NCBI RefSeq assembly: GCF_964275005.1 | Contig: NC_092704.1 | Coordinates: 34,798,416 to 34,862,415 of the forward strand | DNA from: Diadema setosum | Taxonomy: Eukaryota; Echinodermata; Echinoidea; Diadematoida; Diadematidae | Length of the DNA: 64,000 nucleotides | Direction of reading: 5' to 3' | Shown: in pieces, positions 1 to 64,000 of the stretch | How the letters are laid out: the number at the start of each line of letters is the position of its first letter | Numbering within the stretch: the first letter of the stretch is position 1 | The notes under the pieces: generated by a model | What the model saw: only the letters and a program-made list of their open reading frames with translations | The model's database searches: none | What the model was told of the DNA's origin: nothing | Translations under genes and position numbers: made by a program

Positions 1-1782
1 TCATTGGTATTTAAACCAGTGAATCCCCAATGTCAAGTAAATGAAAGAGTCATCAGTTTGAAACTGCAGGTATGATCAAGTCTGCCAGGAACACACCAAG
101 GAGGAAGGCATTGATTGTGATAGAAGTTTGCAGTTTGTGGGTCAGCCTTTGGTTGAGGACATCTCGAATGTAACATGGTATGCTTTCCTTCAGACTTACA
201 AGCCTTTTGAGTTGCAATGACATACACCACACTGCCGTACCACTGCAGATTATTTTAAATAAAGTATGCCAGTGAAGAACATTGTGTGTGTTCCCTAGCT
301 ATGGTTGGTGTTGTACATGCACTGTATGGTGTGTACAGAGACAATTTTACCCCCATGTTTAGGCCTACACTAGACATTTTGTGCTGTGAACAATATCTAA
401 TATTGTCAAGTCCCTGATCGTGAGAATAATTGACACATGTAAGTGCCTCGGTTATAAAAACCGACTACTTTTTTTTTTTCAGTTCGACCTTGTTCAGACT
501 TCTTGCATCAGACTTTATGAATATTTCTAACTATCTGTGTCTAAGCATTTTTTGTGTAACTTTCTACTCTCCATTATGTATACATTCCCTAATTCCTGAT
601 ACTGTGGATATCCTATGTTAAACTTTTTAGACTTGTCCCCTTTTTTACACATGCTATACTGTATATCTATATATATTAAAAATCTTGCCTGTTTGCATCA
701 TAGTAAGATTCATCAGATGTATGGAGGTGTGCAAATGCAGTTGAACACCGAAACCATCAATGTTGACATGCCCTCTACAAATTACATGTTCTGTCAAACA
801 ATGTTTGCAGAAACTTTCATGAAAACTTGGTCGACTTGGATGCTAGTAATTTCACATCCTTTGACAATTAGATTCAAAGTTTCCCCAAAAGAAAGGCAAA
901 AAAAATACATGCGGCTACAGACATTAAAAGAAAAAAATACAGAGAGAGAAAAAAATGAATATGTTGTATTTTGTACATGTGTCAGGGCCCTGTCTCAGTA
1001 GACTTGGTAATCAATGTTGAAATGAAGGAGTAGACATTTTGTGACCATACCTCATACCAAGGACATTACACTGTTCAGCTGTCAGTAAGGCTGTTTGACT
1101 ACATGTATGTGTTCTGAAACTACCAGAAGTCATTTTGTGTAAATATGCCCCAAATAGACATGAGGAATAATGTGTGTATGCCATGTATTTGGCGCGTCTA
1201 ATTTTTTGCAAATCGGGACTTCCTGACAGTTGGTTAAATTCACGAGTGTGGAGTACATTAATGAGCGGATAAATGTATACATGCACACAACATTTTTATT
1301 GAGATAAATATTTTTGCATATTGTTAGATTTGCAAATAGCATCCTACTCATTGAATTTGCGAAAATAAAAGCCTTGTGATATATATGGCATATACAGGAG
1401 TGGATCACATTACAGTGATAATGAAATCTGGACCAATGTGAGAAACTACAATGGTGTACCAATGTCTAATACAGAGCCATGTTTTGTATGTCATTTTCTC
1501 AGCTTTCCTTGCACACTTTCAAAATTCAGTATGTCCCTAGTTATATGGAAATATATGAAAAAAAAAAAGAATTCCACATGAATGCAAAGAATCTAGCACA
1601 CAGTGCCTATAGGATATCCCTGATCATGTTCCACTTTTACAGTGTAGTTCAGTGTATTTTGAACTATTGAACTGGTATTTTTGAGCAATTGTGCTATCTT
1701 GCATGAAATCTGAATAGGAAGAATAACTATTCAGGCTAAAATTTGGAATTAATCTTTCATTTTATCTTAGAATTGATCATTG

Positions 1783-1822
1783 CCCCCCCTCCCCCCACCC
1801 ACCCCCACCCCCACCCCCACAC
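1783..1822. repeat. C-rich simple sequence
   Basis: Low-complexity tract of C runs and CCCCCA units ending in a short CA run. No function is apparent. Confidence 0.85.
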
Positions 1823-2017
1823 ACTTCACACATACAATTTTACTGAATCCTTTTAAATTTTGTAGTGTAGATACATTTTCAGAGATTTGTGAGAAACTCT
1901 TGTACAAACAAGTGTCATGCATCTGGTTTCTAAACTTGTCATTTTCTACATGAGCCTCCCACTTGTTTCAACATTTCTAGCACAGCTGTTGTATCTAGAC
2001 TTGAAGAGCTTTGGTAC

Positions 2018-2051
2018 TACCAGGGAGGTGAGAGAGTGTACCTCCCTGGTA
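2018..2051. repeat. Short perfect hairpin
   Basis: TACCAGGGAGGT (2018-2029) is followed after 10 nt by its exact reverse complement ACCTCCCTGGTA (2040-2051). The 12-bp stem carries no T-run typical of a terminator and is not inside a recognised MITE. Confidence 0.8.
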
Positions 2052-3653
2052 CTACCGAAGCATATGATGAGTGTTCAAGTGCTCTATATTTCAACATACC
2101 TATTTTTTCATCATGCAGTGACAAGCATTGCAAAATTTTGTTTACACTGTATATAAAGCTTTTTGAGAGAAAAATAATATGTTATTATGTACATAGTTTT
2201 AGACTGATACTGTACCCATCTCAATGTAAAGGAAGTGGACTGCGCATTTCTATTCCTTTTAGCAATTGTCAATTGCAAATGTTGTATATGTATATGTATA
2301 TGCAGAGAAGTGGTGACTTAATTTATATATTTGTAATTGTCCTTCATGAATAGTCCTCAGAATGTGTCAGATATTTTAATGAAACAAAGAAATGCATAGT
2401 GGACTTGATTTTTTTTTTCTAACATTTTTTTAGAGATATGTACATATTGTTGCAATCATTGTGATTGAAATGTATGTCGTTTATGAGATTTCTTAACTTC
2501 TACATGTCATTTCTGTTCATAGAACAGAAATCTCTTGTAGTCCAGGAGTCAGTTCAGTTGTTGTTTTTCAGTGTTGACTGGGTTTTTGTACAGTGTATGC
2601 TATCAGAATGTTACCATACAGAGCCTCAAGAATGACATATTTTTATGCCATTGTCTGGGGCGGTGAAAAGTGATACAGATTGATTACTGAATATCTGTTT
2701 CCCTCTGTTCTCCAGCAACTGTATTGTGGAAGGAACAAGACAGGTGTGATTGGGTGTATACCATGCATTTCTAGAATGTTGTACATTCATATATTTCCGT
2801 GGTGACATATGGTCAACATACATTTGTTTTGTTTTTCTCACACCTCGTCTTATGAAGACTTGACAGAAGTATATGCCCTGTAGTCAAGCACCACAGAATG
2901 ACCTCTGCAACTCTGGGCAAGGGGTTGTTTTGTATGTGATTGGAAAGAAGTTATGAATATTATTTGCCATTGTGTGACTGAAAGGGGTTTCATAAAAAGA
3001 TTGGATATGGTATCTGACTGGGCACCACAGATTTTCAGTGTGATATGCACAGAAATAGCCTTGACCAATTCACATGAGAATAATGTAAGAGTTGAAATAC
3101 AGTTATACCTGATCTAATACTCTGTATGATTTGATGTAAAAGGGGTACTAAGTGTAGCCGTGGTGATTGAAGAATTAAGATAAATATTTGATTCTTCAAA
3201 GAATCTGGACAAGCATATCAGGGTTGTATGGTTATGGCCAGTGTGTATGAATGCCTCCTTGTGAGGACCATGGCAGGAACACACACACAGTCTATGGGTG
3301 TCCTCAGTCTGTATGAAGCAAATCAAATGTCATGTAGAAAAGGTTTGGGGAGGGGTGATACTGATATTGCTGCATCAAGCAGATGTAAAGAAATTGGGTC
3401 CATGGCTGCCTAGAATATTCCTATGCTGTAGGGTCCTCGGTAAGATGGTATAGAAATTCACACAAAGTGGAAAGGTTCACATTGGAAGGCCTTCACAAGA
3501 TTTGTTGAGCGTTTGTGTGTGTGTGTGTGCATGTGTGTGTGCTTGCTTGTATGAAACAAGACGTATACAAATGTGTTGAAACTAAGGAATTTCATTACTA
3601 TATGTTTTGTCATATGCCTTAAGTTGTTGTAGGAATTTGTAAACCCACTTTAA

Positions 3654-4420
3654 CCCTATTCTAACTGGGGGGGGGTCAAATTGACCCCCCCCTCGACGTT
3701 TCGCGCCATGATTCCGCAACGCGCAAAGATTTTGCCGCGTCGTTTCGTGACTTTTTTCATTCGAGTCTCCCGCATATTTTGAGACCAAATTTGCGACGTC
3801 CGGGTACACCGTTCTGAAGTTATGCAATGTTTTGCATATGCATGTCAACCCGAAAAACGCTCGAATTCATGATTTCGTGTGCAAATCCAATGCAAACTGT
3901 GTTTTTTTGTTTAATTGATATAAATTAGATTATTTCAACTTTTAACCATTGAAATAAATCAATTCTAATGTAGATAAGCTTGAAAAAGTGCCTCCAACAA
4001 ATTTTGGCAAAAAAACAATAGAAAACAAAAGATCGAAAAAACAATAAAATACATAAGAAATTAACAAAACAATAAAAAACAAAAGAAAATGATTTTGATT
4101 GCGCTATTTTTTTACTAGAAAATTGTTTGATGTGTCTTGAGGAACTCTGACACAAAAATTCAATAATCCTTCAGTCTTTTTGATGGAGTTATAGGTGAAA
4201 ATATGATTTCATGCGTTCATTTGCATAATTAATTTATCAAAAAATATGAAATCAAAATTTTTCTATTGTATGACCATGTAATCTTGTAGTTGACATCCGG
4301 CTCTATGTTCAGGCAAAATTTTGCGGCGATCGCGCGATCGGCGGCCGAGATCTGAAGGGGGGGTCAAATTGACCCCCCCCCAGTAAAAACTTGGTCTCAA
4401 ATAGCCCAGTTAGAATAGGG
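3654..4420. mobile_element. piggyBac-like MITE, 767 bp, TTAA target duplications
   Basis: The element begins CCCTATTCTAACTGGG and ends with the exact reverse complement CCCAGTTAGAATAGGG. TTAA lies directly outside both ends (3650-3653 and 4421-4424). TTAA duplication with CCC-starting ends is the hallmark of the piggyBac superfamily. A second inverted feature sits just inside each end: GGGTCAAATTGACCC within longer G and C runs, near 3666-3692 and 4356-4381. The interior has CpG-rich flanks around an AT-rich core and no transposase frame, so it is non-autonomous. Short open frames inside it (for example 3582-3848 minus) have no recognisable product. Confidence 0.85.
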
Positions 4421-4507
4421 TTAACAAGCCCTGGAAGAGAATGAGAGTGAGAGAGAGAGAAAAAGAAGAAAAGGAGAGAAAGAGCTTAGAAATGAAAACA
4501 GCCATCT

Positions 4508-4818
4508 CTCATTGTGAGTGTCCCTTTAAGGGCTAAAGCTCATTGTGAGCATCCCTTTAAGGGCCACAGCTCATTGTGAGTGTCCCTTTAAAGGCTACAG
4601 CTCATTGTGAGCATCCCTTTAAAGGGCTACAGCTCACTGTGAGTGTCCCTTTAAGGGCTACAGCTCACTGTGAGTGTCCCTTTAAGGGCTACAGCTCACT
4701 GTGAATGTCCCTTTAAGGGCTACAGCTCATTGTGAGCATCCCTTTAAGGGCTACAGCTCACTGTGAGTGTCCCTTTAAGGGCTACAGCTCACTGTGAGTG
4801 TCTCTTTAAGGGCTACAG
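4508..4818. repeat. 31-bp minisatellite, about 10 copies
   Basis: Ten head-to-tail units of 31 bp (one of 32) with consensus parts CTCATTGTGAG, TGTCCCTTTAAGGG and CTACAG. Each unit contains the palindrome CCCTTTAAGGG. Two subtypes alternate (GTGAGTGTCCC and GTGAGCATCCC), which suggests higher-order duplication. A GA-rich run lies immediately upstream (about 4440-4480). Confidence 0.9.
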
Positions 4819-7552
4819 CTCTGTGTAACCTGTCCTCCAGTGTCCAAGACAGATGTATAAATGATGCAAGCACACATTACAAGTCCAAACTTGCACCTGC
4901 ACACCATACTGAATCATATATTGTCTATAAAATCTAATTTGTCTTTCATAAGTTTAGGTTTGCCACACTATTAGTTTTTATACACACCAGTCAGATTTAT
5001 TGAAAAACCTCCTGAGTCCCGAGGTAGAATAACAACCATACATAAGTATTACTTTCTATGTATTCACAGTGTGCACAGGATAATAACAAGGGTTGGAAGA
5101 AGACAAAACTAACGATTTGGTAGGCTTTGCTTTTGTTTTTCCAGGTCCAGACTTGATGCTTAAAGTGCATCAAATACACTCACTGTATCATTAACATTTG
5201 TTCCTTCCGCCTACTATCTGATTTTGACATTTGATTTGTGATTGGTTTCTGTTTCTTTGTGCGAGTTGACCAGATGGATGATGTCAGTCTTGCTGGATTA
5301 CAGGTTTTAGGTCTAGACCAACATGTGTGTGGTACAGGTGTAGCAAAGACGGAAGCATGTTGTTATATATATGATTATGATATAGAACATTATTTGTAAA
5401 TTTAGAAATTATTTATCAATTACCTTATGAATGTATGCCATTGTAGAACCCAGCATATTATACATATGTATATCATTTGTATCATCATTTTTATGGTCGT
5501 CCACTTTCTTTTCACCTGGTTTTGTTTTGTTCTCAAGCAGACAGAGATTTTTATGTCCTAGCTTTGGTACACTGAGGAAGTTCAATGACTCTAATCCTCA
5601 CGATGTCCAGCTACAATGATTGTTGTGAGTGACTGACTGTACATGGTTGTACTCAATGGATATTGTAATAAAATGCAAAACAAATTGCTTTCTAGAAAAA
5701 AAAAATGAATAGACTCATGTATATAATTTGTGATTATATTATTATCTTCTTGTGTTGAGGTGCCAGTTTGTGAGTGTATGTGTGTGGGTATGTGTATGTT
5801 TGTAGTGGAGTGCCAGGCTGTGTTCTATGGGATAGATTTTTTTTCCCTCTTAAATATCTTGAATTGCAATTTCCCCGAGATTGTTGTACATGAAATTCTG
5901 ATGATACATTGTAAGTCCTAATCTCTAAGTCAACAAATCACCAACTCACTTACGTCAATGAGATTTGATGTTCAAAACCACAAAAATACAACACATACAT
6001 GCAAGTTGATTTCCTTGTGTACAAATTTTAAGTCAGGTGATACTACATGGTGTGAAAAAAATTAATGGACACAAAAAGAATACCCAGCAAAGTGTTTCAA
6101 TCTATGGCCAGATGCCAGTTAACTCCCTGCTAGGCTACACTTTGCATGTGAGTAAACTATGCATGTCTGCAATTACGTCGTCTGTGTGTCGACTGTGTGT
6201 GTGTGTGTGTGTGTGGTTGTGTGTGTGTGTGTTTGTGTGTGTGTGCGTGTGTGTGCGTGTGTGTGTGTGTCAAGGTCTTCAACATGAGCGTGTTCAGTTG
6301 TCCAAGTGTTAGTGACTGAGCAGAAGCCTTAAAGCTAAAATGGAGTTCTGGTAAAAATTCTGATATTAGGCAAAAAATGATGTTCTACACATGAGCCAGA
6401 CTGCTGTTTCCATTGTCTTAGCATTTGTGTCGCACATCTAAAGCTAGCTATTGGTTAAAGCGATACTAGTGCATATCCAGCTCAGGATATTAGGAAAGGG
6501 AGATACATTTTTGTAATGCAAATGTAATCAATCTTGCATGAAGGCCAAGAAATTCCTGCGTTCCTGCACTTTAACCACAAAAGTTGGGGCTGAATTTACC
6601 GTACAACCAGCCACATTTCCGGCAAGAAACTTTTGCGAATTGGAGGCAACAGCATTTTTTTGCGGTATGAAACTTTCTCAATGCACCACTGGCATTTAAT
6701 GCATTGTGTTGACAAACACTTTCATGCACGTTGAATCCTGGCTCCTCACAAAATTCACAAAAGTTTCATGCACGCAAAAACTTCTGGTTTCATAATACAG
6801 ACCTATCGTTTTATTCCAAAGCAACGTTTCTATCATAAAGCAAACCAAAAAGTTCACAGACTAAATCAACTCTTCAAATCAAAGAATTTAAAACATCAGT
6901 CAACAATTTGCATTCATCTTCTCACCACTACAAGTATGTAGATGTATGTGGTCATAAGTGACTGAAAATGATTTGAAAAAGGAAGATATCCATTTCTTCT
7001 TCTTTATGCAGTTTATTACAATTCAAGATATAAAAAGTATCATCACAGTGTCAAAGTGGGTTTGTATGTTTAATGAGAGGTAACATATTCTTAGGATTCT
7101 GGAAAATCCAAAAACACATGATTTTTATGCTTGAAAACAAGTGACATTTTTGATATGTTTTGCAAAAATACATGTACATGGAAGCCTCCTTAGAATGAGG
7201 TCATAAAACCCATGACAAAGTACTGTACCTTGTTACAACTGTTTATCAGGTCTTTGTTTATTAAAGTCATGGTATAAAATGAAGAGAGAAAAAAAAAGTA
7301 AGGACCTGCAAAATGACCATGTAGAACAGGGTTTCTTTTTTCTTTCTTTTTTTAATCAAACCTCTGCTGAGCAAGGTTGAACTGTACTCGATTACAGGTG
7401 ACAGAATTGCTGGGCAAGGTTTACTTCATGACCGTAGTCATTATGACTAGATATGAAACATTCACAAGTGTTCACTTGATGGGAATTCTAAACAAACGTG
7501 GATGAGAAAATAACTTGCCAATACCCAGAAAATGAGACAGAAATGTGTGATC
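4819..7552. other. Gene-free stretch with GT tract
   Basis: No supported gene. A (GT)n microsatellite occupies about 6193-6270. Positions about 6560-6790 are a degenerate repeat with TTTGCG/ATGAAA motifs resembling the TA-flanked element at 35347-35507. The remainder is AT-rich and unremarkable. Confidence 0.5.
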
Positions 7553-7705
7553 TCAGTGGAAGATCCAGGGGGGTGCACTGGGCGAGTGCCCCCTCTTTAT
7601 TCTTTGTTAAAACAAAAGAAATAAGAAGAAAAAAATGGAGTATACATGCGTGACCTTTAATTTTGTGAAGGCGCCTGCCCTTTACGGAATTCCTGGATCT
7701 GCTCA
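7553..7705. mobile_element. Degenerate GGATCC-ended MITE copy
   Basis: Starts with CAGTGGAAGATCCAGG and ends with GGAATTCCTGGATCTGC, enclosing a CCCCCTCTTTATT...TTGTTAAAACAAAAG core. It is the same family as the intact copy at 29803-29971 and the modules inside the 14.5-26 kb foldback element. The ends are eroded and I see no clear target duplication. Confidence 0.65.
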
Positions 7706-7986
7706 TCTAGTGCAAAGACCTGGCTGCAACAGATTTGCAACACTTCTAGCTGTCTCAAATGAAAGAAGAAGTAATGATTGTACTACAAAGACATCACATT
7801 TTGTAGCTTTTTGCAAGCATGGAAGATCTCGTAGAATCAACTATCCTCAACCACCAGTGAATCAAAATGTGGTCTTCAGGCTTTTAGAATCTCCATCAGA
7901 GCCTTCTCAAAAGGACATGTATACTAGAGCTTTCATGGTTGTGTACGAAGTGAAAGGTGTGGGTCAAAACACTGTATATTACTTGG

Positions 7987-8136
7987 GTTCCGTTTCATAA
8001 AAGTTGTTCTCTGTAACAAGTTACGTGTACGATAGTTGTTACAAGCTACTGAAATTCTTGCATCCGATCGGCCGAAAGCAAATTTGTCATAGAAATATAG
8101 CATTTGTTACTGATATTAAGTTTTATGAAACAGGAC
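7987..8136. mobile_element. Small MITE with TTTCATAAAA ends
   Basis: TTCCGTTTCATAAAA at 7988-8002 is matched by inverted TTTTATGAAACAGGA at 8121-8135. The interior is rich in short GTAACAA-type motifs on both strands. Non-coding; superfamily not determined. Confidence 0.6.
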
Positions 8137-8480
8137 TGTGATGTACTTAAAAAAGCCCATCTTTCTGAAGAATTGTATGTGAAAGCACTTCACTGGTCAA
8201 ATACAAACAGGAGGACGATCAGCTGTTGTCTAAGGGGACTAAAATGAGTGAAATTTCAATTTGTAACTAATGAAGAGTTGAGAAGCAAATATGGATGTCT
8301 AGTTTTGGGGTTTTTTTTTAAATAAATGTCTACCAATGGTACTCCTATGTCTAGTATTCTGACATCATGCATATAAAAACCACAGAAGAGAGTGGGAGAT
8401 GTCCTATTAGATTTCATGATGAAAGGTTTAAAGAAACATAAGTAGGTTTTCAAATTCATGAAATTCTTCTGTCGAGATGT

Positions 8481-8680
8481 TTTCATTGCAACTGATTGAC
8501 AGATTGCCCTACATCGACGTAATAAGCAATGAATTGATCAGTGTTTTAGTAGTAGCCATGATAAAAAATCATGGGCGTACATACTCAAGCAGGACTCGAA
8601 CCTACGACCTCCTGATCACCGAATTTATTCAGTGCTCATTACGTCAATGTAGGACAATTTGTCAATCACTTGCAATGAAA
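8481..8680. repeat. 200-bp inverted repeat with tRNA-like B box in the loop
   Basis: Arms of about 54 bp (8481-8535 and 8623-8680) begin TTTCATTGCAA and share TGATTGACA, CCTACAT and GACGTAAT, with about seven mismatches. On the minus strand the central loop reads AGGAGGTCGTAGGTTCGAG then TCCTGC (about 8590-8613), which contains the RNA polymerase III B box GGTTCGAGTCC and looks like a tRNA D-to-T fragment. I see no A box and no cloverleaf, so it is not a tRNA gene. It is either a hairpin DNA transposon that picked up a SINE fragment, or the reverse. Confidence 0.55.
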
Positions 8681-9301
8681 AGTAGGTTTGCTTCAAAGGG
8701 ACTTCGTAATAAGTCAGACAAGAAATCCACATCTATTCCAACTGTTGAAGCCCAATGTACAAGGTACCTCAGCAAACAATCTTCAAAAGTCACCCTAAGC
8801 AGTTTACAGCATCCTTGCATTGGGTGTCATAATTCATAGGGAGCAAGGAAAGAATGAATAATCAGTGCCATGCAATGGACCAGTTTTATGCAACCATCAG
8901 CATAACATGACATGGTTGACTTGCACTTTTTAGATGATAGTATTTTGTAAAAAAAAAAAATGTCGCTACGGCGACTGGTGTATGCCTCCGCCATAATACA
9001 TGGTTCTCCTAATAGGTCTATAGTACAATGTCTTGACAATGTGTGATGACAGTTTCACACAATTGGCAAAATATTAAAATGACAGGTTTGCCACAAATGT
9101 GCTGAATGTTCACTTTCCTAGAACTAGGTTCAATTGGATGAATGATTAAAACGTCAGAGTGCAGGTATTTGGGGGAACTGATGATTTTCACTTGACTTTT
9201 GACCCTTTTACAAGTGTATGCATTGAGTAATTTTCAAGGTATTGAGAAAAAGTATAATTTCAGTATCAAATGGTAAAATAGTATTATCGAAACCTGGCCT
9301 T

Positions 9302-9763
9302 TGACCTTTGACCCCACAGTTCCAAAGAGAATCACTGTTAGGTAGAACATGCATAAATATGTAAGTTTCATGACAATACCTTGAGTTATTTTTGAGATAT
9401 GGAGGAAAAAGTGCAATTTAGCACTTTCACTTGACCTTTGACCTTTTGACCTTTGACCTTTTGGCAAGAAACTTCCCACAGAATATATATTGGGTTATAC
9501 ATGCATACATCAAGTTTTAAAAAAATCCTTCAGGCATTGCATAAATATAAGGAAAGTAGTTATATTTTGAGGAGTTGACCTTGACCTTTGACCCCTGACC
9601 TCTGACCCATGACCCCCAACTTCCCTAGATAATCACTGCCCATCGGTACAAGCATATACTAAGTTCCATGAAGATACCTTGAACCATTTGCGAGATATGG
9701 AGAAAAACATGAAATTTCAATTTTTTTTTCACAAAATAACCTGTGACCTTTGACCTTTGACCC
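9302..9763. promoter_or_regulatory. Cluster of DR1-type nuclear receptor half-site pairs
   Basis: TGACCTTTGACC, the reverse of the AGGTCA-N-AGGTCA direct repeat bound by HNF4/RXR/PPAR-type receptors, occurs near 9302, 9432, 9448, 9582 and 9744-9763, the last with three half-sites in register. The match is seen directly; any binding is inference. Confidence 0.4.
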
Positions 9764-9871
9764 TGTGACCCTAAAATCCACACAAAGTATAATCCCCCAA
9801 GGATATACCCTCATACCAAGTTTAATGCAAAACCACTGCACGGTTCTTGAGATATCGACAAAAACAAAACG

Positions 9872-9941
9872 GGACGGACGGACGTACGGACGGACGGACG
9901 GACGGACGGACGGACGGACGGACGGACGGACGGACGGACGA
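9872..9941. repeat. (CGGA)n microsatellite
   Basis: About 17 tandem GGAC/CGGA tetramers with a single GTAC interruption near the start. It gives spurious open frames of repeated Thr-Asp-Gly-Arg on plus and Arg-Pro-Ser-Val on minus. Confidence 0.95.
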
Positions 9942-10018
9942 CCCGAAAAACATAATGCCTCCGGCCACTTCGTTGGAGGAGGCATAAAAATGATCTCTTG
10001 CTGGAGAAAGTTCCAATA

Positions 10019-10948
10019 TCATGATTCAGTAGCTTTTCTGTTTTCAGTAGCACTCCGTTCCTTTTGTTTTTGATCAAAGAGCTCTTTCAGGATGTCCCTC
10101 TTCTGAATGTTTGTAGCTCCAGAAGAATACACAAGGCCTGGTGTTTCGTTGCCGTAGTATGTGTAGAGCTGTTCCCCTCGGCTCCCAAGAAGCTTCCTTA
10201 GCCCCCTGTTCCGCTGCAGAAGTTTCTCATAGAACTCCAGCCCTCCCATGACGTATGCATCACTCAGGTTTGCTAGCCGCTGGTTCACTCTCAGATCCAC
10301 CCTTTCATTGAGGCCTGCCATGCAGAAGCTGCAGGCAAAGTAGAAGCATGTTCCCACAGCGAGACCAGTGACATAGATGGGAACAAGTGGTGAGAGTATC
10401 TGGACAATAAATGTTGTTGCAAATCCTGCCACAGTGGCTACCGGTGCCAAGACGATGGAGTAGAAGGGGAGATTACTGTCACTCAGTGCGATCTGCTGGC
10501 CGATAGCAAACTTACGGGCCTCCTTTCCCATTTTAAGAGAGTCCCTAAGCCACAGTCCCTCCCTACTGTCAAGGTTTGCTTTGATGGGTCCAGAGAAGCG
10601 AATGTTGGACAAGTCTGGCTCACTCACCAAAGTGGCTGGAACACCAATATGGCATCCAGATGGGAACCATGGCAATCCAACTGACTTCGCTTCCCAGCGA
10701 CTGGTGACAAAGGCATTGTATTTTGCAGGGTCTATACCCAGGTCATCGCAGACCTCCAGAAATTCCCGGTTCTGTTCTTCTGTCAGCTTGCAGTAGTTGC
10801 CTGTCCGATATGCCTCGAACACTGGACGGTATAGGTAGTTTGGAAAGAGATGAGGTGCTGTCTTGATGCTGAATACAATGCCAGCACTAGTGGCAGCAAC
10901 GATGCCAAAATTCAGAGGCTTCCGCAAAAATCTTGTCAACCTCGACAT
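10019..10948 (-). CDS. TMEM177: Transmembrane protein 177 (TMEM177)
   Basis: Complete 309-residue protein, close to the 311 residues of human TMEM177. The C-terminal third carries the family signature: GGLEFYEKLL (235-244), LRKLLG (250-255) and GEQLYTYYGNETPG (258-271). The middle has GLPWFPSGCHIGVPATL (91-107) and a KEARKFAIGQQIAL stretch (142-155). Hydrophobic segments lie at about 14-28, 162-185 and 188-212. TMEM177 is known as a mitochondrial inner-membrane protein that associates with COX20 and helps newly made COX2 mature; that role is family knowledge. The start was set at the ATG ending at 10948: the open frame continues upstream only through an intron-like, pyrimidine-rich stretch preceded by a splice acceptor, and the residues after this Met match the family N-terminus. 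The coding region is one uninterrupted exon. Confidence 0.93.
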   Translation of the reverse strand: MSRLTRFLRKPLNFGIVAATSAGIVFSIKTAPHLFPNYLYRPVFEAYRTGNYCKLTEEQNREFLEVCDDLGIDPAKYNAFVTSRWEAKSVGLPWFPSGCHIGVPATLVSEPDLSNIRFSGPIKANLDSREGLWLRDSLKMGKEARKFAIGQQIALSDSNLPFYSIVLAPVATVAGFATTFIVQILSPLVPIYVTGLAVGTCFYFACSFCMAGLNERVDLRVNQRLANLSDAYVMGGLEFYEKLLQRNRGLRKLLGSRGEQLYTYYGNETPGLVYSSGATNIQKRDILKELFDQKQKERSATENRKATES

Positions 10949-11010
10949 TTTCAATTTGGGTTTCCCACAGTCCAAGTATTCATGAAATCTGGGAGATGAA
11001 AGAAACAAAA
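10949..11010 (-). other. TMEM177: TMEM177 5'UTR and 3' splice acceptor
   Basis: On the minus strand a long pyrimidine tract runs into CATCTCCCAG, with the AG at 10989-10990, followed by about 40 nt of leader before the ATG at 10948. This is a strong acceptor and implies a non-coding first exon upstream (at higher coordinates). Which donor pairs with it is not resolved: CTG|GTGAGT near 11670 and TTTAG|GTAAGT at 13669 on the minus strand are both plausible. Confidence 0.7.
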
Positions 11011-11689
11011 AAGAAAGAATAAGAATAGGTCTGCAAACCACATCAAAGCATGAATGCAAATTGAAACATACAATCTTGTGTGCAGGCTATTGCAATGAAT
11101 GTCCACACAGCAGTTTGAAGGTGTGGGAAGACTTCATTATGTCCCCCCCCCCCCCCCCCCCTCCCGATGAACGATGAACTTTACCATTCCCTACCCTACT
11201 CATTTGCTTTTGCATAAACAGCACAAGCATGCACGTTTCATTTGGCAAGTGGTGGGTTGTAGGGTAGTCAAGAGGCAGAGTTGTAAGACAAAATTAGTGG
11301 GGGGGCAGGGGGGAGGGACATATGGAAGTCTTTCCACAAGAACTCATGAGGCATAGGGCAACCTGCACACTGTAGACTATACACAGTAAAATCTGTCTGT
11401 TTAAAGGTGTTTTTTAAGATTTTTTTTTTTTTTTACTTTGACAGATGGAAGCCTCTTATAGACACCACTGTGGGGGAATGCTTAACCACTGTCCCTATGG
11501 AGGTCCCAGGTAAGGTACACTGTACCCATAGAGCTGTATCGATTAAATGCAGCTCTATGACTGTACCTCACCCTTCTCAATTTACATCTGATCTTATTTA
11601 AACAGTCCTTGATCAGCAAAGTTAAACTCATACAGTAAAATCAACATCTGATAAATACAATGCACTCACCAGCTGTATGACATATCAAA
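11011..11689. other. Gene-free stretch with poly-C
   Basis: Presumed TMEM177 5' intron. Contains a C run at about 11143-11162, a G-rich patch near 11300 and a T run near 11420. No coding exon seen. Confidence 0.5.
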
Positions 11690-11848
11690 GGAAGGAAAAA
11701 TGTTCTCGTCACCAAATTTCAAAAATTCATACCTTTCAACTGATTATCCAATTTCCCTCAAACTTTCACTGATGACTGCTATCTACAGTACTAATATTGC
11801 TTAATTCACTCAATCCACATATGTATATTTGGAGTTAATTCCCCTTAA
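11690..11848. mobile_element. Right half of MITE family B
   Basis: Carries the family B right-end order: AAAATTCATA, CAATTT, CAAACTTTCACTGATG, ACTAATATTGCT, CACTCAATCCACAT, ending CCCCTTAA. The left half is missing. It abuts the next MITE at a shared TTAA. Confidence 0.65.
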
Positions 11849-12402
11849 AGGTAGGGGATACCTTTTACAGATCTCCCAAAATGCAGCAAAACATTAAATA
11901 TGAACCTCAGGGGACTTGCTTAGGCCACTGCTTAGAAATTTGGAAGTCAACAGTTATCTAAAATTTGAATAATGCACAAATCTCAACTACTCAGTAGTTC
12001 TGTGTGTCAGCCACACTTAAGCCTTTTGTTGCATTCTTCTGTATTTGTGATCTATAAACACAAATCTAAAAGTACAAGAGCTGATGTAATAACATATTGA
12101 GTGTGTGGCAAGAATGTTTATAGAAATGTTTGTAAGTGTTGATGAACTTTATTCACAAAATACACATGATGGACACACATGCGGTACATGGGTCTGCAAA
12201 GGTAGCCTAGTAATGTACTGGAATTTACGGTGAGCCCCGAAAACAATTCAATTCAAAATCTAACGGTCAAAAAAATGTACTAAATGTTACCTTCCACTTT
12301 CAATACTTTATGGGAGTTTCTAAAATGATACTCCCTTCAACATACCACTGTATTTATACAACTCTTCATTTAAGGCGTGCAAATGGGATTCCCTACCTTT
12401 AA
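11845..12402. mobile_element. MITE family C, TTAAAGGTAGGG ends
   Basis: Left end TTAAAGGTAGGGGATACC, right end the inverted match GGGATTCCCTACCTTTAA. TTAA is present at both ends, either as target duplication or as part of the terminus. About 558 bp, non-coding. Confidence 0.7.
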
Positions 12403-13289
12403 ATTAAGGTTACAATGTACCTTTTTAAGCCACACGAAGATATTGATGCATCGCACGCATATATGCACCAAGTTATTAGATCTATATAAAACAGCCCTAT
12501 TTCACTACTACTACAGTACAGAGATTCAGAATCAACAGGATGACCACGAGATTTAAAACTGCAGTATTTACGGCATATTTGAGGTGAAACTCTGGCGAAC
12601 TTGTTTCATTTTTGGATAAAACGAGCAACAGATCCTTCTAAAAGGTGGCGATACAGTACAGGTGGTACCTTCACAGTCGTAGCAGGCCCGGCCCTACAGA
12701 AATGAGTGTTCAGCTAACCGTGGCGTAACGTTTAAATTGGGTCTATTTATGAACTTCATACAATTCAAACAAAATACACTCAAAGTCACAAACAAAAACG
12801 ATAACACAAACTGTCATGTCACAACCAGCCCCTCTAACATTAGCCCCCTTCCAGTAGAACTGTAGAATCTCTAGATTCTACTACGACATCATAACGTTTC
12901 CAGATCCAGATCGGTTTCTCTACGTCTGTCGGTGCCTCCGCCACTGCACAGACAATACGTGACCCGCTACAACAAAATGATCCTAAAGTCGGGCGAGGTC
13001 GATTATTTGAAAATTGCACGATATAATCCCCTAATATTTCTGCTTTAGATTGATATATAACACATTTTATAAAAATAATCGGCTGCGGAGATATCGATGT
13101 TTAAAAGAGAGCATGTCGAGACGTTTGGAAAATCACTGTTTCGAGAAAAGCGCCCTAAAAGTCTTCCTTTCGATGCAATCGCGATCAACAGACACGCAAG
13201 TCAGTTTTCACCTCTGGACAATAGAAGGTAAGCCCTAACAACCCTCGAAGAGTTCATTCAAGCACATCAGCGTCGGCGGTCTCCTCACC

Positions 13290-13419
13290 AACCAATCAGT
13301 GACCAGGATGTGAGAAGCGGCTGAGCATAGCGCACCCCGCCGCCCGCACGCACCAGTCGACTGGGCAGTGTGCGAGCTTCACGCTTCGGTTAGCAGCAAG
13401 CAGCAAACTGACCAATGAG
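13290..13419. promoter_or_regulatory. Promoter-like CCAAT-box region
   Basis: AACCAATCAG (13290-13299) and GACCAATGAG (13410-13419) both match the extended NF-Y consensus and lie in CpG-rich sequence. Position and composition fit a promoter for TMEM177 and/or a divergent plus-strand transcript. No TATA box or defined start site is visible. Confidence 0.4.
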
Positions 13420-13662
13420 ATCACTCTGGTCGTTGTTAGGGGCGGAACTAACTATACACAGCCCAGTCGCCGCTGTACATACGTAGCGCGACAGGGCTGT
13501 ACCAACGAAGCTCCAAACACGAAGAGGGTCCAACGATCGCATGCGATCGGATTGAATTTTGATACTTTAGATCATTTTTTTGCCACTTCAAACTCATCTG
13601 ACGAACAAAATGATAATGAGACTTCATATCTATGCTATGAGTATTGAAATTTAGATTCAATA

Positions 13663-14011
13663 ACTTACCTAAATTGATGGTTATATGCAGCATGTGTGAA
13701 CGGTTCACAAACGGTACATCGTCTTTCACGCCAGGCCATTTCCAATATTCGGGAGGTCACATGATCTGAATGCCCTTTCAAAAGGTCGCGCTGTCGACCG
13801 TGCTGCTACACCAACACTCAAGCGGCGCATCGCACGCACGCAAAAGATTTCCGCAGAGATCAAGGCGCCATTTTGAATTCTGCAACGATGAACCGCGACG
13901 GTGTCAGGGAATCCGCCAGAAAGTATCATTTTTTGGTTCCACGGACTTATCACGAGGGCTCTCAATGGACTTACGAACCTTCTGTAATACATGCATGCAC
14001 TTAAGGTGAGT
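13663..14011. other. Candidate first-exon splice donors, both strands
   Basis: Minus strand: TTTAG|GTAAGT with the exon ending at 13669. Plus strand: TTAAG|GTGAGT with the exon ending at 14005. A further plus-strand AAG|GTAAGC lies at 13227|13228. The strong donors on opposite strands in one CpG-rich patch suggest divergent non-coding first exons, but no transcript evidence is available here. Confidence 0.35.
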
Positions 14012-14515
14012 AACGTTTGGTAACGTGTACATTGTTTATAAAGAACGTATAAATTTTCATAAGTTTTGTAGTTGTGTTGTGGTTCCCCACTGTGAAGGTG
14101 CCCGCTCGCTGGTCAGACACTGTATTCGCGTAGCGTATTAACAGCGTCTGGTCGGGCTAGGGCGGAACCTATCTGTGGCGCTCAATCCAAATTTTCGAAC
14201 CAGTTTCTGCCTCGTTGAAACGCCAAAAAACATGGCTCAGAAAAACGCTATTTTTTGGTCTTTCCTTTGATCATTTTGCTTCAAAATTTCGACAGATGAT
14301 AGAAGACATGTTAGACTCCAATAATATATAAAAATCAGAAAATCGTATGTTTTGACCAATTTCAATGCTCTGACTTCAAACTCGATTTTCACGGCTTCGA
14401 CCGTGCGCGACTTTAGGACCTTTTTGTTGTAGCGGGTCACATACAGTCGCAGGCCAGCACCCAGTCGGGCTTGTTTACGGTTTTTGCTGGCGAGCCGCTG
14501 CCGTGCTCGCTTCTA

Positions 14516-14526
14516 CGTGCGGGACG
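14516..14526. repeat. Left 11-bp target site duplication
   Basis: CGTGCGGGACG directly precedes the first base of the foldback element's left terminus. The same 11 bp follows the right terminus at 26037-26047. Confidence 0.8.
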
Positions 14527-14872
14527 CGTATTTTTTATTTACACGCAAGCCTGTGGCTTTTCGCAATCTAATTCAATGAAACCGCTCGTGATGCGTCTAT
14601 GCTTACTCCACTCGGGTTGTTGGTTGCGAAGAGCACTGAACCCTCCGCTTGCGATTCGTACACGTTCATCAGTGAGTGTGTGTACGCGCTGTGAAAGTTT
14701 TGCTCGCCGTGGTAGACCTGCATCCAAGTAGTACATGTACGTATGTAAACGAGTGAGAGTGCGAAAAAGAAAACAACACAAAACAAAAAATCTGACCAGG
14801 AGGAGAGGGGGAGAGAGAGAGAATCATAAGGAAAGAGATAAAAAAAGCAATGAATATTCTGTGATATCTCAT

Positions 14873-15838
14873 CTTCTTCTTCTTCTTCTTCTGGTTAAGT
14901 CTGCCTCCTTCAATAGCCTGAAGATTCTTGCAGACTGGTGCTATTTACACTATAATACAATTTATTTACAGATATTTACAAGCACATAGAAAATTTGACG
15001 AAAACAACTAGCCACAGTGATCAACCGTTAGACGGTTTCGAAATGATCCCACAGATGGCGCAGAAACAATGTCTGACGACAGGGAATTCCAGATCCTTAC
15101 AGTTCTTGGGAAGAACGAATGGCGATGCGATTCAGTTCTCGAATATGGTACCTGATAGGAGTGTGGTTGCGAGGCTCTCGTTAACTGAGTAGCCTGTTTG
15201 ATGATATAGTCCTGTGCTGAAAGAGGAGTAAGATTATTGTGTATTTTGTACATCATAATTAGCCTGTCATTTTCTCTGCGCTGTTCCAGAGTGGTCCAAT
15301 CAAGCTCTTGTAGCATTTTGGTGACACTTGAGGTGTTATGGTAGCGATTTAAAGTGAATCGCGCAGCTCTTCTCTGGACCATTTCCACTTGGTGGATTAG
15401 GTTCTTGGTGAATGGGTCCCAAATTGTAGAAGCATACTCAACAATTGGTCGAACCAACGTTTTGTAAGCTGTGGCTTTAACATCAGAAGATTTTATGCGA
15501 AGATTGCGTTTTAGAAATGCAAGCACGTTATTGGCTTTATTGACAGTATTATTGATGTGTTGGGTCCACTTCAAATCAGAAGTAATGGTTACACCTAAGT
15601 ACTTCACGGATTCAACAGATTCAAGAGGGGCGTTATTTAGATGATACACGTGTTGCACCTTACTTCTTTTCCTGGATATTGTCAAAACCTTGCACTTATC
15701 TGTGTTCAAATCCATCATCCATTTTTTCGCCCAGTCACCAATTTTGTTTAGGTCCTCTTGAAGATTTTGCGTATGATGTTGATTGTCGATGGTCATGTAA
15801 GAAATTGCATCATCGGCAAAAAGGCGAACCTTTGAAAA
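14873..15838 (-). mobile_element. 5'-truncated LINE (jockey/CR1/L2-like RT fragment)
   Basis: On the minus strand the frame from about 15838 to the stop at 15008 encodes about 277 residues of reverse transcriptase from the catalytic FADD box (15809-15820) to the end of the ORF. Landmarks are DWAKKWMMDLNTDKCKVL, VKYLGVTITSDLKWTQHIN, VRPIVEYASTIWDPF and WNSLSSDIVSAPSVGSFRNR. The frame has no internal stop. Its 3' end is an (AAG)n tail (14873-14892 on plus), and everything 5' of FADD is missing. It replaced about 35 bp of the host arm, judged against the uninterrupted arm near 20942-20990. Confidence 0.85.
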
Positions 15839-15926
15839 ATGAAAAATGAGGGTACATTCCATGGAAGACAAATATTATTGGTGTATGATGCATGATGGGG
15901 GTGTATATAATGGGCTACACTGACCG

Positions 15927-15930
<4 letters not shown>

Positions 15931-16010
<80 letters not shown>
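15931..16010. repeat. (AT)n microsatellite
   Basis: About 40 AT dinucleotides. It expands the short TATATA in the equivalent place of the inner arm. It produces a meaningless Tyr-Ile open frame. Confidence 0.95.
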
Positions 16011-16013
<3 letters not shown>

Positions 16014-16124
16014 TTTATATTCATATATATATATACAGGTTGGAGTGATTTTTAAAGGGATGGTAGGGGCGCTGAGCATACTCCCAAAGAATTACATTTA
16101 GATGGTCATTTTTCGCCTTTGTAA

Positions 16125-16245
16125 ATTGTAGGCCTACACGTTTGCGTTTACTGATATGTGGGGGGGGGGGAGACTGAAGGTGGAGCCAATCCTACCCCCC
16201 CCCCCCGATATTGAAACGCATAACGACACAATAGGCCTACACATG
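16125..16245. repeat. Small hairpin with G-run/C-run stem
   Basis: GTAGGCCTACAC...TGCGTTT...ATAT then a G run pairs with a C run followed by ATATTGAAACGCATAACG and AGGCCTACAC. An imperfect MITE-like hairpin present only in L1. Confidence 0.5.
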
Positions 16246-17936
16246 ACGAGTAATCTAACAGAATGTAAGTATATAATGTAACACTTTTCCATCTCCGTTG
16301 ATTGATAATTTAGATATTGACAGGAAAGATTGAAGGGAAAAGGAGTGGAGAAGAAGAGCATGGATGGAAAGCTTGAAGGGTGAGTAGTTGAAAGTTATGC
16401 AATAGGCTACAGCTGGTACATATGCATGTACATGTATCAGAGAGTTGTGAAATAACATGATCGCTTAAATCTAATGACACCTGAATGGAACAAACATCAT
16501 ATATACATTGGAAAATGTTTGCCTTTTTTCTCATTTTAAAATTAATACATTGTATCAAAAGTACTGTATTTGTCTTTCAGACCCCCTCACTCTCTTCTTT
16601 CCAAAACGTCTCTCATTTCCCGTCTCTCCATACATCATAGTATTTGTTCCAAATACAAGCTCTCTCTATCTCTCTTGACTCCCTCTCATATCACATGATT
16701 TCTGTTTCTAAGACCCCCTCTATATATACATTGTATGTACATGTATTAACTTTATTTCTCAGACCCCAACCCCCTGTTATATCTGTTGCTATTAAAGGCC
16801 CCCAAATCTATCTTCTTACTGATGGTATATTATTTTGTTTCTCAAACCTGTCCCTCTTTTCTTCATACTAGTTTCAAAGACTCACTCTGCATATTCATTT
16901 TCCGACCTCTCTCGGACCCTCTCCTTTTTCAAATGCATGACTCGTGTATTCCTTCCTCGATCACTGCTTGAATTAGCCTATATATATATAATATCATACA
17001 ATTTATTTGTTTTTCATACTCTCTCTGTCTCTCCCATTCTCTCTTTCTGATTCTTAAACTTTACAATGTTTGTTTAGAAGACCACTTATTACTCTCTACA
17101 TTGATCAGTTTGTCTAGAAACATGTACAGTCACATGTTATCTAGGAAAATTACACCACTGTTGCATGAAGTCATTATGCACTTTATTCACTTCTTTATGT
17201 TCAAGCACTTTTTTTCATGAAGGTATACTACAGATGTAATCGGATCCTCCAATATCCAAGAAGTATTGTGTTACAAACTAGAACTATCACTCAATGTGAT
17301 TAATATCCCCAAAACTAAACACTGAGGCAGTTAGCTCAACAGGCAATGATCACTTTGTATATATGCTTTTCTTAAAAAGAAATACTATGACAATGTATTG
17401 TTCAACATTGAATAAAATTAACAATAATGTGTTACTATATATGCTCACTGATAGTCACATGTTCCATATCTCAAGTCAAGTGCTCAAAACTTGAGTGAGT
17501 AAAGTCAGTAAATCAGCAATTTCTATGATTTTCATTAAGAATACTGTTACCATGTCAACACAATGTTTGACATTAAGAAAAAATGAAGTTTGCACAACTA
17601 TATGTCATAGCTGTCACATGTGCCAAATTTCAAGTCAAATGCTAAAAATCCGAGGGAGTTAGGTGAATTCACAATATCATTGCATAAGATTTTCATCCAA
17701 AATATGCTGTCACCATGTGTAGAGCCCACTAATGTCAACAATAATCGACCAGTAGAGTCCAACCACTTATGTGACTGCCGTATCTTCAAGCTATATGCTT
17801 ACTTGACGACAGTCTTCTGCATTTATACACTCCGTTAATTCAGTCAGTGATTTTCTTTATTCCGAGTGGTTCCCTATCGACGCGTTCTCTCATACTCTTT
17901 TCTTTAATCTGTCGATACACGTATATCTCAATTTTA

Positions 17937-19508
17937 TATTCATTTCATTTCATTTTCATTTCATTTCATTCATTTCATTCCTTCTTTCTTTTTCGTCAAA
18001 CATAACACGAAATGAATCAGAAGATATAACATAGGCATGTATTCGACTTTACATGGTAGATAATGGTTAACAAATAGGAAATTATACATGCATACCGGCA
18101 GAATACAAAGTTATGTTTGGAGGGGAAAAAAAGAAAGAACTGAGAGGTTCACTGAAAAGCATGCTTGTGTGAACCACTCAAAGGATTCTTGTGAATACAT
18201 TAAACTTTTTTTCTTTTTTTTTTTACAAAGACAGGAGAGAACAAGACAGGACAATAGACAAGACAATAGAAACACAACGACATTACATGACTTTACAGTA
18301 GGGTATACCATGACAGTAATAAAACACAAAAGAATAATGGAAAGGAAGGAGAGAAAGAAAAAGGAAATGAAAGGAAAAGCCAACACGCTAAACATCGGGA
18401 TCGTAAGAGGGAATTGAGGTGTTTCAGCTCAGTCAGCCGAGCAAAGTGTATACAAATAAGATAATGTAAAAAATACACAATGATGAAATCAATGATTGAC
18501 GATGAACCCTTAGGCTGTAAAGACCAGCTAAGTAATGAATCGTATATATCTTAATATGAGTTCAACAAAAAATATTTTAACTTACGCTGAAACGAATTCA
18601 AAGATAAAGAATTTTTTATATCACAACTTTTTTTTTTTTTTATATCACAATTCTAAAATCTAGGGCCAGTGTATATAAATGTATTTTGAGCCAATAATGT
18701 TCTCAGAAGGGGTAAATGAAACTCATTTGATCGCCTGGTGGGATAATTATGAAAATATTGATTTCGGGGAAACATTGAATCAAAAATGCTGGAAAGTGCA
18801 TTTGTGTTATAATTAAACGTAAACTGACCCAGCTGTAAGAAAAACAAATCTTTGATTTTTTAAATCTTATATCTAACAAATAATGGATCTGCATGGGAAC
18901 GTGGAGAAACGCCACAAATAATACGAAGTGCCTTTTTTTTTGTAATAACAATAATCTATCTAATAAAGTTTGATGGGCACTATACCCCATGCTAAGATTC
19001 CATAATTTAAATAAGGTAATATTAATGAAAAATACAACGTCAGCAAAGAAGACAACGGGATATGAGATTTAAGTCTATTAATAATACCAATATTACGCGA
19101 AATTATTTTAATAATTTTAATAATATGAGGCTTCCACGAAAGTTTATCGTCCACTGTAATACCGAGAAACTTTATATGAGATACACGCTCTAAGTGAACG
19201 TCATCAAAGATGATATGTGGGTAAAACTTCTATAGACTTACTGAATAATATATAGTTAGTTTTCTGAAGATTCAGTAATAATTTGTTGGCTCTTATCCAT
19301 TGAGTCACTTTTTTTTTAATTCGGAATTAACAGTAGAGTGATTGGATTTTGGTGGGAGAAGAAAATATTTGAATCATCGGCAAAAGGTATAAAAGAAAGT
19401 ATGTCGGATGATCTACAAAAATCAATTTCTGTAATATGATGAAAAGTAAAGGTCTTAATATACCCTGAGGGACGCCACATTTAATAACTTCAAGACTAGA
19501 TTCGGATG
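17937..19508 (-). pseudogene. Degenerate 5'-truncated LINE
   Basis: Minus-strand reverse transcriptase remains in broken frames: KCGVPQG (about 19462-19482), FADDS (about 19370-19384), MDDKLSWKPHI...SRNIGIINRL...LILPYLNYGILAWG (18960-19154) and HNYPTRRSNEFHLPLLRT (within 18653-18847). The order and spacing match a jockey-like RT, but frameshifts and stops separate the blocks. The 3' end is a run of GAAAT/TTTCA repeats (17934-17980). Flanking arm sequence resumes at about 19509, so it inserted cleanly within L1. Confidence 0.8.
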
Positions 19509-19810
19509 TACACACTGCATGTTTCATTCTCTTGTAAACAAAAAGAAATGACTGTATTTCATTTTTGTAATATCATGATCGATGCAGAAAATTCTTAATA
19601 AATTCATTTGAATCTGGATCGTGTAATGTCATAACAACCACTATAATATCATCATAACACGTCGACGACAAATGTCATAATGGCCATAACAATAATGTCA
19701 TAACACGTCGACGACAAAATTTAAAATCGAATTAATCACAAAATGTCATAACTCGTCGACCACAAATGTCAAATTTTTCAAATTTACTGCAAATGTCATA
19801 ACGCGTCATA
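19509..19810 (+). repeat. Outer left arm (L1), inner portion with tandem units
   Basis: Continues the arm (GAAATGACTGTATTTCATTT, GATCGATGCAGAAAATTC) and then a few copies of the ATGTCATAACACGTCGACGA unit, matching 22130-22300 in the inner arm. Confidence 0.75.
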
Positions 19811-19972
19811 GGGGAGGATCCAGGAATTCCGTAAAGGCGGCGTGCCGCCTTTACAAAATCAAAGACTGGCGTGAACCCCCCCCCCCTTTTCTTCTTTTTA
19901 TTTCTGTTGTTTTAACAAATATAGAGAGGGGGCACAAGAGAGGGAAGCGCCCCCTCTCGATCCGCGATTGCG
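19811..19972. mobile_element. GGATCC-ended module
   Basis: GGGGAGGATCCAGGAATTCC at the left, then a C run and a TTGTTTTAACAAA core, ending CCCCCTCTCGATCCGCGA. The same junction from tandem units into this module recurs near 20450 and 23220, so it behaves as part of the foldback element. Confidence 0.65.
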
Positions 19973-20361
19973 TTAAAGGGATTGTATAGTTTTGGTTGAG
20001 ACCTAATTTCAGGTTTCTAACATTATTTGGTGAGATAATGAGAAACCTTTTATGAAATATGAATGAGGAAGTAATTCAATGAGGAATTCAATGTTTATTC
20101 GATGAAAATTGGTTTTGAAATGGCTGAGATATCCAAAACAGAGCGATTCTAATAAGTGTGGGACCCACACTTTATTACGATCGCTTTGTTTTACTTTGTT
20201 TTTGGATGTTTCAGTCATTCCAAACCCGATTTTCATCAAATAAACTTTGAATTCCTCTTAAAGTGGTATACTCTGTACTATTTCATAAGTGTTTTCTTGG
20301 TATCTTGTAAAAAGTTAAAAGCCCAATTCTCATCTCCACCAATACTGTACCATCCCTTTAA
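19973..20361. mobile_element. MITE family A copy
   Basis: TTAAAGGGATTGTATAGT at the left and the inverted GTACCATCCCTTTAA at the right. Long arms flank a central palindrome GTGTGGGACCCACAC. Sister copies lie at 47813-48202 and 60148-60548. Non-coding; the open frame at 20156-20569 is spurious. Confidence 0.8.
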
Positions 20362-20629
20362 CCACAAATGTCAAAATCGGATTAACCACAAATGTCATAA
20401 CACCTCGATCAGAAATATCAAAATTTCCAAATTTACTGTCATAACGTATCACAGGGGAAGATCCTGCAGGAATTCCATAAAGGGGAGGCGCCTTATACAA
20501 AATCAAAAGCTGGCGCAACCAGCTTCATTTTATTTCATTTTATTTCTTTTTGTTATAACAAAAATATAAGAGACGCGCCGCCCCTCTACAAAAGTACAAG
20601 CTGGCGCACCCCCCCCCCCCCCCCCCCCG
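20362..20629. repeat. Foldback tandem units, GGATCC module and C run
   Basis: A few ATGTCATAACAC-type units, then a module with GAAGATCC and GGAATTCC ends, ending in a run of over 20 C bases where the inner left arm begins. Confidence 0.6.
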
Positions 20630-22244
20630 CTCGGGTTCGTTGCGAAGAGTTGTGTGAGTGCCTCTGCTCGCGACGATTCGATTCGTACACGTTCATCAGT
20701 GAGTATGTGCCACTGATCTCCCCTCTAAGAGGGGAGATCAGTGGCGTGTGCACGGGCTGTGGAAGTTTTACCTGCCGTGGTAGACTCTCATCGAATTATT
20801 ATTGTGTAAATTAATAAGTATGTAAACGAGTGCGAAAAACAAAACAATGCAAAACAAACAATCTGACAAGGAGGAGAGGGGGAGAGAGAGAATCATATTT
20901 ACAGGAAAGAGATAAAAAAGCAATGAATATTCTGTGATATCTCATCAGTCATGCGCAACAGTGATCAATGTTATTGCGGGTTCCATATGGAAGACCGGAT
21001 GCACAACTGTATTGGTGTAGGCTACCTATATAAAATGATGGGGATGTATTTATTTCTCAGCCCCCAACCCCCTCTGTTATATTTGTTGCTATTAAAGGCC
21101 CCTAAATTTATCTTCAGACTGATGGTATATTATTTTGTTTCTCAAACCTGCCCCTCTTTTCTTCATACTAGTTTCAAAGACTCACTGTGCATATGCATTT
21201 TCCGACCTCTCTCGACCCCTTCCCTTTTCAAATGCATGACTCATGTATTTCTTCCCTTCCTCGATCACTGCTTGAATTATCATACAATTTATTTGTTTCT
21301 TACGACTTTCTCTGCCTCTCCCCTCCTCTCTTTCTCATTTCAAAACTTCACAATGTTTGTTAACAAGACTACTTTCTATACATTGATCAGTTTGTCTAGA
21401 AACACTGTACAGTCACGTGCAAATTAGTATGAAGGAAAATTACACCACTATTGCATGAATTCATTATCACTTTATTCACTTCTTTTTGTTCAAACACTTT
21501 TTTTTTCATGAAGGTTTATACAGAGATAACCTGATCCTCCAATATCCAAGAAGTATTGTAATACAAACTAGAACTATCACTCAATGTGATTTATATACCC
21601 CCTACTAACAAAGTAACTGACATTTGCCATATCTCATGTTAAGTGCTCAAAACCTGAGTGAGTACAGTAAATAAATCAACAATTTCTATGATTTTCATTA
21701 GAAATACTGTTACCATAGCAACACAATGTTTGACATTAAGAAAAAAATGAAGTTTGCCCAGCTATATCATAACTGTCACATGTGCCAAACCTCAAGTCAA
21801 ATGCTCAACACTGAGGGAATAGGGGAATTCACGATGTCATTGTATGATTTTCATTCAAAATAAAATTATGCTGTCACCATATTGTGTCGAGCCCACTAAT
21901 GTCAATAATATTCGACCGCTAATGTGGCTGTCGTATCTTTTAACATTTACACTCCCAATACAATGTGCCATAATTCAGTCAGATCATTTGATTTTCTTTA
22001 TTCCGAGTGGTTCCCAATCGACGTGGTCTCTTACTCTTTTCTTTAAAGGGACTGTACAGTACTGGCTGAGGTGGGGATTCATGTTTTGATTAATCTGTAT
22101 ACACGCAATCTCAGTTTTATATTCGAAAAGACACACTGTATGTTCCTTTCTCTTGCAAAACAAAAAGAAATGACTGTATTTCATTTTTGTAACATATTAT
22201 GATCGATGCAGAAAATTCCGGATAAATTCATTTGAATTTGGATC
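20630..22244 (+). repeat. Inner left arm (L2) of foldback element
   Basis: Near-exact reverse complement of 24373-25960. Inspected stretches differ at only a few percent of positions plus small indels: 19 bp near 21035 is absent from the right arm, and an approximately 45-bp fragment of MITE family A (about 22044-22088) is unique to L2. It begins at GCTCGGGTTCGTTGCGAAG, so the outermost 110 bp or so of the arm is missing. Near 20708-20745 it holds the hairpin CCACTGATCTCCCC, shared with the right arm but not with L1. Confidence 0.8.
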
Positions 22245-23225
22245 GTGTAATGTCATAACAACCACTAATGTCATAAGACGACGACAAATGTCATAACGAC
22301 CACTAATGCCATGACACGTCAACGACAAATGTCACAATGACCACTTTCATGTCATAACACGTCGGCGACAAATCTCATGATGACCACTAATGTCATAACA
22401 CGTCGACGACAAAATGTCATAGCGACCAATAATGTCATAACGTCGACGACAAATGTCAAAATTTCCATTTTTGCTGCAAATGTCATAAGACGTCGACGAC
22501 AATAATGTCATAACCATAATCTCATAACACGTCGACGACAAATGTCATAATGACCACTAATGTCATAACACGTCGACGAGAAATGTCATAACGACCAATA
22601 ACGTCGACAACAAATGTCGAAATTTTCCATGTCCATTTTTACTGCAAATGTCATAACACGTCGACGACAAATTCATAGCGACCACTAATGTCATAACATG
22701 TCGACGACAAATATCAAAATCGGATTAACCACAAATGTCATAACACGTCGACGGCAAATGTCAAAATTTCCGATCAGTTTTTACTGCAAATATTATGTCG
22801 ACGACAAATGTCATAACGACCTCTAATGTCATAACACGTCGACGACAAATTTCATAATGACCGATAATGTCATAAGACGTCGACTACAAATGTCATAACC
22901 ACTAATCTCATAACACGTCGACGACAAAATAAATGTGAAAATTTCTTTTTTTTTTTTACTGTAAATGTCATAACACGTCAATGACAAATGCCATAACGAC
23001 CACTAATGTCATAACACGTTGACGACAGATTTCATAATGACCAATAATGTCATAAGACGTCGACGACAGATGTCATGACCACTAATCTCATAACACGTCG
23101 ACGACATAATGTCAAAATTTTTGTTTTTACTGCAAATGTCATAACACGTCAATGACATAATGTTAAAATCGAATTAACCACAAATTTCATAACGCGTCAA
23201 CCACAAATGTCATAGGACCTAATGC
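22245..23225 (+). repeat. Tandem array of ACGTCGACGACAA units, left side
   Basis: About 22 imperfect units averaging about 42 bp, each with ATGTCATAACACGTCGACGA and usually a second half reading AAATGTCATAATGACCAC. Each contains the palindromic ACGTCGACGT-like core. Unit spacing is irregular and spacers are not unique, so this is a satellite-like array and not a CRISPR. Confidence 0.85.
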
Positions 23226-23768
23226 ATCACAGGGGAGGATCCAGGAATTCTGTAAAGGGGAGACACCTTAACAAAATCAAAGGTTGATGCAACCTCCTCC
23301 CTTTTTGATTTGTATTTCTTTTATTTTAACAAAAATACAGACGGGGAGGGGCGCCGCGCCCCCTCTAGATCCGCGACTGCTTCAGCCACAGGTTAATGGT
23401 AAAACTCGACTTTTCAAAACTACAAGCTGGCGCAACCCCCTATTTTTTCTTTTTATTTCTGTTGTTTTAACAAAAACAGAAATGGGCATCAGAGGGAGAT
23501 GCACCCGTCTCGATCCGCTACTGCGTCATCCACAAATGTCAAAACTCATTGCTTGCATTTCATGGGCGGATCAAGGAATTCCGTAAAGGGGAGACACCTT
23601 TTCAAAATGAAAGGCTGGCGCAACTCCACCCCCCTAATTATGTTCTTCTTATCTAATTTGTTTAAACGAAAAAAAAAAAAAGAAAAATGGAGGGGTGCGG
23701 CAGTCTTTACTTTTATAAAGGCGCCCCCCCCCCCTTTACGGAATTCCGTGATCCGCCCCTGTGACGCA
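23226..23768. repeat. Centre of foldback element, GGATCC modules
   Basis: Begins CACAGGGGAGGATCCAGG and ends GATCCGCCCCTGTG in inverted orientation, so the arm symmetry extends into the centre. Contains two or three degenerate GGATCC modules with the TTGTTTTAACAAA core. No open frame resembles a transposase. Confidence 0.6.
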
Positions 23769-24190
23769 TTCTGAAATTTGTGATAAATTTGGAAAATTTG
23801 ACATTCATGGTCGACGCGTTATGAAATTTGTGGTTAGTTCGATTTTAACATTTGTCATCGACGTGTTATAACATTTGTGGATAATCAGACTTTGATATTT
23901 GTCCGATGTTACGACTTTTGTCGTCGACGTGTTATGACATTAGTAGTTGTTATGAAATGTGTCGTCAACGTGATGACATTTGCAGTAAAAATGGAAATTT
24001 TGATATTTGTCGTTGACGTGTTATGACATTTGTGGTTAATCCGATTTTGACATTTGTCGTCGACGTGTTAATCCGATCTTGACATTTATCGTAGACGTGT
24101 CATGACATTACAGTGGTCATTATGACATTGTCGTCGACGTGTCATGACATTAGTGGTTGTTATGACATTTGTCGTCGTCATCTTATGACA
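23769..24190 (-). repeat. Tandem array of ACGTCGACGACAA units, right side
   Basis: About nine inverted units (TTTGTCGTCGACGTGTTATG type). The same array as on the left but with fewer copies. Confidence 0.8.
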
Positions 24191-24193
24191 TTA

Positions 24194-24369
24194 GGGAGCT
24201 TTAGATTTTAGACGCGCGGACGTTCAAAGGGGAAAAAAAAAAACATGTTCTGAGCGTGCGCAGAAGCGTACGTCAAGTTGACGTGCGCTTTTGCGCACGC
24301 TCAGACCATGTTTTTCTTTTTTTTTTTTCCCCTTTGAACGTCCGCGCGTCTAAAATCTAAAGCTTCCTG
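24194..24369. mobile_element. Hairpin MITE, TTA target duplication (PIF/Harbinger-like)
   Basis: Near-perfect 176-bp palindrome: GGGAGCTTTAGATTTTAGAC and GCGCGGACGTTC at the left, inverted at the right, meeting at CGTACGTCAAGTTGACGTGC. It splits one tandem unit: neighbouring units read GACATTAGTGGTTG, while here GACATTA precedes and TTAGTGGTTG follows. That gives a direct empty-site comparison and a TTA duplication. The 3-bp TTA fits PIF/Harbinger. Confidence 0.75.
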
Positions 24370-26036
24370 TTAGTGGTTGTTATGACATTACACGATCCAA
24401 ATTCAAATGAATTTATCCGGAATTTTCTGCATCGATCATATGTTACAAAAATAAAATACAGTCATTTCTTTTTTGCTTTGCAAGAGAATGGAACATACAG
24501 TGTGTACATTCGAATATAAAACTGAGATTACGTGTACAGATTAAAGAAAAAAGTAAGAGAAAACGTCGATTGGGAACCACTCGGAATAAAGACAATCAAA
24601 TGATCTGACTGAATTATGGCACATTGTATTGGGAGTGTAAATGCTTAAAGATACGACAGCCACATTAGTGGTCGAATATTATTGACATTAGTGGGCTCGA
24701 CACAATATGGTGACAGCATAATTTTATTTTGAATGAAAATCATAATACAATGACATCATGAATTCACTTAACTCCCTCAGTTTTGAGCATTTGACTTGAG
24801 ATTTGGCACATCGCGGTGACAGTTATGATATTTAGCTGCGCAAACTTTATATTTTCTTAATGTCAAACATTGTGTTGCTATGGTAACAGTATTTCTAATG
24901 AAAATCATAGAAATTGTTGATTTATTTACTGTACTCACTCAGGTTTTGAGCACTTGACGTGAGATATGGCAAATGTCAGTTACTTTGTTAGTAGGGGGTA
25001 TAAATCACATTGAGTGATAGTTCTAGTTTGTATTATACAATATTCTTGGATATTGGAGGATCAGGTTATCTCTGTATAAACCTTCATGAAAAAAAGTGTT
25101 TGAACAAAAAGAAGTGAGTAAAGTGATAATTAATTCATGCAATAGTGGTGTAATTTTCCTTCATACTAATACTATACACTGTACACGTGACTGTACAGTG
25201 TTTCTAGACAAACTGATCAATGTAGAAAGTAGAAAGTAGTCTTGTTAACAAACATTGTAAAGTTTTGAAATGAGAAAGAGAGGAGGGGAGAGGCAGAGAA
25301 AGTAGTAAGAAACAAATAAATTGTATGATAATTCAAGCAGTGATCGAGGAAGGGAAGAAATACACGAGTCATGCATTTGAAAAAGGAAGGGGTCGAGAGA
25401 GGTCGGAAAATGCATATGCACAGTGAGTCTTTGAAACTAGTATGAAGAAAAGAGGGGCAGGTTTGAGAAACAAAATAATATACCAACAGTCTGAAGATAA
25501 ATTTAGGGGCCTTTAATAGCAACAAATATAACAGAGGGGGTTGGGGGCTGAGAAATAAATACATCGTAGCCTACACCAATACAGTTGTGCATCCGGTCTT
25601 CCATATGGAACCCGCAATAACATTGATCGCTGTTGCGCATGACTGATGAGATATCACAGAATATTCATTGCTTTTTTATCTCTTTCCTGTAAATATGATT
25701 CTCTCTCTCCCCCTCTCCTCCTTGTCAGATTGTTTGTTTTGCATTGTTTTGTTTTTCGCACTCGTTTACATACTTATTAATTTACACAATAATAATTCGA
25801 TGAGAGTCTACCACGGCAGGTAAAACTTCCACAGCCCGTGCACACACCACTGATCTCAGGGGAGATCAGTGGCACATACTCACTGATGAACGTGTACGAA
25901 TCGAATCGTCGCGAGCAGAGGCACTCACACAACTCTTCGCAACGAACCCGAGCGGAGTAAGCATAGACGTATTACTAGCGGTTTCATTGAATTTAATTGC
26001 GAAAAGCCACAGGCTTGCGTGTAAATAAAAAATACG
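24370..26036 (-). repeat. Right arm of foldback element
   Basis: Reverse complement of L2 and, over the final 110 bp or so (25955-26036), of L1 only. The minus-strand frame at 25217-25564 translates the same low-complexity peptide as 21048-21400. It ends at ...AAAAAATACG. Confidence 0.8.
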
Positions 26037-26047
26037 CGTGCGGGACG
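26037..26047. repeat. Right 11-bp target site duplication
   Basis: CGTGCGGGACG, identical to 14516-14526. Joining the outer flanks gives a continuous GC-rich locus, consistent with a single pre-insertion site. Confidence 0.8.
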
Positions 26048-26659
26048 CTGGACCGACCGACCGGGACTGGGGTGCGATGGGCGTTGTGCACGTGCAACCT
26101 ATGTACGCGTGTAGATCGACTACCGACTTGTTTTGTGCTAAACATGTTGAGATGGTCTAACAAGAAACACTCGCCTACTCTCAGATTTTAATAGCTCATC
26201 TGGTCTAAGCAAAGTGAATGAGGCCGTGAATGAAACTAATTAAGAATCATGAGCATATACTTACTGAAATTCGTGTTTCTTCAATCTAAAGTTGCAGTGT
26301 GTCGTGTGTTACTTTTTGATAGTCGTCCTCACGTAACAGTCACCTAATGGAGGCTGACATATTGTATTTTTGATTACCTCATTGTACAGGAGTTCGTTTC
26401 AATATAGTGATAGTGGTTACTTACTAGCGTAGCACCATGGACCTACCATGCTAGCACTTACTAGGCTAGCGCGCTGCGATGTGCGTGGTTAGCAATGGAA
26501 CGCGGAAAGGACAGCCTTGAGTTGAAGCTAGCTGCGCATACCTGCTCATTTTGAAGCGTATGATGGCGCTGCATGACATTTACGGCAATGTCTGAAGTAG
26601 AAATCTACAGTATATAGTATTCCATCCATAATTTAAAAAAAAAAAAAAGTCAAAGTTTC
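26048..26659. other. Gene-free stretch, CpG-rich at left
   Basis: The first 100 bp or so is GC-rich and probably once adjoined the CpG-rich DNA left of 14516. Near 26420-26470 there is a cluster of CTAGC/GCTAGC motifs. No exon recognised. Confidence 0.45.
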
Positions 26660-27053
26660 CACCGGCTGGTAAAGGTGAGGATTCACCTTTTAACTTTTTG
26701 CTAGATACTTGGAAATCAATTGACGGAATGTCAAGGAGCATGTGATTCTAGGAGGAATTCAAAGTTCATTTGATGAAAATCTGTACTGAAATGGTCGAGA
26801 TATCCCAAATCAATGTAAAACAAAACGATCTTATTATAGTAGGTGGGTCCCATACCTTTTATTACTCTACAGGATCCCTTTGCTTTGGATATCTCTGCAA
26901 TTTCAAAATCAATATTTTCATCAAAATAAACTTTGAATTCCTCTTAGAATTACACGCTCTTTCAAATATTGTAAGAGATTTCTCATTATCTCACACAAAA
27001 AGAGGTGGAAACCTGAAGCCCCATCTCACCCAAAACTATACCATCCCTTTTTA
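26660..27053. mobile_element. MITE family A, eroded copy
   Basis: Contains the family landmarks: AGGAATTCAAAGTT, TTGATGAAAAT, GAGATATCC, GGTGGGTCCCA, AACTATACCATCCC. The left end is degraded and no clean TTAA remains. Confidence 0.65.
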
Positions 27054-27976
27054 GGATGAACGCGAGTCACTTGCAAGGGAGTGATAAACTCAAAACACCC
27101 GTTTCTCATTGTTGAATTGAGTATTATGGATGTACTTTTGGATGCAAATATTGATGCATATGTGTAGGTCAGTTATACATCCTACTATATCATGTAAAAA
27201 TTTTGCAATAAAGCCTAAAATATAAGGGGATATCGCCATTTTTCTTGCTAAACCATAACTGTAGACGGTTTAGTCTATGATAGAAACAATGTTCACGTTT
27301 TGCATATTTAACAATACTTAATTAACATTGATTATAATGATTAAAATTTTTGCATTGGTTGTTCCTGTCCCGATAACTCACATTTTAGGTCTATTTTCAA
27401 GCACTAGATCTGGGTTTTGTTTTATCTGTAAATGGTAAATAATGCCTTTATTAAATTCACTCAAAGCCAAGTGGTCAGGAGGCGATCCGGATGTGGAAAC
27501 AACAAAGAATGGGGTTTTGAAAGTGGCATCCATGTTGACCCTAAGAGTAAGGGATAAGGCTTCGTGGTTGCAATTATAACGTTGCATATTAAGGGGTAAA
27601 GATGTTATCGCAAGTCTCCCATATTGGCCTACATTTACAACATTCCCTGAATTTCGTTTAATTCTTGTTAAGATAATAACTGGTACATAAATAAAAGATA
27701 AATTGGGCCATTTACACTTAGCTGTTACAATCGTTATTATACAAACCCGTAACTTAGTGTAATCTGGACCATGATATATATTTTTTTCTTTGTCCATTAG
27801 TTTATTCTATATAGTTTATTTTGTCCATGTCATTGACATCTGATTTAACGATTGTGGGGGAAAAAAAGAAACGAAATTTTCTGAGTAGGCCTACAACATG
27901 CTAGGCCTAATTCGTGTTCATGCAATCGCATGAAACTTCTACCGTTCTTTTCCTTTTGTTTTATTTCCATTTCTGA
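27054..27976. other. Gene-free stretch
   Basis: AT-rich, no conserved open frame. The open frame at 27378-27797 minus has no recognisable motif. Confidence 0.45.
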
Positions 27977-29090
27977 AGTCAAATGAAAGGACAAGTCCAC
28001 CTTCATAGACACGTGGATTGAGAGAGTGCATCAATATGAACACATACGTGAAAGTTTGAGTAAAATCAGACAATTCGTTCAAAAATTAAGAATTTTATAG
28101 TTTTCAGTTTACTGCAATCGCTGGATGTGAAGACTATACCTACATACAGTTTGTGATGTCGTTATAGAACGATACAAAGAAAATATAAAGAAAATTCAAC
28201 ATTTTCCTCTATCTTGCATAAAAGAGCACATGACTTGCCTCTTTCAGAAGGCAGGGGGAGTAATATCACCATTAAAAAATGATTGTCCGTTACAAGTTGA
28301 GGGAATGTACTTTTTTTCCAAAAAAAAAATGAAATTTTGTCTAATTCACTTATTTTCCTTATAATACATCGAGCTAGGTATATGCGATATCCAGGCATGC
28401 CAAGTTCAAAAAAAATTAATGAGTGAGATTTTCATGACTCGGCATCTCGGCATGCGAATGTGCCCGTGAGCGAGGGTGATGGGAGGGGTTTTTTCCCCCC
28501 TGTGGCCTCCCACGGTAGGGAGCTTTTACAATTTTTAGCTCTTAATGGTGCGATCAGGAGCATACTTAAGTGACTATTTTTTACTTATTTTGAAAGACAA
28601 AAGGGAAATATACCTTCATTTTTTTTTTTCGGGAAGCTCAACAGGGAAAGCCTGACACTTTGTTCTCATGTGTTTTGTTTGTTTATTCTGTTTCTCTGTT
28701 ATCACTTGTAATGTTTTGCAAATGCCGAATAAATAATAATAATAATAATAATAGTTGCAACTATTACTTTAATCTTTTGAGCTATGCTCATTATTATAGG
28801 CCCAAGTTGCAGACTTCGCCCGATGCGTGAGAAAAATGGGTGTCATGCGTGAGATCGTGCAGATGGTCCCTAAATGCTTGAGTCTCACGCAGAATGCGTG
28901 AGACTAAGTAGCTCTGGATATCATCAATACCAAGTGCAGTAGTCTTGTCATCCAGCAGTGACTGCAGAGAAATTTTGCAAACTTTTGAACGGATTGTCAA
29001 ATTTTCCTCAAACATCCACTGATGTATTCCACTTACTGCTGCATTATCTCAATCCAGGTATGTATTATGAAGGTAAACTCGTCCTTTAAA
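27977..29090. mobile_element. MITE family B copy split by later insertions
   Basis: Left half 27977-28385 (GTGGATTGAGAGAG, GAAAATATAAAGAAAATTCA, CTTTCAGAAGGCAGGG) and right half about 28905-29090 (GTAGTCTTGTCATCCAGCAG, CAAACATCCACTGATG, CCTTTAAA). Between them lies about 520 bp of foreign DNA. This includes an AATGCCGAATAAATAATAATAA tail at 28722-28754 typical of a retroposon 3' end, and a GTCTCACGCA/TGCGTGAGAC hairpin near 28880-28905. Confidence 0.6.
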
Positions 29091-29802
29091 CATGCTGCAC
29101 GGTATTCTTCTATAATTACATTACATCATGCAATTTTCACTATGTAGTCCAAAAGAACCTATTGGGTCCTCCCCGTGTGAATTCAGAAACACTATAACTT
29201 TTGATGGAATATAACATATATACAATTATATATAGGCCATCCATGGGTTCGTCCGATATGCGTATACAAAAAAAAAAAAAAAAATCCCATATTATGTATA
29301 CCAATGTATTTTATATTTCATGTCCTGCTGCCTTTGTCACAATTTACTAGATATTGAATATCTAACATTAATGATATAAGGCAGAGGTATAGGCTCCGAG
29401 TTTTGGAGAACAAAACTTCCTCATCATAATAATTATTTTAGTCGAAATCCAAACCTGTAGTTTTGCTATATAGTTCTTTTCATTTCTCTGCACAATCGAC
29501 TTCTTTAAAGGGAACTTTTGGCCTAAAACATGATAATGGGGATTCTGTGAATACAGGGGGAAAAAGTACACACACACACAAGCACACACGTTAAACTGAG
29601 GGAAAATAATTCATGAACAAGTATTGTTGGAAGTTTAGTTAAAATTTGTGCATGTAATGAGTGACAGATGAGTTTGTGTTTTCTTTTTCTAATTTTTATG
29701 TTAAGTTTCTTTTGTTGAGTTATGCCGATAAACTGACACGTCAGTCATGGCTCAGCTGTAAATGATAAATGCCAGAAACAACAATGTCAAAGGGCAGTAT
29801 AG
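29091..29802. other. Gene-free stretch
   Basis: AT-rich with an A run near 29269-29284 and a short CA run near 29571-29580. No exon recognised. Confidence 0.45.
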
Positions 29803-29971
29803 CAGGGGCGGATCCAGGAATTCCGTAAAGAGGGGGCGTGTTTACAAAATTAAAGGGGGGGGGGCGCACGCACCCCTCCCTCCATGTTTTTCTTTTTATT
29901 TCTTTTGTTTCAACAAAAAATAAAGGGGGGGGGGCGTGCGCCGGTTGCGGTCCTCCCTGGATCCGCCCCTG
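29803..29971. mobile_element. GGATCC-ended MITE, intact, 6-bp duplication GTATAG
   Basis: Starts CAGGGGCGGATCCAGG and ends inverted CCTGGATCCGCCCCTG. GTATAG lies directly outside both ends (29797-29802, 29972-29977). The core is GTTTCAACAAA flanked by G runs. 169 bp, non-coding. CAG...CTG ends suggest a hAT-related family, although the usual hAT duplication is 8 bp. Confidence 0.85.
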
Positions 29972-30056
29972 GTATAGGAATGAAGAGGAAAAACAGTATG
30001 TATAGTCCAACATTATTCATTTGCATATAAAATAAATTTGAGGGGAGATCTGAGAT

Positions 30057-30225
30057 TTAAAGGGTTCGCATACTCGTAGTTTTAATTGAGACCTAACATT
30101 TTTTTGGTGAGATAATCTCTTATGAAATATGAAAGAGCATGGAGTTTCAAGAGGGAATCAACGTTTATTTGATGAAAATTGATTTTGAAATGGCAGAGAT
30201 ATCCCAAACAAATAGGCCCTAATGA
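30057..30225. mobile_element. MITE family A, left half
   Basis: TTAAAGGGTTCGCATACTCG, then GAGACCTAACA, GAGATAAT, TTGATGAAAATTGATTTTGA. It stops before the central palindrome. Confidence 0.65.
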
Positions 30226-30309
30226 TGTATTTGAAAGGAAAAGTACGTAAGCCTACACAGTCCCTTGACTGACATACGTTGATGGATCCCCCCTGATAAA
30301 ATGATGAAA

Positions 30310-30391
30310 GTAATGATGATGATGATGATAATAATAATAATGATAATAATTATAATAATTATAATAATGATACTAATAATAATAATAATAA
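30310..30391. repeat. (ATG/ATA)n trinucleotide tract
   Basis: Imperfect GAT and AAT triplets. It creates a spurious poly-Ile frame on the minus strand. Confidence 0.9.
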
Positions 30392-30399
30392 AAAATAAA

Positions 30400-30720
30400 A
30401 GCCTTTTAAAGGAAACCAAATCCCAACGGGTTGAGTGAAAGTAGTAAAATTGGTAGAATACATCAATGAAAATTTGAGGAAAATCGAACCATTGACTCAA
30501 AAGTTTATAGTTTTCATGTCGTCATTGCTTGATAACAAGACTACTGCAGTTCATGACGTCATGTATGAACAACAATACAAATAAAATATAAGGAGAATTC
30601 CACAAAATTTCATTGTTCATTATTTAGTAAACATTCCATCGACTTGCATTATTCCCCCTACTTTCTGAATGAAGTAAGTCCAGTGCTCTTTCATTATGCT
30701 ATAGAAAAGTGAAATTATAG
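30400..30720. mobile_element. MITE family B, left part
   Basis: TTAAAGGAAACC, GGGTTGAGTGAAAG, TGAGGAAAATCGAACC, ACAATACAAATAAAATAT and CTTTCTGAATGAAG follow the family order. The right end is lost. Confidence 0.6.
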
Positions 30721-30769
30721 TGAATTTTCTCTCTATATGTTTTAATCTATTGGTTTCTATTTTGTTATT

Positions 30770-31260
30770 TTTTTAGACTGTGCTTGTGAAATCGGCAATC
30801 GCAATCTTGAACACAAATCCACGCAGCGCAGTAAACTAAGTACATGATCTGCGCGCGCTCTGCCGTCTACATACATAGTAGTAGTGGGAGCACGCCGCGC
30901 GCGTTTCATGGAATGTGTAATTACTGTATTGTGTAGAGAACATCGTTCCACATCTCGCTGCTAGCTAGGCTGCATCACGGTACGCGGTGTTGACTTAGCC
31001 AGCGAGAAGTTGGGCATCTTTCTGGCGTAACCGTACCCCTCCGTAGTGTATTGCTCGTGCTTTATGTACGTATGTACTGTGCACGTAAAGTGGATGTAAA
31101 ATCAGCTGAATCTCGCAGCGTTGGCTTAGCGGTTATCAGAGGGGCGGGTGATCCTGGTGGTAAAATTCTGAGGCTGCTCCTTTTCACATGACTTTGACGA
31201 GAACTCAATTCCGCGGATAGTTTTCAGCGTATCTTATTTGATGCCACTTCATTAGTCGAT
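30770..31260 (+). promoter_or_regulatory. CpG-rich promoter-like region upstream of EPB41L5-type gene
   Basis: Contrasts with its AT-rich surroundings: GCGCGCGCTCTGCC, GCCGCGCGCGTTTC and a GGGGCGGGTG Sp1-like box (31141-31149). It ends about 30 bp before the first coding exon's ATG. No TATA box was seen. A TTTTCAG at about 31221-31227 could instead be a 3' splice site for an upstream leader exon. Confidence 0.45.
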
Positions 31261-31290
31261 TGGATTGTGTCACAAGATTTATGGGACAAA

Positions 31291-31464
31291 ATGATGCGAT
31301 TTCTCTCTAAACGTTTCTCCCGACGCAAGCGACCCGGCGACAGAATAGACTCGGCGGGAAGGCACGGGCATGGAACCCATGTCCACGTACCATCTCGAAA
31401 CAAGAATGTTCTGGTTTGTCGTGTACTATTCTTGGATGGGACAGACAAAACATTTGAAGTCAAG
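31291..31464 (+). CDS. EPB41L5: EPB41L5/Yurt-type FERM protein, coding exon 1
   Basis: Encodes the first 58 residues: a basic start (MMRFLSKRFSRRKR), a His/Gly-rich linker (residues 23-36) and the first strands of the FERM F1 lobe, NVLVCRVLFLDGTDKTFEVK (39-58). The pattern CRVxLLDGTD and the basic start are typical of EPB41L5 (Lulu/YMO1), EPB41L4B and fly Yurt. These act under the membrane at lateral junctions, limit Crumbs-dependent apical growth and support epithelial-mesenchymal transition (family knowledge). The start is decided by an in-frame TGA at 31195-31197 with no ATG before the tandem ATGs at 31291 and 31294. The exon ends GTCAAG|GTATAT in phase 0, joining the second exon as [20 protein letters not shown]4 is a less good match. 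Confidence 0.85.
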
Positions 31465-31469
31465 GTATA

Positions 31470-33907
31470 TTAACATTTCTGTTCTTCATGTGGTATGAAA
31501 TCATCCTATGTTATGAGTATAAGAAATGCAGTGGTTCATCTTGTTGGTTGTACGTTGTATGGTAAGGTATTAATAGAATTCCATCTAAAAAAAAAAAAAA
31601 AAAAAAGAAGAAAGAAAAGGAAAGCCTGCCTGCTGCTACTGACGTTAAGTCCTGTCATACAAAGTGTATCTCATAATAAGACACAGTAACCTAGGCCTAG
31701 GCCCTATTAAATACTTAGTAATCCCTGCTAATAGACTATTAAATTTACTAGTACAGTAGCAAGGGCCAACAACTAAATATTGTTAATTGTTTACTACACC
31801 AACGCCAAACGGTTAGATTGCTCTGCTCATCCCTCGGGCCTCATTTGAAGTAACGTTAGGGCTTAGGTGACTCAATCAATGTGAGGACCTAGGTGCCCAC
31901 ACCTTCTCAGGGGCCCAAATATCGTCACCCTGCGTAAAATTGCTACAAGCGCACTGAACAAACATTTTTGCCCCGGGCTGTGTTCAGTACGCTTGAAACT
32001 TTGCAGGGTTACCACAATTTTCAAGCAAACTGAGGTGAAAACCAAACAATTTTTCTTGAAAACCTTACATTGAATAAGGAATACTTGTTATCAGTATCAT
32101 CATGGTCACCTGCACATGTCTGAATTCCGCATCGTTTGCATTTGACGACAATAGCTGCAAATTTCTGGTATCGATCACTGAACTTGTGGTTCCATTTGAA
32201 TCTTCAGCATTTTTCCTTTATGTGAGTGGGATTTCATAGAAATTTCAGTAATGAAATGTACTAGTGTGATTTAAGAAAAAAAAAAACATTTACTATGACG
32301 AGGTGCGGGTCACTCAAGCATACTAGATCTACTAGACAATCACTTTTGACACTAGAACTTCTACAGTACAGTAGATTGCTCGTGTGCGTGTGCTAGAAAT
32401 CTAGATCACTTGATAGTAGCTAGTATGTAGGCCCTAACGCTAGGGCCCACTTAGGACAACTGTTGAAATTGGTGTTACACTGTAAACTTTTTGTCTCAAT
32501 ACTGCCCATACGGATGCACACTGTAACACACATACAAAGTGTATTCTACACCTGAAATACAGTACAATTGTCTCCCTCATTTTGTATACCTGTGTGAATT
32601 TTGGCAGCCTGTTTTTCAGTGTGTTGTCGTCATGGTGAAAAGATTAAGAGGTAAGACATGTTGACAGGAGTTGGTTTATCATGTGACCCTTGACACGATG
32701 GTGTCAGCTACACAGAGTTGTGGAATTGTGACCATTCACAGAACTTTATCTCATCAATGCTTTATAATACCGGTAATTATGTCAATGATTTTATGCTGCA
32801 GAATTTTTGCCTTTTTGGTTGCATGATTTCACAGTATTCATCAGGTTGGCTTAAACACATGGAATAAAGTTACACGTTAGAGGCTCTGCTGTAGAGTTGC
32901 AAGATACATGTACTGTACTTGTACGTGGCTATTTTGTGTACAGCAACAGCTTTGGCCCTCACAACAGCTTTGGCCCTCACAAAGCTGATCAGTCTGTGAG
33001 GTGCTGACAGTGTATTAAGGTGCAATGAAAAAAAAACAAACAAACAACAACAACAACAAACAACCACACCCAAACTTGTAATTAAAGACACATGGCCCTT
33101 ATGGTAGTGCCTTACAAATGCACTCATGGGGTGATCTTGGCACAGCTAATCATTCAATAGAATAATGCCATCAAAACAAAAATTACAGCCAAAAAAAGAA
33201 AAAAGAAAAAAGTAGAACAGTGATGCTTCTGTCATTTCGTCTGTTAGAAATGAATAATGTGGATATTTTATGTGATTTCATTTTATTTCAACGAGACTCT
33301 GCCCCCTTTGGAAAGTTCTAAGGTTTAGTAAACAGATATAAATCTGATTGTGGAATATGTTTGAAATTGTTACAGGAATATAAATGTATGAAAACATGTA
33401 AGACTAAGGGAAATAGATAATATTTATGTCTTTGATCATTTTCTTTACCAATAATGTGTGCTTTTGGTACTTCAGTAGACATGAATACCCAGGTTACAAT
33501 GACTGGTACATGGTTATTGCAGGGAGGTGGGAATGTTATTGCCTGAGAACTCAAATTTTGTTGAGAGCTTTGTAAGGAGTGCTAGTGATTTCACACTTCC
33601 TTGATGTCTACCTTGGTGCATACTATTTCTCAAGGCTAAGCATGCAACCTCCCTTGAATATGATATTTTGAGAAATACAAGTTATTATGTATGCCAGCAA
33701 AATTGAAATTGGTTCCTTCACAGGCCTACCACTATTTGAATAAGAAATATATTGCATTCCTGCTGTTAATAAACAAGATTATATCTCATAGGATACCTTA
33801 TTACCATCATGGTATTAACATTCAGGTAGCATCAAACCTAAATTTTGATCTCATTGGTTTTAGTTTAAATCCCACCATTCATTTTGTTAGTTTCTTTGTT
33901 CATTTCT

Positions 33908-33949
<42 letters not shown>

Positions 33950-34015
33950 TTTGTTTGTTTGTTTTTGTTTTTTTTTTTGGGGGGGGATGGTTCTGCACCA
34001 AATAACACCTGTTCT
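31470..34015. other. Intronic gene-free stretch
   Basis: Simple repeats only: A run near 31588-31607, imperfect (AAC)n near 33036-33063 and (GTT)n at about 33908-33950 followed by T and G runs. The GTT/AAC tracts generate spurious poly-Val and poly-Asn frames. Confidence 0.55.
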
Positions 34016-34019
34016 TTAA

Positions 34020-34151
34020 CCCGTTGAGAACGAGTCCCAAGTATACTCGGGCAAGCGTCTATAAAGGGAAATGCGTGTTGTAGCAAGGAGGTTCTAGGCG
34101 AGCTCGCCTAGTACCTCCTTGGTTGTAGCAAAATCAAACCGTCTGAACGGG
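34020..34151. mobile_element. 132-bp TTAA-flanked hairpin MITE
   Basis: Starts CCCGTTGAGAACG and ends CTGAACGGG, with TTAA at 34016-34019 and 34152-34155. The inside holds a strong palindrome, AGGAGGTTCTAGGCGAGC then TCGCCTAGTACCTCC. TTAA plus CCC ends are piggyBac-like, as for 3654-4420 but an unrelated sequence. Confidence 0.7.
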
Positions 34152-34155
34152 TTAA

Positions 34156-35346
34156 AGAATGCATTTTAAAGTTACTTCATATCTTGTTCTCTTGTTTTCA
34201 TGGATCAAAATATACATGTAGGCCTACAGTTGTATCAACTTTGTACGGGTTCCTCATATTTTGTAGAATTAGACAGCAAAAACAACTTTAGACAGCAAAA
34301 TCACCTTAGCGAAGTAATGTGCACAACTATCTCTGAAAAAAAAGGGGGAGGGATGTGCTGTGTATTGTGTGTGCTCTGTGAGCTACAATTGTATCAGTGC
34401 ATTGTACAATGTTTTTTGTACATCTATTTTTTAAACAGCTGTGAATTTATTTGCAGGTACTAAACAAGTACAACTACAACCATGACTAACTCCGAGTCCT
34501 ATTTGCTTTCTCAATGCAGTCATTGTGGGTATGATATATTGCTTTCATAATGACACATTATAATCAAATGGATACCTGAGGCTAAACCTTTTTTTTTTTT
34601 TATCTTTTATTTTTTTCATTGTAAATGGAGGGTCCCCCTTCTGCAATATCAGGTCCATGCGATTACATTGCCAGAGCTGTAGGAGGTAAACCTTATCACA
34701 CCTGTACATCTCATATCACAGAGTGTAGTGAACTTTGGACAGAGAAATCTGAGATCATTGATATGCAAATTACCACTGCCAAGGCTGAGCAGTTCTTAGC
34801 CCTTTTGCCATATGCTGGGGATTTTCTCTTGTATACACTACATTCTCCTTGAATTTTGTCAGTGAACACCCCCTCACACAAATACAATGAACATTGTACT
34901 CAGTGCTTTTTTGTTGTTGTTGTTCTTGTGTGCAGAATCACATTCTGATGTGATGTCATGCTTCAGGCAGGCTGACTAGTGTGTGTAACTACAATGTACT
35001 TCTTCTCTCATTTTTTTTTTTTTTTTCACAATAATTTCACACTATTTTTTGTTGTCATCATATACACTGACAAACAAGGAAAATTGGAATGTACCACTCT
35101 GGGGTAGGTTGTCATGGTCCTTCAAATGATATGCCATGAAGCACTGGTGCAGTTGACTGCACTTACATATTGTATACCAACAGGGAAAAAGAAACAACAA
35201 CACCAACCAAACAAGTACCGGTAGACCACTCCTTGTGAAACATTGTTGTTCATATTGACAAATACCACACACAACATCTGTATGACGCACCCATGTATGC
35301 CAGTATTCAATTCATAATACCCAATGTTAGGAATAACTGTGGAGCC
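34156..35346. other. Intronic gene-free stretch
   Basis: AT-rich with T runs near 34590 and 35010-35030. No exon recognised. Confidence 0.45.
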
Positions 35347-35507
35347 TACTGTAAAAAAAGATATTTTCGCGGTATGAAGTTTTCGCGAGTTGCCTCTAAA
35401 TATTCAATGCATATGGTGTAGACAAGAACTTTCGCGTGCGTTTTGATTTCACGAATCTTGGCTCTCACAAAATTAAAATGCAAGCGAACATTCCTCGTTT
35501 TACAGTA
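35347..35507. mobile_element. Small TA-flanked MITE
   Basis: TACTGTAAAA at the left, TTTTACAGTA at the right. The interior has repeated TTTTCGCG and TTCGCGAGTT motifs. TA duplication fits a Tc1/mariner-type origin. A degenerate relative lies near 6560-6790. Confidence 0.6.
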
Positions 35508-35640
35508 TTCCTTTGGTTTTTCCATGATACAGCTTGTATGATATGTAATGTGTGTGTTTCATGCAGTATCGATGATATATTTACAACATAGACATACAAT
35601 GCAGTCCTGTATCTTTTTTTAATGTAATCCATCACAGTTT

Positions 35641-35671
<31 letters not shown>

Positions 35672-37402
35672 GGGGAGGGTAAGGGTGATTTATGTAGTGC
35701 ATGTGTGAGTATTTCACATATAAGTGATACAATTTATTCATCAGAGATGCTGGTACCGTAATTTTCTTTATTTGAGGAGAAGTCTGGAGTTTTCAAAATT
35801 CAATCTCAGATTCCGCAGATTCAGATAATAAAACTGTTTGATTCAAGAGCACACTACTACCAGGTACATCTTGTGTATTGTGCAGTGTACGCCTACAGTA
35901 TTGTACACGTACAACCGTGCTATATTAAATTGTGAAACAGTGTGTTCAGTGGATACATACACTAATTACACTGTATGTACATTTACTGTACATTGTAAAT
36001 GATCGAAGTCAAATGATTACAAAAAGATACGCTTCTTGACATCTAGACCAGTGACAAAAAGTTTACAGGGGATTTTATTTGCTATGTCACTTCTACACAT
36101 AACATGTGTATGTTACAGAATTGTACACATGTACGTGTGTAGGCCTACATCTAGGGAAAGATACCTCAAAGCATTCAAAGACACAGTGAAATTCTGAAAA
36201 GATAATGTCGGCATTCTGCGAGTTTGCCACACCAGAATCACAAGGTACAGTACAATGTGGACGCTGTGCAGATTGTAGCCAGGACATGAATTAACTTTTC
36301 ATGCCAAATGTCTCTTTTTTAAACAAATTTCGGTGAAAATTTGGTATTAAACATAAATTCATCTTCCAAAGGAAAAGCGATCACTTGTAGAGTGAACATT
36401 ATACAACTGTACTCCTTCAAACTGTGTACAACTGTACAATGTACTGTACATAGCAGAAGGCTTTGTTTACAGTACAATGTGATTATGTTCAATCCTGATA
36501 AGCACTCTGTACATTTGGTTTCTCAATTCTGAGCCTGAGTAGCCAAACAAATGTACAGTATGTACATGTAGGCCCTACAAATTTCCCCCAGAGTCTTTTA
36601 TGTCACATCTTCCAGCATCATGGTACAATAATTGTATACTGGATGTGGAGCTGATGAGGTACGGATGGCTATACTTTTGTACAGAGTTGTACCGAAGGAT
36701 CGCATGACAGGCTGTAGTGTGTATCTCTACCAGTTTTGGGCAAGTGTGGATGGTGTACATGTAGCTAACCGCAAGGGTCTACCCCTCTTTTTTCATTTCT
36801 TTTTATTTTTATTATTACAAAAGTCAAGTGTGTTATACAGCTCCCTGCTTCAAAATGTGCCTTGTTTGGTATCAATGGGCTACTGGGTGTGTGTGTGTGA
36901 GTGTGTGTGACATATCTTCTCTTTGGGTGAAGAGAGGGAAACCAGTAAGGCCCATCAGCTGGTAAGGGAACACCCTCTGGGAATTGTTGGTGCCGACCTT
37001 TCCTGACCTTTGACCTGGCTGGGGTCATGCAGTTCCCATGCCCATAGCGGGATGCCTTGATAAAGCTGCAGTATAGAACTGTCAGCACACAGCCTCCCTA
37101 AACAGTAGTTTCACATCTTAGCTGCTCCTTTATGCATTCTATCTAGCTGTCTCTGCTATTATTTTTTTTTTTCTCTTCTAAAAGCGCTTTTCTCTATAAT
37201 AACAAATCACACAAGTGAATTGTCAGGTGTACTTGTATAAGTACAATGTACAGGGGACATATTTATGTACATATAGGCCTACAGTATCGAGGTGAGTTGT
37301 CATTCCAAAGTATTAGGCCTACCTGTAATACAGAACTGCTGTCTTCATCAAGATAAGCAAATAATAATAATAGTAATAATTTTGATGATAATACATTTGC
37401 GC
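35508..37402. other. Intronic gene-free stretch with a DR1 site
   Basis: Rich in GTACA/TGTAC words and simple runs (T then G near 35640-35680; GT near 36889-36909). A DR1-like TGACCTTTGACCT lies at 37004-37016. No exon recognised. Confidence 0.45.
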
Positions 37403-37838
37403 TTAAAGGGGCATAGTCCCGGTAGTGTGGAGGGTGCTGTTGATGATACTGCCGATCACCGTTAGCATTGATACGAAGATTACCGAAGTTGAGCTGTCAT
37501 CAAGAGTAAAGTGCGTAGGTGTTGCTAAGTAACGTTGCCTTTGTTGTCTTCTCTGCACATCGCGCAGTCTGTAGTAATGCCAGGGTGCGTGCATATATGC
37601 TTGTTATTATGACATCACAAAAGAAGTTTGCTAAAGCTGTCATCCCCCTCAGCCGAATCATGAGCCAAACTGTGATCGGACCGCTGACTACAGTGGATCG
37701 TACTTCTTCGGACTCGGGGAAGTGGGCCAAAGCGTAAGCGCTATAAAAGAGGAGTCGATAGCGTAGGTCTCTATAGGAAACTTGTGCCATGCGCCCGCAT
37801 ACGCATTTGACTAAAACACTGGGACCATGCACCTTTAA
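37403..37838. mobile_element. MITE family D, TTAAAGG(G/T)GCAT ends
   Basis: Left TTAAAGGGGCATAGTCCCGG, right inverted CTGGGACCATGCACCTTTAA. The interior is GC-richer than the intron and yields several overlapping spurious frames. No transposase. Confidence 0.75.
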
Positions 37839-40800
37839 TACAGTGTTTCTAAGCGCAAAAGGGAAGATACAAAAGGAAACATGAAAAAACGAGAGATAAC
37901 AGACAAGTCAAAACATAAGTAAGAGTAGCAGACATAAATCAAGGGTGTACCAGTAAATAAACACACACAATAATTAAATACCCTGTGATATTGGCTTGAA
38001 TGGTACGAATGTAGGCCTATTATGATGTGAGTTTGAACCAATGAAGTAAGTTAAAACTTTATGAAGTCAAATTGTTCTGCTCTGTTGATACAGGAGGTAA
38101 TGAGCTGATAAGTGGTGCATGAACTTTGCTTTTGACATTCTGTACATGTACCAAACACCTGTAATCCCGCTGCTGCAAACCCAGTATAACTGTAGCCTTT
38201 GCCCACTGAATTGTGCATTATTTTGTTGATCAGATAGGCCCTGCTAGTGAGAGAATAAAGTTTTCTTTTTTTTTTTAATCCAAGATTTACAGGATGTATC
38301 TTCAAAAGCACACTTTGTAGAGATTTTAATGTTTAATGAGAAGATAGTCAACGTCAAAAAGTAATTCATCCTTTAAAATTCTGAAACTTGATTTTAACTC
38401 CCACTCATTTCTCTTTCGCCAGAATATCATTACATGGTGAAAAGCAACTCCCAATGTAATACAGGGTAGGCCTATTCATTTTTCTTGACTACCATGTTGA
38501 CTTTGGGATTTCTGAACCTGTAAAATCAATCTTTATACTGTATGTTAGGAAGAGGACTTGCCTTGTGCCAAACTGTGATGTCTTCTTGTAATTTATGTAG
38601 AGCAAATGACCTATAAAGTCAAGTCTTGCCCAGCTTGCATTATACATGTATGTACACTGTACAAGCATGGAGCTACACTTTGTACCAAGTTGTAGCTCCA
38701 TGGTACAAGTAAGATACCAGCCTCTGAAGAACTCAGTTTGATAATGGAAATAGTGTATAATGTGCTCTGTTATAAATAGATATTAGGCACTTTTTGATTT
38801 GCACGTTGAGCCAGGCGTCACCAAGGGTCGACGCAATTTTCACGAACTGCACAATATGCGCGAGTGTCGACCCTCAGCTCATCACCCAAATTTCGAACGC
38901 GTTAACCCCGGTTATCACCGTCCACCCAATTCACTCGCGCCGCACTCAACCCACCTGATCTATGACGTCACACTCCTCTCTCGATGACGAAAATCGTGCG
39001 AAAGAGCACGATGACTCTTGAGAAATCCGTGCTCAGTTCACCTGTTTTCCTTTTTCTTTCGAGAGAATATTGATATTCTAATTACGTGAAAGCTTTATGA
39101 TCTTGATACGTCACATCAGCAGCGCTGACATACAAACTACACCCTCTGTTACCCAATTTATTTGCCCGCTTTCACTGTTTCGCACTTTGCAACTGCATAC
39201 CGTAGTCCCACACATGCATTTACACGTAATGCTGTACGCAATCACATCTTGGTGCTTGGCCTAGTGCAGTGCATTTACCTTGTAGTCTTTACCATGCATC
39301 ATGTTTTAAAATCCACATAATTCATCCCAGGATACTTATTCGGCATCTAGTCAAAGACAAATTAAATATTACAAGTACAGAAACAAGTCACAAATTACGC
39401 ATAAGAGTATGCACCCAAGGCACAGGTTGCCTCCTGCACACGCCACGAGACGTGACGCCCGAAATCGAAATGTGTTTTAGCAGCGGCTCAACGTACAGAC
39501 GTGACGCCTTGACGTACGCTTGCGCTCGGTGTCACAACCCTCTCGTTCACCCAATCAAAAACTCCCTATTGTATACAGTGCACACTGTAATGAGCAAGTT
39601 GGTCTGGGTTATACAAAATTGTACCTCTAGACTTCACTTGATACATATTTTTGAACTTTGTGCGTTGAAAGAGTAATGCATTAATGTTTTTAACCTGTTG
39701 TACACCTATTTGGAATGCACAGGTGTGACATTTACCATTGAGAATCATTGTTTGAATCACAGTATCATGTAGAACACATTATACATTGTACAAGTGATGT
39801 GCCAGTACTTGTACTGGCCTATAGATGTTGGCATGCTGTGTGTACCTATAAAATACGATTGAGTGTCCTTGCCAAATTTACTTTTTGGATTCAGCTTTCC
39901 CCTTGGAAACGCAGTACAGTGTTCAATCCATCTTGTACAGCATATGATACAGCTGTACTTCAATCCATCATACCATATAATGATATTGTACAGACTGTTG
40001 AAGGCTACAGACATTATATATTGCACACAAAGTACACCTGTATACAGTAGTAGTAGTAGTTTGTCTGCTGCTAATATTCTATCTGATGTGTGGAGGAGAT
40101 TGGACCAATTCTGACTCACCTGATCACTGCAGTGTAAACCTCAATCACAACAGCTGGTGTAGTAAATCATCAATGGGATAAGTATGGACTGGAATGTACG
40201 GAATTCTGCATAGCCCTATAATTCAGCCTTAGCTGATAGTGATACTCAGGCACACTGTACTTGTAGCCAATGCTACGTGTACCTTACCAAAAGTTAGTAA
40301 TACGAAGCTAACTACAAAAATGTAGCTCCATGGTTAATAGTACAGTCTGGTCAATTTGGAAATAGGAGTTTCAAACTGCTTCACTATTGTTCCTTGTTAC
40401 ATGCATATGTGTCATCTGGCAAAGGGAGGAATAAAAGAATTATGGTTGCCCACATAATTACATACATGTAAAGTAACTTGCCATGATTACTCGTAAAGCA
40501 AGGAATGACAAATTTTGATCATACATACCAGTACTGTAGCATGCTCAGAAGACATGATGAACAGTTTAGACTGCGATTTCTGCAAAGTTGTCACCAGAAT
40601 ATTCCATTCATTCTACATACAGTGTTTGCATGGTCTATAGTGTGTGGTTATTTGTCATTTTGTTTATCGTAAATTACAGTGAGTTTTGTTTTTTTTTTAA
40701 AAAAACAGTCCCCACTGTGGCAAGTGTATGATTATTATTTTTCTTGGGACAACAAATTATTTTCACCCTCGGTAGGGTAGCACATGAGTGCATGTACCAC

Positions 40801-41083
40801 ATTAAACCTCTCATTTCCGAAGAGCAGTTTAGATTTGGGTGAGTGTGTGCAGGTTGTGTCTTCAATCTTGTGCTGAGCTTGCATGGTACAATACACTGTA
40901 TGTGTACATGTACATGTATGTGTAGTGATCCTCCTTTTCAGTGTCTTCAACTTCATTAAAGTTTGCAGTAAGTTGACAGTTGGTAACCAGAGTACCATGT
41001 GTATTTAATCATGCATCAAATCTCAACTCAAGCTTTCAGGTACAGATGTATGATCAACAGTAACAGGTGGCGTATGTACAATG
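37839..41083. other. Intronic stretch with a CpG-rich patch
   Basis: About 38805-39010 and 39410-39545 are CpG-rich (GGGTCGACGC...GTGTCGACCC, ACGTGACGCC twice). They could be old mobile DNA or an alternative promoter; I cannot tell. The rest is AT-rich with many GTACA words. Confidence 0.4.
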
Positions 41084-41298
41084 CAGAGCTGCCAACTAGT
41101 ACTGATTTTCAGTAATTTCTACTGAAATTGGACAAGAATACTGAAGGTTACAAGCAAATTACTGATTTTAGAAATCATTGTCTGTGATAAATTCTATAAC
41201 ACTGTTAAGGATTACTGATTTTCACTCAAAAAAGGTGCAAATTACTGATTTTCAGCCATCATAGTACTGAAAGGCTTTTACAAAAATTGGCAGCTCTG
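41084..41298. mobile_element. CAG...CTG MITE, 6-bp duplication ACAATG
   Basis: CAGAGCTGCCAA at the left, TTGGCAGCTCTG at the right, ACAATG outside both ends (41078-41083, 41299-41304). The interior repeats TTACTGATTTTCA several times. 215 bp, non-coding. Confidence 0.85.
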
Positions 41299-41304
41299 AC
41301 AATG

Positions 41305-43266
41305 TATTCTTGAGCTTCCCTTTAGTAGCAGCATCTTACAGATATAGGCCTACATTGTATCAGTTTCCCTAGCTCCCATGCATATATGATTCTGCATAAT
41401 GTGTGAAGAAAGATGAACCCCTAAAAGGAAAAGTTACTTTGAATTAAAGTACGGAAACAAGTGAGGCAGAGTAATGGAATGTAAGTTGGCTCAAATCACA
41501 CGTATGGGTATCTACATGATTATGCCATTTTGAGTGATGAAAAGTTATAACAACATTCATCGAAGGAATTTTCGATAGAGTTGTCCTAAATAGCCAGGCA
41601 GTTGCACTATTGGTTGCCAAACATTAGTCATAAAGTACCAGTATGTACACTATGAGGCTTTCTTGTTATTTTGCTAATTTCCTTTCTTTGTTAAAAAAAG
41701 GGAAAAATGATCTTCTTAAGGTATCATTGGCATTGATTTTCATATAATGGTAGCTATTTTTAGAAAAATAGTAGCACATCTTTCATACAGTACTGTCAAA
41801 TATTTGGGAGTATAATACATGTACATAACATTTGTGCAATAAATGGTACATGAAATAATGCAAGAAAATCATGGTCATGTAGCCAAGATGGCTGATTCAA
41901 AGTGGCTTCAAGACTGTATTAGAAGATTCAACAACTCTTCTGCTCATTAAAAATCCAATTTCTCTCTGTGTTTCCCCAATCTGTGGCTTATCTTATCACT
42001 GTGTGTATAAACTGTGTAGGCCAATGCAAAACTTCTTTTTTTTCCCATTTGTTGATTTTCCTTGTGGAGAGAGGACTGTATACAATTGTAATAGTTTTTC
42101 TATGCTGTCTCCAGTATACAGTGTATCTTGTGCCCATCAAAATAGTCTTCAAAAAAGGACTTGAAATTATACATGTATCTGTTTCAAGGAAAAGGGGTGT
42201 ATGTCAGCTCTCGGATCTTCTTGTTGATTTATAGGATCGGTGCTCTTAAGTATAAATTTCTAATTCCATTGTGTTATTTGTTGCAAAATCATTCAATAAT
42301 AGAAGGTTAAATTCACAAGGAGGAAAAATGAGAATGATATTGTTTGCCCAGTGTGGCAGATGTCCTTACTCCAATCAACCTTACAGCACAGTAGAGATGC
42401 CCTTGGAAAGGCATAACATACACATATTGTTCAATGTTGCCCTCACCAGATTTTCTTTTTTTTTTTTTTTCAAAATGATCGATGAAGGCCATAATCCATG
42501 AAGCATTGATTTCATGAACAGAATTTGTCTGTACCGTACCTAAACCTTGTCCACTCCCTGCCAAAAAGAGTACAAAGCTTTTTATTTGTGTTTGGATATT
42601 TTCTGGTTTGCTCACATGTGTACAAGTGTAATTCTAGCATTATGCAGAACAGTCCATAAAATTATACTTTACTTTTGGTACAAGGTGTACATTTACTTGC
42701 CAATATTATGCATTAACGGCCGGGCAATAATTCTGTATGTTCTTATATTAAAGGAAAATGGTACTTTGTGAAAATTCTGTGCACATGATTGTTCTCATTG
42801 TGTGTGGGTTGGCTCTGTGTCTTGAACTACACTGTATACACTGCAAATTTCCATGCAAGTATGAAAGGCGAAAAATTATCAGCTTCAGTTGTTTGGTCGT
42901 TCTTGCATGTCATCCACCCTATAGTATCCTTGATATGTCTAATCTGGTAACGCTGCATTTCTCCTAAACCCACAGTTATTTGAGTTGCGTATTCAGTTGT
43001 AGTGTACATTGTATTGCTTGCCGTTACTGGCCTACAGACAAAACTGATTCAACAGAGGGAGAACTTGCCAAGCTACAAAATACATGTAGAATGTCACAGA
43101 TCTATCAAGACATTGGTCTGAGAATGATCCAGAGGCCAAAGTATTGTTGGCATTCTAGATGCAAAATTTCCCAGGCATCATAATTGTCTTTTTGTTTTTA
43201 CCGAGGCCAAAGTTGTACAATGTAGTAAGATTATGATGTCATGATTTCAACACCTTTGCTAGGCTC
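41305..43266. other. Intronic gene-free stretch
   Basis: AT-rich, no exon or element recognised. The open frames are short and without motifs. Confidence 0.45.
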
Positions 43267-44225
43267 TTAAAGGTCAATTTCACCTTCATAGATGTGGACT
43301 GAGTGAATGCGGCAATATTAGTAGAGCGCATCAGTGAGAGTTTGAGGAAAATTGGACAATCCGTTCAAAGGTTATGAATTTTTTTAAGTACTTGTATATT
43401 ATGTGCGCAGTCACTGCTTGATGAGAAGACTAAACAGTGTATAGATGATGACTGGCGGGGGAGGGAACATACCGAATGTTCCACCCGAAGGGTTTGAAAT
43501 GCTATTGAGGGACTTATAGCCTCCCAAAATAGCATTTCAAACCCTGAGGGCGGAACGTTTGGTACATGTTCCCGACAACAAAAGTCATCATCTGTTATAT
43601 TATACGGGTTAGTCAAATATGTCAAATCAAAGATCTTATGATCTTTGGTCAAATACGTCAACGTCAACCACCGGCAGCACAACGCACTCGATCGCTCGCT
43701 GGCGCAGAGCCAAATGCATGCACTGTGCGCGCGCAGTCCTATGCCTTCTGTCATTTATTACGTGAAAATTTTTTCCCATGGGAGAACATTACAAGAATGT
43801 TTGCTCATGGGCGAACACATGCGTAGAACGATATAAGGAAAATATAAAGAGAATTAATTTTTTTAAAGTGCACATTTCCTTGTCACTGACATATGTTAAG
43901 GGTAATATTATTCCCCTGCCTTCTGAAAGAGGCAAGTCAAGACAAGTGTTCTTTTATTAAGTGAGGAAAGTGAAAAATATGTTGAATTTTCTCTTTTTTC
44001 CCCATTATATCGTTTTACACATGTATGTGATTATACAATGTATCACAAGATGAAGTACAATGTAGTCTTCTCATCCAGCAGTGACTGAGCAGAAACTTCA
44101 AAGGGTTATTCATAACTTTTGAACAGATTCATTGTGATTTGTCTCACACTCTCACTGATACATTCTACTAATATTGCTGCATCCACTCAATCCATATGTC
44201 TATGAAGATGAACTTATCCTTCAAT
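43267..44225. mobile_element. MITE family B copy with internal insertion
   Basis: Left end TTAAAGGTCAATTTCACC, right end ATGAACTTATCCTTCAA. Family order is kept except that about 43440-43830 replaces the middle. The inserted DNA starts with a strong hairpin (AGGGTTTGAAATGCTATT pairing with AATAGCATTTCAAACCCT, flanked by GGGAACAT/ATGTTCCC) followed by CpG-rich sequence. Confidence 0.65.
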
Positions 44226-45497
44226 ATATTTGAGTGCAGTCTTACACAATACAAATGGTACCTGTGCCATATTGTATGAGCAACAAGTGTAGTGCAATGT
44301 ATGTGAGATTAAATGTGAAACTGAGAATGTACCAAAAATGTGCATAATTTTAAAGAACAGTTTATAGAGATCATTCAAGTGACCATTTTGTTTGATGCCC
44401 AGAATTCAATTGTATATTTGCTAATACAATATCAAGCCTGTAGATTTAAAGAACATATTCTACATCTAGATATTTTATTATCACAGATAGTCATGTTAAT
44501 AGATTTATGCATTCAAATGTAATACTTACACAGTAGACAAATTTATGGAAAGGTCTTGGATTTCAGCCAAGCGCAAAGTACGTCATGAAAGTGAAAGGGC
44601 TATGGAGGTTAGGTCAGACTTTTGACACAAATCCGCTCCTAAACTGGAGAACTTGTTTGACAATGCTGAGATGTCTAATCTGAGTATGGCATGCCTAGAA
44701 AACTACATTATGAGTGCAATATCAATCATGTTCTTGATTGTCATAGTCAAGTGTTTGGCGATGCTGTTTGCGTCATGTGCTTGATAAATGCCAGGTCGCT
44801 CCAGACAAGACATGGATTAGTCACAGTGGGACTGAACAGAGAACAGCCCCAGTGAACCAGGAATGTTGCTGTAGTTATCATGCTTGTCATGATAAGTAAA
44901 TCCAAGGGAGGTTATTCTCATCCCCACAACTGACAGAGATCGGGACATCTCGCCTGCTAATCCCCCAAGCTGCTCGGCGACATGTGAAGCACATCAGATT
45001 CATAAAAAATGAGCAACTTACAATGTATGCCTTCAAGATACTCCTTTAATTTTATGGATATCGCACTGGAACATCTTTATTTGAGATGTTTTGTGACAAT
45101 GAGCATAGCCGCACTGCAAGAATTAATTCTTTCGGGCTTAGCAAATTAAAAAGTTTGGTGGTTTGTTTGTGAAAATTATATTGTGAAATGTGAGTGCAGT
45201 CTTTAGCAGATGTTGACTCAATGAACAAAGTAGCTTGAACCTTCAGCCCCCCCAGAGGCTTGGTGAAATATCAACCTCTACTCACCAAAAGAAATTAAGT
45301 CACTTTCACACTGTTTTCAGAATTCAAAATTCAAAAATTTAATAATGTGAATATTGTGGTACCATTCGCACATGTTGGTATCATGCATAATTTGTATGAA
45401 GTTATGCGAGTAGCTGTATCTTGATGAATGAAGTGATTCTTATTTTGAGCAGCTACAGTTGTACCGAAAAAAGTACATTTGATTCAGCGATAAACTG
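44226..45497. other. Intronic gene-free stretch
   Basis: No exon or element recognised. Confidence 0.45.
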
Positions 45498-46063
45498 TTA
45501 AAGGGAAGGTAAACCCAAAAAACAATGTGGATTGAGTGAAAGCAGCAACATTAGTAGAACACATCAGTGAAAGTTTGAGGAAAATCGGACAATCGATGCA
45601 AAAGTTATGAATTTTTAAGGTTTTGGTGTTGGAACCGCTGGGTGAGGAGACTACCAGAGGATATGACGTATGAGTGGACAACAATACAAAGAAAATATAA
45701 AGGAAATTCAACAAAAATTCACTTTTCTAGAATCATGAAAGAGCAATGGACCAACCGCTTTCAGAAAGCAGGGAGAGTAATTGCTACCCTTAACATATGT
45801 CAATATCAAGTTGATGGAATTTGTAATTTTCATGAAAAATGGATTTTTGCAGAATTTTCTTTATATTTTCTTGGTATTGTTGTCCACTCGTACGTCATAA
45901 CCTCTAGTAGTCTACTCACCCAGCAGTTCCAACATCAAAACTTTAAAAATTCATAACTTTTGCATCGATTGTCCGATTTTCTTCAAACTTCCACTGATGT
46001 GTTCTACTAATGTTGCTGCTTTCACTCAATCCACATTGCTCTTGGGGTTTATCTTCCCTTTAA
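45498..46063. mobile_element. MITE family B, intact reference copy
   Basis: TTAAAGGGAAGGTAAACCC at the left, GGGTTTATCTTCCCTTTAA at the right, with arms of about 250 bp that are reverse complements (GTGGATTGAGTGAAAGCAGC, AAAATCGGACAATCGATGCA and GACAACAATACAAAGAAAAT recur inverted). 566 bp; the open frame at 45642-45956 is the arm read through. Confidence 0.85.
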
Positions 46064-47812
46064 CTGTTTACATATTGTAGCTCAAGCATGTGAAAAGTAG
46101 ATTGTGGACTTTAGATCTTTGGCATAAATTGGGTTTACAGCAGGAAAGCATGGGTCAGTTGCTGTTGCAGTATCTGGCAATAGTTTGATGTTTGTATTAT
46201 TCAGTTTATGTCCTGAACATCCACAGGAAGAAATTTGAATAGAACAGTATTCCCCATCTCAGCTACAAGAGCAATGTTTTTTCCTTTGAGCTAAAATTGG
46301 ATATCAGATGCCAATTTTATTCTAAATGTCATCTGCCAGAAAGAAAGATGGTTGCCACAAATTCCTTGACAGTGATAGACCAAAATAGATGTTTTGATGT
46401 GAAATGTGAAATAAGCAACTATAAACCAGCCTGGTCCTTTGATAAGGTACTGGTTTTGTGCTACATCACATGTACAGTACATGTATGTCCAAAAAAAAAA
46501 AAAAAGAAGAAAGAATAATAATAATAATAATTACAATCGGATTTTTGCATTGATACTGTAACTCCCAATATGATATAACTGTCTAAATGCTATTTCAAGG
46601 TCTTAAAATATAATATCTTAGCTCTACTTTGCAGAAAACCCCATTCAATTTGGTTAAGCGGTCACAGAGAAATGTGGTTGTTGTAAAGCATGTCATGAGT
46701 CTGATTCTTCCAAGTTCAGCACTTGGATGCTCTTGGAAAGTGCATAAATGTGTGAACACATTTACACTGTAGCTACAACTTGGAGGGAAGAGATTCCTGA
46801 CAGGCTCTACAAAAAGAAGCAAATCGGATGGGGTTTTCTGTATAGATGTGGGCAGTGTGTGATAGTTTCATACCCTGAAATTTTGGATTGATTTACTACT
46901 TTTACAGTTATCATTGCAGAGGGTTCCGTTGTAATTTTTATGGGACACACAGTACAGTGTATTTTTGCTTGTTGTTTGGTGTTTGGTGTTGTATCCGATG
47001 TACACTGTAAATGAAACACTCAGAATCTCCTATACGTGTACAAGTACCCGTGTGTTATTGAGAGGAATGCTGATTCAGACTTGGTTTGGTAAACAAAGAG
47101 TATCACACCTGCATAGAACACATCTCTTCAAACCGTTTTGTGTAGACCAGTGTATACAAGCAGTGCATTATAGTGTGAGCGATTGCATCTCAAATATTTG
47201 CCTTGACAGATCCTTGTCATCTTGGACAAACAAGTTTCCTTGAGGCCCTTCAGTTGGGCCCTGGACAACAGTGTGGATTCAAGACCACCATACAACACAG
47301 ATACATGTACATAATGTCTCCAAAGCAAAGTTACAATAAATAGATATATCTAATCTTTACTTTATCCCTGCATGTCATCATTTTCCAATTGACTTTCCAT
47401 AATTCAATGTACATGTACCAGGTACTGTCTTTGTTATGGTATAAAATCTGTGTGTATTACAATGTACCTAATCATAAACATGAAACAACGTGTTACAGAA
47501 GTCTGACAATATTTAACACTGTATCCAAGTTTTCTAGGCTGTAGCTAATCATCAGTTAATTGAAAATTACTTCCGTGGTCAAATACATTGTACCTCGTGC
47601 CCTCTGTTGAATCTTGCAAATAAGATTGTCAATATGGAAAAAAATGGCAATCTGGGCTACAGGATAACATTGCATCGCTGCTGACATTTTACTAGAATTT
47701 AGAGGTAACCTTTGGGTGATATTTTTAGCCTCTGTCACATTTTAAGTCAGCAAGTGATGTTGTGTGTCTGTCTCTTTCTTTTTTTTTCTTTTTTTTATAT
47801 GTAAGGCAGGTA
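46064..47812. other. Intronic gene-free stretch
   Basis: A run at about 46491-46504 and a short AAT run near 46516-46530. No exon recognised. Confidence 0.45.
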
Positions 47813-48202
47813 TTAAAGGGATGGTACAGTATTGGTGGAGATGAGAATTGGGCTTTTAACTTTTTGCGAGATACCAAGAAAACACTTATGAAATAGTACA
47901 GAGCATACCATTCTAAGAGGAATTCAAAGTTTATTTGATGAAAATTGAGTTTGGAATAACTGAAACATCCAAAAACAAAGTAAAACAAAGCGATCGTAAA
48001 AAAGTGTGGGTCCCACACTTTATTAGAATTGCTCCGTTTTGGATATTTCAGCCATTTCAAAACCAATTTTCATCAAATATAAGTTGAATCCCTCATGGAA
48101 TTCTGTGTTCTTTCATATTTCATAAGAAGTTTCTCATTATCTCACCAAAAAATGTTAGAAACCTGAAATTAGGTCTCAACCAAAACTATACCATCCCTTT
48201 AA
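47813..48202. mobile_element. MITE family A, intact copy
   Basis: TTAAAGGGATGGTACAGT at the left, ACTATACCATCCCTTTAA at the right. Arms of about 190 bp meet at a GTGTGGGTCCCACAC palindrome. Confidence 0.85.
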
Positions 48203-48634
48203 TGTTCATGTGAAGCAGCAGGGAAAGTTGCTTGTGAAGACTCAGTGTGTTGGTTATCGTATGCCTTGTGTGTCCCCTTGGCAAGCTACAGTCTTGTGAT
48301 GCCTGAGTGCTTGGCTTGTGGGTAATCTTGAACTTGGTGGTTTGCCATCCCCGCCCCATCTCTACCCCCTAAAATAATACGTAGGACTTACCACAATGTA
48401 CAGCGTCTGTCTATAATGTGTTACAGAAATGACACAAGGCATGTGATAATGTCTGCATGCCCCCCCCCCCCCCCCTTTACTATGTCTGGGGGTTAAGTCT
48501 TTTTCCCCCCATTTCTTCTTTGGCGACGAGATCATTAGTTTCAGCTGAAGCATTGTTCAAGTTTTAACCACATGTGCATCATACCATGTCACCGTATTAT
48601 CAAAAGTATTTCTGTCCTAAGAACAGTCATTGTA

Positions 48635-48864
48635 CAGGGCTCAACACTAATTTTTGTTCTCTCTCTCTCTCTCTCTCTCTCCCTCTCTCTCTCTCTCTGA
48701 TGGCCTGTTTTGGCCAATAAGATCTTCCATTATGAAATTTTGGTGACCAAAAATAAAAAAAAATATGAAAATTCCTTTTGAATTTTAGATGCCCCCTCAG
48801 GCCACCAATAGGAAAATTTGGTGGCCAGACATCAACTTTCGATGACTGCTAATGTCGAACCTTG
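48635..48864. mobile_element. Possible CAG-ended MITE, TTGTA flanks
   Basis: CAGGGCTCAACACTAA at the left and inverted CTAATGTCGAACCTTG at the right, with TTGTA directly outside both. Interior: a (CT)n tract at about 48659-48700 and GGCCTGTTTTGGCC. Termini are only moderately similar. Confidence 0.5.
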
Positions 48865-50007
48865 TTGTATCTCTCCCCATATTCTCCTGTAAAAAGTACA
48901 AAGATCTGTTGTACATGAAAAAATATTTAAATGAAAGAATCTGAATAAACAAGCTTGTATTTCTTGAAAAAGTAGCATTTTGTGAAATTGTCTGACAGCC
49001 CATTGTTAATGTACTGACAGTGATTCCTGCATTTGGAAATCAGCCATAATTGGATGATATGTAATAGTTATATAAGTGAGAGTCTCATAGAAACTATTCA
49101 AATGAAAGAGAGTTTGTGAACCATTACATACGAAAAGAACAATGACATACAATACCGTATGCAACTCATTGGTTGACAAGATACTCTGTACAATATGAGT
49201 AAACTTTGGAGATGCAGAACATAAGGAAATTATGAAACTCTGTATACAAGTGATAAAGAAATACTGGAGTTGGAAATGCATTGTAAATTTGCAGCACAGT
49301 TAAGTCATATTTCAAATCTGTAACCTTGTTCTCCATCCTTCATGGATTAAAGGCACTTAAAGTATACATCTATTAAACATATCTCCATCCTCTCTTTCTC
49401 TCTCTTTCTTCCATGAAAGAAGAAGACGAAGAAAAAGAGAAAGGTTGGGGTAAATTCTACCACAAGAGTGTTTCCTTATTTTCCACGCTTGATTTAGAGT
49501 ACACTTGACATGGACGTTAATAGAGCAGTCAGCAGGAAGTTGTAGAGCGCGGAATAGATTCCAAAAAGGAAGTAATTAGGTTAGCGGTTAATTTCATCTG
49601 CCTGCCTGTTTCGGAGGTCTGCATCAAGTGGCGACCACGTGATAACGATATAAGAAGAAGTAAAAACAAACACACTATTAAAAGAAGTGATTTGGTGCTA
49701 AAATGGCGTAATTAGATTTAGTATCAACTGCATCCAGTTTTTGCTTCTGCCAAAAATGTAAAACAGTTATAACCTAAATTAGCCCGGTATGAGGAATTTC
49801 CCCTCCTCGTTGTAGCAGGTTTGTTCTTGGTGCGTACAATACTTTGCATACATGTAAGTATTACGGCATTCTATATATAGTAGCTCAGCGAATGAGAACA
49901 CAAGCATGGCAAATATTGCCAGCCAAGCAAAGTGATAGCCTTGAGTGCATTTATGCTTAATTTTTGAAGGCACAATCAGCATTTTGAGACACTGTCAATC
50001 CGAGAAA
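48865..50007. other. Intronic gene-free stretch
   Basis: AT-rich. Contains CTTTCTCTCTCTTTCTTCC pyrimidine runs near 49391. No exon recognised. Confidence 0.45.
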
Positions 50008-51062
50008 AAAAAATGAAGGGAATTCCACAAAAATTCATTTTTCATGAAAATTACACATTCCATCAACTTGATACTGACATATGTTAAGGACAGCAATTCG
50101 TCGCCGGTCACACGAACTGACGAATCACTCGATTTTGGGTCAAATTTTCGATTTTGAGATTTTCAATCATTTCGATAGTAGACATTCCATACTACATATT
50201 CTGAAATTCTCAGTGTGTAATTCAGTGTAATTTTTACGTAGTTATCACTTTTGTAGAAGTATGTAATTCCATTTGTGAAAATTATTTGTTTTCCCCATAG
50301 ACGCGTGTGTTGAACAATCGGGCGATTCGACGGTTCGGTAACCGCGCGTACTAGTACGCGCGGTCACCGAACCGACGAATCAGTGCGCATTGACTTGCGT
50401 GTAGTTTTTGAGATTCAACAGTTCATTGACCGCGCGCACAGTGCGCGTACTATGTAATACATGCGTTGACAATGACAACGCTCAATGCACATGTACATAC
50501 TGTATGGACACACATGGAAAATGACAACGTTCTTTGCAGACCGAAAATACATGCATGCAGCTCTTTGACGATTTCCCGCTTATTTGTTAACAATACAATT
50601 CGATAAAAACTTCACAAGTTTGAGCTAGAATTGAAGTCTGATGTACTACAAAAATAATTGGAAATTATAGACATGAAAGTGTAGCAACCATAAGTAAAAA
50701 ATGGGTTAACTTCAAACGCGATTTTCTCGAATTGTCATTCTTACGCAAACCTGAGGGATTCGTCGGTTCGTGTGACCGGCGACGAATTATTCACCCTGCT
50801 TTCTGAAAGCGGTTAGTCAAGTGCTCTTTCATCATGCTAGAAAAGTGAATTTTTGTGGAATTCCCTTTATATTTTCTTTATAATATTATTGTCCAAACAT
50901 GACATCATAACCTCTAGTAGTAGTCTCCTCATCCAGCAGTTCCAACACCAAAACTGTAAAAATTAATAACTTTTGCATCGATTGTCCAATTTTCGTCAAA
51001 CTTTCACTGATGTGTTCTACTAATGTTGCTGCTATCACTCAATCCACATTTCTCTTTGGGTT
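50008..51062. mobile_element. MITE family B, left-truncated, with a nested element
   Basis: Starts within the family (GGGAATTCCACAAAAATTCA) and ends CCACATTTCTCTTTGGGTTT. It is split by a different TIR element (50099-50784). Confidence 0.7.
50099..50784. mobile_element. 686-bp TIR element nested in MITE B, AATT flanks
   Basis: CGTCGCCGGTCACACGAAC at the left and inverted GTTCGTGTGACCGGCGACG at the right. Similarity runs about 36 bp with a couple of mismatches. AATT lies at both borders (50095-50098, 50785-50788). Near 50322-50380 a second inverted repeat, ACGGTTCGGTAACCGCGCGT and its complement, meets at ACTAGT and reuses the CGGTTCG motif of the termini. No open frame of interest. Confidence 0.75.
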
Positions 51063-54000
51063 TTGGTTTCATACAACTTTTTTTTTTCTTTTTTAAATGG
51101 AATGGCTGTCTACAGTTGTCTGTGATTTGACATTCACTTGTGTATTGAGAAACCTATCGCTGCTTCAGGCTTTGACATGATCCTATTTATCAAGTCCTCC
51201 TCTGTTACTCAAATCAGTATACGGGGTCAAAGGTTGAGCATCCATGCTGGAGCTATCTAACAGGTGCTGTGTCAACTCTGGTAAGGGTTCAACAGCTAGT
51301 CCTTCTCAAGGCTTACAGAGTTTTTGTTTTCGGGTTTATGCCATGAATATCAGATGCAATCAAAAGGAAACTGATTAGAAATACCATGGAGCTACAAACG
51401 AATACTATGCGATACACAGAATTTTGTATTCTTTTGATAATGATAAATAATAATAAATGTAATAAATAACACATTTACCATGCAGTGATGTCATCATGTC
51501 TTCAGTGTTTGCAAGAAGGGGATTCCCCTCCATGCAAGTGCATTTCAACAATCTAGTTGATATCAGCTTGTATCTCTGGAAATCAGGTGCTCAAAGTAAA
51601 GGCAAAAGCATAGACCTACATGTGTCAGAAACATAGCATGTACAAAATATAGGAGGTGGAAATAGAGACATTTGTGCTATTTTCAGCTATTGGGCAGTAA
51701 AAATGAAAGCAACATTTTTGTTTGCCCTCTTAAATGATGTACTACTTAATTATTCACCACACAAATGTAATTATTTATGTGTTTACTCTTCATGTTTGGT
51801 CCAGTCTTGAATCTGCTCTTATCTACAGGTAGCTTTTCATATCTCAGCATTCTATTAGTATTAACGGCTCAGTAGTTTACTGTCCTTGATAAGTGTTTTG
51901 CTATGTGAATTTCTTTTAGAAGATAAAAATAGCATGAAAATTCCACATGTTTGTAGATACTGGATCAAATTTACCATCTGCCCCCCCCCCCCCATTTCTC
52001 TTGTCGCAGCCAGACCATAAGTGGCCAGAGTAGGGAGCTAGACTACAAAGTAGATTCAGGAGCTGGGTACTTTGGAGCACCCCTGTGTGCAATCAGACCC
52101 TGCCTAGTATTATTTGTTTATTCCATGGCGACTAAAAATAGCATCTGGAAGCAATTTTCCTCTCAAGATCTTTGCCCTCCCTCTTGTGTACCTCTCTTTC
52201 CCCCCCCCCCCCCATAATTCCCTCTTCAGATATTAATGTCTTTTGGCATCAAAACTGTCTTAAAAATTGTCTTTAGCAGAATTTAACAATTCAGAATATG
52301 CTCTGCAAATTAAAGGCATTGGGCCATTTCTAGTGTTAAACGATATTTGACACCACTTCCCTCATCATGTGAAGATCAAAATAGAGGAAATGTATTAAAT
52401 TCATCAGCTGTAGGCCTATTGTATGTGCTATTATTTTTGCGTACATATGTGTAGGCCCTATATTCTTATGAATGAGGAAATCACAGACATTTTCGGGAAA
52501 TATTGTTTTCGCATATTTACGCTGCAGCTACATTTACATCGTAAATGCACTGTTACCCAAGCGCATGGCGACATTTTTGCTTAAATAAAATTGTTAAATT
52601 TGTGGTCTAGCAGTGATTTGCGATATTCCCGAAAATGAACCCCTCATGAATATAACAGCTTTAATATAGGCCCCTCACAGACACTCAGTATCTGAAATTG
52701 AAATATTCTTATGATTCATAATGTGGCAGAGTGTTTTAGATTGAAGTTGGACATGTGTAATAGCAAGTACAGTGAAAATATTTCATGGCTGCACTGATAA
52801 CTACCTTTTTTTTTTCAGTTTTGCAGACAAAGTTTTTAGTACCAGTAACTGAATATTGCTGTACATGTATTAAGTTATCCTGTGTTATTTCATGGAATTC
52901 ATCAGTTTAGAACATGCATACAGTGTAGGTACTTGCATACAAGTCACAAGTGTAGCTTTTAACATCACTTATCCATAAAAGTTGTTAATGTTTTCTGAAA
53001 AGAAGTCAGCATCATTCATGTGCTTCCATCATCTGGATGATATACACATGTGTAGCAGTACTGGGGAGCATTATTCCATGAGTGTTCAAGAAGATGTGTT
53101 TCATGAATTAAAGAAGGTAATTTTTATTGAGAGATTGTTCAGTCATTCATAATTTTGCTGTACACTTTATCTTCTTTTACACAAGATCACAGTCATGCTC
53201 TGTACAAGTAAGTGTGTTTCATCAGCCCGAAGTTTAAAAATAGCACGCTATCTTGCGGTTGCGAAACTAGCCATGTGTCAAAATAGCGCGCTATTTGTGT
53301 AGTGAAGATACAGTAGGGCCTACAACTGTAGGTACCTAGTTTTTCCATTTTTTATTGGCCCATTCCTGAAATATACTGGTCCAACAGTGATTTTTACTGG
53401 TCAGGGACCGTCGGACCAGTGCCAGTGTGCAGTGTTGGCTTGGAGCTTGTTCGGAATTTGCATGAAGCTGAAACCATACATGTACGTCAACATTATAAGA
53501 ACAGCCACATTGAATGAAATCACTTATCAACCTCTAGATGGCGTCATCCAAACTTCCTCTCATAACCCCTTCCATCCAGACCATTGATCAGATAATGGTA
53601 TCACCAATCATGTGATTATTGATGTATGGTGGAGGGCCTCAAGTTCAGGCAGCTTTAATTGACCTGATTGACGTCAAGAGAGAAATCAAATTGGGTCCAG
53701 AATATGCCCTGTGTCAAGATTTGGAAATTTGTCAAGTATTGATGAGAGAAATGTTAAAGTGGCCCCCTTTTTTATCAAAGTACTCTTGCACCCTTGGACT
53801 GATATCACAGAGAGCTTTCATGCTTACCAAGAATTTGTTTGTGAGCCGCTCTTTTAACATCTTTCATGCCAATGAAATGTGCCAATGTGCACAAACTCGT
53901 ATGCTTGGCCAGAAGTACACTGTATTAAAGTAGCACAGAGATGTCCTCCAGTTCAAGTGGGGTTTTGCTGGATTCTAATACCTGTATGGCTATGTTAATA

Positions 54001-57000
54001 TCATCTTTCCCATGTTTCAAACGTACTGTATTTCACTACCCACTATTAAAACGCATTTGCAGAGCCTTTCAGATCATTTTTCGAGTTTTTGCTTTAATCA
54101 ACTCTGTCATGAGTCGATTGGGATAACTTGTCACTGCGCAATTTGACCCGTGGAGCGGAGATATGTAGTTGACAGGGTTTGGTTTGGCAGGTCCGAGCTA
54201 TAAAAGCGCTCAAAACATCAGTGCATTTATCAACGGTACAGAAACCCTTTTCAGACTCAAATGCATGTTTGTATTAATTCCACTATCAAAACAGCTTTGC
54301 ATTTTGATATCAAGTCCCTGAAAGTTGTTTGGAAACCTTAATTCTGCACCAGAAGTGAGTTGATAAACATGCACTTTGTAATCTGAATGGCTTGACATAC
54401 GTAAAAAACACTACTGAAGAGGCTGAGCCAATTTTGATCTTGTAGGTATTGTTACTTCTACCATCATTCATATAAAATGTGTTCATCATCACTGAAGCAG
54501 ATTCAGGGTTACATGTCTAATTGACAGGTGGTAGTGTTTGTGATGCAGCTGTCTCAAGGAGTTAGAAGTCAGTGAGGACACTTGAGCTTTGTGCCTGAAC
54601 GCTTGGTACAACATCCTACATGTACAAGAAATGTGTGTTGAAATCATGATTACTTACTGTTCTTTTGAGTGAAAGCCTGCAAAAGACCCCAACCAACTTA
54701 ATATTGTACATAGCTGTCAGGGCTACTAGTAACTCCTTCATTGCTACAAGTCAGCTTAACTTGAAATCACTGAATGAACACAATGAAGGTCCAGAATACT
54801 GGGAATTATTAAAATGTTGGCAAAGAGAAATGTTCAGTTGTTGCAGATTTGGCTGTAAAAGGAAGAAGTTGAATTTTTTATTTATTTATTTATTTATTTA
54901 TTTTTATTTTTATTTTATTTTTTTTACAAAATGCAATGCACAGAATGATGCCAAGGAGTCCTCAGTACTGCAACATTGAATGAAGACTCCATTCAGCCAC
55001 TGGACATTTCCCACACCTAAATGATTATGAGTGTACGCGTAAATATCAGAAAGACATAAATACAATTGTATGAATCATTAAAAAAATAGCAAAAGTTTCA
55101 AAAAGAGTCTGACTCTGTGAGAAAGAGTCCCTTTAATCTTGAGTACTGTCAGTGATTTACATTTATTGCTATTCTAAATATTCATGTAGGAGCCTACAGA
55201 TAAAAGTTAAAGGTTGAGACATGTACAAATCAAGTTATGAGGAGAGAACCTGCCCATAGCATTGTGTAGAGGGGGACTACCTTGGATAGAGGGTAACTAC
55301 CTTGGTTAGAGGCTAACTAATCCTTCAATTGCTGGTAATAAACCTTGAAGTATAAACCATTTGAATGAGTGTCACAAGTATGTTGCAGTCACCATTTCCT
55401 CTCTCTCCTCTTTCGTATCTTTTCCTTCTCTTTTGCTTTTCATCTTCATTCTTTCTATCTATCTGGATCAAAGTTTAAGGGATCAGAGTCAAAATGTGCA
55501 GAGTACACTCAGACACATATGACACATGTAGACCTTCATTGTATGTTTAGTGTGTTTGTCTACAGTACAAACTTCAGTGTGAGTCATACAGTGTTCTTTA
55601 GACACCAGTTACCAGAAGGCCTCTGATAGCATGGAATGCTCATTTATGGCTCTGACTCATTTGCATAATAAAGAAGCCTTTTGAAACTGACCAGCTATGC
55701 CAACATCTGTCTAGGTCCAGTGTCCAAGGGATTTGCCTCTCCACTGACCCTTCATGTGTTACATAGGCTTGATGTGGACAATAGCCCATGAATAGATTTG
55801 TCTGGCCATCTGTAGCCAGGATGGCATTAAAACCAGATTACAGTTTTAGGAAATCACCCCTAAAGGAGATCTCTCCAATTCTTCTGTCTGTGATCATATG
55901 AAAGGGGAAATCACATGACATGTGCAGTGCAAGTTGAAAATGGATTTCAAAACCAAAATTTGAGAATCTACTTCATTGAGGATTCCCATTTGTGCTTCCA
56001 AATGACAGTACACTTGTGTATATTTTTGTTGCGTTACAGATTATTCAGTGTCCGGCTGGTTTCAGTGATTTATTCACGTTTGTCTACTCAGCGTCATGAC
56101 ATTTTATCTCATGTGATAAAGTGGTCTGGTGTTACAATGTTGGTGAAATGGTGAATTGGTTTCTTTAGTACAAAATGTATGCATACAGCTAGTGCTTTGA
56201 TAAATCGTAGGAATTTCTGTAATAATCTGACTCGCCCTTGTCTAATACCAGTTCGCATTATTGTTGGCTGTCCATCAGATGGGTGTATTCTGGCTTCTGT
56301 GGAAAGGGAGTGATAGTAGATGTATTCATATTTGAATTACTGTGGTATTGAATAATAAGTTACATAATGTAATTTGTCGGCAATGTTCCCATCAAATTGG
56401 CAAAATACCAAGGAGATACATAGTTACCATGGTATTCCACTTGGTATCATTCTCATTCATGAAATACCATGATACCTTGTATCTCTGGTAAGCACTGCGC
56501 ATAGTTCATACCTCCTAGAGAGAGAGAACAGGAATGTATCATGTTAGATAATACACTGCTGTATGATCAGCGGTATTTTCTGACACGATTCACAATCAAG
56601 CCTCACATCAGTATTTTGTACGAAGTTTGAATTACCACCCTACATAAATACCACATATGGTATTTCATGATGTATTTTGTGGTGGATTTGCATTCACATT
56701 ACAAAATACTATGATATGGTATTTCCCCCGCCAATTTGAGTTACAATGAATGCACCTACATTGTAAATGTCAATGATGATGATTGAATCGCTCCATTCTC
56801 CATGGAGATTGTAATGAGGTAGTGTTGACATCTATACAAGGGAAGCAGGGTGTGTCATTGGGAATTCCCACTGAGTCAGCTTTAATATCTAATGCCATGC
56901 AGCGCAACATTGTCAGCGGCATTCAAATGTCTGTCTAGGGAGATTTGCACTTTGTAGAGTGATGACTTCACTAATGTTTATAGTGCAATGTCCAAAACAA

Positions 57001-58513
57001 CAACAACAAAAAGTAGACAGTAATGATGATAATGAATTATTGTGCAGGTGTATGCACACAGGAGGGATTTGAGATGGATGTACGATTGATAATTTATCAG
57101 TGTTGATTCAGATTGTACTGATAATGAGTTTTCCAGATAAACACATTATGCATTGTTGAAAATGAAAGTACAGAGGCAACTGATAATGATACAATGTATG
57201 TTTGATGATAGTTTGGAAGTTGGCAAACAGTATGATATTCTCCTGCATTTATCAGGGTGATGGTTTCCATATGGATTTCATATGTATACATTTTGCTGTG
57301 ACATGATGTGATCAGAAAGCACTCAGCCATTATACCCAGGGTAAGGAAACAATGTGTTTGACAAATTCATCAAATCTGAAATTAACCAGCAAATACAATT
57401 TGATGATAATCTTGAATTTACACACACACAAAAATCACTTTGACAAACCCTTTATGTCAAGATTCATAGTATATTGTACGTCATTAGAATTTGATATTGC
57501 ACAATTTGTTTTTAAAGATGCAGTAGATGTTTGATTCTAGTCAGTGACTGTAGCAAGAGATATTAGACATGCACCTTCCAAACGGTGCATGAAATTTAGT
57601 CGATGTGACAAGTCTTTTCTTTAAATAAACTTAAACCACATATCAAATACACAGCTTCACACTGTAAATGTCTCGTTCATCTGTCATGCTATACTCTGGT
57701 TTTTGCACTTGTTGTTGACCCTACACTTTGTCGGTTGGAGTGTGTCAATATTTTTCCCCTCTCATTGCTGGTATATCGACCTTTAGGGCGCCAAACATTC
57801 GGCAGTGTTATCGTTCAACAAACTTGAACATTTTTTTGTGGGTAAATAGGAGACCTCCAGCAGACAAAAGCAAGACCTTGATACACATCTGGTGCATACA
57901 TGTCACAGCTCAGCAAACATATCATTTATTGTTGGTGAATATGTACTGAAGTCATCCAAGGATACAGGAGGTGGTGGTTCATTTCATGTTCAGCCAGATC
58001 TTGATACTACAGTAAAGAATTTTTGTTTCATCAATGCAGTTATTGATGCAGTTCGCCAGATAATGAAGCATTGAGTGTGAAATTGTCATCAAGTTTCCCA
58101 AGGATATCCGTAACATTTGTGCTTGAACCCTTTCATCTGTGCCAGGGACTCTGGACAGTGTTCAATGCTCTCAGGTTTTTTGTGCCAATCAGCACACATT
58201 GTTCTGTTTGTTTGTTTGTTTGTTTATTCAATGGTTCTTTTTTTTTGGGGGGGGGGGGGAGGGAGGGGAGTTTGTAGTAACCTGTACAGTAGCTTCCAAT
58301 CCACAGTGCATAAAGATAACAATTTGCCTCAAGGAAGTACCATAAATGCATGGAATGTCCGCTCAAATTACTTTTTGATTCTTTGAAGAACTTTTTATTC
58401 CTTTTTTTTTTCTACATTCTTATGTCCTCTTGTGATCAAAGTCTGTGTATAGTTTGAAAAATGATTTAAAGAAGTCATTTTGTTCACCCCCCGATCTTTT
58501 AAATGAAGACATT
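51063..58513. other. Intronic gene-free stretch
   Basis: Longest stretch without a clear complete element. Poly-C near 51981-51993 and 52201-52213; a TTTA run near 54878-54900; a perfect AAATAGCGCGCTATTT palindrome near 53281-53296; a 20-bp unit (TAGAGGG..ACTACCTTGG) about 2.5 times near 55268-55315; G run near 58247-58259. None of the short frames shows a domain or splice-flanked exon. Confidence 0.4.
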
Positions 58514-58822
58514 TAGAGACTCCAACCCCAAGCACCTTCTGATCTGGAGATTCTCCCGCGTGAAACCCCTAGCGAACAGGAAGCTCCAACTTCGTCTTAT
58601 GCGCGAAGCGCGAAATGATAGGGTTCTAGATGCTCTCTCGTGCTATCTAAGGCTTATTTTTTCAACACACTAAGTAACACATGAAGTAAGAAATCATTTC
58701 AAGTGGGAGACACAGAGCCAAGGCGGGAGAAATTAAATCTCAAGCGGGAGAACGGGAGATTTTGCAAAAATGGGCTTTCGGCGGGAGATCTCCCGTCGAA
58801 AGCGGGAGAGTTGGAGTCTCTG
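58514..58822. mobile_element. CAG-type MITE, 6-bp duplication GACATT
   Basis: TAGAGACTCCAAC at the left, inverted GTTGGAGTCTCTG at the right, with GACATT at 58508-58513 and 58823-58828. The interior repeats GCGGGAGA motifs and GCGCGAAGCGCG. 309 bp, non-coding. Confidence 0.8.
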
Positions 58823-58828
58823 GACATT

Positions 58829-59746
58829 GTACGTAGGACTTACAGTGTACCTAGAGTGCCAACAAGCAAGTGCTATCCTTCAAGTACCACACTTTAGACC
58901 ATCAGATTTCTGACCTTCAGTTCTTTTTTGTTCGGTTTACATCAAATAAAATATAACTCACCAGCCATTAGTTCTGTTTGGATCCTTTTTTTCCCTACTG
59001 GAGCTTCTATGGATATTTTTGATATTGTGAGATGGTACCAATGAGCATTGTTTGTAAACTTTTACCTGATCGAACATTGAACATAGTGAATTCTGTTTTT
59101 ACTATTAACCACACTAGGAATCTAAATATCTTCCATACATCTGTAGAAAATACAATCCTCAGGAAAATCTGTTATTTCAGCATCATCTCAGCGAATCAGA
59201 TGCTGTCGTATGAAACCTTGGCCCTGTTTTATCAAGAGATATAATTGATTGTAAATTTCCTTAACACACAGGCTACCATAGACTTGTGATAGAAATCAAC
59301 TTCATAATCAGTTTTAACTCAGAGCTCTTTGTCCAGGCTATAATTGTACAATTAGCTTCTATCTCTCATTCATTTTCAGGTACAGTCAGTTACTAATGTT
59401 ACATTGATTTTACTTATGTCTTGATCAGTATTACTGGTTTTTGGGGTGCCATAATTTCCTTTGTTTTTTGTGTTTAATTTTCTTTGTGTTTTATCATTTA
59501 TTTACATTGTGTTTATTATTGAAATTGTTATCATTATAAGTAAATCCTCAGAGCTTCCCAAGCCAAGAAATCATCAGCTTAACTTTCTTCTCTAAATATT
59601 TTCTGTATAGTACAATTGTGATGTGTGTATCCCTGCTGCTGCAACAAGCTGCATTGGAATGATTATCTAGCAATGCTGAATGTCACATGAATTACTGTCT
59701 GGAGGTTTAACATTAATGTCTCTAATTGTGATGTTTGTTTTGATCG
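58829..59746. other. Intronic gene-free stretch before exon 2
   Basis: AT-rich DNA leading to the polypyrimidine tract and acceptor TCTCTCGCAG. No element recognised. Confidence 0.5.
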
Positions 59747-59756
59747 TCTCTCGCAG

Positions 59757-59861
59757 AAACATGCCAAAGCCAAGGAACTATTTGACCAGGTCTACTACTC
59801 ACTGGATGTCATTGAAAAGGATTACTTTGGACTTAGCTATATGGACACTCAGCAAGTCCAG
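59757..59861 (+). CDS. EPB41L5: EPB41L5/Yurt-type FERM protein, coding exon 2
   Basis: A 105-bp exon bounded by TCTCTCGCAG and CCAG|GTAAGA, phase 0 at both ends, encoding 35 residues: [20 protein letters not shown] then [15 protein letters not shown]. This is the middle of the FERM F1 lobe. The ELFDQ...LD(V/L)IE.DYFGL.(F/Y)MD..QV pattern is diagnostic for the FERM superfamily, and the MD..QV end plus KAKxxELFDQ favour EPB41L5/EPB41L4B over PTPN4 or protein 4.1. The family continues with HWLD, which I could not find downstream, so the next exon is probably beyond 64000. Confidence 0.85.
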
Positions 59862-60147
59862 GTAAGACCACAGCTCACACTGGCTTAAGTGAACTGAGCT
59901 GAAAATTTTGTTCTAAGAGCTCCTTGTCCGTATTTTGTGTGAGAAGAACATAAGAGGAAAGCAAATACAGTAAAATTTATTTTTCTGCAGTTATTTCCTC
60001 TAGAAACATATTTTTGACAAATTTGTAGTCAACAATTTACAGATCTCCATTGTTTGGTCACAGACTGTGTGATATTTTACTGTATGAAACCTGGCCCAGA
60101 CAAAGCTTCAATAGAAGTTAGAATTATTTTGCAAGTAGCTTTAGCAG

Positions 60148-60548
60148 TTAAAGGGCTGGTATATTTTCTGTTGAGATGAGGCTTCAGGTTTCTAATGTTT
60201 TTTATGATGATTTTGAGATAATGTTAAACCTCGGACTATGAAACTTTAAAGATCATATAGTTCTAAGAGGAATTCCAAGTTTATTTGATGAAAATTGGTT
60301 TTGAAATGGCTGAGATATCCAAACCAAAACAGTCCTAATAAACTGGGACCCACCTTTTATCAAGATTGCCTTGTTTTACTTTGTGTTTGGATATCACGGC
60401 CATTTTATAACCAATTTTCATTGAATCAATTTTGAATTCCTCTTAGAATTGTATGCTCTTGAACATTTCATATAAGTGGTTTTTAAGTATCTTGCAAAAA
60501 GTTAAATGCTGAATCCTCATCTCAACCAATACTATACCATCCCTTTAA
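60148..60548. mobile_element. MITE family A copy
   Basis: TTAAAGGGCTGGTATATT at the left, ACTATACCATCCCTTTAA at the right, with the shared arm words AGGAATTCCAAGTTTATTTG and GAGATATCC. The central palindrome is partly eroded. Confidence 0.8.
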
Positions 60549-61379
60549 ATATGAATTATTATTAGAAACACTGCATACTTGCAGCTTAAAAGAGTATCTT
60601 GATATAGCAGCTCATAAGGCACTGACAAATTGCATAATTTATAATACATTTAATAATTTTAGGGACTGAAAGGATATGTGGAATAAAGAGTTAAAAAAAA
60701 AATCATGAGTGAAATTCGCAAATTTGTGTTGCTTGGAAATAAGCATGGGCCATACCAATACAGGCAGATATTTAGTACAGGTCTGTAAGTTCAGCCATGT
60801 GAGTTTTTATGCCACAGCCACAAAATGTCGCAAGAAGCAATACTATCATTATTTCTTTTTTGCAAAGCTTCCTGTAATGTGAAAATCTTGTCTGTTTGCA
60901 TCTGTTTTTGTTTCCATGGGAACAGTATGAGGAAGAGAATGTTCCATATGTTTACAGCATACCTCCCCGTGAGACTGAGGTATAGTGATAGAAACACATT
61001 TATTTTCATTTTTGTTCAAAATCACGTGCTGCCCATTCTTTGTCAGCTGTGATGTTTGTAGCATGAAAGTGTGTCTTAGTACCATGACATTATGTGTTAC
61101 ATTATCAGTAAAGCATCAGCGTGCTCTGAAATGGTGGAAAGGTGTTGGAAGTAGTGCACAGTTTCTTCACAGTACACCAAAGTTTGGGGCTGGTATTCTC
61201 AAAACAGTTTCATCTTTGACTCCATCTTTCACTGCAAGTCAAAGGGACTTACAAAAGAAAAGACTTAATTTGAGATTTGAAATCATATTCTGAATGTCAT
61301 TTCACTCATATTTGTCATTTTAAAGACATGTCTGTTTTTCAACCTTACATAATTGTGCCTTCGTGCTCATATTTGACAT

Positions 61380-61741
61380 CAGGGTGGTCCACAAGGGGTT
61401 TGAGTGTGTCGCAACAACATGCTCAAATTCTTGTGCAACATCCTCAAAAGCCAGCAACATGCTGTGCAACATCCTTGAGAATTAGAGACATGCTCAAATA
61501 AAATATATTCAAACATGTGAAAACCATTCAAGTACAAAACTTCAGAAACATTCAAACTTCTGTACTTAGAAAATTTTTGTGCAAAACATGAGGCAGAACA
61601 TATTAGAGCATAAGCAGCATGATGAGAAATAAGAAGCAAAATATTGCATGCTACTCGCTCATGATACGTATTCCCTGCACGTACAATTTCTGCAATACTC
61701 TTACATTCTAAGCTTGTTATTTCAAGTTGTGGACCACCATA
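61380..61741. mobile_element. MITE with GGTGGTCCACAA ends, 6-bp duplication TGACAT
   Basis: CAGGGTGGTCCACAA at the left, inverted TTGTGGACCACCATA at the right, TGACAT at 61374-61379 and 61742-61747. The interior repeats GCAACATCC and ATGCTCAAA. A 150-residue minus-strand open frame spans it but has no recognisable domain. Confidence 0.7.
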
Positions 61742-64000
61742 TGACATGCCAATCTTCTGTATTACCATGATATGAATCCTGCACATTATGACTTTTATGT
61801 AAGAAGATCCACTCAGGCATGATAGCATCACATTTCGTCATGAATGCATCTGTGATAAAGATTGATGACCAAAGCAAGTCAGCAGATGTACTGATTGGTG
61901 AATAACATACACTTGTACATTTTGTTGAAATTGGATGTAGCATTCGTAATATTTGCAATTTTTGTATTGGTGCATTCCCATTAAAAAAAAAAAAAAAAGA
62001 TGATAATAATTCTGACGTCATCAGCACATGTATGTTATCTTTTCAAAGGCAATGCTGCTTCATGTTTTGATTGTTTGTTATTGCGTCTAGTCTAAAAGAA
62101 AGTAGACAGAATCGTGAAAAAATGAGGATACATTTTCTTCTTTTTTTTTAAATTTTGTATATTTTGCAGATATGTAGAAGGATCTCAGTGATGATATCTT
62201 GTCTGGTATGCCCACTCTTGTGCTAGCTTTCATGGTTCAAATTGTATTCAGCTTGATTTTTAAGTGTGTTCACCTGTAGCTGGTCCACCGCAATGATTCA
62301 CACTGTCCGCTCAGCTATCAGTCACATGTGCCATATTGTACAGTGTTGTGATGTTGTTTTTTCTGCTTTGCTTCTTTTTTTTTTAGATAAATGTATATTT
62401 GGCTGCAGAAATAATTTTGCAAGTCAAAAATAATCATCCATCATCGTGGGAATTCATTACTTTTTATCTTTTTAATATTTTAGTATTTTGTATTTTTCCC
62501 AGGCATTAGCTTGTGGCATAGTGATTGTTTATGAAAGCAGTAGCCATCATTCACAGGACATTGTGGTTAAGAAATATGGTTGATGCAAAATGCTTCTTAT
62601 AGATTACACCATATCATACATGTATTAGGGTGTAATGTCAGAATTCATTTTGAAACTTTGTAAGATAATTCACTTCTGTAAATAATTTTTCTGTTTTGGT
62701 ATAAGTTGGCAGTTCTATATTATTTTCATTTCATTTTTTAATGCCACTTAAAGAAATTTAAGAAAAGTGTTTAAAGAAAGTGTTTGAATCGGCCATAAAA
62801 AAGTACAGTGTCCTTCAGAAGCTTATGAACCACCAATAAGCAGTTTGTGATTTCATGTCTCAAAATAGAATGCGGGAAGTCATGGCTCAATGGTTTGAGT
62901 TGGTCAGAAAAATAGTGGCAGCAGGAGTGCAGGTGATAAAACTATCATTAAATTCCAAATATTCCTTTACCATAAGTGGAAAAAGATACAAAGGTTGTGT
63001 ATTTACTCCCCCCCCCCCCCATCTTTTTATGTCAAAATGAAGTGAGAGTTAATCTGTTCGAACTTGATTCATTTCTGTAAATTTATCCATTTTCTCTTCT
63101 TCATATTACAGTCTCTGCAAAAGGGATTTTACATGTAGCCTTATAGCGTTGGACGAGATGGCATTCATCTTTTGAAGATGTGATTTTTTGTTCTTTGAAA
63201 AGTTCTGTTTATGATTTATTGAGCCCACACTGAGCGATTTCATTTCATATCTCCCAGAAAAAATAAACGTGAATATCATGAATTCAATCGTGTGAAATGG
63301 CAACCTGTGATTTGTTACTTACACCTCTCACCCTGTGCTGTTATCTGCACATGGTATAGAATGTACAATGCACAGCCAAAATGGAGGTGTCTAGATGGAT
63401 AGTTTGGTGATCTAGTTTAGCTCAAGTTTTACAACTTTCTGCCCCTTCCTGAAATTTTGGAGGTGCAACCAATACTTGGTGAATTTCACATGCTGATGGG
63501 AAAGTAAGTTTGTTTGTTTGTTTTTTTTTTTTTCAGCTCACCATTTCATATTTTAAGCGGGGATGTTCTTGTCCACTTGTAGGGCCTAAATAATGCATAA
63601 AGGTTGTACCAGGAGCTGTAATGGCTACTATTCTCCTTTTGCTGTTAGTGTAAGGGTGACTCACAGAGTAAATGAAGCCTTTAGATCCTTTAAATATTTC
63701 TTGATCAGACTAAAAAGACATTGTGGGTGCTGCTATCACCTTCTCCCTGTTCTAAAGAGTAGATCAGCTGATAACACCTTGACCTCATGGGGGAAAGGTC
63801 AAGTTGAGGTCTTGTCCCCAGGGGGTCAGGAAGCCAGAAGAAAGTGGGAGGGGGGGGGGGTGCAACTGACATGTGTCATAAAAAACACCAAATCTGGGAA
63901 CCAGACAAGGGAAATGCTAGTTTGTTCACTTGGTACTTTGTAGTCTCAAAATGCTGACATTAAATTAAAACGTATTCCACAGTGCACAATCTCAGCATGT

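What the first reader, a model, noticed from the sequence alone, without database searches (positions are those of the whole stretch)
14516..26047. Giant 11.5 kb foldback element with 11-bp target duplication and no transposase
Both outer ends carry the same roughly 60-bp inverted terminus and are flanked by identical CGTGCGGGACG. Joined flanks form one GC-rich locus, as expected of a pre-insertion site. Long arms filled with tandem repeats recall foldback/TU elements; an 11-bp duplication recalls Mutator-like elements. The combination with a duplicated left arm is not one I recognise.
Basis: partly seen in the sequence, partly recalled or inferred. Interest (0 to 1): 0.9.

Follow-up and report, generated by a model that had tools for sequence, protein, structure and literature searches.

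The report
Chimera of two sea-urchin foldback transposons
The 11.5 kb stretch is one inserted mobile DNA unit in which no transposase was found; its left half comes from one foldback transposon family and the rest is a nearly complete member of a second family, so this copy looks like the trace of a repair event that spliced two transposons together.

Summary
(1) The element runs 14526-26037, its end is GCGTATTTTTTATTTACACGC, and its target duplication is 9 bp (GTGCGGGAC), not 11: at 30 sites (window included) the base before CGTATT is G in 30, but the partner C that 11 bp would need is there in 8; 10 of 15 other copies with both ends have a perfect 9-bp duplication, one has 11. (2) It is not one foldback element with a duplicated arm but a chimera: 14526-~20630 is the left half of a family A element, 20627-26037 an almost complete, inverted family B element lacking 82 bp of one end. 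They meet in a C-run with about 4 bp of microhomology; this junction was found once in the 913-Mb assembly. (3) Size is not unusual: 8 of 40 listed pairs are longer. Target sites share NNNCNGNNN. Six-frame scans of this copy, one A and one B copy show no transposase domain. A ~0.4 kb family shares the outer 19 bp. Best reading: non-autonomous, perhaps Mutator-like foldback families, spliced by ectopic break repair at an occupied site. The mobilising transposase was not found. Host: echinoid-like echinoderm.

The parts
14517..14525 (+). left copy of 9-bp target duplication GTGCGGGAC
   Evidence: length set
14526..14618 (+). left terminal inverted repeat, family A type (begins GCGTATTTTTTATTTACACGC)
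14526..20630 (+). left half of a family A foldback element; last 4 bases overlap the B part as microhomology
14874..15843 (-). LINE fragment inserted in this copy; the LINE side of its junction is 98-100% identical at 39 other scored places, none of which carries the A side
17942..19496 (-). about 1.55 kb belonging to family A, in the left arm only; in copy L044 it overlaps a weak reverse-transcriptase match (E 4.8e-6, under Pfam's cut-off)
19625..19808 (+). tandem repeats at inner end of A left arm
19973..20361 (.). palindromic MITE inserted at TTAA; the same place is uninterrupted in 10 of 15 A copies (5 not found by the exact string)
20609..20630 (.). A/B junction: run of 20 C followed by GC, shared CCGC microhomology
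20627..26037 (-). near-complete family B foldback element, lacking the outer 82 bp of its left (window orientation) terminus
20627..22268 (+).
   Evidence: 1517 of 1559 aligned positions identical to the right arm
22249..23214 (+). tandem repeats of B, left side (AATGTCATAACACGTCGACGACA-like units)
23763..24194 (-). tandem repeats of B, right side, inverted
24370..26037 (-). B right arm with intact terminus
26038..26046 (+). right copy of 9-bp target duplication GTGCGGGAC

Best explanation
A single-locus chimera of two non-autonomous foldback transposon families (A and B) that share their termini and so, presumably, one transposase supplied in trans. SHOWN: one inserted unit with a perfect 9-bp duplication; left half from family A; the rest an almost complete family B element without the outer 82 bp of one end; about 4 bp of microhomology at the junction; the junction found at no other scored place in the assembly. 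INFERRED: a B element first inserted at a CNG-centred GC-rich site; a break arose in or near its left terminus (excision attempt or stalled fork); the flank-side end, carrying the terminus that A and B share, invaded an A element elsewhere and copied its left half to the central C-run; synthesis stopped and the new end was joined by microhomology to the broken B end. This leaves both target duplications intact and explains why only the outermost part of B is missing. The mirror image (A first, right half replaced by copying B) is not excluded. The transposase is most likely Mutator-like, but was not identified.
For: Families and ends: 30 A-type termini, the window's included, at 30 different sites; 15 of 20 fetched 10-kb stretches hold both ends. 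B copy L051 aligns along its length to window 26037-20627; 21 bins of 250 bases from 20810 on are 0.968-0.996 identical without gaps. In the 20 A stretches the only match to a B arm over 88% and over 150 bases is one of 151 bases. 9-bp duplications: A 10 of 15 perfect, B 6 of 10 perfect. Junction: of 42 matches only the window's own locus covers the 200-base query; the other 41 (two of them inside the window's own element) match one side only. Microhomology read. PMC8277862 (abstract and passages) reports gap filling as the main source of single-copy animal Pack-TIRs, with microhomology (median 2 bp) at one breakpoint or more in 190 (67.6%).
Against: No donor A copy was identified: the window's LINE insertion is at no other scored A place (40 of 989 candidates scored), so the donor lacked it, is lost, or was not scored. 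The terminus holds no mosaic trace that would prove strand invasion: the outermost ~41 bases of A and B ends are identical, and further in the left end is A-type except one base. Uniqueness does not separate in-situ formation from one later transposition. Of 15 A copies, two are near misses and three lack a convincing duplication; of 10 B copies one has none and three are imperfect. Only one B copy was read in full; the other nine pairs rest on termini and spacing. No autonomous partner was found.
Confidence: 0.68

Rival explanations
1. The chimera formed elsewhere (template switch between an A and a B element) and then transposed to this site as one unit, using the A left end and the B right end; the source copy is lost or not in the assembly.
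For: Both ends are intact and compatible, and the 9-bp duplication is perfect. FoSTeST in PMC8277862 is a published model of this kind (passages).
Against: The junction was found at one place. It needs one more step and a lost donor. In that paper the transposed chimeras are the multicopy ones.
Confidence: 0.26
2. One giant foldback element whose left arm was duplicated in place.
For: Three arms related to each other in one unit.
Against: The outer left arm is the left arm of family A, and the inner left arm plus right arm are the two arms of a separate 5.4 kb family B that stands alone elsewhere with its own duplications.
Confidence: 0.02
3. Assembly error joining an A copy to a B copy at the C-run.
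For: The junction lies in a 20-base C-run inside repeats and was found once.
Against: A misjoin of two loci would rarely give the same 9-mer on both outer flanks (about 5e-4; two B copies that do share a 9-mer have similar flanks, whereas the window's flanks are single-copy). No reads were available to test it.
Confidence: 0.04
4. The transposase that moves A and B is not Mutator-like but of the P superfamily or another kind (a question separate from how the chimera formed).
For: P-type RNaseH-like transposase domains are also in the assembly (52 matches). Galileo is a foldback-like P element (PMC3573991, passages). The palindromic CCGG-like target resembles what I recall of P-element targets. 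Two C-type elements show imperfect repeats that fit 8 bp better than 9.
Against: A and B duplications are 9 bp; Galileo has 7 bp (PMC3573991) and P 8 bp (recalled). The nearest of the 52 hits to any of 167 listed termini is 101 kb away.
Confidence: 0.25

Closest known systems
Tm1 Mutator/Foldback family, root-knot nematodes (PMC3169594, abstract and passages)
   Same: Foldback-like composite arms with tandem repeats, mostly 9-bp duplications (8-10 bp in 45 of 53), many non-autonomous copies
   Different: Tm1 is small (0.9 and 2.3 kb amplicons), no target consensus was seen, and a transposase copy is known. Here listed pairs are 5-16 kb, the target is NNNCNGNNN, and no transposase copy was found
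Tetris and DAIBAM of Drosophila virilis (PMC4079207, abstract and passages)
   Same: Non-autonomous foldback with arms up to 1.7 kb and tandem repeats, 8-10 bp duplications, and a small MITE sharing only the outer ends
   Different: No sequence relation was tested; the passages seen describe rearranged forms but no two-family chimera within one duplication
Galileo chimeric copies, D. mojavensis (PMC3573991, passages)
   Same: Copies whose two ends belong to different subfamilies, attributed to ectopic recombination or conversion
   Different: The 12 Galileo chimeras have non-matching 7-bp flanks, whereas here the 9-bp flanks match exactly. Galileo is P superfamily
Pack-TIRs and FB4 of Drosophila (PMC8277862, abstract and passages)
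   Same: Single-copy chimeras by gap filling with microhomology; FB4, with 9-10 bp duplications, assigned to MULE by its authors
   Different: There the captured piece is called non-TE sequence; here it is half of a second foldback family
TU elements of sea urchin (recalled; only a mention of sea-urchin foldbacks seen in PMC4079207)
   Same: Foldback elements in sea urchins
   Different: Recalled as having 15-bp outer repeats and 8-bp duplications; here 9 bp. No TU sequence could be compared

Membership tests
Foldback elements (structural class) | Long inverted arms making up much of the element | tested here: met
   L051 arms align over 1717 columns at 93.5% in a 5.4 kb element; in 15 A copies the best inverted alignment is 1335-1627 columns at 82.8-87.8%
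Foldback elements (structural class) | Tandem repeats within the arms | tested here: met
   they lie at the inner ends of the arms
Mutator-like (MULE) superfamily | Target duplication of 8-11 bp (PMC6446971) | tested here: met
   perfect 9 bp in 10 of 15 A copies, 6 of 10 B copies and the window
Mutator-like (MULE) superfamily | MULE transposase in the element or in an autonomous element with the same ends | tested here: inconclusive
   None in six frames of window, L044 or L051. 27 PF10551 hits, nearest to any of 167 listed termini 41 kb; 3 hits lie on contigs without a listed terminus, and 69 of the 169 exact-or-near termini were not listed there
P superfamily (Galileo-like) | 7-8 bp target duplication (8 bp recalled) | tested here: not met
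   9 bp in A and B
P superfamily (Galileo-like) | P-type transposase in an element with the same ends | tested here: inconclusive
   52 PF21787 hits, nearest to a listed terminus 101 kb; 8 hits on contigs without a listed terminus
TU elements | Sequence match to TU arms | not testable with these tools
   no TU sequence held
TU elements | 8-bp duplication (recalled) | tested here: not met
   9 bp

The most novel reading that the evidence does not exclude
Three internally different families (A, from about 7.2 kb, and B, about 5.4 kb, both foldback; C, about 0.4 kb) share the outer 19 bp and are moved by one transposase, perhaps of an uncatalogued kind, that cuts a 9-bp NNNCNGNNN target. Foldback ends serve as invasion points for ectopic repair, so an occupied site can be rebuilt into a new, still end-competent chimera without losing its duplication: a route by which new foldback families arise in place. 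(Against the part on C: two C elements fit 8-bp repeats better.)
Probability: 0.15. Interest if true: 0.6.

Novelty: new member of a known kind. Interest (0 to 1): 0.42.

Why it matters
Foldback elements were early finds in sea urchins (recalled), yet what moves them and how their modular structure arises are still unclear. This locus gives a clean case: both parent families stand alone elsewhere with their own 9-bp duplications, the junction is precise and was found once, and the outer duplication is intact. That makes ectopic repair within an occupied site directly testable in other individuals. The families also show a sharply defined target (C and G around the centre in 29 and 30 of 30 sites), which would help recognise the transposase.

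Tried and rejected
Tried and rejected: (a) 11-bp duplication - rejected. (b) In-place duplication of the left arm - rejected once B was found standing alone. (c) The 1.55 kb at 17942-19496 first looked to me like a window-specific LINE insertion; it belongs to family A. (d) Donor A copy via the LINE junction - none among the 40 of 989 candidates scored. (e) Empty allele - none in this assembly. (f) Autonomous partner by MULE and P domains and by ends with diverged subterminal sequence: not found; these searches did reveal the C-type ends. (g) hAT domain (PF05699) was asked once, unanswered, not repeated. (h) Paper searches: answered; others failed on time; 99 was repeated as 106, and 93 was not repeated in its own wording. 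In the answered ones I saw no description of this family; that is a statement about those listings and the passages named, nothing wider.
Full report
Setting. The window lies in a 912.7-Mb assembly of 102 contigs. An open reading frame at 10019-10942 (minus strand) is a TMEM177-like protein, 67% identical to one of Lytechinus variegatus and 46-48% to two starfish proteins, so the host is most likely an echinoid-like echinoderm; no tool names the species.

The observation. The element runs from 14526 to 26037 (11,512 bp), flanked by GTGCGGGAC at 14517-14525 and 26038-26046. Both ends begin GCGTATTTTTTATTTACACGC, and 80 of the first 86 positions agree between the ends. In six frames of 14001-27000 the only Pfam match up to E 0.01 is a partial reverse transcriptase on the minus strand (E 1.5e-6, 28.5 bits against a cut-off of 29.6), over the LINE insert at 14874-15843.

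Nine, not eleven. The left terminus was searched in the assembly: 40 matches scored of 142 candidates, 30 of them fetched as loci, the first being the window's own. The 30 sites all differ. In all 30 the base before CGTATT is G, but the base that an 11-bp duplication would pair with it, at -11, is C in only 8. Of 20 stretches of 10 kb (window not among them), 15 contain both ends. With the terminus read as GCGTATT, 10 of 15 have a perfect 9-bp duplication, two are near misses (8 bp in L033, 8 of 9 in L041) and three are unconvincing (L039, L042, L049); read as CGTATT, one of 15 (L047) shows 11 bp. The window's 11 bp is therefore 9 bp plus two chance matches.

Target. Over the 30 sites the 9-mer has C at position 4 in 29, G at position 6 in 30 and G at position 7 in 24: NNNCNGNNN, a symmetric, GC-rich target. 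Its mean GC is 0.74 against 0.47 in the next 200 bases outward. Family B follows the same rule in 7 of 7 usable duplications (two of these are the same 9-mer, and the C10 one was read by eye).

Two families. Family A copies with both ends in the 10-kb stretch are 7.2-9.3 kb. Their best inverted alignment is 1335-1627 columns at 82.8-87.8%; no open frame over 172 codons was found in the 15, and six frames of one, L044, hold no transposase domain, only a weak reverse-transcriptase match (E 4.8e-6, under the cut-off) at about element positions 3621-4010. The window's left half matches A up to the central C-run; its 15844-19975 stretch is 97-98% identical without gaps to the 20 A stretches. A search with the right terminus (40 of 142 candidates scored) gave a second family B: matched by coordinate by hand, ten pairs, nine of 5.0-6.6 kb and one of 19.6 kb, plus two unpaired termini. 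Only one B copy, L051 on contig C4, was read in full; it aligns along its length to window 26037-20627 and shows that 82 bases of one end are missing. From 20810 on, 21 bins of 250 bases are 0.968-0.996 identical without gaps; the bin over the junction is lower, 0.820. Six frames of L051 hold no Pfam domain up to E 0.01. Of ten B pairs six have a perfect 9-bp duplication; C10 has the same 9-mer on both sides but lacks the first three bases of its left end; C9 and C3 are imperfect; C24 has none (partly read by eye).

The junction. A copies read ...GGCGCACCCC(T)CCCCCGCCCCC..., B reads ...TTACTCCGCTCGGG..., the window reads ...GGCGCA, a run of 20 C, GCTCGGG.... CCGC is common to all, about 4 bp of microhomology; the C-run makes the exact breakpoint uncertain. 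A 200-base query across the junction gave 42 matches (40 of 182 candidate places scored). The window's own place is the only full-length match; the other 41, two of them inside the window's own element, match only the A side or only the B side. In the 20 A stretches the only match to a B arm over 88% and over 150 bases is 151 bases at 88.7%.

How it probably happened. The perfect 9-bp duplication means that the whole behaved as one unit, or that the site was occupied by one parent and rebuilt between its duplications. A single copy, microhomology and the loss of only the outermost piece of B fit gap filling: a break in or near B's left end, invasion of an A element through the shared terminus, synthesis of half an A element, and microhomology joining. 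These steps are inferred. PMC8277862 (abstract and passages) reports gap filling for most single-copy chimeras of animal TIR elements and FoSTeST for multicopy ones. PMC3573991 (passages) reports 12 chimeric Galileo copies, but with non-matching flanks; the matching flanks here are the difference. I put in-situ formation at about 0.68, transposition of a ready-made chimera at about 0.26, an assembly error at 0.04.

What moves it. The 21-bp terminus occurs 169 times (up to 2 mismatches; reversed control 5). Of the 100 places listed, 80 form 40 convergent pairs (4,990-15,850 bp, median 7.7 kb), no divergent neighbours lie within 20 kb, and 8 of 40 pairs are longer than the window's; the longer ones may carry later inserts. 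A further family, C, shares only the outer 19 bp: 44 termini against 0 in the control, forming 16 pairs, 12 of them 391-474 bp, the others 829, 2,366, 2,929 and 13,624 bp. At the two C pairs checked the repeats are imperfect and fit 8 bp better than 9 (read by eye), which speaks against C being moved in just the same way. MULE domains (27 hits) and P-type domains (52 hits) exist in the assembly; to the 167 distinct termini listed the nearest MULE hit is 41 kb and the nearest P hit 101 kb away, with 3 and 8 hits on contigs without a listed terminus. Duplication length, long arms and published parallels (Tm1, PMC3169594; Tetris, PMC4079207; FB4, PMC8277862; MULE duplications of 8-11 bp, PMC6446971; abstracts or passages only) favour a Mutator-like transposase, but membership is not shown.

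After formation. A LINE at 14874-15843 and a TTAA MITE at 19973-20361 interrupt this copy. For the LINE, the 6 A copies printed (of 15) are uninterrupted; for the MITE, 10 of 15 show the uninterrupted TTAA place and 5 were not found by the exact string. The LINE junction was found only here, while its LINE side is 98-100% identical at 39 other scored places (40 of 989 candidates scored), so that insertion is probably recent. No allele with joined flanks is in the assembly; each flank matches only the window's own locus.

Noticed in passing
19973-20361, 26667-27050, 47813-48202, 60148-60548: Four copies of a palindromic MITE of about 390 bp, three with ends TTAAAGGG/CCCTTTAA; the first sits in the A half at a TTAA that is uninterrupted in 10 of 15 other A copies.
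   Followed up: partly
about 22045-22090: A 40-50 bp piece flanked by TTAA, by eye like the end of the MITE above, in the B left arm; absent from the right arm and not found by string in B copy L051.
   Followed up: partly
24193-24368: Hairpin-like insert (AGCTTTAGATTTTAGACGCGCGG...) flanked by TTA (by eye); its start is also in B copy L051 in the same context, so it is probably older than the chimera.
   Followed up: partly
G000 contigs, e.g. C10:23531268-23531697, C8:22558171-22561099, C6:2080225-2082590: C-type elements sharing only the outer 19 bp with A and B; 12 of 16 pairs are 391-474 bp, two of 2.4 and 2.9 kb could be larger relatives or carry inserts.
   Followed up: partly
G000 C1:38519732-38525860 and C43:12996-18580: Two B copies share the same target 9-mer CGCCCGGTG with similar flanks, perhaps insertions into the same dispersed repeat.
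   Followed up: no
7589-7702, 19810-19932, 23230-23353, 29803-29936: A dispersed GGATCCAGGAATTC-like repeat occurs both in the centres of the foldback elements and on its own in the window.
   Followed up: no
45491-46070: A 580-bp imperfect palindrome (83%) with partial copies near 11714, 30428 and 50785-51095.
   Followed up: no
4508-4821: Ten tandem copies of a 31-bp unit.
   Followed up: no
G000 C13:8206498(+), 8209007(+), 8216298(-) and C17:1549274(+), 1557645(-), 1567506(-): Termini in odd arrangements (two left ends before one right end, or one left end and two right ends), possible further rearranged copies.
   Followed up: no
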